Assembly: GCF_007991735.1 (NCBI RefSeq)
Contig: NZ_BJYX01000015.1
Span: 1 to 64,000, forward strand
Length of the DNA: 64,000 nucleotides
Reading direction: 5' to 3'
Source: Terrabacter aerolatus
GTDB lineage: Bacteria > Actinomycetota > Actinomycetes > Actinomycetales > Dermatophilaceae
The position numbers and the translations under genes were made by a program. A model generated the notes under the pieces. The model did not search any database. It saw only the letters and a program-made list of their open reading frames with translations, and was not told the origin of the DNA. Each line of letters begins with the position of its first letter. The stretch's first letter is position 1. Below are positions 1 through 64,000 of the stretch, in pieces.

Positions 1-28
1 CTGACGTAGAGGTCGGGGGGAGGGGCGG

Positions 29-484
29 TCAGGCTGCGGTCTTGGCGCGGACCTGGCGCTTGATCCGCCCGAGCATGGCGACCATGCCGCGCATGCGCAG
101 CGGCGACACGGCCTCCGCGAGGCCGAAGCGCATCGGGGCGTCGTCGGGCACGGCGAGCACCTCGGCCGCGGACAGGCCGTCGAGCCCCTCGTGGAGGATG
201 CCGGCGAACCCGCGGGTCGTCGGAGCCTCAGCCGGCGCGTCGAAGAAGAGGTGGACGACGCGGTCCTCGAGCGCGTCGCCGTCGCCGACCTCGACCGTGA
301 GGAAGAGCGGTGACTGGCACTCGTCGACGCGCTCGAGCTGGTCGAGGTGGCCGGCGTAGCGCTCGGGAAGGGGCGGCAGCTCGTCGCTGAACTCCAGGAG
401 CAGCTGGAGCTTGAGGTCGTTGGTCGCGGAGCGGAAGTCCTCGGCGATCTCGGCGAGCGAGGTGGGCAGGGCGGTGTCGGTCAC
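29..484 (-). CDS. sufE: SufE-family Fe-S cluster assembly protein
   Basis: Protein of 151 aa matching the SufE family, which accepts persulfide sulfur from a cysteine desulfurase and passes it to the Suf scaffold in the cytoplasm. The stretch DECQSPLF (about residues 55-62) carries the expected active-site Cys, and the C-terminal half contains the usual RMRGMVAML helix. I chose GTG at 484, which starts MTDTALPTSLAEIAEDF as in the family and lies 4 nt after the stop of the upstream sulfurtransferase; an ATG at 508 would overlap that gene. It is the second gene of an sseA-sufE pair, and the same pair lies beside accA3 in mycobacteria, so a biotin carboxylase gene is expected just left of the window. 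Confidence 0.85.
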   Translation of the reverse strand: MTDTALPTSLAEIAEDFRSATNDLKLQLLLEFSDELPPLPERYAGHLDQLERVDECQSPLFLTVEVGDGDALEDRVVHLFFDAPAEAPTTRGFAGILHEGLDGLSAAEVLAVPDDAPMRFGLAEAVSPLRMRGMVAMLGRIKRQVRAKTAA

Positions 485-488
485 GGGG

Positions 489-1367
489 TCACCGCTCGAT
501 CGGGACACGCACGGAGTTGCCCCACTCGGTCCACGAGCCGTCGTAGTTGCGCACCGCCTCGAAACCGAGCAGGTGGGTCAGCACGAACCAGGTGTGGGAC
601 GAGCGCTCGCCGATGCGGCAGTAGGCGACGACGTCGTCGGACGGCGTCAGGCCCTGTTCCGCGAGGTAGATCGCCTCGAGCTCCTCGCGGGACCTGAACG
701 AGCCGTCGTCGTTGGCCGCCCGCGCCCACGGCACCGACTTCGCGCCCGGGATGTGACCGCCGCGCATGGCCCCCTCCTGGGGGTAGTCGGGCATGTGGAG
801 CAGCTCTCCGGAGTACTCGCCGGGGGAGCGGACGTCGACGAGCGGCTTGCCCAGGTGGGCGAGCACGTCGTCCCGGAACGCGCGGATCGGGGCGTCGTCG
901 CGCTCGGCGACGGGGTAGCCGACCGGCGCGGGATCGGGCACGTCGCGGGTCAGCTCGCGACCCTCGGCGATCCACTTGGCACGTCCACCGTCGAGCAGCC
1001 GGACGTCCTCGTGCCCGAAGAGGCTGAAGACCCACAGGGCGTAGGCCGCCCACCAGTTGCTCTTGTCGCCGTAGATGACGACGGTCGTGTCGCGGGTGAT
1101 GCCGCGGACGCCCATCACCTCGGCGAAGCGGGCGCCGTCGACGTAGTCCCGCGACACCGGGTCGTTGAGGTCGACGTGCCAGTCGATCTTGATGGCCCCG
1201 GGAATGTGGCCCGTGGCATAGAGCAGGACGTCCTCGTCGGACTCGAGCAGGGCGATCCCGTCAGGCCCGCCGATGCCGCCGGCTGCCACCTGCTCCGCGA
1301 GCCACTCGGTGGTCACGAGGCGCTCGGGGTGGGCGTAGGCGGAGATCTTCGTGTCGTCAGCGCTCAT
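489..1367 (-). CDS. sseA: Thiosulfate/3-mercaptopyruvate sulfurtransferase (tandem rhodanese)
   Basis: 292 aa with two rhodanese domains, roughly residues 15-135 and 165-285. The second holds the catalytic loop [11 protein letters not shown], whose Cys would carry the persulfide; the first ([12 protein letters not shown]) lacks a loop Cys, as is normal for tandem rhodaneses. It moves sulfane sulfur from thiosulfate or mercaptopyruvate to an acceptor and is probably coupled to the adjacent SufE-like protein. The ATG at 1367 begins [23 protein letters not shown], typical for the family; longer in-frame extensions run into the merR gene and look non-coding. It is 25 bp downstream of the MerR gene on the same strand. 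Confidence 0.88.
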
Positions 1368-1392
1368 GGGCCCCATGGTGTCACGCGAGGTG

Positions 1393-1776
1393 TCACGCGA
1401 GCTTGTCGAGGTCCTCACGGCACCGTCGCTCGAACTCGCCCAGCTCGGCGATCGCGTCCTGGACGTCCCTGAGGCGCTGGTCGAGGTCGGCCCGGCGCTC
1501 GTCGATCTGGGCAAGGACGTACTCGAGCTGCGTACGGCGACCGCGGGGCGCGTCGAACAGGTCGATGATCGTGCGGATCTCCTCGAGCGGAAAGCCGAGG
1601 CGCTTGCCTCGGAGGATCAGGCCGAGGCGGGTGCGGTCGCGGCGGTGGTAGACCCGCTGCGTGCCACGGCGCTCAGGAGTGATGAGCCCGAGGTCCTCGT
1701 AGTGGCGCACGGTCCGGTGCGTGACGTCGAACTCCTCGGCCACCTGGGCGATCGTCCACGTCGGCGCACTTGTCAT
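1393..1776 (-). CDS. liuR: MerR-family regulator, LiuR-like
   Basis: 127 aa. The N-terminal winged helix-turn-helix ([25 protein letters not shown], about residues 7-31) is a textbook MerR DNA-binding domain, followed by a dimerisation coiled coil (about 80-125). No metal-binding Cys cluster is present, so a small organic or acyl-CoA effector is more likely than a metal. It is divergent from an acyl-CoA dehydrogenase and carboxyltransferase pair, with a palindrome between the starts that resembles the operator of LiuR, the MerR regulator of branched-chain amino acid catabolism. I infer that it represses or activates that operon and itself. A CACTAT hexamer 7 nt before the ATG could be its own leaderless -10. 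Confidence 0.8.
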
Positions 1777-1790
1777 GCTGCTGATAGTGC

Positions 1791-1812
1791 TTTACGTTTA
1801 CGTCAACGTCAA
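1791..1812. promoter_or_regulatory. LiuR-type operator palindrome
   Basis: A 22-bp dyad with three ACGT cores spaced 6 bp apart (1794-1797, 1800-1803, 1806-1809). 18 of 22 positions match the reverse complement. It lies 14 bp upstream of the liuR start and 49 bp upstream of the acyl-CoA dehydrogenase start. From memory, the LiuR motif in other bacteria has the form TTTACGTNNACGTAAA-like, which this resembles. Confidence 0.7.
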
Positions 1813-1861
1813 GCACGCGTCACGAGCGCGTGATGGCCGCGACAGCTTCAGGAGAACAGCG

Positions 1862-3040
1862 ATGTTCGAGCTCAGCCAGGACCACGAGGACTTCCGGATG
1901 GTCGTCCGCGACTTCGCCGAGAAGGAGGTCGCGCCCAACATCGCCAAGTGGGACGCTGCGGCCCACTTCCCGACCGACCTCGTGCCGAAGATGGGTGACC
2001 TCGGGCTCTTCGGTCTGGTCGTCCCGGAGGAGTACGGCGGCGCGGGCGAGGCCGGCGACTTCACGAGCCTCTGCGTCGCCATCGAGGAGCTCGGCCGTGT
2101 CGACCAGTCCATCGGCATCACGCTCTCCGCCGGCGTCGGGCTCGGCATCAACCCGATCCTCACGTACGGCACCGAGGAGCAGAAGCAGCGCTTCCTGCCC
2201 GACCTCGTCTCCGGTCGCGCCCTCGCCGGCTTCGGCCTCACCGAGCCGGAGGCGGGCTCCGACGCCGGTGCCACCCGCACCAAGGCCGTCCGCGACGGCG
2301 ACGACTGGGTCGTGAGCGGCGCCAAGGCCTTCATCACCAACTCCGGCACCGACATCACCTCGGTCGTCACCGTCACCGCGCGCACCGGCACCAACGAGGA
2401 CGGCTCGGCGCAGCTCTCGGCGATCATGATCCCGGCCGGCACCCCCGGCTTCGTCGTGGAGCCGGCGTACCACAAGCTCGGCTGGCACGTCTCCGACACC
2501 CACGGCCTCACCTTCGAGGACTGTCGCGTCCCCGCCGACCACCTCCTCGGCGAGGAGGGCGAGGGGTTCAAGCAGTTCCTCAAGACGCTCGACGACGGCC
2601 GCATCGCCATCTCGGCGCTCGCCGTCGGCTGCGCGCAGGCCTGCCTCGAGCTGGCCACCGACTACGCGAAGACCCGCATCGCCTTCGGTCGCCCCATCGG
2701 CGTCAACCAGGGTGTCTCGTTCCAGCTGGCCGACCTCGCCGTCATGGTCGAGGGCGCCCGGTTGCTGACGTACAAGGCGGCCTGGCTCAAGGACGAGCTC
2801 CATGCCGGCAAGCGATCGGTCAAGGAGGTCAAGCAGGCGGCCGCCATCGCCAAGCTCCACTCGACCGAGGCCGCGGTCACCGCCACCCGGATCGCCACCC
2901 AGGTGTTCGGCGGCAACGGCTTCATGGAGGAGTACCCCGTGGCCCGTTTCTACCGCGACGCCAAGATCCTCGAGATCGGCGAGGGCACCTCCGAGGTGCA
3001 GCGCATGCTCATCGCCCGCGGCCTGGGGCTGCCGGCATGA
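1862..3040 (+). CDS. Acyl-CoA dehydrogenase (possible isovaleryl-CoA dehydrogenase)
   Basis: 392 aa, full length for the family. It shows the FAD/substrate motifs GFGLTEPEAGSDAG (about residues 122-135) and KAFITNSG, plus the C-terminal YRDAKILEIGEGTSEVQRM signature near the FAD and catalytic-base region. It would oxidise an acyl-CoA to the enoyl-CoA, passing electrons to ETF. ATG 1862 is preceded by AGGAGA at a good distance; the upstream in-frame extension crosses the operator and is not coding. It overlaps the next gene by 4 bp (ATGA). The LiuR-like operator and the carboxyltransferase partner suggest leucine/isovalerate degradation, but the substrate cannot be fixed from sequence alone. 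Confidence 0.85.
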   Translation: MFELSQDHEDFRMVVRDFAEKEVAPNIAKWDAAAHFPTDLVPKMGDLGLFGLVVPEEYGGAGEAGDFTSLCVAIEELGRVDQSIGITLSAGVGLGINPILTYGTEEQKQRFLPDLVSGRALAGFGLTEPEAGSDAGATRTKAVRDGDDWVVSGAKAFITNSGTDITSVVTVTARTGTNEDGSAQLSAIMIPAGTPGFVVEPAYHKLGWHVSDTHGLTFEDCRVPADHLLGEEGEGFKQFLKTLDDGRIAISALAVGCAQACLELATDYAKTRIAFGRPIGVNQGVSFQLADLAVMVEGARLLTYKAAWLKDELHAGKRSVKEVKQAAAIAKLHSTEAAVTATRIATQVFGGNGFMEEYPVARFYRDAKILEIGEGTSEVQRMLIARGLGLPA

Positions 3041-4608
3041 GCGCAGCCGCCACCGGCACGAACCCGAACGGGGACCCGCGCGTCGCCGACGTCCGGGCCC
3101 GCCTCGAGGCCGCCCACACGGCCTCGGCGAGCGCCCCCGAGAAGGCTCAGGCCAAGCTCGACGCGCAGGGCAAGATCTACGTCCGCGACCGGATCGCCCT
3201 GCTCTTCGACGAGGGGAGCTTCGTCGAGGACGGCCGCTACGCCAACGCCCTCCAGCCGGGCCTCCCGGCCGACGGCGTCGTCACCGGACGTGGCACCGTC
3301 GACGGCCGCGCCGCGATCGTCATCGCCAACGACCCCACCGTCAAGGCGGGTTCGTGGGGTGCGCGCACGGTCGAGAAGATCGTGCGCGCCACCGAGATGG
3401 CGCTGCGCGAGGAGCTGCCCGTCTTCTGGTTCGTCGACTCCGCCGGTGCCCGCATCACCGACCAGGTGGAGATGTTCCCGGGGCGCCGCGGCGCCGGTCG
3501 CATCTTCCACAACCAGGTGGCCCTCTCGGGCAAGGTGCCGCAGATCTGCTGCCTCTTCGGCCCGAGCGCCGCGGGTGGGGCGTACATCCCCAGCTTCTGC
3601 GACCTCATCATCATGGTCGAGGGCAACGCCTCGATGTACCTCGGCAGCCCCCGCATGGCAGAGATGGTCGTCGGCGAGAAGGTGTCGCTCGAGGAGATGG
3701 GCGGCGCCCGGATGCACTGCACCGTCTCGGGAGTCGGTGACCTGCTCGCGCACGACGACGCCGAGGCCATCGAGCTGGCCAAGCTCTACTTCTCCTACGT
3801 CCCGGGCAGCTGGCGCGACCACCCGCCGACGTATGCCGCGGAGGCGCCGGCCACGCCGCTGACCCGCGAGACGGTGCCCGAGCGCGAGTCGGTCCCGTTC
3901 GACATCCACGACGTCATCGACGGGCTCGTGGACGACGACTCCTTCTTCGAGCTCAAGCCGCTCTGGGCGGGCGAGCTCGTCATCGGCTTCGGCCGGCTCG
4001 AGGGCCAGACCGTCGGCATCGTCGCCAACAACTCCATGGTCAAGGGCGGTGTGCTCTTCACCGACAGCGCCGACAAGGCCGCACGCTTCATCTGGCTCTG
4101 CGACGCCTTCAACGTGCCCCTCGTCTACCTCGCGGACGTCCCGGGCTTCATGATCGGCTCGGAGGTCGAGCGCGGCGGCATCATCCGCCACGGCGCGAAG
4201 ATGGTCAGCGCCGTATCGTCGGCGACGGTGCCGCAGTTCTGCGTCGTCGTGCGCAAGGCCTACGGTGCCGGGCTCTACGCCATGGGGGGACCGGGATTCG
4301 GACCCGACGCGACCATCGCGCTTCCGACGGCCCGCATCGCCGTCATGGGCCCCGAGGCCGCCGTCAACGCGGTCTACGCGAACAAGATCGCCGAGATCGC
4401 CGACCCGGACGAACAGGCACGCTTCGTGGCAGACCGACGCCGCGAGTACGAGGAGGACGTCGACATCGAGCGACTCGCTGCCGACCTCGTGCTCGACTCG
4501 ATCATCGAGGCGGATGAACTGCGCTCGGACCTCGTGCGCCGACTGGCTTATGCTTCCCGGCGTGACCGTCACTTCAGCGAGCGCCGACGCGCCGTCCCGC
4601 CGGTCTGA
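3037..4608 (+). CDS. Acyl-CoA carboxylase carboxyltransferase (beta) subunit, MCC-like
   Basis: 523 aa. Both crotonase-fold halves of a biotin-dependent carboxyltransferase are visible: the N-terminal half with VDSAGARITDQVEMFPGRRGAGRIF and AAGGAYIPSFCD, and the C-terminal half with GGVLFTDSADKAARFI and LADVPGFMIGSEVERGGIIRHGAK. It transfers CO2 from biotin to an acyl-CoA; the length and the SAGARI/GAYIPSFCD motifs fit the methylcrotonyl-CoA carboxylase (AccD1-like) branch better than PccB, and the pairing with a LiuR-controlled dehydrogenase supports leucine catabolism. The biotin carboxylase/carrier subunit is not in this window. It starts by ATGA overlap with the dehydrogenase, so it is translationally coupled. 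Confidence 0.85.
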   Translation: MSAAATGTNPNGDPRVADVRARLEAAHTASASAPEKAQAKLDAQGKIYVRDRIALLFDEGSFVEDGRYANALQPGLPADGVVTGRGTVDGRAAIVIANDPTVKAGSWGARTVEKIVRATEMALREELPVFWFVDSAGARITDQVEMFPGRRGAGRIFHNQVALSGKVPQICCLFGPSAAGGAYIPSFCDLIIMVEGNASMYLGSPRMAEMVVGEKVSLEEMGGARMHCTVSGVGDLLAHDDAEAIELAKLYFSYVPGSWRDHPPTYAAEAPATPLTRETVPERESVPFDIHDVIDGLVDDDSFFELKPLWAGELVIGFGRLEGQTVGIVANNSMVKGGVLFTDSADKAARFIWLCDAFNVPLVYLADVPGFMIGSEVERGGIIRHGAKMVSAVSSATVPQFCVVVRKAYGAGLYAMGGPGFGPDATIALPTARIAVMGPEAAVNAVYANKIAEIADPDEQARFVADRRREYEEDVDIERLAADLVLDSIIEADELRSDLVRRLAYASRRDRHFSERRRAVPPV

Positions 4609-4645
4609 GCCGCGCCTCGGTCGCCGGCTCGAGCACCCCGACCGC

Positions 4646-5869
4646 GTGACCGAGGCGAAGCAGCCCTTCTGGCGCCGCCTCCCCGTCTGGTTCCCGTTCG
4701 CCGTCTTCGCGGTCTCGCGCCTGTTCGTCTGGGTCGCGGCCACGTACCTCTCGCGCTACCAGATACCGCTGCCCATCGGCACGGCGAACATCCGCATCTT
4801 CTACCCCACCCCGGCGGACCCCGGCTACAACGCCGTCATGACCGGCTGGGACGGGCAGTGGTACCGCGTCATCGCCGAGCAGGGCTACCCCGCGGTCCTG
4901 CCCCGCGTGGGCTGGGGCGGCATCGACATGAACCCGTGGGCCTTCTTCCCGGTGTTCCCGATGACGGCCGGCCTCGTCATGAAGGTCACCGGGCTGCCGT
5001 TCACCGTCGTCGCACCGGTGCTGTCGACGCTCATCGGCTTCGTCGCGATGCACATGCTCTTCAAGCTCGTCGACCAGGCGGTCGGCCGCTGGGAGGCGAT
5101 CGTCGCGGTCGTCGCGACCTGCTTCTTCATCGCGTCGCCGGCGTTCTCGGCCTCCTACACCGAGTCCACCGCCCTGCTCGGCGTCGTGACGGTCCTGTGG
5201 CTGCTGCGCCGGCGTCAGTACTGGTGGGTCGTGCTCGCCCTGCTCGTGCTGTCGCTGAGCCGCAACGTCGTCATCGCCATGGTGCCGGTCATCGTCGCCC
5301 ACTGGGTCGTGCGCTGGCGCACGGGTGACGAGGGCGAGCACCCGGTCCGGCTGCGCGTCGGGCTGGGGGCGCTCGCGGCATACGCAGGCGCCCTGACCTG
5401 GCTGTGGCCGACGATCGTCACCATCGCGACCGACACGCCCAACGCCTACAACGACACGATGCTCGCCTGGAACATCGAGACGAAGATCAAGCTCTACCTG
5501 TGGTGGAACCTGCTCTACGACTACTGGGGCGTGTTCGGCCAGGTCGCCGGGGTGCTCGGCGTCGCCGCATTCGCGTGGTTCATGCTCTCCCGGCACTCGT
5601 GGCGGTGGGGCCCGGAGATCTGGGGCTGGGCCGGCGCCTACCCCGCCTACATCATCCTCGTGACGAGCACGACCCCGAGCCGGGTGCGCTACGCCCTGCT
5701 GGCCTTCCCCATGACGCTGGTCATCGCCTGGTTCCTCCAGCTGCGCTGGTGGCGGCGCTACCGCTACTGGCTGCTCGGGCTCATCGTCGTCGTCGGCGCC
5801 GCCCAGATGTGGTGGTGGACGGAGCACTACCTCGTCATCGAGAACCTCACGGACGACCTCTACCCCTGA
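4646..5869 (+). CDS. PIG-V/GT-C-type mannosyltransferase-like membrane protein
   Basis: About 407 aa with roughly 9-10 membrane segments. The first extracytoplasmic loop holds GWDGQWYRVIAEQGYP followed by NPWAFFPVFPM, the signature pattern of PIG-V-like polyprenyl-phosphate-dependent mannosyltransferases, in which the WDG..W aspartate is thought to be catalytic. It would add a hexose from a lipid-linked donor to a surface glycan or protein. The start is uncertain: GTG 4646 (chosen, no overlap), GTG 4562 or ATG 4550 would each overlap the carboxylase gene, and none has a clear ribosome-binding site. It converges on maf. Confidence 0.65.
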   Translation: MTEAKQPFWRRLPVWFPFAVFAVSRLFVWVAATYLSRYQIPLPIGTANIRIFYPTPADPGYNAVMTGWDGQWYRVIAEQGYPAVLPRVGWGGIDMNPWAFFPVFPMTAGLVMKVTGLPFTVVAPVLSTLIGFVAMHMLFKLVDQAVGRWEAIVAVVATCFFIASPAFSASYTESTALLGVVTVLWLLRRRQYWWVVLALLVLSLSRNVVIAMVPVIVAHWVVRWRTGDEGEHPVRLRVGLGALAAYAGALTWLWPTIVTIATDTPNAYNDTMLAWNIETKIKLYLWWNLLYDYWGVFGQVAGVLGVAAFAWFMLSRHSWRWGPEIWGWAGAYPAYIILVTSTTPSRVRYALLAFPMTLVIAWFLQLRWWRRYRYWLLGLIVVVGAAQMWWWTEHYLVIENLTDDLYP

Positions 5870-5910
5870 GCCGTCGCCCGGCGGCCCGGCGCTGCGGATC
5901 GTCCCCGTCG

Positions 5911-6588
5911 TCAGCCGCAGTCGAGCCGGCCCCGCATGCTGCCCACGACGTCGAACCACCCGATGCCGACGTCGGCAAGCAGCTCGCGCAGCAACGGCAG
6001 CGACAGTCCGACGACGTTGTGATGGTCGCCCTCGACCGAGGTGACGAACGCGCCGCCCAGCCCGTCGATGGTGAACGCGCCCGCCACCGTCAACGGCTCG
6101 CCGGTGGCGACGTAGGCCTCGATCTCGGCATCGGAGATCTCGGCGAAGTGCACGGTCGTCGAGGCGGTCGCGCCGAGGGTGGCGCCCCCGCCGTCACGCT
6201 CGTCGACGAGCCAGTGCCCGGTGTGCAGGACCCCGGAGCGGCCTCGCATGCGGCGCCACCGCAGGACGGCCTCTGCCGCATCGGCCGGCTTGCCGTGCAC
6301 CTCGCCGTCGAGCTCGAGCACCGAGTCGCAGCCCAGCACGACGACGTCGTCGGCGACCCTCGCCGCGACGTCCTCGGCCTTGGCACGCGCCAGCAGCAAC
6401 GCGATGTCGCCGGGCTCGAGCAGGCCGTAGCGCTCCGTCGCCTCGGCGACCGTGAGGTCCTCGTCGACCTCGCTCACGACGACGACGGGCTCCACGCCTG
6501 CCGAGCGGAGGGTCGAGCGTCGAGCCGGCGACGCGGACGCGAGGACGAGCTGGACGGCGGGCACGTCGGGGAGGGGGGTCGAAGGCAT
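5911..6588 (-). CDS. maf: Maf-family nucleotide pyrophosphatase
   Basis: 225 aa. The N-terminal LVLASASPARRSTLRSAGV and the GKPADAAEA segment identify the Maf/HAM1-like family, which hydrolyses non-canonical or bulk nucleoside triphosphates (dTTP, UTP, CTP or modified forms) to monophosphates. The ATG at 6588 gives the canonical short leader before LVLASASPARR. A TACCAT hexamer lies 6 nt upstream, indicating a leaderless transcript. Mycobacteria also carry maf between accE5 and sseA, so this is ancestral gene order with additional genes inserted around it. Confidence 0.88.
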   Translation of the reverse strand: MPSTPLPDVPAVQLVLASASPARRSTLRSAGVEPVVVVSEVDEDLTVAEATERYGLLEPGDIALLLARAKAEDVAARVADDVVVLGCDSVLELDGEVHGKPADAAEAVLRWRRMRGRSGVLHTGHWLVDERDGGGATLGATASTTVHFAEISDAEIEAYVATGEPLTVAGAFTIDGLGGAFVTSVEGDHHNVVGLSLPLLRELLADVGIGWFDVVGSMRGRLDCG

Positions 6589-6594
6589 GACGAA

Positions 6595-6600
6595 ATGGTA
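6595..6600 (-). promoter_or_regulatory. -10 hexamer of maf (leaderless)
   Basis: TACCAT on the minus strand, 6 nt before the ATG. The spacing puts transcription start at or next to the start codon, as in other leaderless genes of the window. Confidence 0.55.
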
Positions 6601-6624
6601 GGCGCCGCGACGTGTGACCGGGCA

Positions 6625-6652
6625 CGGCGGCGCCCCCCGGGGGGCGCCGCCG
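6625..6652. terminator. Perfect 28-bp palindrome, probable terminator of the DUF885 gene
   Basis: A perfect inverted repeat of 14 bp per arm with no spacer (six C followed by six G at the centre), entirely G+C. It lies 18 bp past the stop codon of the DUF885 gene and upstream of the maf promoter. There is no U-tract. Its position suggests termination or transcript-end protection; a cruciform or protein-binding role is possible. Confidence 0.5.
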
Positions 6653-6670
6653 CCGCGAGCCCGGACCGTC

Positions 6671-8365
6671 TCAGATCTCCTGCAGGACCGCCGCGCGCAG
6701 GGTGTCCAGACCGACGCCGCCGATGTCGAGGGCCCGACGGTGGAAGGCCTTGAGGTCGAACGCGTCACCCTCGCGCTGCTTGACCTCGTCGCGCAGCTGC
6801 AGCCACAGCCGCTCGCCGATCTTGTAGCTCGGCGCCTGCCCCGGCCAGCCGAGGTAGCGGTTGAGCTCGAAGCGCAGGATCTTCTCGTCCATGAAGCCGT
6901 AGCGGGTCAGGTAGGTCCAGGCCTTGTCGTAGTCCCACGCTCCGCCGCCGACCTCGTCGGGCGCGTCGAAGCCGCAGTGGACGCCGATGTCGATGACCAC
7001 GCGCGCAGCCCGGAGCGACTGTCCGGCAAGCCAACCCATCCGGTTGCCGGGGTCGTCCATGTAGCCGAGCTCGGCCATGAGCCGCTCGGCGTAGAGCGCC
7101 CAACCCTCGCCGTGGCCGGAGGTCCAGGCCTCGAGGCGACGCCACTTGTTGAGCAGCTCGGAGCGGTAGACCGTCTGGGCGACCTGGAGGTGGTGGCCGG
7201 GGACGCCCTCGTGGTAGACGGTCGTCAGCTCGTTCCACGTGCGGAACTCGGTGTTGCCCTTCGGCACCGACCACCACATGCGCCCCGGGCGGCTGAAGTC
7301 GTCGGACGGTCCGGTGTAGTAGATGCCGCCGGTCTGCGTCGGCGCGATCATGCACTCGATGCGCTGGACGGGCTCCGGGATGTCGAAGTGGACGTCCTTG
7401 AGATCGGCGATGACCTCGTCGGCACGCTCCTGCATCCAGGCCTTGAGCGCGTCGGTGCCCTGCAGGGCGTACCGCTCGTCCGCGTCGAGGATCTCGACGC
7501 CACGCTGCACGCTCGCGCCGGACTCGAGACCGTCGGCGATCTCGTTCATCTGGGCGTGCAGGCTCGCGACCTCCTGCTGGCCCCACCGATAGGTCTCCTC
7601 GAGGTCGACCGTGGCACCGAGGAAGTAGCGCGACTCGAGGGCGTAGCGCTCGCGTCCGCAGGCGTCGGCCTCCGGTGCGTGCGGCAGCAGCTCGCGCTCG
7701 AGCCAGTCGGCCATCTCGCCGTATGCCGTGGACGCGGCCCGGGCGGAGGCCTGCAGCGCCTGCTGGAGCTCGCTCTCGAGCGGTGCGTCGCCGACCGCGG
7801 CGTCGGCGACGATCTTGGCGAAGTAGCCGTCGTCCGCGGTGAGCTCGCGCGACTGCTCGGCGCAGGCCTCGACCTGGCGGCGGGGTGACACCTGACCGCG
7901 CTCCCGCGCGAGGAGCAGGGACTCGCGGTAACCCTCGAGGGCCTCCGGGATCTTGCCCATCCGGGCGGCGAAGACGCGCCAGTCGGCGGCGGTGGCCTGC
8001 GGCATGAGGTCGAAGACGTCGCGGACGCTCTGCAGGGGCGAGGCGAGGACGTTGAGCGACATCTCGTCGAGCCCGGCGGCATACCGGTCCTCGGCGAGCT
8101 GCAGGCGCTCGGTCATGGCGTCGACGGTCACGCGGTCGACGTCGTCGGCGGGGACCGCCGAGGCCAGCGCCTCGAGCGTCGTCCGGCGCAGGTCGGAGGC
8201 GGCGGCGTTGCCGGCTGGCGAGAGGTCGTCGAGGTCCTCCTCGCCGCCGGGCACACCGAGGAAGGTCGCGTTGATGGGGCTGAGGGCGACGGCGGCGTCG
8301 AAGTAGGTCTCCGCGATGCGGTCGACGTCGGTACGGGGTCGCGCGGTCTGGGTGTTGGCGGTCAC
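6671..8365 (-). CDS. DUF885 family metallopeptidase-like protein
   Basis: 564 aa, the usual length for DUF885. The zinc-site motif HEGVPGHHLQ starts at about residue 385 (family pattern HExxPGHxxQ), with WTSGHGEGWALYAERL further on supplying the third-ligand glutamate region. The family is related to gluzincin peptidases and is mostly uncharacterised; no signal peptide is seen, so it is probably cytoplasmic. GTG 8365 is preferred: TACGTT lies 6 nt before it, and codons further upstream look non-coding. It follows the Ser/Thr kinase gene by 79 bp on the same strand, and a strong hairpin follows its stop. Confidence 0.8.
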   Translation of the reverse strand: MTANTQTARPRTDVDRIAETYFDAAVALSPINATFLGVPGGEEDLDDLSPAGNAAASDLRRTTLEALASAVPADDVDRVTVDAMTERLQLAEDRYAAGLDEMSLNVLASPLQSVRDVFDLMPQATAADWRVFAARMGKIPEALEGYRESLLLARERGQVSPRRQVEACAEQSRELTADDGYFAKIVADAAVGDAPLESELQQALQASARAASTAYGEMADWLERELLPHAPEADACGRERYALESRYFLGATVDLEETYRWGQQEVASLHAQMNEIADGLESGASVQRGVEILDADERYALQGTDALKAWMQERADEVIADLKDVHFDIPEPVQRIECMIAPTQTGGIYYTGPSDDFSRPGRMWWSVPKGNTEFRTWNELTTVYHEGVPGHHLQVAQTVYRSELLNKWRRLEAWTSGHGEGWALYAERLMAELGYMDDPGNRMGWLAGQSLRAARVVIDIGVHCGFDAPDEVGGGAWDYDKAWTYLTRYGFMDEKILRFELNRYLGWPGQAPSYKIGERLWLQLRDEVKQREGDAFDLKAFHRRALDIGGVGLDTLRAAVLQEI

Positions 8366-8444
8366 CCGGCGAACGTAATCGAGCGCGGGGTCGGGTGCCA
8401 CTGCATTGCGGCACGCCGCCGGTGAGGTGGCGGCGGGGGTGACG

Positions 8445-10196
8445 TCAGTCGTTCCCGCCGGAGGAGCCACCCTTGGCGGGGCCGCCCACGACGAGCACGA
8501 CGACGCCGTCCGGGGTCGGGTTGCCGGCGGTCGGCCAGGTCGACAGCACCTGACCCTCCTTGCCCGCGGCTGGGATCGTCACCTTGGTGACCCGGACGTC
8601 TCCCGCGCCGAGACGGTCGGTCGCGTCCTTGACCGTGGCGCCGACGAGGCCGTCGGGAACCGCGAACGAGGAGTTGACCTTGTCAGGGGCGTGCCCGCGG
8701 CTCACGACGAGGGCCACGGTCTGGCCCTTCGTCATCGGCTGACCCGCCGCGGGGAAGGAGCCCATGACGGACCCGTCCGGCTGGCTCGAGCGCACGAGCA
8801 CCCACCGCACGTCGACGCCCATGCCGATGAGCTGCTGGACCGCGGCGTCGCGCTGCTGGCCGACGAGGTCCGCCGGGACGGTGCCGTTGTCGGCGGGGGG
8901 CGCGGTCGTCGGGGGCGTCGGGGAGCCCGACGGGGTGGAGGGGGAGCTCGCGGCCGGGCGCGGCGCGGCGGCCGGGGGCGTCGCCGGGTCCGAACCCGAC
9001 AGCAGCACGTAGGCCAGGACTGCCAGGAGCGCGACGACGGCGGCGCCGAGGACCCAGACCGTGCGTGAGGGGCCGGAGCGTGCCGGGCGCTGGTCCTGCG
9101 AGGTGTCAGCGGTGCTTTCGGCCGGGCCGACGGGACGTGCGGAGGAGACCGCGGGCATCATCGCGGTGCTCGTGGCCGGGTCGTTCGCGGGATCGGCCAC
9201 CGCTGCCGATCCGGAGGCGGCCTCTGCACCGGATGCAGGGAACCGCGCCGTGCTGGCCGCGGCGACGGACGCCGCACCGGCAGCAGCACCCGACGCCGCT
9301 CCAGCCGCGACGTCGAGGACGGCGGTCGCCTCGCCCGAGGGGAGGGCCCGCGTCGCGGCGTCGGCGAGCGCCTCGTGGCCGCGCAGGGCAGCGGCCATCG
9401 CGTCGGCATCGGGGTAGCGGTCGGACGGCGACTTGGCGGTGGCCCGGACCACGACGTCGTCGAGGTTGGCGGGCAGGTCGGCCACCCGCGAGCTCGGCAG
9501 CGGCACCGGCTCGTCGAGGTGGCGCAGCGCCACGGCGACCGGGGTGTCGCCCTCGAACGGGACGGCGCCGGTCAGCATCTGGAAGAGCAGGATGCCGAGC
9601 GAGTAGAGGTCGGACGACGGGGTCGTGGCCTCGCCGCGCGCCTGCTCCGGGGCGACGTAGGCCGCGGTCCCCATGACCGTGCCGGTGTCGGTGATCGAGG
9701 CCTGCCCCAGCGCCCGGGCGATGCCGAAGTCGGTGACCTTGACGGTGCCGTCGGCCCGGACGATGACGTTGCCCGGCTTGACGTCCCGGTGCACGACCCC
9801 GGCCCGGTGGGCCACCGCGAGAGCGGCACAGACCTGCTCGGCCACCCGCACGGCGTCGCTGGGGGTGAGCCGGCCGTGCTCACGGATCAGGTGCGCGAGG
9901 TCCGAGCCCTCCGCATACTCCATGACGATGAAGTGGGACGCGCCGTCGACGCCGTAGTCGTAGACCTGCGCGATGTTCGGGTGGGAGAGCCGGGCGGCCG
10001 TCAGGGCCTCGCGTCGGAACCGCTCCACGAAGTCCGGGGACTCAGCGAACGCGGGCGAGAGCACCTTGACCGCGACCTGCCGGCCGAGCCGGTCGTCCGT
10101 CGCGAGGTAGACCTCACCCATGCCACCGACGGCGATGCGCTCACCCAGCGAGTAGCGCTGCGCGATGCGGACGGAGGGGGTCGAGTCGACGGACAT
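8445..10196 (-). CDS. Membrane Ser/Thr protein kinase with two PASTA domains (PknB-like)
   Basis: 583 aa. The kinase domain occupies about residues 10-275: Gly-rich loop GERIAVGGMGEVY, VAVKVL lysine, HRDVKPGN catalytic loop, DFG at 156-158 and APEQARGE. A low-complexity Ala-rich juxtamembrane linker follows (about 290-375), then a membrane helix (about 379-400), a Pro/Thr/Ser-rich stretch, and two extracytoplasmic PASTA domains (about 440-500 and 510-572). PASTA domains bind muropeptides or lipid II, so it likely reports cell-wall state to cytoplasmic substrates. Two repeats is short compared with four in mycobacterial PknB, and no FtsW/PBP/phosphatase neighbours are present, so this is a solitary accessory kinase. 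Confidence 0.88.
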   Translation of the reverse strand: MSVDSTPSVRIAQRYSLGERIAVGGMGEVYLATDDRLGRQVAVKVLSPAFAESPDFVERFRREALTAARLSHPNIAQVYDYGVDGASHFIVMEYAEGSDLAHLIREHGRLTPSDAVRVAEQVCAALAVAHRAGVVHRDVKPGNVIVRADGTVKVTDFGIARALGQASITDTGTVMGTAAYVAPEQARGEATTPSSDLYSLGILLFQMLTGAVPFEGDTPVAVALRHLDEPVPLPSSRVADLPANLDDVVVRATAKSPSDRYPDADAMAAALRGHEALADAATRALPSGEATAVLDVAAGAASGAAAGAASVAAASTARFPASGAEAASGSAAVADPANDPATSTAMMPAVSSARPVGPAESTADTSQDQRPARSGPSRTVWVLGAAVVALLAVLAYVLLSGSDPATPPAAAPRPAASSPSTPSGSPTPPTTAPPADNGTVPADLVGQQRDAAVQQLIGMGVDVRWVLVRSSQPDGSVMGSFPAAGQPMTKGQTVALVVSRGHAPDKVNSSFAVPDGLVGATVKDATDRLGAGDVRVTKVTIPAAGKEGQVLSTWPTAGNPTPDGVVVLVVGGPAKGGSSGGND

Positions 10197-10204
10197 GGGC
10201 AACG

Positions 10205-10210
10205 AGCCTA
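10205..10210 (-). promoter_or_regulatory. -10 hexamer of the PASTA kinase gene
   Basis: TAGGCT on the minus strand, 8 nt before the ATG. It fits the leaderless pattern seen across the window. Confidence 0.5.
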
Positions 10211-10252
10211 GGGGAACGTGCTGTGGATGGGCCAACCGAGCAGGCCCGCGAC

Positions 10253-10289
10253 GGTCCGCGGTCGCCCCCTGGGGAGGCGACCGCGGACC
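10253..10289 (-). terminator. Terminator hairpin after the small secreted protein gene
   Basis: Perfect 14-bp stem (10253-10266 with 10276-10289) and a 9-nt loop that can itself add CCC/GGG pairs. It begins 5 bp past the stop codon of the secreted protein gene. There is no U-tract, as for the other strong hairpins here. Confidence 0.65.
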
Positions 10290-10294
10290 TCACG

Positions 10295-10819
10295 TCACGA
10301 GACGAGCGCGTACATGAAGTAGCGGTCCGCGGTGGACTTGACGGGCGCCGTGACGGTGGAGCTGTAGACCACGACGCTGCTGCACGTCGAGGTGTACCGC
10401 TTCTTCGTGACGACGAACTTCTTGGACGCCTTGTACTGCTGGAGACGCTTCGTCTGGCCACTGGGGACGTTGAGCGTGTAGGTGAACGACTGGGTGCCGC
10501 TGTAGCCAGCCCCGACGGTGATGCCGAGCGACGTGCTCGCCTTGGCGAAGACGACGCCGGCCTCCGCGGAGACCGTGGCCGTCATCGAGGCCTGCACGTT
10601 CCAGGTGCGGCCCTTGGTCAGCGACACGGAGCCGGGTCCCTTGACGTAGGAGCTGCTGAGGCTGGTGCGCTTCCACACCGTGGAGACGGAGCTGAAGGTG
10701 TAGTAGGTCTGGCCGGCCTCGGCGCACATGGCGCTGGCGGGTGCGGCGGAGACGACGGCGGTGGCGCCGCTGAGGGCGAGACCGATGGCGGTGGCGGACG
10801 AGAGGAGGCGACGCTTCAC
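10295..10819 (-). CDS. Small secreted protein of unknown function
   Basis: 174 aa. GTG 10819 follows a clear AGGAGA ribosome-binding site. A signal peptide is evident: VKRRLLSS, a hydrophobic core, and cleavage after APASA near residue 30. The mature part is about 145 aa, rich in Ser, Thr, Val and Lys with alternating beta-strand-like segments (STSLGITVGAGYSG, FTYTLNVPSG), and has two Cys (one just after the cleavage site, one in TSTCSSV) that could form a disulfide. I do not recognise the family. The composition suggests a beta-rich extracellular protein. It sits alone between the accBE operon and the kinase gene. Confidence 0.7.
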   Translation of the reverse strand: MKRRLLSSATAIGLALSGATAVVSAAPASAMCAEAGQTYYTFSSVSTVWKRTSLSSSYVKGPGSVSLTKGRTWNVQASMTATVSAEAGVVFAKASTSLGITVGAGYSGTQSFTYTLNVPSGQTKRLQQYKASKKFVVTKKRYTSTCSSVVVYSSTVTAPVKSTADRYFMYALVS

Positions 10820-10878
10820 GGGGTTTCTCCTGGCTTCGACGATGAGGTGCTCGAAACCTAGGGACGTCACGGACAAGC

Positions 10879-10909
10879 CGGATGAGTCGGACTACTCAGT
10901 CCGCATCCG
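10879..10909. terminator. Bulged hairpin between accE and the secreted protein gene
   Basis: CGGATG, a 3-nt bulge, CGGACT, a 4-nt loop, then AGTCCG and CATCCG: two stacked 6-bp stems. It is 46 bp past the accE stop and 60 bp upstream of the secreted protein start. It could terminate accBE or act as an operator for the next gene. Confidence 0.4.
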
Positions 10910-10955
10910 TACCCGCACCCAGATCCACGACTCGCCCGTCCCGGGACGCCTGCCG

Positions 10956-11188
10956 TCAGCGCGGGAGGCCCGTGCTCCGCCAGCCGCCGTGGCGCGCCGA
11001 CGGCCCGACGAGCCGCCAGGACGGGTCGGCCCACGCCGACCGCGCCGGCTCCGCAGCGGCCTCGCCGTCGCCGAGTGCGGACAGCACGACGACGAGCGCG
11101 GCGAGCTCCTCGGCGCTCGGGCCCCCGCTCACCCGGATGGCTGCCGTCGACGAGGACGTCTCGTGGCCCGCGTCCGTGCTCACGGTGC

Positions 11189-11192
<4 letters not shown>
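10956..11192 (-). CDS. accE: Acyl-CoA carboxylase epsilon subunit
   Basis: 78 aa, too short for easy detection. The pattern [22 protein letters not shown] followed by W..P.W and [10 protein letters not shown] is the signature of the actinobacterial epsilon subunit, which bridges alpha and beta subunits and stimulates propionyl/acetyl-CoA carboxylase. GTG 11192 overlaps the stop of the beta subunit gene (GTGA), so the two are translationally coupled; a second GTG at 11183 is possible. Mycobacterial accD5-accE5 has the same arrangement. Confidence 0.85.
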
Positions 11193-12862
<1,670 letters not shown>

Positions 12863-12873
12863 GGTCGGCACTC

Positions 12874-12879
12874 TAGCCT
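12874..12879 (+). promoter_or_regulatory. -10 hexamer of birA (leaderless)
   Basis: TAGCCT, 7 nt before GTG 12887. This spacing matches other leaderless genes here and decides the birA start in favour of 12887 over GTG 12881. Confidence 0.55.
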
Positions 12880-12886
12880 TGTGGAC

Positions 12887-13780
12887 GTGCGCGATTCGCT
12901 CGACATCGAGACTGTGAGTGCGGCCTTGGTCACGTCCGGACGGCCGTGGCGCGGGGTCGAGTTCCACCCTGCCGTCGGGTCGACGAACACCCGCCTGCGT
13001 GAGCTGCTCACGGGCTCGCCCCCGGCGACGTCGGCGTATGCCGTGTCCCCGGGTGACGACGTCCCGGGCCCGTGGTGGGTGGTCCTGACCGACCACCAGA
13101 CCGGAGGGCGCGGGCGACTCGGTCGCGCCTGGACCGTCCCGGACCGCGCCTCGCTCGCGGTGAGCGTCGCCGTGCCCGTCACCGACCCGGCGCAGGCCGG
13201 CTGGATGCCGCTCCTCGCCGGCCTCGCCCTGGCCCGGGCCGTGACCGAGGTGACCGAGGCCGCCGGGCACCGGCTCACCTCCCGGCTCAAGTGGCCCAAC
13301 GACGTGCTCCTCGCCGACGACGGCGACCGCAAGCTGAGCGGCATCCTCTGCGAGCTCGTGGCGTCCGGCGGGCGGCAGGTCGTCGTCGTCGGGACCGGCG
13401 TCAACGTCGACCAGACCCGCGACGAGCTGCCCGTCGAGACGGCGACGTCCCTGGCGCTCGCCGGTGTCCGGGTGCGCCGCGAGGACCTGCTCGTCGCCTA
13501 CCTCGACCACCTCACGGCCGTCCTCGGGGGGGCCGGTGTGACCCGCGCCGACGACACGGGCGCGGTCGGCCGGGAGGCGGTGCGGGCGGCATACCGCTCG
13601 GCCTGCGTCACGCTCGGCCTGCAGGTGCGCGTGCAGCTGCCGGCCGGCGGGGCGGCGGAGGGCACCGCCGTCGCGGTGGACGACGACGGCGGTCTCGTCG
13701 TGCGCACGGCCGGGGGCCTGCGGACCTTCGCCGCCGGAGACGTCGTCCACGTCAGGGCTGCCGCCGGCGGACTGGCATGA
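12887..13780 (+). CDS. birA: Biotin-[acetyl-CoA-carboxylase] ligase
   Basis: 297 aa. Motifs of the BirA catalytic domain are clear: [11 protein letters not shown] near the N-terminus, the biotinyl-AMP loop [27 protein letters not shown] and GTGVNVDQ, followed by a C-terminal SH3-like domain ([28 protein letters not shown]). There is no N-terminal winged helix, so it is a class I ligase without repressor function. It attaches biotin to the carboxylase alpha subunit. The start is GTG 12887, 24 bp from the accB start, so the promoters of the two genes must lie in each other's coding sequence. The adenylate cyclase gene follows 7 bp later. Confidence 0.9.
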
Positions 13781-13787
13781 TCGGCCC

Positions 13788-14993
13788 ATGACCGAGCCGG
13801 GGACGCCACGGGACGACCAGCCGGTGGTCCCGCCGACGGTGCAGCCGGTGCTCCCCCCGGCGGGGGAGCCGGGCCCACGGGCGAACGAGGACTACACCGA
13901 ACGGCTGCTCGGCCGTCCGCTCGACCTGCGCCGACGTGACGTCAGCCGCGGCGCCGAGGTGTCGCTGCTGTCGGCGCGCAAGTTCTGGCACGCCCTGGGC
14001 TTCCCCGTCGTCGACACGGACGACGAGCTGTTCACCGAGGCCGACCAGAGGGCGCTGGCGGCGGTCGCCGGCATCGTGCGGGACGGCCTGCTCGACGAGC
14101 AGACGGCGCTCGCCATGACCCGGGCCTTCGCCCGGTCGGCCGACCGTCTCGCCGGCTGGCAGTCGCAGCTCATCGCGGAGGCCGTCGAGACCCACATGAC
14201 GGCCGCCCTGGAGGACACCGGCGACGACGAGCACGAGTCGCGCTCGGTGCCGGGCATCGAGACCGCCACCGAGACGGCGAAGCGCCTCGCGGTGCTCACG
14301 GACCGCCTCGAGCCGCTCCTCGTCTACGCCTGGCGCCGTCACCTCTCGGCGACGGTGGCGCGCATGCTCGCCGACGCCGACCCCGAGTCGTACGGCATGA
14401 CGAAGATGCGGTCGGTCGGCTTCGCGGACCTCGTCAACTTCACCGCCCTGGTGCGGCGCCTGTCCGAGCGCGACCTCGCGCGGCTCGTGTCGCGCTTCGA
14501 GGCGCTCTCGGCCGACGTCATCACGGCCCACGGCGGTCGCCTCATCAAGACCGTCGGCGACGAGGTCCTCTTCACGACGGTGGGGGCGGCCCCGGCGGCC
14601 GCCATCGCGCTCGACCTCGTCGAGACGATGACCGACGACGACGTCCTGCCCGACGTGCGCTGCGGCATGGCCCGCGGACCCATCATCAGCCGTCTCGGTG
14701 ACGTCTTCGGAACCACCGTCAACCGGGCCTCCCGCCTGACCGCCGTCGCCCAGGCGGGGAGCGTGCTCGTCGACGCGACGATGGCGCGCGAGCTCGCCAG
14801 CCTGTCCGGCTTCGAGCTGACCGGCCAGCGCCGGCGGATCCTGCGCGGCGTCGGACCCGTCACGCCCTCGCTCCTGCGCCGCGCGACGTCGGCCGGACGC
14901 CGCTCCGTCTCGGGGGCTCCAGTCCCCGAGAGCACTGAACCCACGTCACCCACCGCACCGACCCACCGAGCAGGCGCGCGCCCCGACGCGTGA
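13788..14993 (+). CDS. cya: Class III adenylate cyclase with N-terminal regulatory domain
   Basis: 401 aa. The C-terminal catalytic domain (about residues 205-375) keeps the full set of residues: metal-binding Asp214 (GFADLVNFT) and Asp258 (KTVGDEVLF), adenine-specifying Lys254 and Asp305 (RLGDVFG), and transition-state Asn312 and Arg316 (TVNRASRL). The N-terminal 200 residues are helical and resemble the pH-sensing/autoinhibitory domain of Rv1264-type soluble cyclases. It would make cAMP from ATP as a homodimer with two active sites. In Streptomyces coelicolor, as recalled, cya also lies next to birA, so the linkage is old. The tail after 375 is low-complexity Ser/Thr/Pro. Confidence 0.88.
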
Positions 14994-15013
14994 GCCTCGA
15001 AGGAGACCGACGT

Positions 15014-15859
15014 ATGCCGTCAACGCCGACCGCACCCGACGCCACCTCGAGCGAGGGGCCGGGTGAGCCCGTCCTCGTCCGCGTCGAGCGCTTCGACGAC
15101 CCGGCGCTGGCCCACGTCGCCGAGATCGTCCTCGACCGGCCCGAGGCGATGAACGCCGTGTCGACGGCGATGGCGCGAGCCATCGCCGCGGCGGCGGCGC
15201 GGGTGGCCGCCGACGACTCGGTGCGGTGCGTCGTCCTCAGCTCGAGCCACGAGAAGGCCTTCTGCGTCGGCGCCGACCTCAAGGAGCGCAACGGGTTCAC
15301 GGACGCCGACCTCATGGAGCAGCGTCCGGTGGCCCGGGCGGCCTACGGCGGCGTGCTGGACCTGCCCGTGCCGGCGATCGCGGCGGTCGACGGCTTCGCC
15401 CTCGGCGGCGGCTTCGAGCTGGCCCTGTCGTGCGACGTCGTCGTCGCCGGCGACGGCGCCGTGGTGGGGCTGCCCGAGGTCAGCGTCGGCGTCATCCCCG
15501 GAGGGGGTGGCACCCAGCTGCTCGTGCGACGGGTCGGGTGGTCCCGGGCGGCCCGCGCCATCTTCAGCGCCGCGCGTCTGACGGCCGGCGAGGCCCTGGA
15601 GCTCGGGGCCGTCGACGAGGTCGTGCCTGCGGGCACGGCCCGCGAGGCGGCGCTCGAGCTGGCCCGGACCGTCGCCGCCCACTCGCCCGTGGGGCTGCGC
15701 AACGCCAAGCGCGCCATGCGGCTCGGGTCCGACGTCGGGCTCGACGCCGGCCTCGAGATCGAGGACGCGTGCTGGCGCGCCACGGCCTTCTCCGGCGACC
15801 GGCGCGAGGGCGTCGCGGCCTTCGCCGAGAAGCGCCGGCCGGTCTGGCCGGGCCGCTGA
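15014..15859 (+). CDS. Enoyl-CoA hydratase/isomerase
   Basis: 281 aa crotonase-fold protein. Oxyanion-hole segments SSSHEKAFCVGADLKE and DGFALGGGFELALSCD are present, along with both catalytic glutamates (GGGFEL and LPEVSVGVIPGGGGTQ). It hydrates 2-enoyl-CoAs in beta-oxidation or branched-chain amino acid breakdown. ATG 15014 is chosen because AAGGAGA lies 8 nt upstream; a GTG at 14990 overlapping the cyclase stop is the alternative. Its position after the cyclase suggests co-transcription, though the functional link is not obvious. Confidence 0.88.
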   Translation: MPSTPTAPDATSSEGPGEPVLVRVERFDDPALAHVAEIVLDRPEAMNAVSTAMARAIAAAAARVAADDSVRCVVLSSSHEKAFCVGADLKERNGFTDADLMEQRPVARAAYGGVLDLPVPAIAAVDGFALGGGFELALSCDVVVAGDGAVVGLPEVSVGVIPGGGGTQLLVRRVGWSRAARAIFSAARLTAGEALELGAVDEVVPAGTAREAALELARTVAAHSPVGLRNAKRAMRLGSDVGLDAGLEIEDACWRATAFSGDRREGVAAFAEKRRPVWPGR

Positions 15860-15947
15860 GCCGCGCCGACGGCCCTCGCCGCGGTCGCGCCGATGGGCCG
15901 CCTCGACGGGCGGCGGTGCGTCAGGGTGCAATCCGGGCCGATGTGGA

Positions 15948-15953
15948 TAGGCT
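15948..15953 (+). promoter_or_regulatory. Candidate -10 of the two-component operon
   Basis: TAGGCT in the 142-bp gap before the response regulator, 48 nt upstream of its ATG. The gap holds no other clear feature. Confidence 0.35.
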
Positions 15954-16001
15954 CACGACCGTCGGTGCGCCCACGGACCGGCAGATCTTGAGGACGGTGA
16001 C

Positions 16002-16679
16002 ATGACCCGAGTGCTCCTGGCGGAGGACGACCCAGCCATCTCCGAACCGCTGGCCCGTGCCCTGCGGCGAGAGGGCTACGACGTCGACGTGCGCGAGGAC
16101 GGTCTGGCGGCCCTCGACGGTGCCAAGGAGAACCCCGACCTGGTCCTCCTCGACCTCGGCCTGCCCAAGATCGACGGGCTCGAGGTGTGCCGCCGCATCC
16201 GGGCCGAGGGCCGCGCCATCCCGGTGCTCATCCTCACGGCGCGGGCCGACGAGGTCGACACCGTCGTGGGCCTCGACGCCGGCGCCGACGACTACGTCAC
16301 CAAGCCGTTCCGGCTCGCCGAGCTCCTCGCCCGCGTCCGGGCGCTGCTGCGGCGCACGCCCAACGAGGTCGTCGCGTCGGGCGAGCTGGTCCGCATCGAC
16401 TCCGACGGCCGACGCGCCTGGTTCAAGGGCGAGGAACTGCAGCTGACCGCCAAGGAGTTCGACCTGCTCCGGGTCCTCGTGCGCGAGCAGGGCAAGGTCG
16501 TCTCGCGCGAGCAGCTGATGCGCGAGATCTGGGACACCGCGTGGTTCGGGTCGACCAAGACCCTGGACATGCACATCTCGGTGCTGCGCCGGAAGCTCGG
16601 CGACGACGCGACGTCCCCGCAGTACATCGCCACCGTCCGGGGCGTCGGGTTCCGCTTCGAGCGACCTCAGGCGGAGTGA
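16002..16679 (+). CDS. OmpR/PhoB-family response regulator
   Basis: 225 aa. The receiver domain (1-115) has the acidic pair EDD (8-10), phosphoacceptor Asp51 (LVLLDLGLP), Thr79 (LTAR) and Lys101 (TKPF). The C-terminal winged helix (about 125-222) carries ELQLTAKEFDLLRVLVREQGKVVSREQLM and the TKTLDMHISVLRRKLGDD recognition segment. It should bind DNA once phosphorylated by the histidine kinase encoded immediately downstream with a GTGA overlap. The signal and regulon are not evident from the sequence. Confidence 0.9.
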   Translation: MTRVLLAEDDPAISEPLARALRREGYDVDVREDGLAALDGAKENPDLVLLDLGLPKIDGLEVCRRIRAEGRAIPVLILTARADEVDTVVGLDAGADDYVTKPFRLAELLARVRALLRRTPNEVVASGELVRIDSDGRRAWFKGEELQLTAKEFDLLRVLVREQGKVVSREQLMREIWDTAWFGSTKTLDMHISVLRRKLGDDATSPQYIATVRGVGFRFERPQAE

Positions 16680-17710
16680 CCGTGCGCCGGGTGCTCGATC
16701 GGATGGCCCTCGTCGCGGCAGTCGTCTGCGCCGGGTTGTTCGTCCTGCTCTCGACGGCCGTCGTCGGCTGGGCCGTGACGCAGCGCCCCGGTGCGGTCAC
16801 GGTCTGGATCGCCTCGGAGCCCGCCGTCGGTGTCGGACGGTTCGGCGTCGTCATGCTCGTGCTCGGGGCTCTCAGCGGCGCCGCCGCCTACCTCGTCACG
16901 CAGCGGGACCGTGCACACGTCGAGCAGTCCTCGCGCGAGCTCGTCCACCTCGCCGACCGCTTCGCCGCGGGCGAGGCCCGCCTCGTCCCCGTGCACTCCG
17001 ACATCGACGAGATCGACCACGTGTCGGGGGTGATGAACCGCCGCGCCCACGACATGACGAAGTCGCTGGCCGCCGAGCGTGACTTCGCCGCCGATGCCTC
17101 GCACCAGCTGCGCACGCCTCTGACCGCCCTGCTCATGCGCCTCGAGGAGATCTCCGAGACGGACGACGCCGAGGTGGTCAAGGAGGAGGCCACCATCGCC
17201 ATCGCGCAGGTCGAGCGCCTCACCCGGGTCGTCGACGACCTCCTCGGTCGCACCCGCGGGTCCGGCGGCCCGTCGCCCGCGGTGTCGCTCGACTCGGTCA
17301 TCGCCGCGCTGCAGCGTGAGTGGCAGCCGGCGTTCGAGCAGGCTCGCCGCTCGGTGCGGGTGCGCGGGGAGCGGGGGCTCTTCGTCCGCTCGACGCCGGT
17401 CGCGCTCTCGCAGGTGCTCTCCACCCTCCTGGAGAACTCCCTCGTGCACGGTCGCGGGACCGTCGACGTGCACGCGCGGCGCTCGGGGCCCTCGGTCATC
17501 GTCGAGGTGAGCGACCAGGGGGACGGCGTGCCCGCCGCCATGGCGCCACACATCTTCGAGCGCTCGGTGAGCAGCGGCGCCGGTGGCAGCACCGGTCTGG
17601 GCCTCGCGCTCGCGCGCGACCTCGCCGAGTCCAACGGCGGACGCCTCGACCTCGTGCAGGCCCAGCCCGCCCGGTTCGCCCTCTTCCTCTCCGAGGCCGA
17701 GACCGACTGA
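16676..17710 (+). CDS. Sensor histidine kinase
   Basis: 344 aa. Two membrane helices (about 10-33 and 55-75) frame a very short extracytoplasmic loop of about 20 residues, so it probably senses an intramembrane or envelope signal, not a soluble ligand. A HAMP-like linker follows (about 76-130), then the dimerisation/phosphoacceptor helix with His143 (ADASHQLRTPLTALL) and an ATPase domain with LLENSLVHG (N box), VSDQGDGVP and STGLGLALARDLAESNGG. The GTG overlaps the regulator stop by GTGA; a GTG at 16682 is an alternative start. Confidence 0.88.
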   Translation: MTVRRVLDRMALVAAVVCAGLFVLLSTAVVGWAVTQRPGAVTVWIASEPAVGVGRFGVVMLVLGALSGAAAYLVTQRDRAHVEQSSRELVHLADRFAAGEARLVPVHSDIDEIDHVSGVMNRRAHDMTKSLAAERDFAADASHQLRTPLTALLMRLEEISETDDAEVVKEEATIAIAQVERLTRVVDDLLGRTRGSGGPSPAVSLDSVIAALQREWQPAFEQARRSVRVRGERGLFVRSTPVALSQVLSTLLENSLVHGRGTVDVHARRSGPSVIVEVSDQGDGVPAAMAPHIFERSVSSGAGGSTGLGLALARDLAESNGGRLDLVQAQPARFALFLSEAETD

Positions 17711-17821
17711 GCCCTCGGCGACCTCGGCGACCTCGGCGATCCCGGCCGTCCGCCGGCCGGTCGGCGAAACACGCGGAGGTCGCTGTCATGCAAGCGTCAG
17801 AAGACTCACGGTCGCGCGGGG

Positions 17822-17827
17822 TAGGGT
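17822..17827 (+). promoter_or_regulatory. -10 hexamer of gtrA-1 (leaderless)
   Basis: TAGGGT, 6 nt before GTG 17834. The gap in front of it (17711-17821) also holds a short tandem repeat of CTCGGCGAC just after the kinase stop. Confidence 0.5.
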
Positions 17828-17833
17828 GCGCGC

Positions 17834-18496
17834 GTGAGGCGCCTGCATGAGTTCCTGTTCGTGCGCCACCGGCACAACTGGCTGCTGCTGCTCCGGTTCG
17901 CGGTGGTGGGCGTCTCGGGCGTGCTCGTCAACCTGGTGACGCTCATCGTGGTCAAGAAGCTCGGACCCAGCTTCAACGAGGCCATCGTCCCGGTGCCGGG
18001 CACCGCGTTCAACGTGCGCTGGTACCACGTCTACTCGACGATCGCCTTCCTCGTGGCGAACCTCTGGAACTTCCAGCTCAACCGGACGTGGACCTTCCGG
18101 ACGAGCAAGCACGCGCGCTGGTGGCACGAGTACTGGCCCTTCCTGGCGGTGGGCCTGCTCGGCCAGGTCGTGGGCCTCGTGCTGCTGACCCTCCTCATGC
18201 ACCTCGACTCGCCGATCCACCTCTCTCCCACGGTGTTCGACGACTCGACCGGCTTCCGCACCCGGCTCTACTGGGCGCAGCTGATCGTCATCGCCGTCGT
18301 CACCCCGGTCTCCTTCGTGCTCAACAAGATGTGGACGTTCGCGGCTGTGCGCACCCACCACCCGGACCTCGCCGACCCCAGCCACGTCGCGGCCGTGCTC
18401 ACCGACGACGGAGGCGACGACGGCGACGACGGCCGGGGAGCGGGCGGCCGCGAGCCAGGTCGGACGCCCGTCGTCCCGGGGCGCCACGACCGGTAG
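17834..18496 (+). CDS. GtrA-family membrane protein
   Basis: 220 aa with four membrane segments in the GtrA arrangement (RFAVVGVSGVLVNLVTLIVV, FLVANLWNFQLNRTWTF, the GLLGQVVGLVLLTLL region, LIVIAVVTPVSFVLNKMWTF); the two N..W.F repeats (NFQLNRTWTF and NKMWTF) are hallmarks of the family. GtrA proteins are thought to flip or present polyprenyl-linked sugars. The Asp/Gly-rich C-terminal tail (about 180-220) is low complexity. It precedes purK, as Rv3277 does in mycobacteria (from memory), so it belongs to the ancestral backbone and not to the glycan island downstream. Confidence 0.85.
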   Translation: MRRLHEFLFVRHRHNWLLLLRFAVVGVSGVLVNLVTLIVVKKLGPSFNEAIVPVPGTAFNVRWYHVYSTIAFLVANLWNFQLNRTWTFRTSKHARWWHEYWPFLAVGLLGQVVGLVLLTLLMHLDSPIHLSPTVFDDSTGFRTRLYWAQLIVIAVVTPVSFVLNKMWTFAAVRTHHPDLADPSHVAAVLTDDGGDDGDDGRGAGGREPGRTPVVPGRHDR

Positions 18497-18509
18497 AGCC
18501 GGCTCCGAC

Positions 18510-18515
18510 TACGCT
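18510..18515 (+). promoter_or_regulatory. -10 hexamer of purK
   Basis: TACGCT, 8 nt before GTG 18524, consistent with a leaderless or very short leader transcript. It selects GTG 18524 over the in-frame TTG at 18515, which lies inside the hexamer. Confidence 0.5.
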
Positions 18516-18523
18516 TGGGCGGC

Positions 18524-19720
18524 GTGAGCCAGCCGAAGCGCGCCCCCGGAGGATTTCCCGTCGTCGGTGTCGTGGGAGGCGGTCAGCTCGCGCGCATGAT
18601 GCAGGGCCCGGCCGTCGAGCTGGGCGTCCAGCTCTCGGTGCTCGCCGAGAGCGACACGGCAGCCGCCGCGCTCGTCGTCCCGAGCTCGCCGGTGGGGGAG
18701 CACACCGACCTCGACGCCGTGCGGGCCTTCGCCGAGCACTGCGACGTCGTCACCTTCGACCACGAGCACGTGCCGCCGGCGATCCTCGAGGCCCTCGAGG
18801 CCGACGGGGTGGCCATCCACCCGACGCGGGCCGCCCTGAACTTCGCCCAGGACAAGCTCGCCATGCGCGAACGCCTCTCGGGCCTCGGCATCGCGTGCCC
18901 CCGCTGGGCCCGGGCGACGACCGCCGCCGAGGTGACCGCGTTCGGTGACGACGTGGGGTGGCCGATCGTCGCCAAGACCCCTCGTGGCGGCTACGACGGC
19001 AAGGGAGTCGCGGTCGCCGGCGGGGTCGACGACCTCGCGGACTGGATCTCCAGGATCGGTCAGCCGGGCCCGCTCGAGGGCGGACTGCTCCTCGAGGAGA
19101 AGGTCGACTTCGTGCGCGAGCTCGCGGTCCTCATCGCCCGCAGCCCGTCCGGCCAGGCGGCCGCGTGGCCGGTCGTCGAGACCGTGCAGACAGACGGCAT
19201 CTGCACGGAGGTGCTCGCGCCCGCGCCGCAGCTCGACCCGGACCTCGCCTCGGTGGTCACGGAGGCGGCCCTGCGCATCGCCGGCGAGCTCGGCGTCACG
19301 GGGGTGCTCGCCGTCGAGATGTTCGAGGTGCGTCCCGGGACCGGCGGGGCCGCGTCCTACGTCGTCAACGAGCTGGCCATGCGCCCGCACAACAGTGGTC
19401 ACTGGTCGATGGACGGCGCGGTGACCGGCCAGTTCGAGCAGCACCTGCGCGCCGTGCTCGACCTCCCGCTCGGTGACCCGCGCCCCCGCGCGCCGTGGAC
19501 CGTCATGGCCAACGTGCTCGGCGGCGACTACGAGCACCTCTACCCGGCCTACCGCCACATCATGGCCCGCGACCCGGGTGCCAAGGTGCACGTCTACGGC
19601 AAGGGCGTGCGACCCGGACGCAAGATCGGCCACGTCAACGTCAGCGGCGCCGACCTGGACGATGCCCGCGAGCGCGCGGGACACGCGGCGGACTACCTCC
19701 GAGGAGTGATCACCGAATGA
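18524..19720 (+). CDS. purK: 5-(carboxyamino)imidazole ribonucleotide synthase
   Basis: 398 aa ATP-grasp enzyme. It opens with the nucleotide/AIR site [14 protein letters not shown] and contains [12 protein letters not shown] and [36 protein letters not shown], the PurK signature. It converts AIR, ATP and bicarbonate to N5-CAIR in de novo purine synthesis, feeding PurE encoded directly after it with an ATGA overlap. The length is normal. Confidence 0.93.
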
Positions 19721-20280
19721 GCGACAGCCCCCAGCCCGAGCAGCAGCAGACCCCCGGAGCGGCCCCGGTCGTCGGCATCGTCATGGGCAGCGACAGCGAC
19801 TGGCCCGTCATGCGCGAAGCCGCGAGGGCCCTCGAGGAGTTCGGGATCCCGTACGAGGCCGACGTCGTCTCGGCCCACCGGATGCCGGACGAGATGATCG
19901 CCTACGGGCAGGGCGCTGCCGCCCGTGGCCTCCGCGTCGTCATCGCCGGTGCCGGCGGCGCCGCGCACCTGCCGGGCATGCTCGCAGCGGTGACGCCGCT
20001 CCCGGTCGTCGGCGTCCCGGTGCCCCTCACGTACCTCGACGGCATGGACTCGCTGCTCTCCATCGTCCAGATGCCGGCCGGGGTGCCGGTGGCGACCGTG
20101 TCGATCGGCGGGGCCCGGAACGCCGGCCTGCTGGCCGCGCGCATCGTCGGCACCGGCAGCGACGAGCTGGCCGTCGACGTCCGCGAGCAGATGGTCACCT
20201 TCCAGGCCGACCTGCGCGACCAGGCCCATGCCAAGGGCGCGGCCCTGCGCGACCAGGTCGCGCGCGGGCTCTCGGACTGA
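19717..20280 (+). CDS. purE: 5-(carboxyamino)imidazole ribonucleotide mutase
   Basis: 187 aa. The class I PurE signature is complete: [13 protein letters not shown], the catalytic SAHRMPDEM histidine loop, [14 protein letters not shown], and [29 protein letters not shown]. It rearranges N5-CAIR to CAIR. ATG 19717 overlaps the purK stop and has GAGGAG upstream. Mycobacteria have fadE25 next to purE; here the fadE25-like gene is at 39.4 kb, so about 19 kb has been placed between the two. Confidence 0.93.
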
Positions 20281-20349
20281 GCCGACACCTGCAGCGCGTG
20301 GCCCGAGGAGCCGACCCGACGGCATACGACCCCTCGCCGGTGCGTGGCG

Positions 20350-21027
20350 TCAGTCGGCTGCGGCGAGGAAGCCGCGCACCGCGGCCGTGAACGCCGCCGG
20401 CTGCCGGGCGTGCACGAGGTGCCCGGCGTCGATGCGCACGAGCCGGCCGTCGGCAACCGTGGCAGCCATCTCGGCGACATGCTCCGGAGGCATCGGGCTC
20501 TCGGGGCCGCCCCACACCACGAGCGTCGGAGCGGTGACGGAGGCGACGACGCGGGGCCAGTCCGGGTCGGGATCGTCGATCTGGGCTCGCACCTCGAGCA
20601 CGGCATCCCAGTCGACGTCGAGGTCGCCGTCCGGCCGGGACGGGGGCCGAGGCTCGCGAGGGTGCGGCACCGGAACGTCCTCGAGGACGAGCCGACCCAC
20701 GAGGTCGGCCCGGCGGGCGGCGAGGAGGCACGCCACGAGACCGCCGAGGGAGTGCCCGACGACGTCAGCAGGCCTCCCGTGCTCGGCCGCGAGCCCCGCG
20801 GCGACGGCCTCGAGGTCCTCGGCCAGCTCGGTCAGGGCGTAGCTGCCGGGCCGGGGACTGGCTCCGTGCCCGCGCAGGTCGACGGCGACGACGAGTCGGT
20901 CGCGCGCGAGGTCGGTGGCCACCCGGGTCCAGTCCGCCGAGGTCTCGCCGGTCGCGTGCACGAGGAGGACGGGCGGCAGCGTGCCGGGGCTGCCCCAGCG
21001 ACGCGACGAGAGCGCGACGGCGACCAC
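20350..21027 (-). CDS. Alpha/beta hydrolase
   Basis: 225 aa. Nucleophile elbow VVGHSLGGLVA (Ser at about 93), oxyanion segment LLVHATGETSADW, acid in a late strand (LVVWGGPESPMP) and catalytic His in DAGHLVHARQP near the C-terminus. It is a generic single-domain hydrolase/esterase with no signal peptide; substrate unknown. GTG 21027 is 8 bp after the CoA-binding protein gene, so they form a small operon that converges on purE. The 69-bp convergent gap holds nothing clear. Confidence 0.8.
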   Translation of the reverse strand: MVAVALSSRRWGSPGTLPPVLLVHATGETSADWTRVATDLARDRLVVAVDLRGHGASPRPGSYALTELAEDLEAVAAGLAAEHGRPADVVGHSLGGLVACLLAARRADLVGRLVLEDVPVPHPREPRPPSRPDGDLDVDWDAVLEVRAQIDDPDPDWPRVVASVTAPTLVVWGGPESPMPPEHVAEMAATVADGRLVRIDAGHLVHARQPAAFTAAVRGFLAAAD

Positions 21028-21035
21028 AGCCGACG

Positions 21036-21500
21036 TCAGTCGGTCACGGCGCCGGCGCCGTCACCGGGCTGGATCCGGGGGTACTCGATCTTGGGGCACG
21101 TGTCCATGACGACGGCCAGCCCGGCCGCCTCGGCACGCGAGGCGGCCTCCTCGTCGATGACCCCGAGCTGCAGCCAGAGCGCCTCGATGCCGAGGCGCTC
21201 GCGCTCGGCGATCGCCTCGTCGACGACGGCACCGACCCGACCGCTGTTGACGAAGCAGTCGACGACCTTGACGACGGTGCCGTCCGGGATGTCGGACAGG
21301 GTCTTGTAGCCCTGCGACCCGTGCACGGTGGCCGCGCTCGGGTGGATCGGCACCAGGCGCATGCCCAGCTCGCGCTGGAGCCACAGCGCCACGCGGTAGG
21401 CCGTGCGGTCGGGGTTGTCGCCGAGACCGACCACGGCCCAGGCGGCGGGCGTGTGCAGCAGGTCCCGGATCACGTCCGGGTCGTTGTGGTGCTGGGTCAT
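21036..21500 (-). CDS. CoA-binding domain protein (YccU-like)
   Basis: 154 aa Rossmann-fold protein of the CoA_binding_2 family: WAVVGLGDNPDRTAYRVALWLQ near the start, the LVPIHPSAATVHGSQGYKTLSDIP segment, and VMDTCPKIEYPRI at the end with the conserved DxCPKIE-type motif. Such proteins bind CoA or acyl-CoA; the cellular role is unknown. It starts with ATG at 21500, divergent from the F420-type oxidoreductase. Confidence 0.8.
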   Translation of the reverse strand: MTQHHNDPDVIRDLLHTPAAWAVVGLGDNPDRTAYRVALWLQRELGMRLVPIHPSAATVHGSQGYKTLSDIPDGTVVKVVDCFVNSGRVGAVVDEAIAERERLGIEALWLQLGVIDEEAASRAEAAGLAVVMDTCPKIEYPRIQPGDGAGAVTD

Positions 21501-21574
21501 CCCGCCATCTTCACACGCAGGCTCCGGCGCGAGCGCCCCTGCCGGTGTCCGGAATGGCGTGGTTGGATGGCGTC

Positions 21575-22594
21575 ATGCGATTCGGAATGTTCGTTCCCCA
21601 GGGCTGGCGGATGGATCTCGTCGGCATCGAGCCGGCCCAGCAGTGGGAAGCCATGGTCAACCTCGCCAAGCACGCCGACGACGGAGACGTCTTCGAGTCG
21701 ATCTGGGTCTACGACCACTTCCACACGGTGCCGCAGCCCTCCGGCGAGGCGACCCACGAGGCGTGGTCGCTCATGGCCGGCTTCGGCGCCGCCACGAGCC
21801 GGGTGCGCCTCGGCCAGATGTGCACGTGCATGGCCTACCGCAACCCCGCCTACCTCGCCAAGGTGGCTGCCACCGTCGACGTCATCTCCGGCGGCCGCAC
21901 GGAGATGGGCATCGGCGCCGGCTGGTACGAGCACGAGTGGCGGGCCTACGGCTACGGCTTCCCCAAGGCCGGTGACCGCCTCGGCGCGCTCCGCGAGGGC
22001 GTGCAGGTCTTCCGCGACATGTGGACCAAGGGCGAGGCCACGCTCGACGGGACGTACTACCAGGTCGACGGCGCCATCTGCGCGCCTCGCCCGCTGCAGG
22101 GCACGAGCCACCCGGGCAGCGCCCTCAACGGCATCCCGATGTGGATCGCCGGCGGCGGCGAGAAGGTGACGCTGAAGATCGCGGCGCAGTACGCCGACTA
22201 CACGAACTTCGACGGCACCCCCGAGGGCTTCGACCACAAGAGCGAGATCCTCAAGGGTCACTGCGACGACCTCGGCCGGGACTTCGGCGAGATCGTGCGC
22301 TCGGCCAACTACAACGTCGTCATCGGCGAGACCGACGCCGACGTCGAGGACCGCCTGCAGTTCTACGGCGAGCTGCTGCGCAAGGGCGGCGTCGCCGACG
22401 ACAAGGCCGCCGGAGCCGTCGAGGACCTGCGCAAGCAGCCCGCCGTCGGCACGCCCGACAAGATCGTCGCGACCCTCAAGGACATGGAGGCACGTGGCAT
22501 GACGTATGCCATCACCTACTTCGCCGAGGCCGCCTACGACCGCTCGGGCATCGAGCTCTTCGAGCAGACCGTCGCTCCCGAGCTCAAGGGCTGA
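21575..22594 (+). CDS. LLM-class F420-dependent oxidoreductase
   Basis: 339 aa TIM-barrel luciferase-like monooxygenase. It starts MRFGMFVPQGW and contains DVISGGRTEMGIGAGWYEHEWRAYGY and PMWIAGGGEKVTLKIAAQYADYTNF, typical of coenzyme F420-binding members in actinobacteria. The hydride acceptor is unknown. ATG 21575 is preceded by TTGGAT at 6 nt, possibly a leaderless promoter. It is monocistronic and ends in front of a strong hairpin. Confidence 0.82.
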   Translation: MRFGMFVPQGWRMDLVGIEPAQQWEAMVNLAKHADDGDVFESIWVYDHFHTVPQPSGEATHEAWSLMAGFGAATSRVRLGQMCTCMAYRNPAYLAKVAATVDVISGGRTEMGIGAGWYEHEWRAYGYGFPKAGDRLGALREGVQVFRDMWTKGEATLDGTYYQVDGAICAPRPLQGTSHPGSALNGIPMWIAGGGEKVTLKIAAQYADYTNFDGTPEGFDHKSEILKGHCDDLGRDFGEIVRSANYNVVIGETDADVEDRLQFYGELLRKGGVADDKAAGAVEDLRKQPAVGTPDKIVATLKDMEARGMTYAITYFAEAAYDRSGIELFEQTVAPELKG

Positions 22595-22610
22595 CCTGCC
22601 CCGACCGTCG

Positions 22611-22655
22611 AACGAGGTGGTGCCGGTACCGTACGGGTGCCGGCACCACCTCGTT
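22611..22655. terminator. Bidirectional terminator hairpin
   Basis: Perfect 16-bp stem (22611-22626 with 22640-22655) and a 13-nt loop containing an inner CCGTACGG palindrome. It sits between convergent genes, 17 bp past the oxidoreductase stop and 19 bp past the ptmA-like stop. There is no U-tract. Confidence 0.75.
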
Positions 22656-22673
22656 CCGGGTCGGTCCCCGGAC

Positions 22674-23462
22674 CTACCAGGCGGTCCAGCCGCCGTCGAC
22701 GGCGACGACCTGGCCGGTGACGTAGGCGGACGCGTCCGAGGCGAGCCACGTGACGACGCCGCGGAAGTCGTCCTCGGTGCCCATCCGGCCCAGGGGCGTG
22801 AGGCGCTCGTAGCGCTCGACGAAGGCCTCGTCCTGGCCGCGGGCGATGCCGCCGGGGGCGAAGGCGTTGACTCGCACGTCCGGGGCCAGCACGGTCGAGA
22901 GGTAGCGCGTCAGCTGGGCGATGCCGCCCTTGCTGGCCGCGTAGGCCGCAGGGTTGCCCATCCGGGTGCCTTCGTAGAGGCCCATGTTGGGTCCGACGAG
23001 TCCGTAGATGCTCGACACGTTGACGACGCTGCCGTGGCCACCGGCCCGGAGCAGGGGCGCCAGGCGTCGCGTCAGGGAGAACGGTGCCGTGAGGTTGAGG
23101 GCGAGCGCCATGGCGAAGGCGTCGTCGGTCTGCTCCTCGAAGGGGACGGCATACCCCGGCACCCCGGACGTGCCGGTGAAGGCCGCGTTGTTGACGAGCA
23201 CGTCGCACGCGCCCAGCTGGTCCACGACGTCGACGACGCGCGAGATCCCCTGCGGGTCGAGCAGGTCGGCGCCGAGGGCCACGTGACCCGTCCCGGGAAG
23301 GGCGTCGGCCGTGGCGGCGCACGACGTCCCGTCGAGGTCGACGACGACGACGCGGGCGCCGGCCGTCGCGAGGGCGTCGGCGAGCACCCTGCCGAGCGGG
23401 CCCGCCCCTCCGGTGACGACGGCAGTGCGTCCGGCGAGCGACGTCGTGGGGGTGGTCGTCAT
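22674..23462 (-). CDS. ptmA: Short-chain dehydrogenase, PtmA-like (legionaminic acid pathway)
   Basis: 262 aa classical SDR: cofactor motif TGGAGPLGR, NNAAF, catalytic Ser150/Ser151 (NVSSIYG) and YAASK (Tyr174, Lys178), C-terminal VVAVDGGWTAW. Third gene of a ptmF-legF-ptmA operon with 4-bp overlaps throughout. In Campylobacter jejuni, PtmA acts with PtmF early in making GlcN-6-P for the GDP branch of legionaminic acid synthesis; gene order Cj1330-1331-1332 (from memory) is the same as here. The assignment rests on order and family, since SDR substrates cannot be read from sequence. Confidence 0.7.
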   Translation of the reverse strand: MTTTPTTSLAGRTAVVTGGAGPLGRVLADALATAGARVVVVDLDGTSCAATADALPGTGHVALGADLLDPQGISRVVDVVDQLGACDVLVNNAAFTGTSGVPGYAVPFEEQTDDAFAMALALNLTAPFSLTRRLAPLLRAGGHGSVVNVSSIYGLVGPNMGLYEGTRMGNPAAYAASKGGIAQLTRYLSTVLAPDVRVNAFAPGGIARGQDEAFVERYERLTPLGRMGTEDDFRGVVTWLASDASAYVTGQVVAVDGGWTAW

Positions 23463-24244
23463 CGGGGGTCCTCCGTGGGGGAGCCGGGGGCCGGGACGTC
23501 GAGCCACGGCAGCGTGATGAGGCCGGCACCGATGAGGGCCTCGATGAGCCGGAACTCGTACTCGTCGTCGATGGAGAAGGCCTGGGCCTCCGGGATCTCG
23601 AGCCCCTCGTGGGTGCCCTCGTCGAACCACGAGCTCTCGAGGCGGCGCACGAAGTCGGCACGCCAGAGGTAGAAGTTGCCGTTGATCCGCAGGAACCGGC
23701 CGACGTCCTGGCGCCGGGTGACGCCCGTGCCTGCCTCGAAGAAGCGCGAGAGGGCGCCGTCGCGGGACTCGTCGGGGCGCACACCGACCCAGACCGGGTT
23801 GAAGGTGGGCTCGGAGACGCTGATGACGCCGTCGAGCGAGGGCGTCGTGGCGAGGCGGCCGACGGCCTCGGCCAGCTGGGACGGCACCCGGGCGGGACTC
23901 GTCGGGTCGAGGAGGAGAACCGCGTCGTAGGTGTGGCCCTCGTCGCGCTCGACCCACTCGAGGGCGTGGCGCACGACCGGGGCCATGGGGGTGTCGTCGG
24001 ACGCGAGCTCGGGAGGTCGCAGGAACGGGGCGTCGCCTCCGTGGGCGCGCACCACCTCGGCGATCTCGGCCGAGTCGGTCGTCACGACGCAGCGGGTGAC
24101 CTCGGTGGTGAGCCCCGCGGCGCGCATGCTGTGGGCGATCAGGGGCAGGCCCCACATCGGACGGAGGTTCTTGCCGGGCAAGCCCTTCGAGCCGCCGCGA
24201 GCTGGGATGACGGCGAGAACGCGGGGCAGGTGCTGGTCGGTCAC
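23459..24244 (-). CDS. legF: CMP-nonulosonate (legionaminate) cytidylyltransferase
   Basis: 261 aa NeuA/LegF-like enzyme. The nucleotide-binding motif AVIPARGGSKGLPGKNLRPM is at residues 11-30, with LLLDPTSPARVP and NGNFYLWRADFVRR later. It activates a nonulosonic acid as CMP-sugar for transfer. It overlaps the upstream gene by GTGA and the downstream gene by ATGA. It lies on the opposite strand from legI but in the same locus, whereas the pseudaminic cytidylyltransferase candidate at 43.3 kb belongs to a different, SpsF-like subfamily. That division supports one activating enzyme per sugar. Confidence 0.82.
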   Translation of the reverse strand: MTDQHLPRVLAVIPARGGSKGLPGKNLRPMWGLPLIAHSMRAAGLTTEVTRCVVTTDSAEIAEVVRAHGGDAPFLRPPELASDDTPMAPVVRHALEWVERDEGHTYDAVLLLDPTSPARVPSQLAEAVGRLATTPSLDGVISVSEPTFNPVWVGVRPDESRDGALSRFFEAGTGVTRRQDVGRFLRINGNFYLWRADFVRRLESSWFDEGTHEGLEIPEAQAFSIDDEYEFRLIEALIGAGLITLPWLDVPAPGSPTEDPR

Positions 24245-25293
24245 GAGCCGTCCTCGGGCCGGGTGTCGGTGATGGCATCGATTTCGCGCACCCCCATGTC
24301 GCGAGCGTCGTCGCAGAGCCGGATCGCAGCGATGCCCTCGGCCAAGGTGGCCGGTGCGCCGCGGGCGACGCGCTCGTCGGCGGACGTCGAGGGGCGCAAC
24401 GTCAGGGCGGCCCGGGCCTGGGCGCCCATGACGATGTCGCGGTCGAGGTCGTGGTCGAAGACCTGCTCGGTGACCTCGCCGTCGGGCGTCGTGTGTCGCA
24501 CCGTGGCCCGCATGACGTCCCACTCGAGGGTGCCGTCGGGGGAGCGGACCACGATGCCGCGGGTGGCCGGACGGGTGACGTAGTCGAGCCGCATCGTCAC
24601 CTCGACGTCGTGCACCGACGTCCACAGCAGCGTTGCCGCCTGCTCGGCGTCGATCTCGAGCGGACCGCCGGTCGCGATGCTGGCTCCCAGAACGACGGGA
24701 GTGCCGAAGAGGACCGTGGCGTAGTCGATCTCGTGGACGAGGTCGCGCAGCACGCCACCCTCGTCGGCGCGCGCGGAGTAGGAGTCGCGGTAGTCGCGGT
24801 CGGGGCGCCAGTCGGGCAGCCACGACTGCGACCAGACGTGCGCCGACCCGCCCCGGTCCAGTCGGCCGACGAGCCGGCGCAGGTGACGAAAGGCCTCGTG
24901 GGCGCGCAGCGGGGCGGCCACCCAGACGTCCAGGTGCCGGGGGTGCTCGTGCAGGGCGCGTGCCTCCTGTGCGCTCGGGGCCACCGGCTTCTCGACGAGC
25001 ACCTTCTCCGCCCCGGCGTCGAGGGCCTCGATGGCATCGGTGACGTGCCGTGCCGTGTCGGTGGCGACGACGACGAAGGCATCGCGCAGGGCGGCCGGGC
25101 CGGTAGCGTCGTCGAGCAGGTGGGCGTCGGTCGCGTCGTCGAGGGCCGGCGTGTCGCCATCGAGCCCACGGTCGCGGACGGGCCACAGCCACACCTCGGC
25201 GCCCTCCTGTCGGAAGACACGCGCGTGCCGCTGCCCGATGGAGCCGGAACCGCGCACGACGACGCGCAGGGCAGGGGAGGGCAGGCTGGACAC
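24241..25293 (-). CDS. ptmF: Gfo/Idh/MocA oxidoreductase, PtmF-like
   Basis: 350 aa. N-terminal Rossmann motif RVVVRGSGSIGQRHARVF (about residues 10-27), VEKPVAPS (the EKP lysine of the family at about 101) and the C-terminal substrate domain with GGVLRDLVHEIDYATVLFG. First gene of the minus-strand legionaminic operon, divergent from the flippase gene by 78 bp. The likely role, by analogy to C. jejuni PtmF, is generation of the glucosamine-phosphate precursor with PtmA. GTG 25293 is used. Confidence 0.72.
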   Translation of the reverse strand: MSSLPSPALRVVVRGSGSIGQRHARVFRQEGAEVWLWPVRDRGLDGDTPALDDATDAHLLDDATGPAALRDAFVVVATDTARHVTDAIEALDAGAEKVLVEKPVAPSAQEARALHEHPRHLDVWVAAPLRAHEAFRHLRRLVGRLDRGGSAHVWSQSWLPDWRPDRDYRDSYSARADEGGVLRDLVHEIDYATVLFGTPVVLGASIATGGPLEIDAEQAATLLWTSVHDVEVTMRLDYVTRPATRGIVVRSPDGTLEWDVMRATVRHTTPDGEVTEQVFDHDLDRDIVMGAQARAALTLRPSTSADERVARGAPATLAEGIAAIRLCDDARDMGVREIDAITDTRPEDGS

Positions 25294-25358
25294 CCCTGCA
25301 GGCTAGAGGACACGAGGACCGGCCGCGCACGTCGACGGGCCTGCTCCGCGCGCACGGG

Positions 25359-25364
25359 TACCTT
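25359..25364 (+). promoter_or_regulatory. -10 hexamer of the flippase gene (leaderless)
   Basis: TACCTT, 7 nt before GTG 25372, within the 78-bp divergent gap shared with ptmF. Confidence 0.5.
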
Positions 25365-25371
25365 CGAGCCT

Positions 25372-26832
25372 GTGACGAGCACGCCCGAAGGCACCGCGCC
25401 CCCCGCCGACCGCACCGGCGGCTCGTCCGGCGGCTCGCCCGGCAGCTCGCTCGGCGCCCACTCGGTCATCTACCTCGTGGGGACGGCCCTGCAGGGCCTC
25501 GGCGTGCTGCTCGTGCTGCCCTTCGCCACCCGTGTGCTCGGCGACGTCGAGTTCGGCCGTGTGGCAACGGGTCTCGTCGTCGTGCAGATGGTGGGTACCA
25601 TCGCCGCCGCCGGGCTGCCCCAGGTCGTGCTGCGCGAGCACCACCGCGGTGACGAGGGCCCCCGGGTCGCGCGCGCCCTCGCCGGCACCATGGTGCTGCT
25701 CGCGCTGGGACTCGGCGTCGTGGGCCTCGCGCTGGCACTCGCCCTGTCCGCCGCCGGCCACGCCGACCTCGGCCAGTGGGTGCCGCTCGTCGTCGCAGCC
25801 GTCGCCCTGACGACGGTCGTCGCGGGCCAGACCCTGATGCGGGCCCGACTGCAGCCGTGGGGCTTCCTCGCGCTCGCGGTGCTCGCGACGGTCGGCGCCC
25901 AGCTCGCTGGACTGCTGGCCGCGCGGAGCGAGCCCACGTCGGGGAGGTACCTCACGGCATACGCAGTCGTCGTCGTCGGGACGGCCGTCGTCGCGCTCGT
26001 GCTCGGCCGGCCCCTGCCGCCCACCGTCGAGCGGGAGCGGGTGCGCGCGGGGGTCCGCCTGGCCGCCCCGCTGCTGCCGCAGGCGGCCGCGATGCTGGGG
26101 CTGCTCTCGGGCGACGTGCTCCTCGCCCGGGTCCTCGTGGGCGAGTCGGGCGCGGGCCGCTACCAGGTGGCGCTCCAACTGGGGAACATGCCGTTCGTCC
26201 TCGCGGTCGCGCTCTTCAACGCGTGGGGGCCGCTCGTGCTGTCGCACCCGCTCGAGCGCCGATGGGCCTGGACGGCCCGCACCGGCACCGCCCTGACGAC
26301 GGTCGTGGCGGCCGGGGCTGCCGGAGTGGCCCTGCTCGGTCCGTGGCTCGTCGCCGTCATGGCCGCACCGAGCTTCGACCACGTCTCGATGGTCGCCGCC
26401 CTCGGCGTCATCTGCACCGTGTCGGTGTCGTACATGCTCTACCAGGGCTCCTCGCTCGCGGTGCTCGACGTCGAGCGGACCGGCAGCCTCGCCTGGGCGG
26501 CGCTCGCGGCCCTGGCGGTCGTGGTCGTGGTCGCGCTGTGGCTCGCCCCGCGGACCGGACCCACGGGCGGCATCGTCGGGATCGCCGTCGCCAAGGCCAT
26601 CGGCTACGTCGTGCTCATGGGGCTCACGACGTGGTTCGCGCACCGGCACTCCGCCCTGCGGTGGCCGCCGCGGGTGGTGGCCGTGTCGGTCGCCGGCGTC
26701 GTGCTCGCCCTGGTCGGAGCCGTGCTGCCGCTCGAGGGTCCCGCCTCCTGGGTCAGGGTCGGGCTCGCCCTCCTCGTCGCCGCCGGTGCCGCCGCCGTCG
26801 CGCCGCGGATCGTGCGCACGCTGCGCGGATAG
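25372..26832 (+). CDS. Polysaccharide flippase (Wzx/MOP superfamily)
   Basis: 486 aa, about 12-14 hydrophobic segments. The first segments (LGAHSVIYLVGTALQGLGVLLVLPFATRVLGDVEFGRVATGLVVVQ) match the N-terminal pattern of Wzx/RfbX-type lipid-linked oligosaccharide flippases, where a helix break at G..G..L is followed by a Phe-Gly before helix 2. It would move undecaprenyl-linked repeat units across the membrane. The first 25 residues are a disordered Ser/Gly/Pro leader. The locus also contains a Wzm/Wzt ABC exporter, so two export routes coexist. Confidence 0.75.
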   Translation: MTSTPEGTAPPADRTGGSSGGSPGSSLGAHSVIYLVGTALQGLGVLLVLPFATRVLGDVEFGRVATGLVVVQMVGTIAAAGLPQVVLREHHRGDEGPRVARALAGTMVLLALGLGVVGLALALALSAAGHADLGQWVPLVVAAVALTTVVAGQTLMRARLQPWGFLALAVLATVGAQLAGLLAARSEPTSGRYLTAYAVVVVGTAVVALVLGRPLPPTVERERVRAGVRLAAPLLPQAAAMLGLLSGDVLLARVLVGESGAGRYQVALQLGNMPFVLAVALFNAWGPLVLSHPLERRWAWTARTGTALTTVVAAGAAGVALLGPWLVAVMAAPSFDHVSMVAALGVICTVSVSYMLYQGSSLAVLDVERTGSLAWAALAALAVVVVVALWLAPRTGPTGGIVGIAVAKAIGYVVLMGLTTWFAHRHSALRWPPRVVAVSVAGVVLALVGAVLPLEGPASWVRVGLALLVAAGAAAVAPRIVRTLRG

Positions 26833-26835
26833 GAT
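26830..26835 (+). promoter_or_regulatory. -10 hexamer overlapping the flippase stop codon
   Basis: TAGGAT whose first three bases are the TAG stop of the flippase gene. It would start a 55-60 nt leader ending in AGGAGA before GTG 26896, giving the legionaminic operon its own promoter. Confidence 0.45.
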
Positions 26836-26895
26836 GGGGCGCTCGCCCGGCTCGCCTCGATCCGGCACGCACCGACACGCAGGAGAGACGTTTTC

Positions 26896-28317
26896 GTGGT
26901 GACACCGCTCGTCCACATGGGGTTGGGCTACGACGACCTCCTCGTCCCCGCCCTCGTGCACGCCGGCTTCGAGACCAAGGACCTCGTCCTCGTCGTCCGG
27001 ACGGACGCCAACCTCGCGTGGGTGCGCAAGCACGCGCCCCGGGCCACGACCGTCCGCCTGCCGTATGCCGCAGCGCGCAAGGCCAACGTCGTCAGCGGCC
27101 TCGCGCCGCACGCGGCTCTCAAACGGGCCTGTGCCGGCGTCGGGCTGGACCCGCTCGACCTGCTCGTCTCGGAGCGGGCCCTGCGCCGCAACCGCGTCGA
27201 CACGGCGATGAACTTCCTCAACCTCGCGGCCGAGGAGCTCGAGGCCGCCATCGCGGGGCGTGGACCGGTGCTCGCGCTCGTCGAGTTCACGGTGACCTCC
27301 GAGCTGCTGACGGCCGGCCTCGTCACGCACCACGGCGGGCTCGCGACCTGGCCACGCGGCATACGCCTCCCCTCCGACCGGTTCGGCCTCATCGGGGCAC
27401 CCAAGGGAATCACCTTGTGGGAGAGGCAGGTGCAGGACCCGTCGGCCGTCGCGGCCGGTGAGGCGTTCATCGAGAAGTGGCGTGCCGAGCACGGGCGCCC
27501 GATGGGTTTCGCGCGCAACCTCAAGGTCGAGACGGGGCAGGAGATCTGGCGGCTCGCGAGCGATCGCATCAAGGAGTTCGCGGTCGACCGGGGTGCCAAC
27601 CTCCAGCTGCCACGGCCGTCCGACTACGCGCGGCTGCCGTGGCTCAACCCCGTCAAGGCGCGCCTCAACCTGCGCGAGTACCAGGATCGTCGCTGGGACC
27701 CCGTGCCGGAGAAGTTCGTCTTCCTGCCCCTCCAGGTGCAGCCCGAGTCGAGCGCCGACGTCATGGGCCAGGAGTGGCGCGACCAGGCGTACACGGCCCG
27801 CGTGCTCGCCGACGCCCTCGCGCCGCTCGACATCGGCGTCGCCGTCAAGGAGCACGCCCACTTCATGTGGCGCCGCGACCCCGACTACTGGCCGCAGTTC
27901 GACGCGCACCCGAACATCGCCTCGATCGACCCCTTCGCCGACTCCCGCGAGCTGATGAAGCAGGCGGTCTTCACCGTCACGGCGACCGGAACCGTGGGCC
28001 TCGAGGCCGGGCTGCTCGGCCTGCCCGTCGTCAACGGCGCCGACATGCCGTGGAGCGGTCTCGGCAACGTCGCTCGGCTGGCCTCGCCCGACGACCTGAC
28101 CCAGTTCGTCGCCGACCGCGGCTGGGAGTCGCTGCGGGCCGACCGGGCGTCGATCGACGAGTGGTTCGTCCACGACTACGTGCGCAACTCCTGGGAGGGC
28201 CTCGTGCTCGACCCGCCGCGGGTGCCGGCCGTCCTCGAGCCCGACAACATCCGCAAGGTCGGCGGCGCGCTCGCCGAGGCCGCAGCCTCCCTCGGGCATC
28301 CCGGCGGTCCGGCGTGA
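26896..28317 (+). CDS. Capsule-polysaccharide-type glycosyltransferase (putative)
   Basis: 473 aa, no signal peptide or membrane helix. The C-terminal half resembles capsule synthesis proteins of the KpsS/KpsC-like GT-B group: FVFLPLQVQPESSADVMG, VAVKEHAHFMWRRDPDYW, and a donor-site-like stretch FTVTATGTVGLEAGLLGLPVVNG. These proteins transfer CMP-activated acidic sugars in several bacteria, so this is a candidate nonulosonate transferase. It is the first gene of the legH-legI-legG-ptmE-legB-legC operon and overlaps legH by GTGA. AGGAGA precedes GTG 26896; a second GTG follows at once. The exact reaction is not known. Confidence 0.5.
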   Translation: MVTPLVHMGLGYDDLLVPALVHAGFETKDLVLVVRTDANLAWVRKHAPRATTVRLPYAAARKANVVSGLAPHAALKRACAGVGLDPLDLLVSERALRRNRVDTAMNFLNLAAEELEAAIAGRGPVLALVEFTVTSELLTAGLVTHHGGLATWPRGIRLPSDRFGLIGAPKGITLWERQVQDPSAVAAGEAFIEKWRAEHGRPMGFARNLKVETGQEIWRLASDRIKEFAVDRGANLQLPRPSDYARLPWLNPVKARLNLREYQDRRWDPVPEKFVFLPLQVQPESSADVMGQEWRDQAYTARVLADALAPLDIGVAVKEHAHFMWRRDPDYWPQFDAHPNIASIDPFADSRELMKQAVFTVTATGTVGLEAGLLGLPVVNGADMPWSGLGNVARLASPDDLTQFVADRGWESLRADRASIDEWFVHDYVRNSWEGLVLDPPRVPAVLEPDNIRKVGGALAEAAASLGHPGGPA

Positions 28318-29006
28318 CGACGGCGGGGACCGGCTGGGTCGTCCTCGGCGCAGGCGGCCACGCGCGCTCGGTCGTCGACGTCCTCGAGCGCTCCGGCCGG
28401 ACGGTCGTCGCGGTCTCCGGTGACGCGCCGGGTGGGGAGCCCTGGCACGTCGACGTCCTCGCCGACGACCGGGCGGCCTTCGAGCTCATCTCGGCGCGGG
28501 GCCTGCACGCCGTCGTGGCGATCGGGTCCATCGCCGCCCGCACCCGCCTCGTCCACGAGCTCGTGTCGCGGGGACTGTCCGCCCCTGCCGTCGTCGCCGC
28601 GACCGCCACGGTCTCGGCCCGCAGCGTCCTCGGCGACGGCACCGTCGTGCTCGAGCACGCCCACGTCGGACCCGCCAGCAGGCTGGGCCGTGCCGTGGTC
28701 GTCAACACCGCGGCCGTCGTCGAGCACGACTGCAGCGTCGGCACGGGTGTGCACGTGGCGCCCGGCGCCGTGCTCCTCGGAGGTGCCTCGGTGGGGGAGG
28801 GGTCGCTCGTCGGCAGCGGCGCGCGGGTCCTGCCCCTGGTGAGCGTCGGGGCCGGGTCCACGGTCGGGGCCGGCGCCGTCGTCACCCGGCACGTGGCCGA
28901 CGGCGACACTGTCGTCGGAGCCCCGGCACGTCGCCCTGACCACCGTCCCGCGGCCCGGGTCGCCCCCGGCGCTCCCGACTCCCGCCCACCCGGAGGCACC
29001 GCATGA
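28314..29006 (+). CDS. legH: Sugar N-acetyltransferase, LegH/NeuD/PglD-like
   Basis: 230 aa. The N-terminal PglD-type domain starts VVLGAGGHARSVVDVLE; a left-handed beta-helix of hexapeptide repeats fills about residues 95-205 (VLGDGTVVLEHAHVGPASRLG, VHVAPGAVLLGGASVGEG, AGSTVGAGAVVTRHV). His116 or His136 within the turn regions would act as base. It would acetylate the 4-amino group of the 2,4-diamino-6-deoxy sugar before epimerisation. Coupled to legI by ATGA overlap. A NeuD-like O-acetyltransferase is the alternative. Confidence 0.75.
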   Translation: MTTAGTGWVVLGAGGHARSVVDVLERSGRTVVAVSGDAPGGEPWHVDVLADDRAAFELISARGLHAVVAIGSIAARTRLVHELVSRGLSAPAVVAATATVSARSVLGDGTVVLEHAHVGPASRLGRAVVVNTAAVVEHDCSVGTGVHVAPGAVLLGGASVGEGSLVGSGARVLPLVSVGAGSTVGAGAVVTRHVADGDTVVGAPARRPDHRPAARVAPGAPDSRPPGGTA

Positions 29007-30061
29007 GCGACCACCTCAATGCCGTCACGCCCGTCGCGATCGGCGCCCGTCAGGTGCCCACGCCCGGCGACGTCTACGTCATCGCCGAGGCGGGCGTCAA
29101 CCACAACGGTGACGTCGGCCTGGCCCACCGCCTCGTCGACATCGCGGCCGCCTCGGGCGCCGATGCCGTGAAGTTCCAGACCTTCTCGCCCGACAAGCTC
29201 GTCTCGTCCACGGCGGCGACGACGCCCTACCAGCGCGACCGCGGCGGCAGCTCCGACCAGCGCAGCCTCCTCGAGGCGCTGACGCTGCCCAAGGAGGCCT
29301 GGGTCGAGCTGCGCGACCACGCCACCGAGGCAGGCACGACCTTCCTGTCGACGCCCTTCGACCTCGACAGCGCCGAGATGCTCGTCGACCTCGGGCTGCC
29401 GGCCCTCAAGGTCAGCTCCGGCGAGCTGACCAACCTGCCCTACCTGCGCGAGATGTCCCGGCTCGGCGTCGTCCTGCTCGTCTCGACGGGCATGGGCACC
29501 GAGGACGAGGTGGAGGCCGCGGTCGAGGCCTGCGCCGACGCACCCGGACTCGTCCTCTTCCACTGCGTCTCGGCCTACCCGGCGCCCGTCGAGGAGTGCA
29601 ACCTGCGCGTCATCCCGCGCCTGACCGAGCTGCACGGCATCCCCGTGGGCTGGTCGGACCACACCCCCGGCCTGACGACGGCCCTCGGCGCGGTCGCGCT
29701 CGGCGCCCCGATCCTCGAGAAGCACTTCACGAGCGACCGCACGCTGCCCGGGCCCGACCACCTGGCGAGCCTCGAGCCCGACGCGCTCGCCGACTACGTC
29801 ACCGCGACGAAGCAGCTCGCCGTGGCCCTCGGTGACGGCGTCAAGGTGCGCATGCCCTCGGAGGAGGAGAACGCCGTCCTCGTCCGCCGCTCGTGGCACG
29901 CCGCGCGCGCTCTGCCTGCGGGCACCGAGCTGGCCGGCGGGGACCTGCAGCTGCTGCGGCCCGAGGGCGGCATCAGCCCGGCCGTGGACATCCGTGGTCG
30001 CGTGCTCGCGCGGGCCGTCGACGCGGGCGCGCCCGTGACCGACGCCGACCTGGCGGTCTGA
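29003..30061 (+). CDS. legI: N,N'-diacetyllegionaminate synthase (NeuB family)
   Basis: 352 aa. The NeuB TIM barrel is clear (VIAEAGVNHNGDVGLAHRLVDIAAASGADAVKFQTF; STPFDLDSAEMLVDLGLPALKVSSGELTN; GWSDHTPGLTTALGAVALGAPILEKHFT) and a C-terminal SAF (antifreeze-like) domain runs from about residue 285 with RRSWHAARALPAGTEL. It condenses the free sugar product of LegG with phosphoenolpyruvate. Its neighbours legH, legG and ptmE assign it to the Leg branch; the second NeuB-like protein of the window (PseI at 49.3 kb) has the LQTYTADTITID motif seen in pseudaminate synthases. Confidence 0.85.
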   Translation: MSDHLNAVTPVAIGARQVPTPGDVYVIAEAGVNHNGDVGLAHRLVDIAAASGADAVKFQTFSPDKLVSSTAATTPYQRDRGGSSDQRSLLEALTLPKEAWVELRDHATEAGTTFLSTPFDLDSAEMLVDLGLPALKVSSGELTNLPYLREMSRLGVVLLVSTGMGTEDEVEAAVEACADAPGLVLFHCVSAYPAPVEECNLRVIPRLTELHGIPVGWSDHTPGLTTALGAVALGAPILEKHFTSDRTLPGPDHLASLEPDALADYVTATKQLAVALGDGVKVRMPSEEENAVLVRRSWHAARALPAGTELAGGDLQLLRPEGGISPAVDIRGRVLARAVDAGAPVTDADLAV

Positions 30062-30069
30062 GCCGCCGC

Positions 30070-31293
30070 ATGCCGACACCGCTCACCGCCGCCGTCTTCG
30101 TCGGCACCCGCGCCGACCTCGGCCCACTCTCGCCGGTGCTCGAGGCCCTCCAGGCCGACGAGGGGCTGACTCTCCGCGTGCTCACCGGGGTCATGTATGC
30201 CGTCGACGACCTCGTCGCGGCCCTGCCCGCGAGCGTGCCCGAGGCCGCGTGGCGGGAGGTCGTCGTGCCGCTCGCCGACCCGATGCGCGAGATGACCGTC
30301 GCGGCCCAGCTCGACCAGGGCGCCGTGCTCTCGGGGGCGGTCGGCCAGGCGCTGACCGCCCAGGCGGTCGACGTGCTCGTCGTGCTCGGCGACCGGTGGG
30401 AGCTGCTCTACGTCGTGCCGCCCGCCGTCCTGCTCGGGGTGCCGGTCGTGCACCTTCACGGGGGAGAGGTGACCGAGGGCGCGCTCGACGAGCGGGTGCG
30501 CCACGCCGTCACCAAGCTGGCCGACCAGCACTGCGTGGCGTCCGAGGACGCTGCCGCCCGGGTGCGTCAGCTCGGTGAGCCCGCCGACCGCGTGCACGTC
30601 ACCGGGGCGCCTGGCCTCGACCGGGTCGCCGGCGCGGTCCCGATCCCGGACGCCGAGCTCGCCGACCTCCTCGGGGTGGACGTCGTCGAGCGCCCGCTCG
30701 CGCTCCTCACCTACCACCCGCCGACCGCACAGCAGGCCGCCCCCGTCGGAGACTGGGCGCGCGAGGCCGCCCAGGCGGCCCTGGCGACGTGCGGCACCGT
30801 GGTGGCCACCCACCCGGGGATGGACGAGGGCCGTGACGAGATCCTCGCGGCCCTGACGGCCCTCGCCGCCGACGAGCCGCGCCTGCGCCTCGTGGCCGCA
30901 CTCGGACGTGACTACCCGCGCGTGCTCGCAGCCGTCGACGTCGTGGTCGGCAACTCGAGCTCCGGCGTCATCGAGGCGGCGACGCTGCACGTCCCCGCGG
31001 TCGACATCGGGGAGCGCCAGCGCGGGCGGCTGCGCGGCGACAACGTCCTGCACGCCGACGAGGGCCGCGCCGCCGTCGAGGCGGCCCTTCGCACGGCGCT
31101 CGGCCCGGTCTGGCGCGAGCGGTCGGCGCGAGCCGCGAACCCCTACGGCACGGGGGCGGCCAGCGCCGCGATCCTCGATATCGTTCGGGATGCGGCGCTC
31201 GCCCCACGCGTCAAGCCCTTCGTGGACCTGCGCCCCGCCCCGGCGACGGCCGCCACCACGGGCCGCCGCACGAGCGAGGAGGAGGAGGAGTGA
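30070..31293 (+). CDS. legG: Nucleotide-sugar 2-epimerase (hydrolysing), NeuC/LegG-like
   Basis: 407 aa GT-B-like fold. N-terminal FVGTRADLGPLSPVLEAL is the NeuC-type GTR.(D/E)xGxxxP motif, with VLGDRWELL, VHLHGGEVTEGALDERVRHAVTKLADQH and GNSSSGVIEA following; these are typical UDP/GDP-GlcNAc-type 2-epimerase residues. It removes the nucleotide and inverts C2, yielding the 6-deoxy-ManNAc4NAc used by LegI. The C-terminal about 30 residues are low complexity, ending in a run of Glu that overlaps the next start (GTGA). Confidence 0.83.
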   Translation: MPTPLTAAVFVGTRADLGPLSPVLEALQADEGLTLRVLTGVMYAVDDLVAALPASVPEAAWREVVVPLADPMREMTVAAQLDQGAVLSGAVGQALTAQAVDVLVVLGDRWELLYVVPPAVLLGVPVVHLHGGEVTEGALDERVRHAVTKLADQHCVASEDAAARVRQLGEPADRVHVTGAPGLDRVAGAVPIPDAELADLLGVDVVERPLALLTYHPPTAQQAAPVGDWAREAAQAALATCGTVVATHPGMDEGRDEILAALTALAADEPRLRLVAALGRDYPRVLAAVDVVVGNSSSGVIEAATLHVPAVDIGERQRGRLRGDNVLHADEGRAAVEAALRTALGPVWRERSARAANPYGTGAASAAILDIVRDAALAPRVKPFVDLRPAPATAATTGRRTSEEEEE

Positions 31294-32345
31294 CGGCGCG
31301 AGACCTGGCCGCGGCGTGCGCGCCGACGACGGCGACGATCCGTGACGCGCTCGAGGTGGTCGACCGCAGCGGCAACCTCGTGTGCCTGCTCGTCGACGGC
31401 GACGGACGGCTCGCGGGCCTGCTGACGGACGGTGACCTGCGCCGGGCGTTCCTCAAGGGCACGAGCCTCGACGACCTGGCGCTGGACCACGCGACGCGCA
31501 GCCCGCACTTCGTGGCGGCCGGTTCGCCGCGGGCGCTCGTGCTCGACCTCATGCAGGCGCTGCGGCTCTCGGCGGTGCCCGAGCTGGCCGAGGACCGCAC
31601 CCTCGTGGGCCTGCACACCCTCTCGGACGTCGTCGGCTCGCCGCCATTGCCGAACGTCGCGGTCGTCATGGCCGGCGGTCGTGGCACGCGGCTGGGCGAG
31701 CTGACGAGGGACACCCCGAAGCCGTTGATGACGGTCGCGGGTCGCTCGATCCTCGAGTGGATCGTGCTGGGCCTGGTCGGTGACGGCATCCGGGAGATCT
31801 ACGTCAGCGTCAACTACCTCGCGGAGCAGATCGAGAGCCACCTCGGTGACGGTTCCCGTCTGGGCTGCCGGGTGCGCTACCTGCGTGAGGACCCCGACCG
31901 TCCGCTCGGCACGGCCGGCTCGCTGACGCTGCTGCGCGAGCAGCGACCCGACCTGGCGCACCCGGTGCTCGTGATGAACGGCGACCTCATGGTCGAGTTC
32001 GACGCGAGCGACCTGCTCGAGGCGCACCGGCGCACCGGGGCCGCGGTGACCCTCGCGACGCGGACCTACCAGCACGAGGTGCCGTTCGGCGTGGTCGAGA
32101 GCGTCGACGGGCGGGTCACGGGGGTCTCGGAGAAGCCGACGCTGAGCTTCGACATCAACGCTGCGGTGTATGCCGTCGAGCCGCGAGCGCTGGCCTGGTT
32201 GCCCTCCGGTCGGGCGAGCACGATGCCGGGCCTCGTCGAGACGTGCCTGGAGCGCGGCGAGCCCGTGACGGCGTGGCCGATCCAGAGCGAGTGGATCGAC
32301 GTCGGCACCCCGAAGGACCTCGCCCGCGCCAAGGGCGAAGGCTGA
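31290..32345 (+). CDS. ptmE: Glucosamine-1-phosphate guanylyltransferase with CBS pair, PtmE-like
   Basis: 351 aa. Two CBS motifs (about residues 10-115: SGNLVCLLVDGDGRLAGLLTDGDLRRAFLKG and a second degenerate one) precede a nucleotidyltransferase domain with VVMAGGRGTRLGELTRDTPKPLMTVAGRSI, LGTAGSLTLLRE and VMNGDLMVEFD. This CBS-plus-transferase architecture is that of C. jejuni PtmE, which makes GDP-GlcN and so commits the pathway to GDP sugars. The CBS pair may sense nucleotides. It lies between legG and legB with tight spacing. Confidence 0.8.
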   Translation: MTARDLAAACAPTTATIRDALEVVDRSGNLVCLLVDGDGRLAGLLTDGDLRRAFLKGTSLDDLALDHATRSPHFVAAGSPRALVLDLMQALRLSAVPELAEDRTLVGLHTLSDVVGSPPLPNVAVVMAGGRGTRLGELTRDTPKPLMTVAGRSILEWIVLGLVGDGIREIYVSVNYLAEQIESHLGDGSRLGCRVRYLREDPDRPLGTAGSLTLLREQRPDLAHPVLVMNGDLMVEFDASDLLEAHRRTGAAVTLATRTYQHEVPFGVVESVDGRVTGVSEKPTLSFDINAAVYAVEPRALAWLPSGRASTMPGLVETCLERGEPVTAWPIQSEWIDVGTPKDLARAKGEG

Positions 32346-32382
32346 CCACGTGCCCGCGCCCTCGCGCTGGGGCGGGCAGACC

Positions 32383-33459
32383 ATGTCGAACCACGACGAG
32401 AAGGCTGATGTGACAACAGAACTGACACCCGCGCCGATGGCCGCGCCGATCGACGGGTCGATCGCCGGCAAGACGGTCCTCGTGACGGGGTCCGACGGGT
32501 TCATCGGCTCGCACGTGGTGGAGCGGCTCCTCGCCGACGGGGCGCACGTGCGCGCGTTCTGCCTCTACAACTCCAACGGCTCCACCGGCTGGCTCGACGA
32601 GTCCGACGCCTTCAGGGCCGCGGTGCGCGACGGGCAGGCCGAGGTCGTGCTGGGCGACATCCGCGACCCCGAGCACGTCATGGCGACCACGGAGGGGGTG
32701 GACGTCGTGCTCCACCTCGCGGCGCTCATCGCGATCCCGTTCTCCTACGTGGCTCCCCGCTCGTACGTCGAGACGAACGTCATCGGCACCCTCAACGTCC
32801 TCGAGGCGGTGCGCCGGCACGGCACGCCGCGGATGGTCAACACCTCGACGTCCGAGGTCTACGGCACGCCGGAGTCGGTGCCGATCACCGAGGCGCACCC
32901 GCTGCGGGGGCAGTCGCCCTACTCGGCCACGAAGATCTCGGCCGACAAGATGTGCGAGTCGTATGCGTTGTCGTTCGAGACCCCGGTGACGACGCTGCGC
33001 CCGTTCAACACCTTCGGTCCGCGCCAGTCGACGCGCGCGGTCATCCCGACCGTGCTCTCGCAGCTGCTGGCCGGTGCCCGCGAGATCAAGCTCGGTGACG
33101 TGACCCCGAAGCGGGACTTCACCTTCGTCACCGACACGGCCGACGGGTTCGTGCGGGCGGCGCTGGCCGAGGTCGAGCCGGGCGCGACGATCCAGCTCGG
33201 GACCGGGCGCACCGTGTCGGTCGGTGACGTCGTGCAGCTGTGCTGCAAGGTGACGGGCAGCGACGCGCAGATCGTCACCGAGAGCGACCGGATCCGGCCC
33301 GAGGGCTCGGAGGTGCAGATCCTGCTGTCGGACCCCTCCCGCGCCAACGAGGTGCTCGGCTGGGCGCCGACGGTGTCGCTCGAGGAGGGCCTCGCGGCGA
33401 CGGCCGAGTGGCTGCGCCCTCGGGTCGACCCCGAGACGGCCGGCAGGTACCACCGGTGA
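32383..33459 (+). CDS. legB: NAD-dependent 4,6-dehydratase, LegB-like
   Basis: 358 aa extended SDR. Cofactor motif VTGSDGFIGSHVVERLL (about residues 34-50), catalytic Thr-Ser (NTSTSEVYGTPE) and YSATKISADKM. It would remove water across C4-C6 of GDP-GlcNAc without inverting C5. Start: ATG 32383 (MSNHDEKADV); GTG 32350 or GTG 32410 (in the MSNHDEKADV frame) cannot be excluded, and the N-terminal about 30 residues look disordered. It overlaps legC by GTGA. It differs from the PseB enzyme at 45.9 kb, which has the inverting-type STDKA motif. Confidence 0.8.
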   Translation: MSNHDEKADVTTELTPAPMAAPIDGSIAGKTVLVTGSDGFIGSHVVERLLADGAHVRAFCLYNSNGSTGWLDESDAFRAAVRDGQAEVVLGDIRDPEHVMATTEGVDVVLHLAALIAIPFSYVAPRSYVETNVIGTLNVLEAVRRHGTPRMVNTSTSEVYGTPESVPITEAHPLRGQSPYSATKISADKMCESYALSFETPVTTLRPFNTFGPRQSTRAVIPTVLSQLLAGAREIKLGDVTPKRDFTFVTDTADGFVRAALAEVEPGATIQLGTGRTVSVGDVVQLCCKVTGSDAQIVTESDRIRPEGSEVQILLSDPSRANEVLGWAPTVSLEEGLAATAEWLRPRVDPETAGRYHR

Positions 33460-34637
33460 CCGCGACCGGCGAGGCCCACGCCCCGGGAGCCCGCGGTCCG
33501 GAGGGCACGATCCCGCTGGCCGTACCCAACATCGGAGAGCTCGAGCGGCGCTACGTCCTCGAGGCCGTCGAGTCCGGGTTCGTCTCCTCGGTGGGCCCGT
33601 TCGTCACCGAGTTCGAGCAGCGTTTCGCCGAGCGGGTGGGGTCCAAGCACGCCATCGCCTGCGCGACCGGCACCGCGGCGATCCACGTCGGGCTGCTGCT
33701 GCTCGGGGTGGGCCGCGAGGACGACGTCGTCTGCTCCGACTTCACCTTCGTCGGCTCGGTCAACCCCATCGCGTACTGCGGCGCCCGACCGGTGCTCGTC
33801 GACGCCGAGACGACGACGTGGAACATCGACCCGGCCCTGCTCGCCGCCGAGCTCGACCGTCGCGCGGCAGCCGGGGAGGGCCAGCCCGCGGTCGTCGAGG
33901 TCGTTCACGTCCTCGGTCAGCCCGCCGACATGGAACCGCTCATGGACGCGTGCGAGCGACACGGCATACCCGTGCTCGAGGACGCCGCCGAGTCGCTCGG
34001 AGCCACGTGGACGGCCGGGCGCTACGCCGGCCGGCACACCGGCACCGTCGGCCGGGTCGGCGCCTTCTCCTTCAACGGCAACAAGATCGCCACGACCGGC
34101 GGCGGCGGCATGCTCGTCACCGACGACGACGACCTCGCAGCCCGAGCACGCCACCTCACGACCCAGGCCAAGGTGCCCGACGTCGGCTACCTCCACGACG
34201 AGGTCGGCTACAACTACCGCCTCACCAATCTCGCGGCGGGCCTGGGTCTGGCCCAGCTCGAGCGCCTCGGGGAGTTCGTGAAGGCCAAGCACCGGATCGC
34301 AGCCCGCTACGACGAGGCCTTCGCCGACCTGCCGCTCGTGCTCCCGCCCCGGGTCGAGGGGCTCGATGCGACGTACTGGCTCTACTCCGTGCTCGTGCCG
34401 GAGGCCGACGGCCGCGGACGCGACGACTTCCTCGCGCACCTGCACGCGGCCGGCGTCGGGGCCCGGGCCCTGTGGCGACCCCTGCACGCCCAGCCGCCGT
34501 TCCTGTCGGCCCCCGTGCTCGGTGGGAGCGTCGGCGACGGCCTCTTCGCCCGCGGCCTGTCGCTGCCGTGCGCGACCGAGCTGACCGACAGCGACCAGGA
34601 CCGCGTCATCGCGGCGGTGCGCTCCTTCTTCGCCTAG
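33456..34637 (+). CDS. legC: PLP-dependent aminotransferase (DegT/DnrJ), LegC-like
   Basis: 393 aa. PLP-lysine Lys210 in FSFNGNKIATTGGGGM, with ACATGTAAIHVGLLLLGVG, EDAAESLGA (Asp176/Glu179) and the LTNLAAGLGLAQLERL dimer region. It aminates C4 of the 4-keto-6-deoxy sugar made by LegB. Last gene of the legionaminic operon; the antiporter gene downstream has its own promoter-like hexamer. Length is standard. Confidence 0.83.
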   Translation: MTATGEAHAPGARGPEGTIPLAVPNIGELERRYVLEAVESGFVSSVGPFVTEFEQRFAERVGSKHAIACATGTAAIHVGLLLLGVGREDDVVCSDFTFVGSVNPIAYCGARPVLVDAETTTWNIDPALLAAELDRRAAAGEGQPAVVEVVHVLGQPADMEPLMDACERHGIPVLEDAAESLGATWTAGRYAGRHTGTVGRVGAFSFNGNKIATTGGGGMLVTDDDDLAARARHLTTQAKVPDVGYLHDEVGYNYRLTNLAAGLGLAQLERLGEFVKAKHRIAARYDEAFADLPLVLPPRVEGLDATYWLYSVLVPEADGRGRDDFLAHLHAAGVGARALWRPLHAQPPFLSAPVLGGSVGDGLFARGLSLPCATELTDSDQDRVIAAVRSFFA

Positions 34638-34672
34638 GACGGACGGCCGACGCGCGTGCGACCGTCGTGGTG

Positions 34673-34678
34673 CAGGAT
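34673..34678 (+). promoter_or_regulatory. -10-like hexamer of the antiporter gene
   Basis: CAGGAT, 6 nt before GTG 34685, in the 47-bp gap after legC. It departs from TANNNT at the first base, so support is weaker. Confidence 0.35.
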
Positions 34679-34684
34679 GGCGTC

Positions 34685-36571
34685 GTGGAGATCGCCATCG
34701 GGCTGCTCGCGATCGCGGCCACCGTCCTCGGGGGGTCGTGGCTCGCCGACCGGTTCGACCTGCCGGCGCCCCTCGTGCTCATCGTCGTCGGCATCCTCGG
34801 CTCCTACCTGCCGTTCGTCCCCGAGGTGGCCCTGAGCCCGGACGTCGTGCTGCTCGGCATCCTTCCCCCGCTGCTGTATGCCGCGGCCATCCAGACCTCG
34901 CTCGTCGACTTCCGCAACAACCGGGCCGTCATCCTCAGCCTGTCGGTCGGGCTCGTGCTCTTCACAGCCCTCGGGGTCGCGCTCTTCCTGCGGTGGGCCC
35001 TCGACCTGGACTTCGGCGTCGCCTTCGCCATCGGCGCCGTCGTCGCGCCGCCGGACGCGGTCGCGGCGACGGCGGTCGGTCGCCGCATCGGTCTGCCGCG
35101 TCGCCTCGTGTCGATCCTCGAGGGGGAGTCCCTCGTCAACGACGCCACTGCGCTCGTGTCCCTCCGTACCGCGTTGGCGGCGGCAGGCCTCGCGTCCGGT
35201 CTGGCCTCGAACGGCGTCACCTTCGGCGGGGTCGTGGTCGACTTCGCCTGGGCCTCGGTCGGCGGGGCCGCGATCGGCTTCGTCGTGGCGCTGCTCGTGT
35301 CGGTCCTGCGCCGGCACTTCTCCACCGAGCCGGCCTTCGACACCGTGCTGTCGTTCATGGTGCCGTTCGCGGCCTACGTGCCCGCCGAGGAGCTGCACGC
35401 CTCGGGCGTCATCGCGGTCGTGACGGCCGGCCTCGTCCTCGGCCACAAGTCGCCGCGCACGCAGACGGGGGCCTCACGGCTCAGCGAACGGATCAACTGG
35501 ACCTCGATCCAGTTCCTCCTCGAGAACGCCGTCTTCCTCCTCATCGGGCTGCAGGTCTTCTACGTCCTCGACCGGGTGCGCACCTCGACGCTGTCCGCCG
35601 GGCAGATCACGCTGGCCGCGGTCGGGACCCTCGTCGCGGTCCTCGTCCTGCGCCCGCTCTGGGTGGTGCCGTTCCGCCTGATCAGCACCCGGGTGCTGCG
35701 CAACGAGGCGCAGGCCCCGTGGACGCACACCGTCGTGCTGTCCTGGGCGGGCATGCGCGGGGTGGTGACGCTGGCGGCTGCGCTCCTGCTGCCCCAGAAC
35801 ACCCCTCACCGCGACGTGCTCGTGCTCATCGCCGTCGTCGTGACGATCGGGACGCTCCTCATCCAGGGCACCACCCTGCCGGCCCTGGCCCGGCGCCTCG
35901 GCGTGCGCGGCCCCGACCCGCGCGAGGACGCCCTCCAGGCGGCGACGGTGCTGCAGGCCGCGACCCGGTCGGGCCTCGACGTCCTCGACCGCCTGGACGA
36001 CCTCGACGAGGCGACGCGGGAGATCCTGCGGTCCCGCTCGGAGGACCGGCTCAACCAGATGTGGGAGCGTCTCGGACCCCAGAGCGGCGACGCGGACGAG
36101 ACGCCGAGCGCCCGCTACCGCCGGGCCCGCATGCAGATGCTCCAGGCCGAGCGCGACGAGGTGCTGCGGCTGCGCGACGAGGGCCGCGCCGACCACGTCG
36201 TCCTCCGCGTGGTGCTGAGCAGCCTCGACCTCGAGGAGACGATGCTCGACCGCCTCGACGACCAGGAGAGCCGTCTGGCAGAAAGTGAGATGTTGCCCGT
36301 GGACACCATCGAGGCTCCGTGCGAGCACCTCCAGGACGCCGAGTCATGCGCCGCCCCCCGCACCCCGGACGGGTGCGAGGAGTGCCTGCGCGACGGCACG
36401 AGCTGGGTGCACCTGCGCCTGTGCCTGCAGTGCGGGCACGTCGGCTGCTGCGACTCCTCCGAGATGAAGCACGCGACCGCCCACTTCCACGAGACGCAGC
36501 ACCCGGTGATGCGCTCGATCGAGCCGGGTGAGGCGTGGCGGTGGTGCTTCGTCGACGAGGTCGTCGGCTGA
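34685..36571 (+). CDS. CPA1-type Na+/H+ antiporter fused to a UBP-type zinc finger
   Basis: 628 aa. About 12 membrane segments (residues 1-395) include the CPA1 motifs GAVVAPPDAVAATAV and LEGESLVNDATALV, where the ND aspartate is the ion-binding residue. A cytoplasmic helical region (about 410-540) follows and then a zinc-finger UBP domain (about 545-628) with C..H, CEECLRDG, LRLCLQCGHVGCCDSSEMKHATAHFHETQHPV, keeping the Cys/His ligand set. The ubiquitin-recognition fold in a bacterial antiporter presumably serves another purpose, such as regulation. It is not visibly linked to glycan synthesis. Confidence 0.83.
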   Translation: MEIAIGLLAIAATVLGGSWLADRFDLPAPLVLIVVGILGSYLPFVPEVALSPDVVLLGILPPLLYAAAIQTSLVDFRNNRAVILSLSVGLVLFTALGVALFLRWALDLDFGVAFAIGAVVAPPDAVAATAVGRRIGLPRRLVSILEGESLVNDATALVSLRTALAAAGLASGLASNGVTFGGVVVDFAWASVGGAAIGFVVALLVSVLRRHFSTEPAFDTVLSFMVPFAAYVPAEELHASGVIAVVTAGLVLGHKSPRTQTGASRLSERINWTSIQFLLENAVFLLIGLQVFYVLDRVRTSTLSAGQITLAAVGTLVAVLVLRPLWVVPFRLISTRVLRNEAQAPWTHTVVLSWAGMRGVVTLAAALLLPQNTPHRDVLVLIAVVVTIGTLLIQGTTLPALARRLGVRGPDPREDALQAATVLQAATRSGLDVLDRLDDLDEATREILRSRSEDRLNQMWERLGPQSGDADETPSARYRRARMQMLQAERDEVLRLRDEGRADHVVLRVVLSSLDLEETMLDRLDDQESRLAESEMLPVDTIEAPCEHLQDAESCAAPRTPDGCEECLRDGTSWVHLRLCLQCGHVGCCDSSEMKHATAHFHETQHPVMRSIEPGEAWRWCFVDEVVG

Positions 36572-36583
36572 GTCGACCGCGCC

Positions 36584-37621
36584 TCAGTCGAGTCGCTGGC
36601 TGACGGTGTGCGTGCCGCCGTCGTGGACGACCGTGGTCGTGGCGCCATGGACGAGGGCCAGGCACGGCTGCACGTGCCCGCACTCGACGTCGGCGAGGAT
36701 CGGCACGCCCAGCATGCCGAGGGCGTCGACGACGGCCGTGTGCTGGGTGAAGCCGCCCGGCTCCGGGGCATGGGTGCGTGACACGAGGACCCCGTTCGCG
36801 GCGTCGAACCACCCGCGCAGCCGCATCGCGTGCAGGGCGCGGCAGATGTCGTAGGAGCCCCACTCCGCGATGTCGAGCAGGATGACCAGACCCTCCGGGG
36901 CGTGCTGTGCCGCAAAGGCGTTCACGTCTGCGTGGGCACCGCCGGCGAGGAAGCTCAGCGTCTCGACGCAACCGCCCACCAGACGTCCCGAGAGGGTGAC
37001 CGGCTCGTCCTCGTGGCCCGGGTCGATCCGGGCCCACGAGCCGCGCCCCTCGAGCGTCATCTCCGACACCGTCGGGTTGCCGGCGTAGTCGTCCCAGCCT
37101 GCGGTGCGGTGCCGTCCGGGGGAGTGCTGCCTCAGCTCGCCGCCGGCCGCGGTGCCGGCGACGTCGACCCAGTGCAGGATGCCGTCGGGCACGGCGTACG
37201 GGGTGTCCATGAGGTTCTGCCCGTGGATGGTCGCGATGCCCGTGGTGAGGGTGAGCGGCGTCAGCCACGTCGAGGTGTCGGAGAAGCCGACGCACCACGT
37301 GGGCTCGACCGCCGCCACCGCGTCGAGGTCGAGCAGGTCGAGCAGGTCGATGCCGGTCTCGCCGCCCCACGGCGGCACGACGGCCCTGATGGTCGGGTCG
37401 AGGAGCATCCCCATGAGCTCGGCGGCGCGCGCCTCCCGAGGTCCACTGACGTGGGAGGGCGCGTGGTTGAGCTCGCCGACGACCACCTCGAAGCCGCGCT
37501 CGCGCAGGCAGGTGACGGCATACGAGAAGCGTCCCCAGAGGGCGTCGGTGACGCCGGAGCTCGGCGATGTCACACCGATCCGGTCGCCGGGGCGCAGCGG
37601 GGCGGGGTAGCGGATCGGCAT
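36584..37621 (-). CDS. LD-carboxypeptidase family protein (S66, MccF-like)
   Basis: 345 aa. S66 fold: N-terminal LRPGDRIGVTSPSSGV, nucleophile Ser in VGFSDTSTWLTPL, Glu in GRLVGGCVETLSFLAGG, and His in LADVECGHVQPCLALVHGA, giving the Ser-Glu-His triad. Family members cleave the LD bond of muropeptides (LdcA) or acyl-sulfamoyl adenylates such as microcin C (MccF); no signal peptide is seen, so it is cytoplasmic. It converges tightly on the antiporter gene (12-bp gap). ATG 37621 chosen; ATG 37630 also possible. Confidence 0.82.
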   Translation of the reverse strand: MPIRYPAPLRPGDRIGVTSPSSGVTDALWGRFSYAVTCLRERGFEVVVGELNHAPSHVSGPREARAAELMGMLLDPTIRAVVPPWGGETGIDLLDLLDLDAVAAVEPTWCVGFSDTSTWLTPLTLTTGIATIHGQNLMDTPYAVPDGILHWVDVAGTAAGGELRQHSPGRHRTAGWDDYAGNPTVSEMTLEGRGSWARIDPGHEDEPVTLSGRLVGGCVETLSFLAGGAHADVNAFAAQHAPEGLVILLDIAEWGSYDICRALHAMRLRGWFDAANGVLVSRTHAPEPGGFTQHTAVVDALGMLGVPILADVECGHVQPCLALVHGATTTVVHDGGTHTVSQRLD

Positions 37622-37682
37622 GGCTGCCATGGTGCCAGCCATGCCGATCCGTCTCATCGGGGTTTCGCCGACGGCGCCCCGC

Positions 37683-38999
<1,317 letters not shown>

Positions 39000-39058
39000 C
39001 GGTCTGCTCTTCCTGGGTCGTGTCGATGACCGGAGGTCCCACGGACGGCGGACCTGGT

Positions 39059-39076
39059 GCACCGACGGGTCGGTGC
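39059..39076 (-). promoter_or_regulatory. Leader hairpin between riboswitch and metY
   Basis: GCACCGA, 4-nt loop, TCGGTGC: a perfect 7-bp hairpin (8 bp if the loop is 2 nt), 60 nt before the metY start. It could be part of the expression platform of the SAM riboswitch. A GGTCC...GGACC pairing near 39035-39054 may compete with it. Confidence 0.4.
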
Positions 39077-39126
39077 GGGAGAGAGGCTCTCCGCGCTTGC
39101 CCGAGCGCCGGGTGGCGTCGACGGGC

Positions 39127-39209
39127 CAGGTCTTCACCCGGGGCACCCCACCGCGGTTGGAGGGTTGCCGGCCAGCGAGCCGGGGCTTGTCGCTGGCGCT
39201 CATGACCTA
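39127..39209 (-). ncRNA. SAM-IV riboswitch aptamer
   Basis: Read on the minus strand, GGTCATGAG...CCAGCG...AAGCCCCGG, CCGGCAACCCTCC, CCGCGGTGGGGTGCCCCGGG and TGAAGACC match the SAM-IV consensus as remembered for actinobacteria. Ends close the P1 stem by AGGTC/GACCT plus a U-G pair. It lies 128 nt upstream of the metY ATG; SAM binding is expected to lower MetY synthesis. The 39000-39372 stretch otherwise holds only the leader and the fadE promoter. Confidence 0.88.
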
Positions 39210-39329
39210 CCGCCGAGTGTACGTACGCGTGTCCGTCCCCCGGGAGTCGCTGTCCTCATCGTGGACGTCCCCCACGGCGCCCGCGCACGCCCCTCGGCGC
39301 CACGAGGCGGCCCTCGTGGCGTCGATCAC

Positions 39330-39341
39330 TAGGACGTCCTA
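39330..39341. promoter_or_regulatory. Candidate operator palindrome upstream of fadE
   Basis: Perfect 12-bp palindrome TAGGACGTCCTA, centred about 25 bp upstream of the -10 hexamer and so overlapping the -35 region. It is a plausible TetR- or MerR-type repressor site; no cognate regulator is adjacent. Confidence 0.4.
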
Positions 39342-39359
39342 CTAAACCGAACTGGCGAG

Positions 39360-39365
39360 TAGGAT
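39360..39365 (+). promoter_or_regulatory. -10 hexamer of the fadE25-like gene (leaderless)
   Basis: TAGGAT, 7 nt before GTG 39373. Confidence 0.55.
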
Positions 39366-39372
39366 CGCGCTC

Positions 39373-40536
39373 GTGAGCACGAATGCCGACTTCGACCTGT
39401 TCCGGACCAGCGAGGACCACGAGGCCCTGAGAGAGGCCGTCCGAGCGGTCGCCGAGGACAAGATCGCCCCCTACGCCGCCGCCGTCGACGCGGAGGTCCG
39501 CTACCCGCAGGAGGCGCACGACGCCCTCGTCGCCTCCGACTTCTTCGCGCCGCACGTGCCCGAGGAGTACGACGGCGTCGGCGCGGACGCCCTGGCGACC
39601 TGCATCGTCATCGAGGAGGTGGCCCGGGTGGACGCGTCCGCGTCGCTCATCCCGGCCGTCAACAAGCTGGGCTCGCTCCCGCTCATCCTCGACGGCAGCG
39701 AGGAGGTCAAGGCCCGCTACCTCCCGCCGCTGGCGAAGGGCGAGACGACCTTCTCCTACGGCCTGTCCGAGCGGGAGGCCGGCTCCGACACCGCCTCGAT
39801 GAAGTGCCGGGCCCGCCAGGACGGCGACGGCTGGGTGCTCTCCGGCCAGAAGTCGTGGATCACCAACGCCGGCGTCTCGGAGTACTACACCGTGCTCGCC
39901 GTCACCGACCCCGACGGCCCGCGCGGCGGCAACGTCACGGCCTTCGTCGTCGAGAAGTCCGACGAGGGCTTCAGCTTCGGCGAGAAGGAGCGCAAGCTCG
40001 GCATCAAGGGCAGCCCGACCCGTGAGCTGCACTTCGACGACGTCCGCCTCCCCGCCGACCGTGTCGTGGGTCAGGTCGGCGACGGTCTGAAGATCGCGCT
40101 GCGCACGCTCGACCACACCCGGGTCACCATCGGCGCCCAGGCCGTCGGGATCGCCCAGGGCGCGCTCGACCAGTCGCTCGCCTACATCAAGGAGCGCAAG
40201 CAGTTCGGCAAGCGCATCGCCGACTTCCAGGGCATCCAGTTCATGCTCGCCGACATGGCGATGGAGCTCGAGGCGGCCCGCCAGATGGTCTATGTCGCGG
40301 CGGCCAAGTCCGAGCGCGGCGACAAGGACCTCACCTTCTTCGGGGCGGCCGCCAAGTGCTACGCCTCGGACGTCGCCATGAAGGTGACGACGGACGCCGT
40401 CCAGCTGCTCGGAGGGGCCGGGTACACGAGCGACTTCCCGCTCGAGCGGATGATGCGCGACGCCAAGATCACCCAGATCTACGAGGGCACCAACCAGGTC
40501 CAGCGCCTCGTGATGGCACGGCAGCTGCTGCGCTGA
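39373..40536 (+). CDS. Acyl-CoA dehydrogenase, FadE25-like
   Basis: 387 aa. FYGLSEREAGSDTASMKCRA-type region (YGLSEREAGSD), KSWITNAG, and the C-terminal base motif YEGTNQVQRLVMARQLL with QLLGGAGYTSDFPLERMMRDAKI are full-length acyl-CoA dehydrogenase features; the catalytic Glu is that of IYEGTNQ. It oxidises a short- or branched-chain acyl-CoA. In M. tuberculosis fadE25 is adjacent to purE, so this gene probably marks the far edge of the segment inserted after purE. It is expressed from a leaderless promoter with an overlapping palindrome. Confidence 0.88.
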   Translation: MSTNADFDLFRTSEDHEALREAVRAVAEDKIAPYAAAVDAEVRYPQEAHDALVASDFFAPHVPEEYDGVGADALATCIVIEEVARVDASASLIPAVNKLGSLPLILDGSEEVKARYLPPLAKGETTFSYGLSEREAGSDTASMKCRARQDGDGWVLSGQKSWITNAGVSEYYTVLAVTDPDGPRGGNVTAFVVEKSDEGFSFGEKERKLGIKGSPTRELHFDDVRLPADRVVGQVGDGLKIALRTLDHTRVTIGAQAVGIAQGALDQSLAYIKERKQFGKRIADFQGIQFMLADMAMELEAARQMVYVAAAKSERGDKDLTFFGAAAKCYASDVAMKVTTDAVQLLGGAGYTSDFPLERMMRDAKITQIYEGTNQVQRLVMARQLLR

Positions 40537-40574
40537 CGACCGGCGGGGCGGCGGGAGGCGGGTCGAGGGGGCAG

Positions 40575-40580
40575 TAGTCT
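40575..40580 (+). promoter_or_regulatory. Candidate -10 of the GT2-wzm-wzt operon
   Basis: TAGTCT, 80 nt upstream of GTG 40661, giving a leader with GAGAAGGA before the start. Confidence 0.4.
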
Positions 40581-40660
40581 GTTGCAGCCGCCTTGCGGCC
40601 CGGTGCGGGACCACGATGCCCGACCCAGTCTTCCCACCCCGACGAGAAGGACGCCTGCGC

Positions 40661-41647
40661 GTGCACTCAACACCTCCGGTCAGCGTCATCATGCCGCTGC
40701 TCAACGAGGAACGGCACCTGGAGGAGGCGGTCGGCGCCGTCGTCCACCAGCGCTACCCCGGTGAGATCCAGATCGTGCTGGCCGTCGGCCCCGGTCACGA
40801 CGACACCCTCGGGGTCGCCCGGCGCCTCGCCGAGCGCGATCCGCGGATCATCGTCGTCGAGAACCCGTCGGGACGGACCCCGGAGGCGCTCAACCTCGCC
40901 GTCGCCGCGGCCGACCACAACATCATCGTGCGCGTCGACGGCCACGGCTTCCTCAGTGACGGCTACATCGAGCACGCGGTGCGCGTGCTCGAGGAGACCG
41001 GAGCCGCCAACGTGGGCGGGGTCATGCTGGCCCAGGGCGTCACCGACACCGAGCGTGCCGTCGCCGTGGCGATGACCTCACCCCTCGGCGTGGGCGGCGC
41101 GCGCTTCCACACCGGAGGCGAGCCCGGTCCGGCCGACACCGTCTACCTCGGGGTCTTCCGCCGCGCGTGGCTCGAGGCCGCAGGCGGCTACGACCCGCGG
41201 TTCACCCGCGCCCAGGACTGGGAGCTCAACTACCGCATCCGCCAGGCCGGCGGAGTCGTCTGGTTCGACCCCGCCCTGACGGTGGAGTACCGCCCGCGCC
41301 CCGACCTGCGTGCGCTCGGCCGCCAGTACCGCGACTACGGCCGCTGGCGCCGCGTCGTGGCCACGCGTCACAAGGGCTCGATCAACGCCCGCTACCTCGC
41401 GCCCCCCACGGCCCTCGTCGCGGTCGCGGCCGGCCTCGTCGGAGGCCTCGTCTGGCGGCCGCTCTGGGCGATCCCCGCCGCCTACGCGGCCGGGATCGGC
41501 GTCGGGGGAGTGGCGATAGCGAGGGCGGAGAAGCCCGCGGTGGCGATGCGCGTGCCAGGGGTCCTGGCGACGATGCACATGAGCTGGGGCTGGGGCTTCC
41601 TCACCAGCAGGCCGGACCGGTTGGTCCCCGAAGGAGACGAGTCGTGA
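40661..41647 (+). CDS. GT2 glycosyltransferase with C-terminal membrane segments (ExoA-like)
   Basis: 328 aa. GT-A fold domain (about 1-235): VSVIMPLLNEERHLEEAVGAV, the DxD-like VDGHGFLSDGYIEHA, and RAQDWELNYRIRQAGG near the acceptor site. Two or three hydrophobic helices close the protein (LVAVAAGLVGGLVWRPLWAIPAAYAAGIGVGGV). Such ExoA-like enzymes act on polyprenyl-linked acceptors at the inner membrane face. GTG 40661 has GAGAAGGA upstream. It overlaps the ABC permease gene by GTGA, so glycan assembly and export are coupled. Confidence 0.82.
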   Translation: MHSTPPVSVIMPLLNEERHLEEAVGAVVHQRYPGEIQIVLAVGPGHDDTLGVARRLAERDPRIIVVENPSGRTPEALNLAVAAADHNIIVRVDGHGFLSDGYIEHAVRVLEETGAANVGGVMLAQGVTDTERAVAVAMTSPLGVGGARFHTGGEPGPADTVYLGVFRRAWLEAAGGYDPRFTRAQDWELNYRIRQAGGVVWFDPALTVEYRPRPDLRALGRQYRDYGRWRRVVATRHKGSINARYLAPPTALVAVAAGLVGGLVWRPLWAIPAAYAAGIGVGGVAIARAEKPAVAMRVPGVLATMHMSWGWGFLTSRPDRLVPEGDES

Positions 41648-42441
41648 TGCTGGAGCGCCTTACCCGGATCTGGGCGCAGCGGGCGATCCTGCGCACCCTG
41701 GTCCAACGCGACCTGCGTGTGCGCTACGCCCGGAGCTGGCTCGGCTACCTGTGGACGATCATCGACCCCCTGGCGATGGCCCTCATCTACTTCCTCGTCT
41801 TCGCGGTGATCTTCCAGCGCAGCGACGCCGGGCACAAGCCGTACTTCCTCTTCCTCATCGTCGGGCTCCTGCCCTGGCAGTGGTTCAACGCCTCGATCAA
41901 CGAGAGCGCCCGCTCGCTCATCTCCGAGGCCAAGCTCGTCCGGTCGACGAACCTGCCGCGTGAGCTCTGGGTCGTGCGGGTGGTCATCTCCAAGGGCATC
42001 GAGTTCGTGCTCTCCCTGCCGGTGCTCTTCGCCTTCGTCGTCGTCTACGTCTTCACGGGCGAGACGAAGCTCAACTGGCGCCTCGTCCTGTTCCCGGTGG
42101 CCCTGGTCCTGCAGTTCATCTTCCAGACCGGCATCGGGCTGCTCCTCGCCCCCGCCACGGTGCTCGCCGACGACACGATCCGGGTCGTGCGGATCGTGCT
42201 GCGGATGCTCTTCTACGGCACCCCGATCATCTACACGCTCGACCGGGCGCCGCACTGGCTGCAGACCGCCCTGTGGTTCAACCCTCTGAGCGGGATCCTC
42301 GAGCTGTACCGCGCTGGTTTCTTCCCGCAACCGCTGAAGATCGCCCCGCTGGTCGTGGGAGCGCTCATGTCGATCGGGTTCCTCGTCTGGGGCGCCATCT
42401 CGTTCGCACGCATGGAGCGTGCCGTCCTGAAGGAGATCTGA
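41644..42441 (+). CDS. ABC-2 polysaccharide export permease (Wzm-like)
   Basis: 265 aa with six membrane segments in the ABC-2/TagG-Wzm arrangement: LTRIWAQRAILRTLVQRDLRVRYARSWLGYLWTIIDPLAMALIYFLVF is the amphipathic gate helix and first helix, and PWQWFNASINESARSLISEAKLVRSTNLPRELWVV is the cytoplasmic segment that docks the ATPase. It exports a lipid-linked glycan polymer. AAGGAGA sits 7 nt before GTG 41644; ATG 41647 is the alternative. It is paired with the ATPase gene 1 bp downstream. Confidence 0.87.
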   Translation: MMLERLTRIWAQRAILRTLVQRDLRVRYARSWLGYLWTIIDPLAMALIYFLVFAVIFQRSDAGHKPYFLFLIVGLLPWQWFNASINESARSLISEAKLVRSTNLPRELWVVRVVISKGIEFVLSLPVLFAFVVVYVFTGETKLNWRLVLFPVALVLQFIFQTGIGLLLAPATVLADDTIRVVRIVLRMLFYGTPIIYTLDRAPHWLQTALWFNPLSGILELYRAGFFPQPLKIAPLVVGALMSIGFLVWGAISFARMERAVLKEI

Positions 42442-42442
42442 G

Positions 42443-43219
42443 GTGGCTTCCCTCGCCGGTCAGGAGTCCAGCGCGACGAGCAACCGGGACGTCATCACGG
42501 CCGACGGGCTCGGGATCGAGTTCTACCGGTCCCGCCGTCGCAAGCTGTCGCTGCGCGAGATGGTCCTGCGCCGTGAGAACACCGCGCCCACCGAGACCTT
42601 CTGGGCCCTCAAGGACGTCTCGTTCCGGGTCGGTCCCGGCGAGGCCGTCGGGCTCGTCGGCTCCAACGGCGGCGGCAAGAGCACGCTGCTCAAGATGATC
42701 GCCGGGGTGCTGCTGCCCGACGAGGGCACGGTGAAGGTCAACGGCGGGGTGGCCCCCCTCATCGAGCTCACCGGCGGCTTCCTCGGCGAGCTGTCGGCCC
42801 GGGACAACGTCATGTTGACGGCGGGCCTGCACGGCCTCGACAAGCAGGCGATCGAAGAGCGCTTCGACGAGATCATCGACTTCGCCGGCCCGCAGGTCCG
42901 CGCCGGCCTCGACATGCCCTTCCGGCACTTCTCCTCCGGCATGCAGGTGCGTCTCGGCTTCGCGCTCATCACGACGCTCGACGAGCCGATCGTCCTCGTC
43001 GACGAGGTGCTCGCCGTCGGTGACAAGGACTTCCGCGAGAAGTGCTACGAGCGCATGGAGACACTGCTGGCCCAGGGCCGCACGCTCTTCCTCGTGTCGC
43101 ACTCCGAGCCGGATCTCCGACGCTTCTGCACCCGGGGTCTCTACCTCAAGGGCGGCCGGCTCGAGGCCGACGGTTCGATGGACGACATCCTCGAGCTCTA
43201 CAACGCCAAGCCGGCCTGA
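42443..43219 (+). CDS. ABC polysaccharide export ATPase (Wzt-like, no carbohydrate-binding domain)
   Basis: 258 aa. Walker A GSNGGGKST (about residues 73-81), signature FSSGMQVRLGFAL, Walker B IVLVDEVLAVGD and H-loop VSHS. The N-terminal FWALKDVSF fits TagH/Wzt/KpsT. It is short, without the C-terminal glycan-recognition domain of O9a-type Wzt, so chain length or terminal-residue recognition must be done by other means (see the protein at 53.6 kb). AAGGAGA precedes GTG 42443. A 17-bp terminator hairpin follows. Confidence 0.88.
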   Translation: MASLAGQESSATSNRDVITADGLGIEFYRSRRRKLSLREMVLRRENTAPTETFWALKDVSFRVGPGEAVGLVGSNGGGKSTLLKMIAGVLLPDEGTVKVNGGVAPLIELTGGFLGELSARDNVMLTAGLHGLDKQAIEERFDEIIDFAGPQVRAGLDMPFRHFSSGMQVRLGFALITTLDEPIVLVDEVLAVGDKDFREKCYERMETLLAQGRTLFLVSHSEPDLRRFCTRGLYLKGGRLEADGSMDDILELYNAKPA

Positions 43220-43250
43220 TCCTGCCGGTCCGGCTCACGGAGCACAGGCC

Positions 43251-43287
43251 GCAACGGCCCCCGGGACACCGTCCCGGGGGCCGTTGC
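43251..43287. terminator. Bidirectional terminator, perfect 17-bp stem
   Basis: Arms 43251-43267 and 43271-43287 pair perfectly around a 3-nt loop. It lies between convergent wzt and the pseF-like gene, 31 bp and 7 bp from their stops. No U-tract follows on either strand. Confidence 0.8.
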
Positions 43288-43294
43288 CGTCGGC

Positions 43295-44680
43295 TCAGGC
43301 CGTGCGCTGCGTCCCGAAGGCGCGGATGGCGTGGTCGAGCACCTCGGGCTCGACGGTCGTGACGAGGTCGGTCGTGGCCCACGAGGGCAGCGTCTCGCCG
43401 GCGGCCTCGACGACGAGCGCGCAGCCGCGGTCCCGAAGAGCCGTGAGCTGGGACTCGTCGAGCGACTCGTGACCGCGCACCTCGACGTAGGCGACGTCCG
43501 GGGTCCCGACGGCCCAGGCGAGGTCCGCGGCGTCCTCGACCACGAGGCCGAGCACCGAGACCAGCCGATCCTCACGGTAGGCACGAGCGCGCTCCCAGCC
43601 ACGGGCCGCGGCGACGGAGCCGGGGAAGACGAGCACGTCGACGCCCCGCCGTCCGAGGCTGGCGAAGGTGCGCTCCACCGAGGCCTCGACGGCGAGCTCG
43701 TCGGCGATGGCGGACTCGTCCTCGAGCGGGCGCGGCGCGACGCGCGAGATGATGCCGAACCGCTTGACGAGCGCGGGCTCGGCGCACGCCTGGAGCAGCT
43801 CCTCGCTGCGCCCGTCGGCGCGCCCGACCTCGATGTGGGTGACGCCTCGCTCGATGGCCTCGGCGATGAGGGAACGCAACCGCTCAGCGCGCTCGGCCGG
43901 TCGCTCGTCGCGCGTCGCGACGTCGAAGTTGCGGGCCGAGAGCACGACCCGTGACAGGCGCCCGGCGTCGGTGCGGACGGCCGTGACCCGGGCTCCGGCC
44001 CCGTCGACGCGCTCGACGAGGCGGGTCATCAGCGTGGGCCACGGCTGTCCCACCGGATCGGACTCGCCGTCGAAGAGGCTCGAGACGCGGACGTAGTCAC
44101 CGAGGACGTCGACCGTGGCCCGGTAGGCCTCGACGCCGTCGGGGCAGCCCACCGGCACGAAGAGCAGCTCACCGAGCGTGCGGCGAAGCCACGGGGTGAC
44201 GTGCTCGCGGTCGTAGGAGGCGGTGGCCTGCTCGTCGGCGTCGCGGAGCGCTCGGACGGTGAAGACCTCGGCGCCGAGGCCCTCGGGGACCCGCTCGATG
44301 TCGACCCGGCCGTAGGTGTGCCCCGACGCGTCGACCGCGGCGATGAGCTCGTCGACGAGGTCGGCGTCGGCCAGCGGGTTGTCACCGGTCAGTCGCACGA
44401 CCCGGTCCGTCTCGTCCAGATCGGCCGTCGCCTGCACGAAGCGCCCGAGCACGTCGTCCAGCGAACCGCGCACGACCTCGATCCCCACGGCGTGCAGGTG
44501 GCTGGCGATGCGCTCGTCGTACTGCTCGGCGCTCGTCGCGACGACGACCTCGTGTCCCGTGCGGCCCGCTCGGCGCGCCACGAGCTCGATGAGCGGCATA
44601 CCGGCGATCGTGAGCATGGCCTTGCCCGGGAGGCGGGAGGAGTTGAGGCGGGACTGGATGACGACTCGGGTGCGGGGCAC
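43295..44680 (-). CDS. pseF: SpsF/PseF-like cytidylyltransferase fused to a degenerate aldo-keto reductase domain
   Basis: 461 aa. Residues 1-235: cytidylyltransferase of the SpsF type, IQSRLNSSRLPGKAMLTIAGMPLIELV and VVRLTGDNPLADADLVDELI (acidic metal site). Residues 245-455: a domain alignable with aldo-keto reductases by VVLSARNFDVATRD...RSLIAEAIERGVTHIEVGRADGRSEELL, but the catalytic tetrad is gone: Asp to Glu284, Tyr to Asp289, Lys to Arg313, His to Pro353. I expect the N-terminal half to make CMP-pseudaminic acid and the C-terminal half to be structural or regulatory. It lies 30 bp downstream of pseG on the same strand. Confidence 0.75.
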   Translation of the reverse strand: MPRTRVVIQSRLNSSRLPGKAMLTIAGMPLIELVARRAGRTGHEVVVATSAEQYDERIASHLHAVGIEVVRGSLDDVLGRFVQATADLDETDRVVRLTGDNPLADADLVDELIAAVDASGHTYGRVDIERVPEGLGAEVFTVRALRDADEQATASYDREHVTPWLRRTLGELLFVPVGCPDGVEAYRATVDVLGDYVRVSSLFDGESDPVGQPWPTLMTRLVERVDGAGARVTAVRTDAGRLSRVVLSARNFDVATRDERPAERAERLRSLIAEAIERGVTHIEVGRADGRSEELLQACAEPALVKRFGIISRVAPRPLEDESAIADELAVEASVERTFASLGRRGVDVLVFPGSVAAARGWERARAYREDRLVSVLGLVVEDAADLAWAVGTPDVAYVEVRGHESLDESQLTALRDRGCALVVEAAGETLPSWATTDLVTTVEPEVLDHAIRAFGTQRTA

Positions 44681-44710
44681 TGCTTCTCCTGTGCTGGGGT
44701 GGGACCGGGC

Positions 44711-45760
44711 TCAGGGGCCCGTGGTGACGGTCAGGCGGTGGTGCTCGATGGCGTCGGCCACCCGCTGGCGGCCGCGCCCGTCGACGAGTCGCTGTCCCCG
44801 GTCGGTCAGCTCGAGCCGAGCGGCGGGGTCCTCGACGAGACGGTGCAGTGCCTCGACCGCGGTGGAGCGGGCCGCGGGGTCGTCGCGCAGGGCGGACAGC
44901 ACGCCGACGGGGACGGCCACGCCCTCGGCGGCCACCGCGTCGTAGCCGACGGCCTGGTTGTCGGTGACGCAGACGAGGGCCGCGGGCACGCCGAGGCAGA
45001 GGAACTCCCACACCGACGAGCCGGCGGCCGTGACGGCCAGGTCGCACGTGACGGCGAGGGCGGCGAGGTCCTCGACGGGTGGGACGACCTCCAGGCTCTG
45101 GCCGGGCCCCGTGTCGAGCGCCCGGAGCCGCTCGGCGATCTCGGCGCGGGCCGCGACGGCGACGACGTGGACCGGCAGCCCGGTCGCGAGCAGCAGGGGC
45201 ACGACGACCGGGCCGGCGGCATACGGGTCCGTGCCACCGAAGACCGTCAGCACCCGCGTCGGTGAGCCGGGGCTCGCCGGCGTCTCGGGCGTGCGGCGCC
45301 GGCGCAGCACCTGGTCACGGAAGAGGACGAAGCCGAGACCCGTGAGGGCCACTCCCGACCGTGCCGGGTCGGCGACGGCGCCGAGGTTCTGGTCCAGGAC
45401 GAGGTCGGCCTCCTGCTCGGCCCCGAACGGTCCGTCGGAGACGGCGAGCACCGTGACGCCGGCCGCCCGCAGGGCCGAGCCGCACCGGGGATCCAGGAGG
45501 TAGCCGTCGAGCACCATGACGTCGAGCCCGAGACGGGCGGCGAGGGCGGCCAGCTCGTCCGGGTCGGACGGCGCGTCGTGACGCCCGAGACCGCGCTCGC
45601 GCACCTGCTCCTCGACCCAGGGGACACCGCCGACGTCACCGACCAGGCTGACCGCGTGACCACGCGAGAGGAGCTCCTCGGCGAGCGCGAGGCAGCGGAT
45701 CACGTGACCCACCCCGAGCTCGGCCCCGCCGTCGCAGCGCAGGCCGACATGAAGACGCAT
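44711..45760 (-). CDS. pseG: UDP-sugar hydrolase of the pseudaminic acid pathway
   Basis: 349 aa GT-B-like fold. The N-terminal GVGHVIRCLALAEEL carries catalytic His19 (equivalent to His17 of C. jejuni PseG) and the C-terminal half has VTAAGSSVWEFLCLGVPAALVCVTDNQ, the nucleotide-binding loop. It hydrolyses UDP-2,4-diacetamido-2,4,6-trideoxy-beta-L-altropyranose to the free sugar for PseI. First gene of the pseG-pseF operon, divergent from pseB by 172 bp. Confidence 0.85.
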   Translation of the reverse strand: MRLHVGLRCDGGAELGVGHVIRCLALAEELLSRGHAVSLVGDVGGVPWVEEQVRERGLGRHDAPSDPDELAALAARLGLDVMVLDGYLLDPRCGSALRAAGVTVLAVSDGPFGAEQEADLVLDQNLGAVADPARSGVALTGLGFVLFRDQVLRRRRTPETPASPGSPTRVLTVFGGTDPYAAGPVVVPLLLATGLPVHVVAVAARAEIAERLRALDTGPGQSLEVVPPVEDLAALAVTCDLAVTAAGSSVWEFLCLGVPAALVCVTDNQAVGYDAVAAEGVAVPVGVLSALRDDPAARSTAVEALHRLVEDPAARLELTDRGQRLVDGRGRQRVADAIEHHRLTVTTGP

Positions 45761-45827
45761 GCGCCCAGTGTGCCGTAGCCGGTGACGGGCCCCGGCCGCG
45801 ACGCCACGGCAGAGGGCGACACGCGAA

Positions 45828-45833
45828 TACTGT
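45828..45833 (+). promoter_or_regulatory. Candidate -10 of pseB-pseC
   Basis: TACTGT in the 172-bp divergent pseG/pseB gap, in the sequence AATACTGTTAATCT, the most A/T-rich part of the gap. The leader would be about 95 nt and ends with AGGAGG. Confidence 0.45.
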
Positions 45834-45932
45834 TAATCTCTCGGGTGGCGCGCTGCGCGTCGCGAGCAGGCCACCCGCAGGGATCGGTGGCCCTGTCGTC
45901 TGTTCCGACACACACGACCAGGAGGTCAAAGG

Positions 45933-46922
45933 GTGAGCATTCTCGAAGGGTCGTCGATCCTCGTCACAGGTGGGACCGGGTCCTTCGGCAAGGCGTTCAT
46001 CCGCGAGGTGCTGGACCACCACGACCCCAAGAGGGTCATCGTCTACAGCCGCGACGAGCTGAAGCAGTGGGAAGCCCGCCAGCTCTTCAACGACGACCCC
46101 CGTCTGCGCTGGTTCATCGGCGACGTCCGCGACCTCGAGCGCCTGCGTCGGGCCATGCACGGCACCGACTACGTCGTCCACGCCGCAGCCCTCAAGCAGG
46201 TCGACACCGGCGAGTACAACCCGCACGAGTTCGTCAAGACCAACGTCCTCGGCAGCCAGAACGTCATCGAGGCGTCCATCGACGCCGGCGTCAAGAAGGT
46301 CGTCGCGCTCTCGACCGACAAGGCGAGCTCCCCGATCAACCTCTACGGCGCGACCAAGCTGACGGCCGACAAGCTCTTCATCCTCGGCAACCACTACGCG
46401 GCGCAGTACCCCTCGCGTTTCGCCGTGGTGCGCTACGGCAACGTGACCGGCTCGCGCGGCTCGATCATCCCCAAGTTCCGAGCCCTGCACGAGGCGGGGG
46501 AGTCGCTGCCCATCACCGACCTGCGGTGCACGCGCTTCCTCATCACGCTGCCCGAGGCCGTGCAGATGGTCCTCGACACCTTCGAGCTCATGCAGGGTGG
46601 CGAGCTCGTCGTCCCGCACATCCCCTCGCACCTCGTCACCGACCTCGCGCAGGCGATCGCGCCGGGCGCCAAGATGCACGACATCGGCCTGCGCCCCGGC
46701 GAGAAGCTGCACGAGGAGATGATCAGCCCCGAGGAGGGTCGCCGCGCCATCATGATCATGGACGGCAAGTACTACGTCCTCGAGCCCGAGCTCGCGACGT
46801 GGGGCTACAAGCCGCGCACCGACGGCACGCCCGTCCCCGAGGGCTTCCACTGCGCCTCCGACAAGAACGACCTCTGGATCGGTGCCGACGAGATCCGCGA
46901 GATGCTCGAGGCGGGTATCTGA
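45933..46922 (+). CDS. pseB: UDP-GlcNAc 4,6-dehydratase (C5-inverting)
   Basis: 329 aa extended SDR. VTGGTGSFGKAF (residues 11-22), HAAALKQVDTGEYNPHEFVKTNVLGSQN, and the inverting-type catalytic set STDKASSPINLYGATK (Asp129, Lys130, Tyr138, Lys142), as in C. jejuni FlaA1/PseB. It makes UDP-2-acetamido-2,6-dideoxy-beta-L-arabino-hexos-4-ulose. A strong AGGAGG precedes GTG 45933. The next gene pseC starts at a TTG 1 bp after the stop. Confidence 0.9.
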   Translation: MSILEGSSILVTGGTGSFGKAFIREVLDHHDPKRVIVYSRDELKQWEARQLFNDDPRLRWFIGDVRDLERLRRAMHGTDYVVHAAALKQVDTGEYNPHEFVKTNVLGSQNVIEASIDAGVKKVVALSTDKASSPINLYGATKLTADKLFILGNHYAAQYPSRFAVVRYGNVTGSRGSIIPKFRALHEAGESLPITDLRCTRFLITLPEAVQMVLDTFELMQGGELVVPHIPSHLVTDLAQAIAPGAKMHDIGLRPGEKLHEEMISPEEGRRAIMIMDGKYYVLEPELATWGYKPRTDGTPVPEGFHCASDKNDLWIGADEIREMLEAGI

Positions 46923-46923
46923 G

Positions 46924-48051
46924 TTGATCCCCTACGGACGCCAGTCGGTCAACGAGGACGACGTCGAGGCGGTGGCGCAGGTCCTCCGCGGTGACTGGCT
47001 CACCACGGGCCCGACGGTCACGGCCTTCGAGCACGAGCTCGAGAGTCTCACCGGAGCCACCCGGTGCGTCAGCGCGACGAGCGGCACCGCCGCCCTGCAC
47101 ATCGCGTATGCCGCAGCCGGCGTCGGTCCCGGGGACGAGGTCGTCACGACGCCGATGACCTTCGTCGCGACCGCATCGTGCGCGGTGGCCCTCGGGGCCA
47201 AGGTGCGCTTCGTCGACGTCGAGGAGGACACCGCCAACATCGACCCGGTGGCCCTCGACGCGTCCGTCACCGACCGGACCAAGGTCATCGCCGGCGTCGA
47301 CTACGCCGGTCACCCCATCGAGATCGACGCGATCAACGAGACGGCACGCCGCGTCGGTGCGCTCGTCGTCGAGGACGCGGCGCACTCGATCGGCTCGACG
47401 TACAAGGGCCGGCCCGTGGGGTCGCTGGCCGACCTCACGACCTTCTCGTTCTTCCCGACGAAGAACATGACGACGGCCGAGGGCGGCGCCGTCGCCACCC
47501 TCGACGCCGAGCTCGGCGAGCGGGCGCACCGCTTCCACTTCATCGGGCTGGTCCGCGACCGGGACGCGATGCGCTACCCCGACGAGGGCCCGTGGCACCA
47601 GGAGGTGCACGAGTACGGCCTCAACTACCGCCTGCCCGACGTGCTCGCGGCGCTGGGCCTCAGCCAGCTGAAGCGCCTCGCGTCGTTCAAGGCGCGCCGG
47701 GCCGCGATCTTCGCCCGCTACCAGGAGGGCCTCGCCGGTGTCGACGGGATCCGTCTGCCGACCCAGCGTGAGCACGTCGACCCGATCTGGCACCTCTACC
47801 CGCTGCGCGTCCTCGACGGCCGCCGCCGCCAGGTGTTCGACTCGATGCGCGCCGCCGGGGTGGGCGTCCAGGTCAACTACATCCCCGTCTACTGGCACCC
47901 GCTCTTCGAGGACATGGGCTTCACGCGCGGCATGTGCCCCAACGCCGAGCAGTTCTACGCCGAGGAGCTGTCGCTGCCGATGCACGCCGAGCTGACCGAC
48001 GCCCACGTCGACCAGGTCATCGACGCCGTCCGCGCCGCCGTCGGAGGCTGA
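46924..48051 (+). CDS. pseC: UDP-4-amino-4,6-dideoxy-L-AltNAc transaminase
   Basis: 375 aa DegT-family aminotransferase. PLP-lysine Lys180 in FSFFPTKNMTTAEGG, with SATSGTAALHIAYAAAGVGPGDEV and EDAAHSIGSTY. The TTG start at 46924 reads MIPYGRQSVNEDDVEAV, the usual PseC N-terminus; upstream codons lie inside pseB. It aminates C4 of the PseB product. The longer C-terminal segment VNYIPVYWHPLF is the PseC-type insertion. Confidence 0.88.
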   Translation: MIPYGRQSVNEDDVEAVAQVLRGDWLTTGPTVTAFEHELESLTGATRCVSATSGTAALHIAYAAAGVGPGDEVVTTPMTFVATASCAVALGAKVRFVDVEEDTANIDPVALDASVTDRTKVIAGVDYAGHPIEIDAINETARRVGALVVEDAAHSIGSTYKGRPVGSLADLTTFSFFPTKNMTTAEGGAVATLDAELGERAHRFHFIGLVRDRDAMRYPDEGPWHQEVHEYGLNYRLPDVLAALGLSQLKRLASFKARRAAIFARYQEGLAGVDGIRLPTQREHVDPIWHLYPLRVLDGRRRQVFDSMRAAGVGVQVNYIPVYWHPLFEDMGFTRGMCPNAEQFYAEELSLPMHAELTDAHVDQVIDAVRAAVGG

Positions 48052-48055
48052 TCCC

Positions 48056-49189
48056 GTGCACCACGCGAACCACTTCTACGGTCACGCGCACATCATGGCC
48101 CGCTACGTCGGCCTCGAGGCGCCGCCCCGCATCTGGGGCTACCTCCAGCACGGGTGGAACATGCACGACGGCTTCGCCGTCGGGACCGTCTTCACCCCGC
48201 AGTACCCCAAGTTCGTCTGGTCCGAGGCCTGCGCCCGGCGTGGCTGGGCCGCGGGCCTGCGCAACTACATGGTCGTCGCCGCCCCGTGGCTCTACCTCCT
48301 CGAGCTCGAGCGGCAGAAGGAGTGGCTCGCCACGGCCGAGCCGCCCACCGGGACGATCGTCTACCCGTTCCACGGGTGGGAGGGCCAGCAGGTCCTCGGC
48401 AGCCACACGGCATACATCGAGGAGGTGAAGGCCGCCGAGGGCGACGTGCCCATCACGGTGTGCCTCCACTGGAACGAGTACGACAACCCCAAGGTGCGCC
48501 GCGAGTACGAGGACGCCGGCGTGCGCGTCGTGACCCACGGACAGCGCGGTTACCTGTGGCAGGACACCGACGTCGCGTTCCTCTACCGCCAGCTGCACGA
48601 GATGCGTGGACACCGGCGCGTCGTCAGCAACCGGATGAGCAGCGCGATCCTGTATGCCGCGTCGGCCGGTGTCGAGGTCGGGGTCTACGGCGACCCCATG
48701 GCCCTCGAGTCCGACCACGCGGTGCTCGGTGGCGTCGGCAAGCCCCGACGGATCTGGCCGGAGATGCACCAGTTCTCCGTCCCGATGGACTATGCCGCGG
48801 ACGTCGCCAACCGCGAGCTCGGCGCCGACGAGATGCTCCTGCCCGAGGAGGTCATCGACGCGTTCGGGTGGGCCGACGAGATCGCCAAGCCCGGTCCGCC
48901 CCCGCCGGCCCCGCCGCTCGAGGTCGACATGTCCGTCTTCACGCGCCGTCGGCGCAGGAGCCACCGCTCGGAGAGCCACCGTGCGCCGGGTGCGGAGGAG
49001 CCCTCGAGCCTCCTCGGCTCGATCGACGTCACCGTCGAGGACGACCAGGACCACGGCAAGCACGCCGAGACCAAGTCCGAGAGCCGTGACCGGGACCAGC
49101 GCACCGGTGGGGCGGAGCCGACCGGCGATGCCGCCGTGCCCTCGGTGGGCAACCCGGAGGGCAGCTCGGTCTCCACCGACGAGTCCTGA
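48056..49189 (+). CDS. Uncharacterised glycan-locus protein (candidate glycosyltransferase)
   Basis: 377 aa, starting 4 bp after pseC, so in the same operon. Residues 1-285 form the conserved part: HHANHFYGHAHIMARYVGLEAPPRIWGYLQHGWNMHDGF, IVYPFHGWEGQQVLGSH, TVCLHWNEYDNP and VVSNRMSSAILYAASAGVEVGVYGDPMALE. The order of these segments (N-terminal sugar-like loop, a YPFHGW block, and a late S.AILYAASAG..V.VYG block) resembles GT-B enzymes with a donor site late in the chain, but I cannot name the family. Residues 290-377 are charged low complexity. A candidate for pseudaminic acid transfer, by position alone. Confidence 0.45.
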   Translation: MHHANHFYGHAHIMARYVGLEAPPRIWGYLQHGWNMHDGFAVGTVFTPQYPKFVWSEACARRGWAAGLRNYMVVAAPWLYLLELERQKEWLATAEPPTGTIVYPFHGWEGQQVLGSHTAYIEEVKAAEGDVPITVCLHWNEYDNPKVRREYEDAGVRVVTHGQRGYLWQDTDVAFLYRQLHEMRGHRRVVSNRMSSAILYAASAGVEVGVYGDPMALESDHAVLGGVGKPRRIWPEMHQFSVPMDYAADVANRELGADEMLLPEEVIDAFGWADEIAKPGPPPPAPPLEVDMSVFTRRRRRSHRSESHRAPGAEEPSSLLGSIDVTVEDDQDHGKHAETKSESRDRDQRTGGAEPTGDAAVPSVGNPEGSSVSTDES

Positions 49190-49203
49190 GGCCCAGGACG
49201 AGG

Positions 49204-49239
49204 AAGGGCCCCCGACGCGACATCGCGTCGGGGGCCCTT
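49204..49239. terminator. Bidirectional terminator, perfect 16-bp stem
   Basis: Arms 49204-49219 and 49224-49239 with a 4-nt loop, between convergent genes (14 bp past the uncharacterised gene stop, 20 bp past the pseI stop). A TTT run ends the stem on the plus side. Confidence 0.8.
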
Positions 49240-49258
49240 TCCCGTCGGGCTGGTGGAC

Positions 49259-50335
49259 TCAGACGAGGTCCCAGGACATCGGCGTGCCGCGCTCGACGTC
49301 GCGGGTGAACCGCTTGGACTCGACGAGCGAGAAGGCGTCCGGGGCCAGGCCGTTGGCGGGGCGGATGGACCGCACGTTGGCCGCGGTCACGGGGTCACCG
49401 GCCTTGACGTCCTCGACGACGAAGAGCGAGCGGCGGAAGCGCAGGCCCTCGCGCTCGGCCTCACGAGCGCCGATGCGCGGCTCGCCGAGCGCCTGCCAGG
49501 CGACCTTGGTCTCGCGGACCAGTGCGGCGAGCTCGTCCGGCTCGAGCGAGAAGGCCGAGTCGACGCCGCCCTCCTCGCGGGACATCGTGACGTGCTTCTC
49601 GACGAGGACCGATCCGAAGGCGACCGAGGCGACGGCCGCGCCGATGCCCATCGTGTGGTCCGACAGGCCCACCGGGACGCCGAAGGCCTCGCGCATGACG
49701 GGGATGCCGCGCAGGTTGGACGAGGCGGGGTCGGCCGGGTAGCTGACGGTGCAGGAGAGCAGCATGACCTGGCGGTTGCCGGTGGAGTGTGCCGCCTCGA
49801 CGGCGGCCGCGATCTCGCCGACCGACGCCATCCCCGTCGAGATGATGAGCGGCTTGCCGGTGCGGGCGGCGAGACGGATGAGGGGGAGGTCGACGATCTC
49901 CGACGACGCGATCTTGTAGGCCGGCACGTCGAGGCTCTCGAGGAACTCGACCGCGGTCGGGTCGAAGGGGCTCGAGAAGGCGAGCAGGCCGAGCTCACGT
50001 GCCAGGTCGAAGATCGGCTCGTGCCACTCCCACGGGGTGTGGGCCTCCTCGTACAGCTCGTAGAGCCGGCGCGAGCCCCACAGCTCGTGGTCCTCGGAGA
50101 GGCGGAACTCGGGCTTGTCGACGTCGATGGTGATCGTGTCGGCGGTGTATGTCTGGAGCTTGATCGCGTGGGCGCCGGCCTCGGCCGCCATCCGGACGAT
50201 CTCGAGGGCCTTGTCCAGGCTGCCGTCGTGGTTGCCCGACATCTCCGCGATGATGAACGGCGGCGCGTCGGGTCCGACGGGCACGCCGCCGATCGTCAGG
50301 GACGTCGTGGCTGGTGTTTCGACCGGGGTGCTCAT
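49259..50335 (-). CDS. pseI: Pseudaminic acid synthase (NeuB family)
   Basis: 358 aa. TIM barrel with FIIAEMSGNHDGSLDKALEIVRMAAEAGAHAIKLQTYTADTITID, the LQTYTADTITID motif being typical of PseI rather than LegI or NeuB, then FSSPFDPTAVEFLESLDVPAYKIASSE and LSDHTMGIGAAVASVAFGSVLVEKHVT. A C-terminal SAF domain starts near residue 300 (RFRRSLFVVEDVKAGD). It condenses the PseG product with phosphoenolpyruvate. ATG 50335 begins MSTPVETPATT, 7 bp after pseH. Confidence 0.88.
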   Translation of the reverse strand: MSTPVETPATTSLTIGGVPVGPDAPPFIIAEMSGNHDGSLDKALEIVRMAAEAGAHAIKLQTYTADTITIDVDKPEFRLSEDHELWGSRRLYELYEEAHTPWEWHEPIFDLARELGLLAFSSPFDPTAVEFLESLDVPAYKIASSEIVDLPLIRLAARTGKPLIISTGMASVGEIAAAVEAAHSTGNRQVMLLSCTVSYPADPASSNLRGIPVMREAFGVPVGLSDHTMGIGAAVASVAFGSVLVEKHVTMSREEGGVDSAFSLEPDELAALVRETKVAWQALGEPRIGAREAEREGLRFRRSLFVVEDVKAGDPVTAANVRSIRPANGLAPDAFSLVESKRFTRDVERGTPMSWDLV

Positions 50336-50342
50336 CTGTCGT

Positions 50343-50834
50343 TCAGTCCTTCGTGGCTCGAACCCGCAGCACGGGTGTCGGGGTGCCGTCGATGTCGTGG
50401 GTGTAACGCTCGATCTCCTCGAAACCATTGCGTCTGTTGAACCGTCGCACGGCCTCGTTGGCCTCGAGGACCTCGCCCTCGAGGGTCGTCAGGCCGAGCT
50501 CGTCGAAGGCGAGTCGCTTGGCCTGGCGCTGGATCTCGATCCAGGCGGGGAGCAGCTCGCCGCGCTCCTTGAGGCCCTCGTTGTCGAGGTAGTAGCCCCA
50601 CCAGGCGCTACCGGCCTCGCGGTCGATGTCGAAGTAGGTCACGACCCCGGACGGGACGTCGTGGCGCACGTAGATCCAGATCTCGCGGGCGTCGGTCTCG
50701 CGCGTCGCCGCCCAGAAGGCGGCATGCTCCTCGTCGGTGATCTCGTGCTGCGTCAGCGACACGGCACGCACCTCGGGGTGGTTGCGCCAGCGGAGCACGT
50801 CCGCGCTGTCGGCATCGGTTGCGGGACGGAGCAT
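50343..50834 (-). CDS. pseH: GNAT acyltransferase, PseH-like
   Basis: 163 aa. GNAT pattern: MLRPATDADSADVLRWRNHPEVRAVSLTQHEIT, WIYVRHDVPSGVVTYFDIDREAGSAWWGYYLD (strand 4 and acetyl-CoA site), LEGEVLEANEAVRRFNRRNGFEEIERY. PseH acetylates N4 of the UDP-sugar from PseC. It completes the six-step pseudaminate pathway and sits in a pseH-pseI operon. Its promoter region (107 bp) is shared with the ACP cassette on the other strand, which raises the possibility that the acyl donor is an ACP-bound acyl group, not acetyl-CoA; sequence alone does not decide this. Confidence 0.8.
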   Translation of the reverse strand: MLRPATDADSADVLRWRNHPEVRAVSLTQHEITDEEHAAFWAATRETDAREIWIYVRHDVPSGVVTYFDIDREAGSAWWGYYLDNEGLKERGELLPAWIEIQRQAKRLAFDELGLTTLEGEVLEANEAVRRFNRRNGFEEIERYTHDIDGTPTPVLRVRATKD

Positions 50835-50899
50835 CTGACCTCCTCATGAGGACGCCGCGGGCACCATGGGGCCGCGGCGGTCGGTGGGGGATTCGTTGT

Positions 50900-50905
50900 T
50901 AGACT
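50900..50905 (+). promoter_or_regulatory. Candidate -10 of the ACP cassette
   Basis: TAGACT in the 107-bp gap between pseH and the ACP gene, 37 nt upstream of the ATG; AAGGCGG precedes the ATG. Confidence 0.4.
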
Positions 50906-50941
50906 ACCGGACGCCCCATCCCCCCAGCCCAAGGCGGAAAC

Positions 50942-51193
50942 ATGAGCGCACTGAGCCGTGACGCGATCCGGACGATGATGGCCGAGGTCCTTCAGGCCCA
51001 GGGCAAGTCGATGCCTGAGAGCGACTCCGCGAACCTCGAGGAGATCGGCTTCCGTTCCCTCGACTTCTCCGAGCTCGCCCTGCGTGTCGAGGACGAGATC
51101 GGCGACGAGCTGAACTTCGACGCACCCGAGCTGCGCCAGATCGCGACGATCTCCGACGTGCTCGACTTCCTCGAGCAGCTCCAGGCCGCGTGA
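50942..51193 (+). CDS. Acyl carrier protein
   Basis: 83 aa four-helix acidic protein. The phosphopantetheine site is Ser39 in GFRSLDFSELALRVE (RSL replaces the usual DSL, which is tolerated in stand-alone carrier proteins of secondary pathways). Helix II/III acidic residues are present (EDEIGDELNFD). It is not the fatty-acid AcpP, since no fab genes are near. It overlaps the ligase gene by GTGA, so it is a dedicated carrier, first gene of a four-gene operon facing pseH. Confidence 0.85.
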   Translation: MSALSRDAIRTMMAEVLQAQGKSMPESDSANLEEIGFRSLDFSELALRVEDEIGDELNFDAPELRQIATISDVLDFLEQLQAA

Positions 51194-52407
51194 GCGCGGG
51201 AGCTGGCGGTCTCGCCGGCGCCGCCAACCGGATCATCACCCGCGGCTTCGACGGCCGCTGGGACCAGCTCGAGGCGATGCAGCTGCCGGCCGCGTCGGCC
51301 GTCGCCGTCGGCGACAACCACGACGCTGCCCGCGCCGTGTGGGCCGCGGCCACGGGTGACCTCGAGGTGCTCGTCGCCTCGCGGTCCCGCCTGACGCCGG
51401 ACCTCGCCGAGGGGCTGCGCGACGCCGGCCTCGCGGTCGTCGACGGTGACCGCGTCGACGCTCCGACGACGGCCCGCGACGCGACGCCCGGTCGGGTCTG
51501 GCTCCTGACGAGCGGCAGCACGGGCCGCCCGAAGCAGGTGGCGCACACCCTGGCCTCGCTCACCACCGTGGCCGGCGACCAGCCCCGGCGCACCTGGCTG
51601 TGTCCCTACGCCCACGGCGCGTACGCGTGGTGGCAGGTCGTGACGCTGAGCATCGCCCACCCGGGCCAGGACGTGCTCTTCATCGAGCCCGACGAGCTCG
51701 ACACGTGGCCGGCACGGGCCCTCGAGGTCGGCGTCACTGCCGCCTCGGGCACTCCGACGTTCTGGCGCCAGGCGCTCTACCGCGACCCCGACAGCGTCGC
51801 CGCCCTGCCCCTCGAGCAGGTCACCCTCGGCGGCGAGCCCGTCGACCAGGCGATCCTGACCCGCCTGACCGAGATGTTCCCCGCGGCGCGCGTCTCGTGG
51901 ATCTACGCCTCGAGCGAGGCCGGGGCCACCATCGCCGTCCACGACGGGCGGGCCGGCTTCCCGCAGGAGTGGCTCGGCCGCGAGATGGAGGGCCGGGCCA
52001 CGCTGACCGTCGACGACGGTGAGCTGCTCATCGCCTCGCCCAAGCGCGGCGAGGGCATCGACCGGGTGCTCCGCACCGGCGACCGGGTCGAGGTCGTCGA
52101 CGGCCGAGTGCTCATCACCGGCCGCATCGCCTCCGACGAGATCAACGTCGGCGGCGCGAAGGCGTCGGCCTCGGCCGTGCGCGACGTCCTCCAGGCCCAC
52201 CCGGCCGTGGCCTGGGCCTCGGTGCGCGGCCGCAAGGCCCCCATCGTCGGCAGCATGGTGACGGCCGACGTCGTGCTCTCCGGCGAGGCCACCACCGCGG
52301 AGCTGACGGCCTGGTGCTCGGAACGGCTCCCGGACTACTCCGTGCCCCGTCGGGTGCGGTTCCTCGACCAGATCCCGATCAAGGAGACCCTGAAAAGCGA
52401 TGTCTGA
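51190..52407 (+). CDS. AMP-dependent acyl-ACP ligase (ANL superfamily)
   Basis: 405 aa, shorter than typical 500-aa members. ANL motifs: LLTSGSTGRPKQV (A3, 105-117), PTFWRQ and YASSEAGAT (A5), RTGDRVEVVDGRVLITGR (A7-A8) and the terminal A10 lysine region IPIKETLKSDV with Lys402. The compact N-terminal half lacks part of the acyl pocket domain seen in fatty acyl-CoA ligases, suggesting a small acid substrate. It probably adenylates an acid and loads it on the ACP encoded upstream. Couples by GTGA to the ACP gene and by an 8-bp overlap to the reductase gene. Confidence 0.78.
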   Translation: MSAGAGGLAGAANRIITRGFDGRWDQLEAMQLPAASAVAVGDNHDAARAVWAAATGDLEVLVASRSRLTPDLAEGLRDAGLAVVDGDRVDAPTTARDATPGRVWLLTSGSTGRPKQVAHTLASLTTVAGDQPRRTWLCPYAHGAYAWWQVVTLSIAHPGQDVLFIEPDELDTWPARALEVGVTAASGTPTFWRQALYRDPDSVAALPLEQVTLGGEPVDQAILTRLTEMFPAARVSWIYASSEAGATIAVHDGRAGFPQEWLGREMEGRATLTVDDGELLIASPKRGEGIDRVLRTGDRVEVVDGRVLITGRIASDEINVGGAKASASAVRDVLQAHPAVAWASVRGRKAPIVGSMVTADVVLSGEATTAELTAWCSERLPDYSVPRRVRFLDQIPIKETLKSDV

Positions 52408-53149
52408 CAAGACCGAACCCATCGGCCCCGCAACGGTCGTCGTCGTCTCGGGCGGCTCGCGCGGGCTCGGCCTCGCGATCGTCGAGGACATCCTCGCCCA
52501 GGGCGCCAAGGTCGCGGCCTTCGCGCGCACCGTCACCCCCGAGCTCGAGGCCGTGGCCGCCGCACATCCCGACCGCGTGGTCGCCGCGTCGGTCGACGTC
52601 ACCGACGTCAAGGCCGTCAACGCGTTCCTCAAGGAGGCGGAGTCCCGCCTCGGCCCGATCGACGCGCTCGTCAACAACGCCGCCATGGGCCAGGACAGCC
52701 TCCACGTGCACACCTCGCCGGAGCACATCGCGCGGATCATCGAGACCAACCTGACGGCGCCGCTGCTGCTCGCCCGGGCGGTCCTGCGTCGGATCATGGC
52801 CAAGGGCAACCGCGGGCGCATCGTCATGGTGACGTCCGTCTGCGCCCAGCGCGGCTACTCCGGCCTCGTCGCCTACTCCGCGACGAAGGGCGGCCTCGAC
52901 AGCGCCATGCGCACGCTGGCCCGCGAGATGCACGGTCGGGTCCTCGTCAACAGCGTCGCTCCCGGCTTCTTCGCCTCCGAGATGAGCTCGGTGCTCGGCC
53001 AGACGCAGCTCGACACGATCACCCGTCGCACGCCTTCGAACCGGCTCGTCGAGCCCGAGAACATCGTGCCGGTCGTCAACACGCTGCTCTTCCAGGACAC
53101 CAACATCAACGGCCAGGTCATCACGGTCGACGGCGGCAACAGCATCTGA
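52400..53149 (+). CDS. 3-oxoacyl-ACP reductase-like SDR
   Basis: 249 aa classical SDR: VSGGSRGLGLAI (Gly-rich loop), VNNAAMG, VMVTSVCAQRG (Ser143-like), YSATKGG (Tyr/Lys pair at about 158-162) and VITVDGGNSI. FabG-like, so it would reduce a keto group on an ACP-bound acyl chain, consistent with an ACP and ligase encoded just before it. It overlaps the ligase stop by 8 bp and the next gene by TGATG. Confidence 0.82.
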   Translation: MSDKTEPIGPATVVVVSGGSRGLGLAIVEDILAQGAKVAAFARTVTPELEAVAAAHPDRVVAASVDVTDVKAVNAFLKEAESRLGPIDALVNNAAMGQDSLHVHTSPEHIARIIETNLTAPLLLARAVLRRIMAKGNRGRIVMVTSVCAQRGYSGLVAYSATKGGLDSAMRTLAREMHGRVLVNSVAPGFFASEMSSVLGQTQLDTITRRTPSNRLVEPENIVPVVNTLLFQDTNINGQVITVDGGNSI

Positions 53150-53631
53150 TGCAGGCGCGGGCGGACCTGCTCTCGCGAGCGGTCCGCGAGCACCCCGTCG
53201 TCATCGAGGCCCGGGACGGGCACCGGTGCGACGGGGGCACCCACTCCCACCTGGCCGACGGCCGGGTGGTCTGCTGGGTCCTGCCCGCGGCCGGGCTCCG
53301 CGACGCCGACGACGTATGCGTGGACGACCTCCCTGCTGCCCGCGCGGTCGATGCGGAGCTGTCCCGTCAAGCCGTTCCTCCGACGGTGGCGGCCCGGTGG
53401 CAGGCCGGGGGAGAGGCACTGGACGCGCAACGGTTCTGGGACCGGTGGTGCGCCACCGAGGTCCTCGCCAAGCTCGCCGACGTCCCGATGGTCGTGCTCG
53501 TGGGCGGCCCGCCCGTCACGTCGAGTCCCGTCCGACGCCACGGCGTCGAGGTGCACTGGCTCGTCCGCCGCGTGGCGGACGTGGTGGTGGCCCAGGGGTT
53601 GTCGTGGGCCACCACCACCGACGTCACTTGA
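53149..53631 (+). CDS. Small protein with phosphopantetheinyl-transferase-like motif
   Basis: 160 aa, fourth gene of the ACP operon. The stretch RFWDRWCATEVLAKLADVP (residues 95-113) resembles the catalytic W..KE...K motif of 4'-phosphopantetheinyl transferases, with Glu104 and Lys108 in register; an upstream acidic pair CVDDLP (Asp59/Asp60) could be the second metal-binding element at the right distance (about 45 residues). A small dedicated transferase that activates the neighbouring ACP would make functional sense. The match is partial and the rest of the protein shows no clear family. Its stop overlaps the stop of the next convergent gene by 8 bp. Confidence 0.45.
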   Translation: MQARADLLSRAVREHPVVIEARDGHRCDGGTHSHLADGRVVCWVLPAAGLRDADDVCVDDLPAARAVDAELSRQAVPPTVAARWQAGGEALDAQRFWDRWCATEVLAKLADVPMVVLVGGPPVTSSPVRRHGVEVHWLVRRVADVVVAQGLSWATTTDVT

Positions 53632-55483
53632 GGACGCGCGCCGCCAGCTGTCGTGCCTTGTTCATCGCGCCGGGCGGCAGGGCCTCCTGCGCCGTCGACT
53701 TCGCGACGGAGACCGCCTTCTCGGTGGCGATGCGACGCGGGGCCCGCAAGGCCTCGACCGCGCGGTAGGTCAGGGTCTCCTCGTAGCGCTCGATGACCTT
53801 CTCGAGCCGCCGGATGTAGCGGTCACGGTGCCGGAGGGTGCCCTCGAGCCAGGCGACCTGACCCTGCTTCTCGCGCAGCTCGCGCGAGATGACGCGGTGG
53901 TGGGTGAGCAGCTCACGGAAACCGACCTCGTCGGGGGCCGGCAGGTCGCGGGCGTACTCGCCCTGCTCGAGGTTGCGCGAGAGCAGCTCGTCGAGGTCCT
54001 CGGGGCGTCCGGCGACCGTCGAGGCGACCTCGGCCTCGATGCGCGCGACGCGGGCGATGACCGCGTGGGTGACGGTGAGCCCCGTCATCGACGCCAGGGT
54101 GACCGTCAGCTCGTCGGGCGTCACGGACGGGCGCCACGGGTGCGGCGAGCCGGAGGCGAGCAGCCGCCGCGCGAAGTCGCGCAGGCCCCGGACGAGGGCG
54201 TCCTCGGCGGACACGATGCCGGTGCGGCGCCAGGACGCGTCGGCCATCGTGAGCCGGTCGCCCTGGACGAGGGTGTTGGCCGGGGTGGCGAAGTAGCGGC
54301 GCTCCGCCGTCTGCCTCGTCCACACGGTCGGGTCAGCCAGCCACGCGGCATACCGCTTCACCCGGCTGCGGATGGCGGCGTGGCGTCGCGTCGCGCAGGC
54401 CTGCCGCAGCTCGAGCTCGAAGGAACGACCGCCGTAGGAGGGGATGAGGCTGCGGGACAGCTTGCCCTCGCTGATCTCGTCGTCGGCACGCGGGCGTGCC
54501 CACGCCAGGGTCTCGGTGTCGTCCTGGGAGACCACCGCGACGGTGCTCCACGGGTTGTCGGTCTCACGCTCGGCCGACACGATCGCCGGGTAGGCCGGCA
54601 CCTCGGTCGCGGCCGCGCCCTTCGTGGCGAGCACCACCCAGGCGGGGGCGAGCTCGTCGAGCATGCCGGCGTCGACGATGCGCTGCAGCACGGCCCGGGG
54701 CTCGCGCAGCATCGGGGTCGTCGAGAAGTGCTCGTCCATGGCCTGGCCCGCGCGGACGCCGACGCGGTCGCGCACCCGCTCGTGCTGCACGGCGTCGTCG
54801 CGGACGAGGAGGCTGTGCTGGTCGACGGAGGGCAGCGCGGCGAAGGTCGCCTCGGCGTGCAGGCCCTGCTGCTCGAGGAGGGTCGAGCGCTCCCGGGCGA
54901 AGACGTGCCGCGGGCTGAAGCCGGCCGCCCCGACGTACCAGCCGGCGTCGGACTCGAGCGTCTCGTCGGGCAGCGCCGAGACGAGGTCGGTGAAGCCCAT
55001 CTCGTTGGCGAGGTCGACGACGATGCGACCGCCCTCGTCGAGCAGGGCCGCGAGCCGCGCCACGGTCTCGGCCTCGGTGAGCCCCCGGGAGTCGGGACCG
55101 AGCAGGCGCGCGGGGCCGCCGAGCGCCACGATGAGGTCGTAGGTGTGCCCCGGGGAGAAGACGTCGAGACCGCCGCAGTAGATGTCGGAGCTCTCGTGCA
55201 GCCCCGCACGGTCGCCGAGGATGCGGGCGTCGGGCAGTGCGCGGACGAGCAGGTCGACCCGCACGTCGGTGGGAACCGCGTCGACGAGCAGGCCCGCACG
55301 CGGACCGGCCAGCAGCACCCGTCGCGGACGCTGCGCGGAGATCGCCGTCCGGACCACCTCGCGCACCGCCAGCGGGGTCTCCAGCGTCTCGAGGTCGGAC
55401 CACATCAGCATGTCGCCGACAAGGATGCGTGCTCCGGAGATGGCGTCGCGCTGGACGTCCTGGTCGCTCACGTGGGCGGTCAA
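53624..55483 (-). CDS. Methyltransferase-like protein with C-terminal coiled coil (WbdD-like layout)
   Basis: 619 aa from a TTG at 55483 (GAGAGGA upstream). N-terminal domain (about 50-170) looks like a class I SAM methyltransferase: VLLAGPRAG (56-64), TYDLIVALGG (114-123), LLDEGGRIVVDLAN (147-160). A middle region (about 270-440) has TPANTLVQGDRLTMADASWR, which recalls the catalytic loop and Asp-Trp of protein- or sugar-kinase-like domains, but no clear Lys/DFG set. The C-terminal segment about 525-575 is a strongly charged coiled coil. The order methyltransferase, kinase-like, coiled coil is that of WbdD, the chain terminator of ABC-exported O antigens. Its Wzt partner here lacks a recognition domain. 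Confidence 0.5.
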   Translation of the reverse strand: MTAHVSDQDVQRDAISGARILVGDMLMWSDLETLETPLAVREVVRTAISAQRPRRVLLAGPRAGLLVDAVPTDVRVDLLVRALPDARILGDRAGLHESSDIYCGGLDVFSPGHTYDLIVALGGPARLLGPDSRGLTEAETVARLAALLDEGGRIVVDLANEMGFTDLVSALPDETLESDAGWYVGAAGFSPRHVFARERSTLLEQQGLHAEATFAALPSVDQHSLLVRDDAVQHERVRDRVGVRAGQAMDEHFSTTPMLREPRAVLQRIVDAGMLDELAPAWVVLATKGAAATEVPAYPAIVSAERETDNPWSTVAVVSQDDTETLAWARPRADDEISEGKLSRSLIPSYGGRSFELELRQACATRRHAAIRSRVKRYAAWLADPTVWTRQTAERRYFATPANTLVQGDRLTMADASWRRTGIVSAEDALVRGLRDFARRLLASGSPHPWRPSVTPDELTVTLASMTGLTVTHAVIARVARIEAEVASTVAGRPEDLDELLSRNLEQGEYARDLPAPDEVGFRELLTHHRVISRELREKQGQVAWLEGTLRHRDRYIRRLEKVIERYEETLTYRAVEALRAPRRIATEKAVSVAKSTAQEALPPGAMNKARQLAARVLK

Positions 55484-55544
55484 CTCGTGGTCCTCTCGTG
55501 GTGGGTCCCCGGAGCCACGGCAGAGCCGGTCCGGATGACCTGAC

Positions 55545-55550
55545 TACAAT
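55545..55550 (+). promoter_or_regulatory. Candidate -10 of the GT2-sialyltransferase operon
   Basis: TACAAT, about 98 nt upstream of ATG 55648; within the 164-bp gap between the divergent methyltransferase-like gene and the GT2 gene. Confidence 0.45.
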
Positions 55551-55647
55551 AGCGATGCCGTGCAGGAGCGGGCGCACGACCGATCGGCACCCGACCCGCC
55601 GCATGCCCACCCAGACCCTCCGGGGCCAGACGACTGCAGGAGCGACG

Positions 55648-56517
55648 ATGCCGGCGCTGACCACCGTGGGCGCTGTCGTCCTGTCGATGGGGGACCGTCC
55701 CACCGAGCTCGCCAAGGCGCTCGACACGCTCCTCGCCCAGGAGGGCGTCGACCTCGACGTCGTGCTCGTCGGCAACGGTTGGGAGCCGCGCGGACTGCCT
55801 GACGGTGTCCGCACGGTCCACCTGCCCGAGAACGTCGGCATCCCCGAGGGGCGCAACGTGGGCGCCCGCGAGGTGCGCGGCGAGATCCTCTTCTTCTACG
55901 ACGACGACGCCTTCCTGCCCACGACCGACGTGCTCGCCCGCCTCGCGGCCGAGTACGCCCTCGACGACCGCGTCGCCGTCGTCCAGCCGCGCGGCTGCGA
56001 CCCCGACGGACGCCCCACCCCCCGGCGCTGGGTGCCCCGGCTGCGGGCCGAGCAGGGCGGCGCCGGGGGAGAGGTCGTCGTCTTCTGGGAGGGCGTCTGC
56101 ACGATCCGCCGGGCCGCCTTCGAGTCGGTCGGCGGCTGGCCCGGCCACTTCTGGTACGGCCACGAGGGCATCGATCTCGCCTTCCGCCTCGTCGACGCCG
56201 GCTGGCGTCTGCTCTACCGGCCCGACGTCGTCGTCAACCACCCGGCCACCCAGCCGACGCGGCACGCGGTCTACTACCGGATGAACGCCCGCAACCGGGT
56301 CTGGGTCGCCAAGCGCAACCTGCCGCACCCGGTGGCCGAGGTCTACGTCGGCGTCTGGTCGGCCATCACCGTGGCCCGGGTGCGCGACCGCGAGAAGCTC
56401 GGCGTGTGGTTCCACGGCCTCCGGGAGGGGGTGCGCACCGACGCGGGGCCGCGCCGCCCCATGTCGTGGCGGACCGCCTGGCGCCTCACCCGTGCTGGGA
56501 GGCCGCCGGTTGTCTGA
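55648..56517 (+). CDS. GT2 glycosyltransferase
   Basis: 289 aa. GT-A: TTVGAVVLSMGDRPTELAKALDTLLAQEG, ENVGIPEGRNVGAREVRGEILFFYDDDAFLP (DxD-like DDD), and EGVCTIRRAAFESVGGWPGHFWYGHEGIDLAFRL. The DDD motif and a C-terminal region with R..Y..RN.VW (YYRMNARNRVW) are seen in actinobacterial GT2 enzymes of surface polysaccharide loci. ATG 55648 is preceded by GCAGGAG; ATG 55603 is an alternative. It overlaps the next gene by TTGTCTGA. Confidence 0.78.
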   Translation: MPALTTVGAVVLSMGDRPTELAKALDTLLAQEGVDLDVVLVGNGWEPRGLPDGVRTVHLPENVGIPEGRNVGAREVRGEILFFYDDDAFLPTTDVLARLAAEYALDDRVAVVQPRGCDPDGRPTPRRWVPRLRAEQGGAGGEVVVFWEGVCTIRRAAFESVGGWPGHFWYGHEGIDLAFRLVDAGWRLLYRPDVVVNHPATQPTRHAVYYRMNARNRVWVAKRNLPHPVAEVYVGVWSAITVARVRDREKLGVWFHGLREGVRTDAGPRRPMSWRTAWRLTRAGRPPVV

Positions 56518-57532
56518 CGCCGCCGACACCTCGGACCTCGTCCTGACCGGGGTGCGGTCCCGCTCGCACCTCGTCTACGCGTCGTCCTACCTGCGCCACG
56601 TGCTCGAGACGCGCACCGGCCCGGTGCGCCTGACCGTCCTGCCGACGGGCGACGCGTTCGGCGACGGGCCGGCGGCGGAGGCAGCGGTCCGGGACCTGCT
56701 CGTCGAGGACCCGCGCCTGCTCGTGCGTTTCGCGGACTCGGCCGAGGTCGTCGCCGGCCTTCCCCCGAGCGCTCGCCTCCTCTGCGTCGGGGCGCCCTCC
56801 GTCCGCGTCTGGACGACGTTCGTCCGCACCCACCGGGGGCGGCCTCCCCGCGTCACCGTCATCGACGAGGGTCTCGGTTCGTTCGGCACCTGGGCCACGC
56901 GCCGCAGGGCCTACCGCCGCGAGGGCGGAGGCGAACCCCGCTCGACCGTGCGGGCGGTCGCGGTCGCGTCGGGCGCGAGGTGGCTCACCGACGAGCGCTG
57001 GTCGCTCTACGCCAGGGACGGGCGTGGCTGGCGCGTCGACGAGCGCGTCGCCCGCGAGTTCCGCCACCGACTCGAGGGGGCGCCCCCGCCCCCCGGCACG
57101 GCCGTCTACCTCACGCAGCCCTGGGCGGCGCTCGGGCTGCTGTCCCAGACCGCCTACGCGGCCCACCTCGCGGCGGTGCGCGAGGCCGTGGCGTCCGTGG
57201 GCCTGTCGCTCGTGCTGCGGCCGCACCCCTGGGAGCAGCCGGAGTCGTATGCCGGGTTCGACCTCGTGCACGGACGAACCCCGGCCGAGCTCGACCGCCA
57301 CGTCGTCGCCGCCGGCCTCGTGCTCGGGGGCAACAGCACGGCGCTGCTCAACCTCGCAGCCGTGCACCACACTCCCGCGGCCCGGGTCATGGTCCCCGAG
57401 CTGGCGTCCCTGGACGCCGCCCTCGGGAGCGGCCAGCGCACCCTGCTCGACTCCTTCCTGCCCCCGGCCGTCCCCGTCGAGGAGCTGGCCCGGACCCTTC
57501 GCGTGGGGGGTCGGGGCACCGCGCCCCTGTAG
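56510..57532 (+). CDS. Bacterial sialyltransferase-like glycosyltransferase (GT52/GT38-type motifs)
   Basis: 340 aa. The family-defining motifs are both present: D/E-D/E-G as DEG at residues 119-121 (VTVIDEGLGSFGTW) and HP at 239-240 (LVLRPHPWEQPE), followed by GGNSTALLNLAAVHH near 273-287, similar to the ST(A/S)L donor-site motif. These features occur in bacterial sialyl- and polysialyltransferases that use CMP-Neu5Ac. With CMP-nonulosonate production encoded in the same locus, this is the best candidate for adding legionaminic or pseudaminic acid. TTG 56510 is chosen because GGGAGG lies 7 nt upstream; a GTG at 56492 is the alternative. Confidence 0.7.
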   Translation: MSDAADTSDLVLTGVRSRSHLVYASSYLRHVLETRTGPVRLTVLPTGDAFGDGPAAEAAVRDLLVEDPRLLVRFADSAEVVAGLPPSARLLCVGAPSVRVWTTFVRTHRGRPPRVTVIDEGLGSFGTWATRRRAYRREGGGEPRSTVRAVAVASGARWLTDERWSLYARDGRGWRVDERVAREFRHRLEGAPPPPGTAVYLTQPWAALGLLSQTAYAAHLAAVREAVASVGLSLVLRPHPWEQPESYAGFDLVHGRTPAELDRHVVAAGLVLGGNSTALLNLAAVHHTPAARVMVPELASLDAALGSGQRTLLDSFLPPAVPVEELARTLRVGGRGTAPL

Positions 57533-57535
57533 GAT
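57530..57535 (+). promoter_or_regulatory. -10 hexamer overlapping a stop codon, gtrA-2
   Basis: TAGGAT, of which the first three bases are the TAG stop of the sialyltransferase-like gene, 6 nt before GTG 57542. It gives the gtrA-2 gene a leaderless start inside the operon. Confidence 0.45.
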
Positions 57536-57541
57536 CCGTGG

Positions 57542-58120
57542 GTGCCTGACAGCGAGACACGCCCCGAGGCGGGCGCAGACGTGAGTGCCCCGTCGGCGGC
57601 CGGACCGGTCTCGACCGCCCCTGAGGTCCCTGAGGCCCCTGCGGCCCCAGAAGCACCAGAGGCCCCGCAGGCTCCGGGCGGCATGCAGGGCCCGCAGGGA
57701 CCGCTCTTTCGCATCATCAAGGACCAGCGGGTGCTCTTCCTCATGGTCGGCGGCGTCAACACCGTCGTGGGCACGCTGTGGTTCGTGCTCTTCGACTCGC
57801 TCCTCGGCCACCGCTGGAACGGGTGGGGCCACTACCCGGCCCTCGTGCTGACGTACGTCTTCTCGATCCTCTGCGCCTTCGTGCTCTACCGGAAGCTCGT
57901 CTTCCGCGTGCACGGCCACGTGTGGCGCGACCTCGTGCGGTTCGCCTCGGTGTACGTCCTGGCGTTCTTCATCAACCTCGCGCTGCTCGCGCTGCTCGTC
58001 AACGGGCTGCACTGGCCCGCCATCGTCTCGCAGTTCATCATCGTCTTCGTCACCACGGCGCTGAGCTGGTTCGGTCACAGCTCCTTCTCCTTCCGCCGCT
58101 CCGGTGACGGGGAGGCCTGA
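57542..58120 (+). CDS. GtrA-family membrane protein with Pro/Ala-rich N-terminus
   Basis: 192 aa. Residues 1-55 are a disordered Pro/Ala/Glu segment with repeated EAP-type units; four membrane helices follow (FLMVGGVNTVVGTLWFVLF, VLTYVFSILCAFVLYRKLVFRV, LVRFASVYVLAFFINLALLALL, FIIVFVTTALSWFGHSSFSFR). The FLMVGGVNT, YRKLVFR and S..FSFRR motifs are those of GtrA. It would flip a polyprenyl-phosphate sugar. A GtrB-like transferase is encoded 1 kb downstream, suggesting a GtrA/GtrB pair. Confidence 0.82.
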   Translation: MPDSETRPEAGADVSAPSAAGPVSTAPEVPEAPAAPEAPEAPQAPGGMQGPQGPLFRIIKDQRVLFLMVGGVNTVVGTLWFVLFDSLLGHRWNGWGHYPALVLTYVFSILCAFVLYRKLVFRVHGHVWRDLVRFASVYVLAFFINLALLALLVNGLHWPAIVSQFIIVFVTTALSWFGHSSFSFRRSGDGEA

Positions 58121-58193
58121 GCCGCACGCCGCAAGACCTCGGCGGCCCACCACACGGGCCGACGACCCCCGCCGTCCAGCTAGAGAGGTGCCC

Positions 58194-59063
58194 GTGCCTG
58201 CCCACGTGTCGATCGTCGTCCCCACGTACAACAACGCCGACTTCGTCGAGGAGACCATCCGGTCGATCCTCGCCCAGACGTACACCGACTTCGAGCTCGT
58301 CATCGCCGACCACACGAGCACCGACGGGACCTGGGACAAGCTGCAGCAGTTCGCCGACGAGCCCCGCGTCACGCTCCTGCAGACTCCTGCAGGCGGCGGC
58401 GCCCCGGCCAACTGGGGCCGGGTCACCGAGGCAGCGACCGGCGACTACCTCAAGCTCGTCTGCGGCGACGACCTGCTGGAGCCCACCTGCATCGAGCAGC
58501 AGGTGGCCGTCCTCGACGCGCACCCCGACGTCGTGCTGACGAGCTGCCGGCGCACCCTCGTCGACGCGCGCGGCGAGCAGTTCACCTCCGCGCGCGGGCT
58601 CGCGGGTCTCGAGGGCGTCGTCCCCGGCCGCGACGCAGCACGCCGGGCCGTCATCTCCGGCACCAACATCTTCGGTGAGCCCGCCTGCGTCATGATGCGC
58701 CGCGACGCCCTCGAGCGTGCGGGCGGGTGGGCCGACACCGAGCCCTACGTCATCGACCAGCAGACCTTCTGCAACGTCCTCATGCTGGGCGACTTCTACG
58801 CGATCCCGATCGCCCTGGCGAGCTTCCGGCTCAGCATGGGCCAGTGGAGCGTCAACCTCGCCCGCAAGCAGTCGGCGCAGGTCGTCGACTTCCACCACCG
58901 ACTGGCGGAGCAGAACGCGGGGCTGCTGTCCAGGGCGGACCTCGTGCGCGGTGACACGCTCGCCCGCGGCATGGCCTACGTGCGTCGGGGCGCCTACCTG
59001 TGGCTCGGCCGCAAGATGCACCCCGAGGCCCAGGCCGAGGCCGCGGTCCCCACCGACCGTTGA
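58194..59063 (+). CDS. GT2 glycosyltransferase
   Basis: 289 aa. VSIVVPTYNNADFVEETIRSILAQTYTDFELVIADHTSTDGTWDKL is a classic GT-A N-terminus; CGDDLLEPTCIEQQVAVLDAHPDVV carries the DD motif, and EPACVMMRRDALERAGGW the acceptor region. GAGAGG precedes GTG 58194; GTG 58188 is an alternative. No membrane helix. The donor and acceptor are unknown. Confidence 0.78.
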   Translation: MPAHVSIVVPTYNNADFVEETIRSILAQTYTDFELVIADHTSTDGTWDKLQQFADEPRVTLLQTPAGGGAPANWGRVTEAATGDYLKLVCGDDLLEPTCIEQQVAVLDAHPDVVLTSCRRTLVDARGEQFTSARGLAGLEGVVPGRDAARRAVISGTNIFGEPACVMMRRDALERAGGWADTEPYVIDQQTFCNVLMLGDFYAIPIALASFRLSMGQWSVNLARKQSAQVVDFHHRLAEQNAGLLSRADLVRGDTLARGMAYVRRGAYLWLGRKMHPEAQAEAAVPTDR

Positions 59064-59123
59064 CGGCCCGCGTGCGCGCCGGCGGTCCGGCGTCCGGTGC
59101 GAAGGGCTGCCTCCCGCACCGGC

Positions 59124-59129
59124 TACCCT
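59124..59129 (+). promoter_or_regulatory. -10 hexamer of the gtrB-like gene (leaderless)
   Basis: TACCCT, 7 nt before GTG 59137. Confidence 0.5.
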
Positions 59130-59136
59130 CTAGGTC

Positions 59137-60144
59137 GTGACCCCACTCCACGCGCCGGGACCCACCCGGATCTCCGTCGTCACCCCCGTCTACCAGGGGG
59201 AGCGCACGCTGCCCGTCCTGGCCGAGGAGATTGCTGCGCTCGCCACGACGCAGACCAGTCCCGAGGGGCACGAGTGGGTCGTGGCGGAGTGGCTCCTCGT
59301 CTTCGACAATGGCCCCGACGGCTCGGCCGACGTCATGGCCTCCCTCGCCGAGGCGTACCCGTTCGTGCGGCCGATCTGGCTCAGCCGCAACTTCGGCCAG
59401 CACGCGGCGACCCTGGCCGGTATGGCCTCGAGCGGCGGGGACTGGATCGTGACGCTCGACGAGGACGGTCAGCACGACCCGCGTGACATCGGCGTCTTCA
59501 TCGACGTCGCGATGCGTGAGCAGGCCCAGCTCGTCTACGCCGAGCCGACCAACCCGGCGCCGCACGGCGCGCTGCGCAACCTCACCTCGAGGGGCGCCAA
59601 GTGGTTCTTCTCGATCTTCCTCGCCGGCGGCTCGGTCACGACGTTCCAGAGCTACCGGCTCGTCCTCGGTGAGCTCGGGCGCAGCGTCGCGGCGTATGCC
59701 GGCGCCGGCGTCTACCTCGACGTCGCCCTCGGGTGGGTGGTCGGCCGCCACGCCCACGCCCCCGTCGCCCTGCGCAGCGAGGGCGAGGAGCGGCGGTCGG
59801 GCTACAACCTGCGTCGGCTGCTCTCGCACTTCTGGCGCCTCGTGCTCTCGAGCGGCACCCGGGCGCTGCGGCTCGTGAGCGTCCTCGGGGCGATCTTCGC
59901 GGTCGCCGGGGTGGTCTTCGCCATCTACGTCGTCATCGCGACGGCACTCGGAGCCCAGACGCCGGTCGGCTGGACCTCGACCATGGTCGTCGCCCTGCTC
60001 GGCACCGGCGCCATCCTGCTCTCGCTCGGCGTCATCGCCGAGTACCTCGGCGTGGCCGTCGGCATGGCGATGGGACGTCCTCCGTACCTCATCACGAGCG
60101 ATCCCCAGAACGGCCCGCTGGCACGTCGACCCGGTCGCCGTTGA
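59137..60144 (+). CDS. Polyprenyl-phosphate glycosyltransferase, GtrB/DPM1-like
   Basis: 335 aa. ISVVTPVYQGERTLPVLAEEI, SRNFGQHAATLAGMASSGGDWIVTLDEDGQHDP (the DxDGQ.DP motif of DPM1/GtrB transferases), then two C-terminal membrane helices (about 245-275 and 290-315) as in GtrB. It moves a sugar from a nucleotide donor to undecaprenyl phosphate for use by GtrA. The epimerase gene starts 2 bp after its stop, and a leaderless promoter is upstream. Confidence 0.82.
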   Translation: MTPLHAPGPTRISVVTPVYQGERTLPVLAEEIAALATTQTSPEGHEWVVAEWLLVFDNGPDGSADVMASLAEAYPFVRPIWLSRNFGQHAATLAGMASSGGDWIVTLDEDGQHDPRDIGVFIDVAMREQAQLVYAEPTNPAPHGALRNLTSRGAKWFFSIFLAGGSVTTFQSYRLVLGELGRSVAAYAGAGVYLDVALGWVVGRHAHAPVALRSEGEERRSGYNLRRLLSHFWRLVLSSGTRALRLVSVLGAIFAVAGVVFAIYVVIATALGAQTPVGWTSTMVVALLGTGAILLSLGVIAEYLGVAVGMAMGRPPYLITSDPQNGPLARRPGRR

Positions 60145-60146
60145 CG

Positions 60147-61145
60147 ATGACGTCCACCGGGCCGCGCCCGCCCGTCTCGTGGGTCGTCGGGGCGAACGGC
60201 TTGCTGGGACAGCATGTCCGGGCGGCGCTCACGCGACGCGGGCTCGTGCATCTCAGCCCTCCCATCCCCTGGAGCGCGCCCGACGAGGCCGAGGCCGCGC
60301 TGGCCGGTGCGGCGGCGCGCCTCGTGGCGGCCGCCGACGGCGGGCCGTGGCAGGTGTTCTGGTGCGCGGGTGCGGGAGTGACCGGCACGTCGTTCGACCG
60401 GTTCGTCACCGAGAACCGCATGCTGCGCACCGCGCTCGAGGCGCTGGCCGAGGCGAACGGTCCCGACCGGTCGGGTGACGACGGCAACGCGGTGTTCGTC
60501 GCCTCGTCGGCGGGGGGTCTCTACGCCGGTTCGCCGAGCGCGCCGTTCGACGAGTTCTCCCCGGTGGTCCCGCTCTCGGACTACGGCCGGGCCAAGCAGG
60601 AGGCCGAGCACATCGCCACCGACTGGGCCGTCCAGGCCCCGGCGCGTGTGCTCGTCGGCCGCATCGCCAATCTCTACGGCCCCGGTCAGGACCTCGCGAA
60701 GCCCCAGGGTCTCGTCTCGCAGCTCTGTGCCGCCTACCTCGACCGGCGTCCGACCCAGATCTGGGTATCGCTCGACACCCTGCGCGACTACCTCTTCGCC
60801 CCGGACGCCGGCGAGATGGTCGTCGACGCCATGACCCGGCTGCGGCACGGCCCGCTGCCCGAGGGTGTCGCAGACGGCGGCGTCGTGACGAAGATCTTCG
60901 CCACGCAGCGCGCCATCACCATCGGTGCGGTGCTGGCCGAGCTGCGCCGGATCTTCCGTCGTCGTCCGGCGACCGTGCTCGGCGCCAGCCCGACGTCGTC
61001 GCAGCAGGGGCAGGACCTGCGTCTCGTGTCGCGCGTGTGGCCCGAGCTGGACCGCCGGACGTTGACGCCGTTCCCGGCGGGGGTGCAGGCCACGCTGGCC
61101 GACCTCCAGCTGCGGATGCAGTCCACCGGCCGAGCTCGTCCCTGA
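60147..61145 (+). CDS. NAD-dependent epimerase/dehydratase (SDR-e)
   Basis: 332 aa. SWVVGANGLLGQHVRAAL (Rossmann), ASSAGGLYAGS (Ser) and SDYGRAKQEAEHIA (Tyr/Lys pair), VGRIANLYGPGQDL. The family modifies nucleotide- or lipid-linked sugars; the substrate is unknown. In the gtrB operon. The C-terminal half (about 230-330) follows the usual substrate domain. It converges on the large membrane protein gene, with 54 bp between. Confidence 0.72.
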   Translation: MTSTGPRPPVSWVVGANGLLGQHVRAALTRRGLVHLSPPIPWSAPDEAEAALAGAAARLVAAADGGPWQVFWCAGAGVTGTSFDRFVTENRMLRTALEALAEANGPDRSGDDGNAVFVASSAGGLYAGSPSAPFDEFSPVVPLSDYGRAKQEAEHIATDWAVQAPARVLVGRIANLYGPGQDLAKPQGLVSQLCAAYLDRRPTQIWVSLDTLRDYLFAPDAGEMVVDAMTRLRHGPLPEGVADGGVVTKIFATQRAITIGAVLAELRRIFRRRPATVLGASPTSSQQGQDLRLVSRVWPELDRRTLTPFPAGVQATLADLQLRMQSTGRARP

Positions 61146-61199
61146 GGGCGCGTCCCGACCCGGGGCGGCCGACCAGGGACCGCGGGGACGGGGAGCGGG

Positions 61200-63455
61200 T
61201 CAGCGCAGCTTGTAGACCGACACGGTGCCCGACTGGAAGACCTTCGTCGTCAGGGACGACAGGGCGGGGGAGACCGCGCCCGCCTGTGTGTCGGCGACGA
61301 GCCAGCGCACCCCCCGGTCGCGGACGGCGCCGAGGGTGCTCGCGTCGGGGCGGGTGAACGCGGCCTGGTTGAGTGCGTAGAGTGCCGGGTCGTCGTAGCC
61401 CTTGTGGGCCGCGGCCCCGGGCAGGTAGGCCCAGCCCTCGAGGAGCACCCGGCGGCCGCCGAGACCCGAGATCCACCACTCGCGGGCGTTGCAGGTGGTG
61501 CCGGTGCCCGAGAGGCAGTGGTCGTTGGTGGCCATGACGTCGTAGAGCGGCACGTGGCCCTCGATCCAGGCCGCGGCCAGGTCCTGCGAGAGCAGGTGCG
61601 GGTTGGAGGTCGTCGGCGCCTTGCTGTGCAGGCGGAGCAGCCCCACCGACCCGGTGACGAGGAGCGGCGCGACGACCGCGCAGGCCGCGACCGGCATGAG
61701 CCAGTCCCGACCGCGGCGACGCAGCACGAGGGCGGCCACGAGGATGGCGAGCAGGACCACGGCGCAGACCGCCACCTGCCCGACGAAGGTCCACAGCTGC
61801 GCGGCCTGCGCCGCACGACCGACCGGTCGGACCCGGCCCGGCAGCGCGACGGCGGCGACCGCGGTCAGGACCCCCACGACGGCGAAGGTGGCGGCCGCGG
61901 CTCTGGCTCGCGTGCGTGAGTCGCCGACGAGCTCCCCGATGCTCCACGCCCAGAGCGCCGAGCCGAAGGGGATGGCGCCGAAGACGAAGTAGAACTGGCT
62001 GTAGCCGCCGTGGGCGATGACGAAGAACGGAAGGAACGGCGCCAGGCACAGGCCGGACAGCAGCCAGGCGGCCAGGTCGGTGCGCAGGGCCCGCTGGAAG
62101 AAGGGGATGAAGCCGGCGAGCAGACGGCCGTAGGTGAGCAGCGCGATGAGCACCAGCGCCACGAGCAGGACGGGGCCCACGCCCGGGGTGTGCACGAGAC
62201 CGTCGAGCACCGGCGCGCCGAGGTTCGGTCGCGCCGTGACGATCTCGCGGTAGGGCGAGAAGAGGGACAGGGCCGAGAAGAGCTGGTAGCCCGACCCCGC
62301 GTCCCCGCCGGCCACGAACGCGAACGCGATGGCGGTCAGGACCGCCAGGACGACGCCGGACCCGATGAGGAGCAGACGGTTGCGGCGCAGGACGAGGGCG
62401 GCGAGGAAGGCGACCCCGACGCCGCCGAGCACGACCGGGAGAGCCGAGCTCTTGCTTCCGCTCGTGGCCAGGGCGGCGATGGCGGCCACGGCGAGGGTGC
62501 CCGCCGCGGGTCGACCGTCGGCCCTGACGAGGTCGACGAGCGTGATGACGAGCAGGAGCGCGAGGACCGTCGAGAACACCTGCGAGGGGGACAGGGGGTT
62601 GAGGTGGTTGCTCGCGTTGAGCAGGCCGGGCCAGAAGGTGTAGCCGAGCGTGGGGACCACGAACCAGCCGGCGAGCGCCCCGACCCAGGGGCGACCGGAC
62701 ACCCGGTGGGCGAGGACCGCGGTGAGCAGCACGACGAGGACGACGATGGGCAGGACCCACAGTCGCAGGAAGACGACGGCCACGTCGCTGCCGGTCATCA
62801 TCGACGAGGCGGCGATGTGCGCGTTGGAGAACCAGTGGTAGCGCAGCGTCCCGTCAGCGATCGACTGCGGCGTGAGCAGGGGCACGGAGCGGGTGGCCTC
62901 GTGCACCAGACCCATGTGCCACATGAGGTCGGGGTAGTAGGGCGCACCTGCCGGCGGAAGGGGGTAGTCGACCATGTAGCCGCGGTAGACGAGCAGCACC
63001 ATGAGCATGCAGGCCAGCCCGAGGGCCACGCCGGCCCACGGGCCCCACGACTGCGTCGGGCGCGCGAGGATCCGCCGACGGGTGCCGCGGACGAGGAGCA
63101 GCGGCAGGGTCAGGACGGGCCAGGCCCACAGGGCCTGCTGCAGGTGCAGGGCCGTGAAGACGGCCCAGGCCGCCAGCTCGAGCGCCAGCCCCGTCGCCGC
63201 ACCGAGGGCGAGGTCGGCCACCCACGTCGTCCGCGGGCCGCGCAGGCTGCGGTGGACGATGGTGCCGGGGGCGAGCACGCCGAGCACGACGTAGGCCACC
63301 TGCTTGGCGATGTCCGTGCCGGGGGTGTGCGACGCCGCGGCCACGGCGATCGCGGTGACGAGCACCGCGGCCGTCATGACGGGCGGCACGAGCCGGTGCA
63401 GCACCGGCGTTGCCCCCAAGGTCGTCTCGGTGGAGGTGGGGGCGGGTGACGGCAT
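61200..63455 (-). CDS. Large polytopic membrane protein, candidate GT-C transferase or polymerase
   Basis: 751 aa with about 14-16 membrane segments over residues 25-610, then a soluble segment (about 615-751) likely outside the cell, with a possible disulfide in NDHCLSGTGTTCNAREWW. An early periplasmic loop contains YYPDLMWHMGLVHEATRSVPLL and DGTLRYHWFSNAHIAASSMM, whose acidic and histidine residues are the kind used by GT-C enzymes. The layout fits actinobacterial membrane glycosyltransferases and could be the third component of a GtrA/GtrB system or an O-antigen-like polymerase. I do not assign a reaction. ATG 63455 has TATTCT 7 nt upstream. Confidence 0.55.
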   Translation of the reverse strand: MPSPAPTSTETTLGATPVLHRLVPPVMTAAVLVTAIAVAAASHTPGTDIAKQVAYVVLGVLAPGTIVHRSLRGPRTTWVADLALGAATGLALELAAWAVFTALHLQQALWAWPVLTLPLLLVRGTRRRILARPTQSWGPWAGVALGLACMLMVLLVYRGYMVDYPLPPAGAPYYPDLMWHMGLVHEATRSVPLLTPQSIADGTLRYHWFSNAHIAASSMMTGSDVAVVFLRLWVLPIVVLVVLLTAVLAHRVSGRPWVGALAGWFVVPTLGYTFWPGLLNASNHLNPLSPSQVFSTVLALLLVITLVDLVRADGRPAAGTLAVAAIAALATSGSKSSALPVVLGGVGVAFLAALVLRRNRLLLIGSGVVLAVLTAIAFAFVAGGDAGSGYQLFSALSLFSPYREIVTARPNLGAPVLDGLVHTPGVGPVLLVALVLIALLTYGRLLAGFIPFFQRALRTDLAAWLLSGLCLAPFLPFFVIAHGGYSQFYFVFGAIPFGSALWAWSIGELVGDSRTRARAAAATFAVVGVLTAVAAVALPGRVRPVGRAAQAAQLWTFVGQVAVCAVVLLAILVAALVLRRRGRDWLMPVAACAVVAPLLVTGSVGLLRLHSKAPTTSNPHLLSQDLAAAWIEGHVPLYDVMATNDHCLSGTGTTCNAREWWISGLGGRRVLLEGWAYLPGAAAHKGYDDPALYALNQAAFTRPDASTLGAVRDRGVRWLVADTQAGAVSPALSSLTTKVFQSGTVSVYKLR

Positions 63456-63462
63456 ACGGGCG

Positions 63463-63468
63463 AGAATA
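63463..63468 (-). promoter_or_regulatory. -10 hexamer of the large membrane protein gene (leaderless)
   Basis: TATTCT on the minus strand, 7 nt before the ATG. Confidence 0.55.
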
Positions 63469-63568
63469 GTTGACCGACCTCAGGCCCCCGAGCAGGCACG
63501 GTGTCGTCGCCCGGTCCCGGGCGTCACCGGTGGGCGCGGGCGCGACCTTGAGAGGCGCGTGGTGGAAC

Positions 63569-63585
63569 TGTCACTTAATGTGACA
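63569..63585. promoter_or_regulatory. TGTCAC-N5-GTGACA inverted repeat
   Basis: A perfect 6-bp inverted repeat with a 5-bp A/T-rich spacer, 40 bp upstream of the terminal secreted-protein gene and far from the divergent membrane protein start. It has the shape of a dimeric regulator site; the regulator is unknown. Confidence 0.45.
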
Positions 63586-63588
63586 AAA

Positions 63589-63613
63589 GGGACATTACGG
63601 AGGTGTCCCTCCG
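63589..63613 (+). promoter_or_regulatory. Leader hairpins next to the ribosome-binding site
   Basis: Two mutually exclusive stems: GGGACA/TGTCCC (63589-63594 with 63604-63609) and CGGAGG/CCTCCG (63598-63603 with 63608-63613). The second ends against the GGAAGGAG ribosome-binding site at 63613-63620. Such alternates could control initiation. Confidence 0.35.
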
Positions 63614-63624
63614 GAAGGAGCCCC

Positions 63625-64000
63625 ATGCGTGCACACCCCAGATCCCTGTTCCCCGCGCTCGCCGTCGCCGTGTCCGCGCTCGTCGCCGCCGGGGCGAACC
63701 CTGCCGCAGCGTCCGGCTCGATGGGCGCGTCCGCGGTCCACCCGGGGCCTGTCGCCCCGGCCACCCAGGCCGCCCGCGTGGCCGCCCCGGTCACGCCCAA
63801 GGTCACGCCCCGGGTCACGACGTTCGCCATCCCCGACACCGCTGCCGGCGCCGCCACCCCGGCGCCCGGGTCGTCCGCCGCCAGGTCACGTCGTGTCGTG
63901 GCCCAGACCCAGCACACCGGCCTGTCGTTCGACGTCGCCGGCGTGACCTTCACGGGGCGGGCACCGGCCGACCTCGAGGTGCAGGTGCGCACCCGGCAGC
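63625..64000 (+). CDS. Secreted protein, N-terminal part; probable peptidoglycan amidase (PGRP-type)
   Basis: The first 125 residues of a gene that continues past the window. A signal peptide is evident (MRAHPRSLFPALAVAVSALVAAGANPAAASG, cleavage after AAA or ASG). A low-complexity Pro/Thr/Val region follows, then TGLSFDVAGVTFTGRAPADLEVQVRTRQ, the beta-sandwich start that precedes the amidase (PGRP) domain in many actinobacterial secreted N-acetylmuramoyl-L-alanine amidases. ATG 63625 follows GGAAGGAG. The catalytic domain is out of view, so the class is inferred. Confidence 0.6.
   Translation, partial: MRAHPRSLFPALAVAVSALVAAGANPAAASGSMGASAVHPGPVAPATQAARVAAPVTPKVTPRVTTFAIPDTAAGAATPAPGSSAARSRRVVAQTQHTGLSFDVAGVTFTGRAPADLEVQVRTRQ

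Follow-up and report, generated by a model that had tools for sequence, protein, structure and literature searches.

Bacterial nonulosonic acids carry a wide diversity of acyl groups and, to our knowledge, the routes by which acyl groups other than acetyl reach these sugars are mostly unsettled. The pseudaminic acid locus analyzed here raises this question, because pseH is faced by four genes for a stand-alone acyl carrier protein (ACP), a ligase, a reductase and a small protein, orf4. The locus lies in a 64,000-nucleotide stretch of Terrabacter aerolatus DNA (GCF_007991735.1, contig NZ_BJYX01000015.1, positions 1 to 64,000, forward strand), hereafter called the window. The reading that we favor, with moderate rather than high confidence, is that the four-gene cassette makes a dedicated acyl-ACP that is used by PseH, so that pseudaminic acid would receive a non-acetyl acyl group at N7. 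The cassette genes would then offer a compact, testable route for placing such a group on a sugar.

Organization of the locus

All four cassette frames are open and follow each other between 50942 and 53631 in the overlapping order ACP, ligase, reductase, orf4, and both the frames and the family matches agree with the gene types that an earlier, sequence-only reading of this DNA had assigned. The ligase frame overlaps the ACP frame by 4 bp, the reductase frame overlaps the ligase frame by 8 bp and the orf4 frame overlaps the reductase frame by 1 bp. The features of the locus are as follows.

43295..44680, minus strand: pseF-like cytidylyltransferase with a long C-terminal extension (CTP_transf_3, residues 5-172 of 460)
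44711..45760, minus strand: pseG-like hydrolase, named by eye from sequence and position
45933..46922, plus strand: pseB (TIGR03589, above cut-off)
46882..48051, plus strand: pseC (TIGR03588, above cut-off)
49259..50428 (listed ORF), minus strand: pseI, pseudaminic acid synthase (TIGR03586, 461 bits; cut-off 340)
50343..50834, minus strand: pseH, distinct subfamily (TIGR03585, 99.6 bits; cut-off 93.1)
50835..50941, no strand: intergenic spacer of 107 bp separating the divergent pseH and ACP genes
50942..51193, plus strand: ACP gene, 83 aa (PF00550, 26.3 bits; cut-off 20.8)
51190..52407, plus strand: compact adenylate-forming ligase, 405 aa, GTG start (PF00501 and PF13193)
52400..53149, plus strand: FabG-like short-chain reductase, 249 aa (adh_short, 156 bits)
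53149..53631, plus strand: orf4, compact phosphopantetheinyl-transferase-like protein, 160 aa (invariant signature, hhalign, AlphaFold model)
55558..56517, plus strand: family-2 glycosyltransferase downstream of the cassette (PF00535)

The true start of pseI probably lies further inside the listed ORF, and the pseG-like gene has homologues at the equivalent place in several related loci. Because pseH starts at 50834 on the opposite strand, the gap to the ACP gene is the 107-bp divergent region that had been described; no sigma-70-like promoter was found in a scan of 50700-51100, so this is a putative promoter region, suggested by the divergent arrangement alone.

The cassette is linked to pseH in actinobacteria

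Genome contigs were scanned for ligase homologues; of 147 loci, the best 80 were kept, and their titles mark every one as actinobacterial. Among these best 80, the ACP and the reductase were found in 79 and pseH in 77, nearly all showed the gene order of the cassette, and pseH and the ACP gene were divergent in all 77 loci that held both. In 18 of the 77 the cassette lies 3-7 kb from pseH; 15 of these 18 are Kribbella loci, with distances of 4.2-6.6 kb. Close homologues of the ligase (62-100% identity) occurred in 15 of 58 relatives, the window's own genome being one of the 15, and the linked type of PseH was present in the very same genomes. The gene order was kept in all 14 relatives with the ligase, and a family-2 glycosyltransferase homologue followed the cassette in 13 of these 14 loci; the remaining one (L022) is a contig of 5.2 kb. 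PseI scored above its cut-off in 18 of the 58 relatives; the three PseI-positive genomes without the ligase also lacked the linked-type PseH (Fisher p 0.0012, uncorrected for kinship), and two of the three (G013 and G023) have a different GNAT, fused to PseG. The 80 loci and the 58 relatives have genomes in common (for example, L042 and L023), so the two sets are not independent. A chance neighbourhood is rejected by the recurrence of the arrangement in relatives and across the actinobacterial loci, and we regard the cassette as part of the pse locus. The sequence-only reading had tied the cassette to acylation of pseudaminic acid and had held that unrelated genomic contexts would speak against it; the survey returned pseH in nearly every locus, always divergent, which supports the tie.

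Cassette-linked PseH proteins have an altered donor site

The window PseH passes the TIGR03585 cut-off, whereas the cassette PseH of genome G259 falls below it (73.7 bits). The window protein resembles the PseH of Campylobacter jejuni and Helicobacter pylori (TIGR03585) in its GNAT family and its pathway position. By contrast, the CoA loop of the C. jejuni enzyme reads KGVG and a Tyr lies near its C terminus, whereas the window type shows KERG, an Asn in place of the Tyr and an extended loop region. The CoA pyrophosphate loop motif [KR]GxG was present in none of 84 distinct cassette-linked PseH proteins but in 11 of 12 comparison PseH proteins, and the loop region, at 31 residues in 83 of the 84 against 24-27 in the 12, is about six residues longer. 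A stricter GNAT motif, [RQK]xxGx[GA], was also absent from all 84 linked proteins, but it occurred in just 5 of the 12 comparison proteins and the PseG-fused GNATs of the cassette-free relatives G013 and G023 have neither motif, so that the motif contrast hinges on the form chosen.

The association of loop loss with the cassette has a counterexample in Nonomuraea gerenzanensis, whose PseH shows the same loss and length as the linked proteins, yet no ligase match was found within its record at E <= 1e-15. L117 is a further exception, with KAAG in the loop and no ligase found. A Ponticoccus PseH-like protein encoded beside ACP, SDR, ligase and LuxE genes lacks [KR]GxG and has a 31-residue loop region. 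In the Azospirillum brasilense island, the motif is likewise missing from the GNAT, which shows no extra length. Two further GNATs, from Azospirillum lipoferum and TSH100 (L224 and L229), were dropped from the comparison because no adjoining pse genes were annotated. Loss of the GNAT general-acid Tyr was rejected as a mark of ACP use. The corresponding C-terminal-side position holds Tyr in 5 of 5 initial comparison proteins and Asn in 84 of 84 linked proteins, but His was found there in seven PseH proteins from plasmid loci in which no cassette was seen, indicating that loss of the Tyr is not specific.

It is doubtful, in our view, that the acyl-ACP is instead used by another acyltransferase, acting on a hydroxyl or on some other sugar within that glycan, while PseH keeps its CoA donor. 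Ligase homologues on two Rhodobacterales plasmids do adjoin an annotated acyltransferase, with no annotated pse genes, and both the 18 loci in which cassette and pseH are 3-7 kb apart and the NeuD-like acetyltransferase in the window's other nonulosonate locus (27477-29006) would fit such an arrangement. However, when twenty proteins of the pse locus and its surroundings (pseG left out) were scanned, PseH alone matched an acyltransferase family, and the donor-site motif is missing from every linked PseH.

The carrier protein, the ligase and the reductase

Among the best 80 of 147 loci, 79 yielded an ACP, and the motif GFRSLDF was identical in every one of them; Ser39 within it is expected to be the phosphopantetheine site. 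The compact ligase is predicted to load this carrier. ANL enzymes have conserved motifs that include TSGSTGxPK, TGD and a C-terminal Lys, and these ATP-binding and catalytic motifs are kept in the best 80 of 147 loci with few exceptions, namely T in place of K within GRPK (2 of 80), an S/T change (4 of 80) and a small number of C-terminal gaps or substitutions. By sequence, the top solved relatives of the ligase were, with weak scores, 5jjq and beta-aminoacyl-ACP synthetases together with various other ligases, and a beta-aminoacyl-ACP synthetase was one of the two best. In the alignment with solved ligases, the region of an Asp that we take to be their amine-binding residue is gapped opposite GAYAWWQ, which suggests that the substrate is a non-amino acid. 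The reductase retains YxxxK and NNAA in 79 of 79 proteins and the catalytic Ser in 78 of 79, with one Thr (best 80 of 147 loci). It is FabG-like, but its TIGR01830 score of 166.2 bits is below the curated FabG equivalog cut-off of 297.75, and MupS was its sole PDB sequence match at E <= 1e-40.

The acyl group could also be a longer fatty acid, destined for a lipid-bearing sugar or an anchor. This is unlikely here: the twenty proteins scanned gave no match to a LuxC or LuxE family or to a condensing enzyme. Two points favor it, namely that the ligase has fatty-acid ligases, too, as solved relatives and that, in the available text of PMC7874193, a liposugar component is proposed for Aeromonas islands with ACP, FabG, ligase, LuxE and LuxC.

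orf4 encodes a putative compact phosphopantetheinyl transferase

Judging from its sequence, orf4 is very probably a compact phosphopantetheinyl transferase (PPTase), as had been proposed from the motif alone. The five signature residues of D-x-E ... W-x3-E-x3-K are invariant in 67 of 67 distinct homologues, a count made without L063, L067 and L073, in which the matched piece was short. An Sfp-type query was used to collect 36 PPTase sequences, and an hhalign comparison with these gave P 3.2e-6, against 0.5 for an unrelated control, and placed D-x-E and W-x3-E-x3-K in register with Sfp-type PPTases. The spacing of the signature is presumably that of Sfp-type enzymes, and we take the protein to be about half their usual length. 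Its AlphaFold model has a pLDDT of 85.5 and a pTM of 0.84, and in L034 orf4 was missed by tblastn and detected by profile. That orf4 is a regulatory or structural protein, with housekeeping PPTases charging the ACP, is quite unlikely given the invariant signature, its spacing and the hhalign contrast, although such a role would suit the lack of a Pfam or NCBIfam match by single sequence and of a match in a PDB sequence search, the failure to reach the Pfam ACPS gathering threshold (1 of 13 homologues touches ACPS, at E 0.11), the two PF01648 matches above cut-off in the window's own genome, and the absence of orf4 from 13 of 16 Kribbella loci.

A proposed route to non-acetyl pseudaminic acid

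The observed genes, motifs, linkage and changed PseH suggest a route whose reactions, acyl group, acceptor position and final glycan are all predictions. orf4 would transfer phosphopantetheine to Ser39 of the ACP, and the ligase would adenylate a short carboxylic acid and load it onto the carrier. The FabG-like reductase would convert 3-oxoacyl-ACP to 3-hydroxyacyl-ACP; the acyl group is probably a short 3-hydroxyacyl, with 3-hydroxybutyryl the likeliest known product of this step. The variant PseH would take its acyl donor from the ACP rather than from acetyl-CoA, with the 4-amino group of the UDP-altrosamine intermediate as acceptor. PseG, PseI and PseF would then lead to CMP-pseudaminic acid and glycosyltransferases to an envelope glycan, in which the finished pseudaminic acid would carry the non-acetyl acyl group at N7. 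Hydroxyacyl groups at N7 have precedents, according to the available text of the respective papers, in Shigella boydii type 7 (PMC3628348) and Sinorhizobium fredii HH103 (PMC4881576). Several observations weigh against the route: neither a condensing enzyme nor a supply of a 3-oxo acid was seen next to the window's cassette, the reductase falls short of the FabG cut-off, fatty-acid ligases are also related to the ligase, 13 of 16 Kribbella loci lack orf4 and 15 have the cassette at a distance from pseH, Nonomuraea gerenzanensis shows the loop loss with no ligase match, the motif contrast depends on the motif form, and flagellin is present in the window's own genome.

Of the 58 relatives, 16 gave a flagellin match (PF00669, E <= 1e-10), but among the 15 cassette genomes the window's own was the single case, with the match on a different contig; one of the other 14 (G002) is just 74% complete. 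With flagellin in so few cassette genomes, the product is probably an envelope glycan, and flagellin is an unlikely target for the group, possible still for the window's strain. A literature search returned no sugar analysis for any cassette species and no evident match among the wall glycans of these actinobacteria, and the word 'Kribbella' is absent from the available text of PMC9912281.

In many soil actinobacteria, a four-gene cassette by the pseudaminic acid genes thus probably loads a short acyl group on its own carrier, replacing acetyl-CoA. More tentatively, and short of a reading that we would endorse outright, the PseH of a large actinobacterial group may have switched donor from acetyl-CoA to acyl-ACP, yielding an ACP-dependent sugar GNAT that forms one inherited unit with a carrier, a ligase, a reductase and a half-size Sfp-type PPTase of its own, and giving a non-flagellar envelope glycan an N7 acyl group that CoA-dependent relatives lack. 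Close relatives with and without the cassette, which differ in PseH too, provide a natural control. If the favored reading is correct, loss of the PseH loop would be a sequence mark for strains likely to bear non-acetyl pseudaminic acid, and the 'fatty acid' genes that have been described from flagellar islands would gain a suggested function.

Comparison with known systems

The sequence-only reading knew of no described system of this composition in a nonulosonate locus, which proved wrong. As described in the available text of PMC7874193, group II polar-flagellum glycosylation islands of Aeromonas contain genes for an ACP, a 3-oxoacyl-ACP reductase, an AMP-dependent synthetase, luxE and luxC with pseH, and in A. 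piscicola AH-3 these five ORFs come after pseH. Likened by gene content alone, the window shares with these pseudaminic acid islands the trio of ACP, reductase and synthetase, which here adjoins pseH. By contrast, the Aeromonas islands have luxE and luxC and flagellin as the target, and that text names no PPTase. Enterobacteriaceae flagellin glycosylation islands also combine an ACP, a CoA ligase (CaiC) and FabG with LuxE and LuxC, but in the available text of PMC4875605 the acyl genes are not tied to a nonulosonic acid and 'pseudaminic' is mentioned once.

Azospirillum plasmids provide another precedent, with the gene order ACP-ligase-SDR near pseI; the A. brasilense Sp7 ligase is 41% identical to the window ligase over 76% of the query, and the SDR 46%. 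Unlike the window, the plasmid module includes a ketoacyl-ACP synthase III and an alpha/beta hydrolase and adjoins flagellin, and tblastn gave no orf4 match in it. orf4 itself differs from Sfp-type PPTases in scoring under the Pfam family threshold. What is new relative to the known islands is the probable private PPTase and the altered PseH.

The cassette and its neighbors

The sequence-only reading had placed four overlapping genes 107 bp from pseH (50343-50834, - strand), and both the coordinates and the family searches bore this out. On the strand opposite to pseH, the cassette consists of:

50942-51193, acyl carrier protein (ACP) gene, PF00550
51190-52407, AMP-ligase gene, PF00501 and PF13193
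52400-53149, reductase (SDR) gene, adh_short
53149-53631, orf4, no family match of its own

The overlaps between successive genes are 4, 8 and 1 bases long, and 107 bp separate the start of the ACP gene from the divergent start of pseH. PseB, PseC, PseI and PseH each scored above the NCBIfam cut-off, indicating that the neighbors of the cassette form a pse locus; a cytidylyltransferase is also among them.

Three other genes of this region were recorded. In the product of a pseF-like gene (43295-44680), the cytidylyltransferase domain is confined to the first 172 of 460 residues, and the remaining part matched no Pfam family at E ≤ 0.01. A 377-residue protein (48056-49189) without a Pfam or NCBIfam match recurs in related pse loci, at times in several copies. 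Downstream of the cassette, 56492-57532 encodes a 346-residue protein, also without a match in the family searches, which is found there in 13 of the 14 relatives' loci (the 14th, L022, is cut). It carries RPHP and NST motifs reminiscent of bacterial sialyl- or polysialyltransferases, and is a candidate pseudaminic-acid transferase.

The same 64 kb also contains a second nonulosonate locus, of the legionaminic type (27477-34637), with a NeuD-like acetyltransferase, a NeuB-like synthase, a sugar nucleotidyltransferase and LegB-like and LegC-like proteins. The synthase (343 bits against a cut-off of 399.65) and both Leg-like proteins fell below their cut-offs.

Linkage of the cassette to pseH

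The ligase was found at 62-92% identity in 14 relatives besides the genome of the window (15 of 58 genomes), and PseH of the window's type occurred in exactly these 15. More distant AMP-ligases were present in all 58; among the matches listed, the next-best piece (50% over 88 residues) belongs to the G034 gene, and all others showed at most 44% identity. ACP, ligase, SDR and pseH were grouped as in the window in all 14 ligase-bearing relatives.

A scan of genome contigs with the ligase alignment gave 147 relatives, the best 80 of which were retained. Every title among these 80 was actinobacterial, and the genera included Kribbella, Micromonospora, Actinoplanes, Flexivirga, Dermacoccus, Raineyella and Tessaracoccus. 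ACP and SDR were each present in 79 of the 80 loci, pseH in 77 and pseI in 70, seven of the ten pseI misses being stretches ended by a contig end. pseH and the ACP gene were divergent in 77/77, with a gap of <700 bp in 59 and of 3.0-6.6 kb in 18, 15 of them from Kribbella. As for individual loci, the ligase is the only cassette gene in L099, pseH and pseI are missing from L047 and pseI from L112, and the L114 stretch starts 436 bases ahead of the ligase. In a phylum-wide sample of 396 genomes, in which the 30 best PseH loci were scored with a profile seeded by the window PseH, the ligase (E ≤ 1e-60) occurred in three, all with this PseH type; curated PseH scored above its cut-off in seven, two of which had the ligase.

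PseI scored above its cut-off in 18 of the 58 relatives. The three additional genomes (G013, G023 and G028) had neither the ligase nor the window-type PseH. In G013 and G023, PseG is fused to a different GNAT (L210 6996-8690, - strand, and L211 7356-9074, + strand). G028 yielded nothing matching the window PseH, and its PseG frame bears a C-terminal extension; between its pse genes lies a 375-residue frame, ATP-grasp-like by eye (L209 11715-12842, - strand), perhaps another way of acylation.

A changed donor site in PseH

With the window-seeded profile, 93 cassette PseH sequences (84 distinct) scored 208-257 bits. The comparison set consisted of twelve PseH whose loci showed no cassette: five from the phylum sample (L116-L120) and seven plasmid sequences from Sinorhizobium (two), Sphingobium, Mesorhizobium, Rhizobium, Priestia and Peribacillus. 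Cassette-free status was judged from absence of this ligase for L116-L120, from weak matches only in a ligase profile search for the two Sinorhizobium records, which lack usable annotation, and from annotation within about 8 kb, partly ended by record ends, for the other five. Four comparison sequences scored 118-138 bits and L120 scored 56. [KR]GxG and the stricter [RQK]xxGx[GA] were both absent from the CoA pyrophosphate loop region in all 84 distinct cassette PseH, versus presence in 11/12 (the exception, L117, reads KAAG) and 5/12 comparison sequences, respectively. This region spans 31 residues in 83 of the 84 (29 in one) and 24-27 in the comparison set.

A PseH-like protein of Ponticoccus, adjoining ACP-SDR-ligase-LuxE, likewise lacks both motifs and has a 31-residue loop region; the GNAT of an Azospirillum brasilense island lacks both, with a region of 26. 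The rule has a counterexample in Nonomuraea gerenzanensis: its PseH is changed, but its record gave no ligase match at E ≤ 1e-15. The GNATs fused to PseG in G013 and G023 match neither motif and also count against it.

orf4 as a probable compact phosphopantetheinyl transferase

D68-A-E70, W100, E104 and K108 were kept in 13 orf4 homologues, and the D-x-E acidic pair, W, E and K were invariant in all 67 distinct sequences. Pfam ACPS matched one of the 13 homologues, at E 0.11, and a PDB sequence search with orf4 gave no match. When orf4 was compared by profile with 36 PPTase sequences, collected using an Sfp-type query, the probability was 88% (P 3.2e-6) and the signature aligned in register; a global run gave 73.5% (P 3.6e-6), and the control against PseH gave P 0.5 and 0.91. 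The AlphaFold model was confident (pLDDT 85.5, pTM 0.84; the five models span 50.2 to 85.5). Since its own genome has two other PF01648 matches above the cut-off, orf4 would be an additional enzyme. Of 96 stretches searched by profile (the window, 14 relatives, the 80 loci and one more), 79 contained orf4; Kribbella accounted for 13 of the 17 without it, and 3/16 Kribbella stretches had it. In L032 (6685-7911, - strand), an orf4 homologue and a downstream family-2 glycosyltransferase share one open frame.

Proposed route and product

GFRSLDF of the ACP and YxxxK of the SDR were each found in 79/79 loci. In the ligase, the ATP motif, TGD, GR...D and the region of the C-terminal lysine are preserved across the 80 loci, apart from a few exceptions. 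Among solved structures, those closest to it in sequence, at weak scores, were 5jjq, an AMP-dependent ligase, and a beta-aminoacyl-ACP synthetase; CoA ligases acting on short and on long acids came next. The nearest solved sequence to the SDR was MupS; because the SDR falls short of the curated FabG score, its identity as FabG is not certain.

Acyl-ACP can serve as donor for enzymes of the GNAT fold, LuxI-type synthases being an example, and the 4-amino group of the UDP sugar ends as N7 of pseudaminic acid. The simplest reading of the findings on the cassette is that orf4 would charge the ACP, the ligase would load it, the reductase would convert a 3-oxoacyl to a 3-hydroxyacyl group, and PseH would transfer the resulting acyl group. 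PMC4964394 gives the 4-amino group as the PseH target and acetyl-CoA as the donor of the Campylobacter jejuni and Helicobacter pylori enzymes. 3-Hydroxybutanoyl at N7 is described for Shigella boydii type 7 (PMC3628348) and for Sinorhizobium fredii HH103 (PMC4881576). [KR]GxG is retained in PseH of two other Sinorhizobium strains, which would fit a CoA donor for 3-hydroxybutanoyl there. Flagellin was found in only one of the 15 cassette genomes, that of the window itself, and an envelope glycan is therefore the likeliest product for the group.

Two Rhodobacterales plasmids (L215 7063-9798 and L219 6268-9740) carry acyltransferase-ACP-ligase-SDR without annotated pse genes; thus, the module may serve other sugars too.

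Comparison with known systems

The suggestion that this composition is without precedent in a nonulosonate locus did not hold: comparable gene sets occur in Aeromonas islands and on Azospirillum plasmids. Aeromonas group II islands combine pse genes with ACP, 3-oxoacyl-ACP reductase, AMP-dependent synthetase, luxE and luxC, for which the authors suggested a liposugar (PMC7874193), and Enterobacteriaceae flagellin islands have the same gene kinds (PMC4875605). Plasmids of A. brasilense Sp7 and A. ramasamyi carry pseI together with ACP-ligase-SDR-KASIII-flagellin. As far as the open-licence literature searched shows, what is new here is the private compact PPTase of the cassette, a PseH subfamily that accompanies the cassette and has a changed donor site, and the spread of the cassette through mostly flagellin-free actinobacteria.
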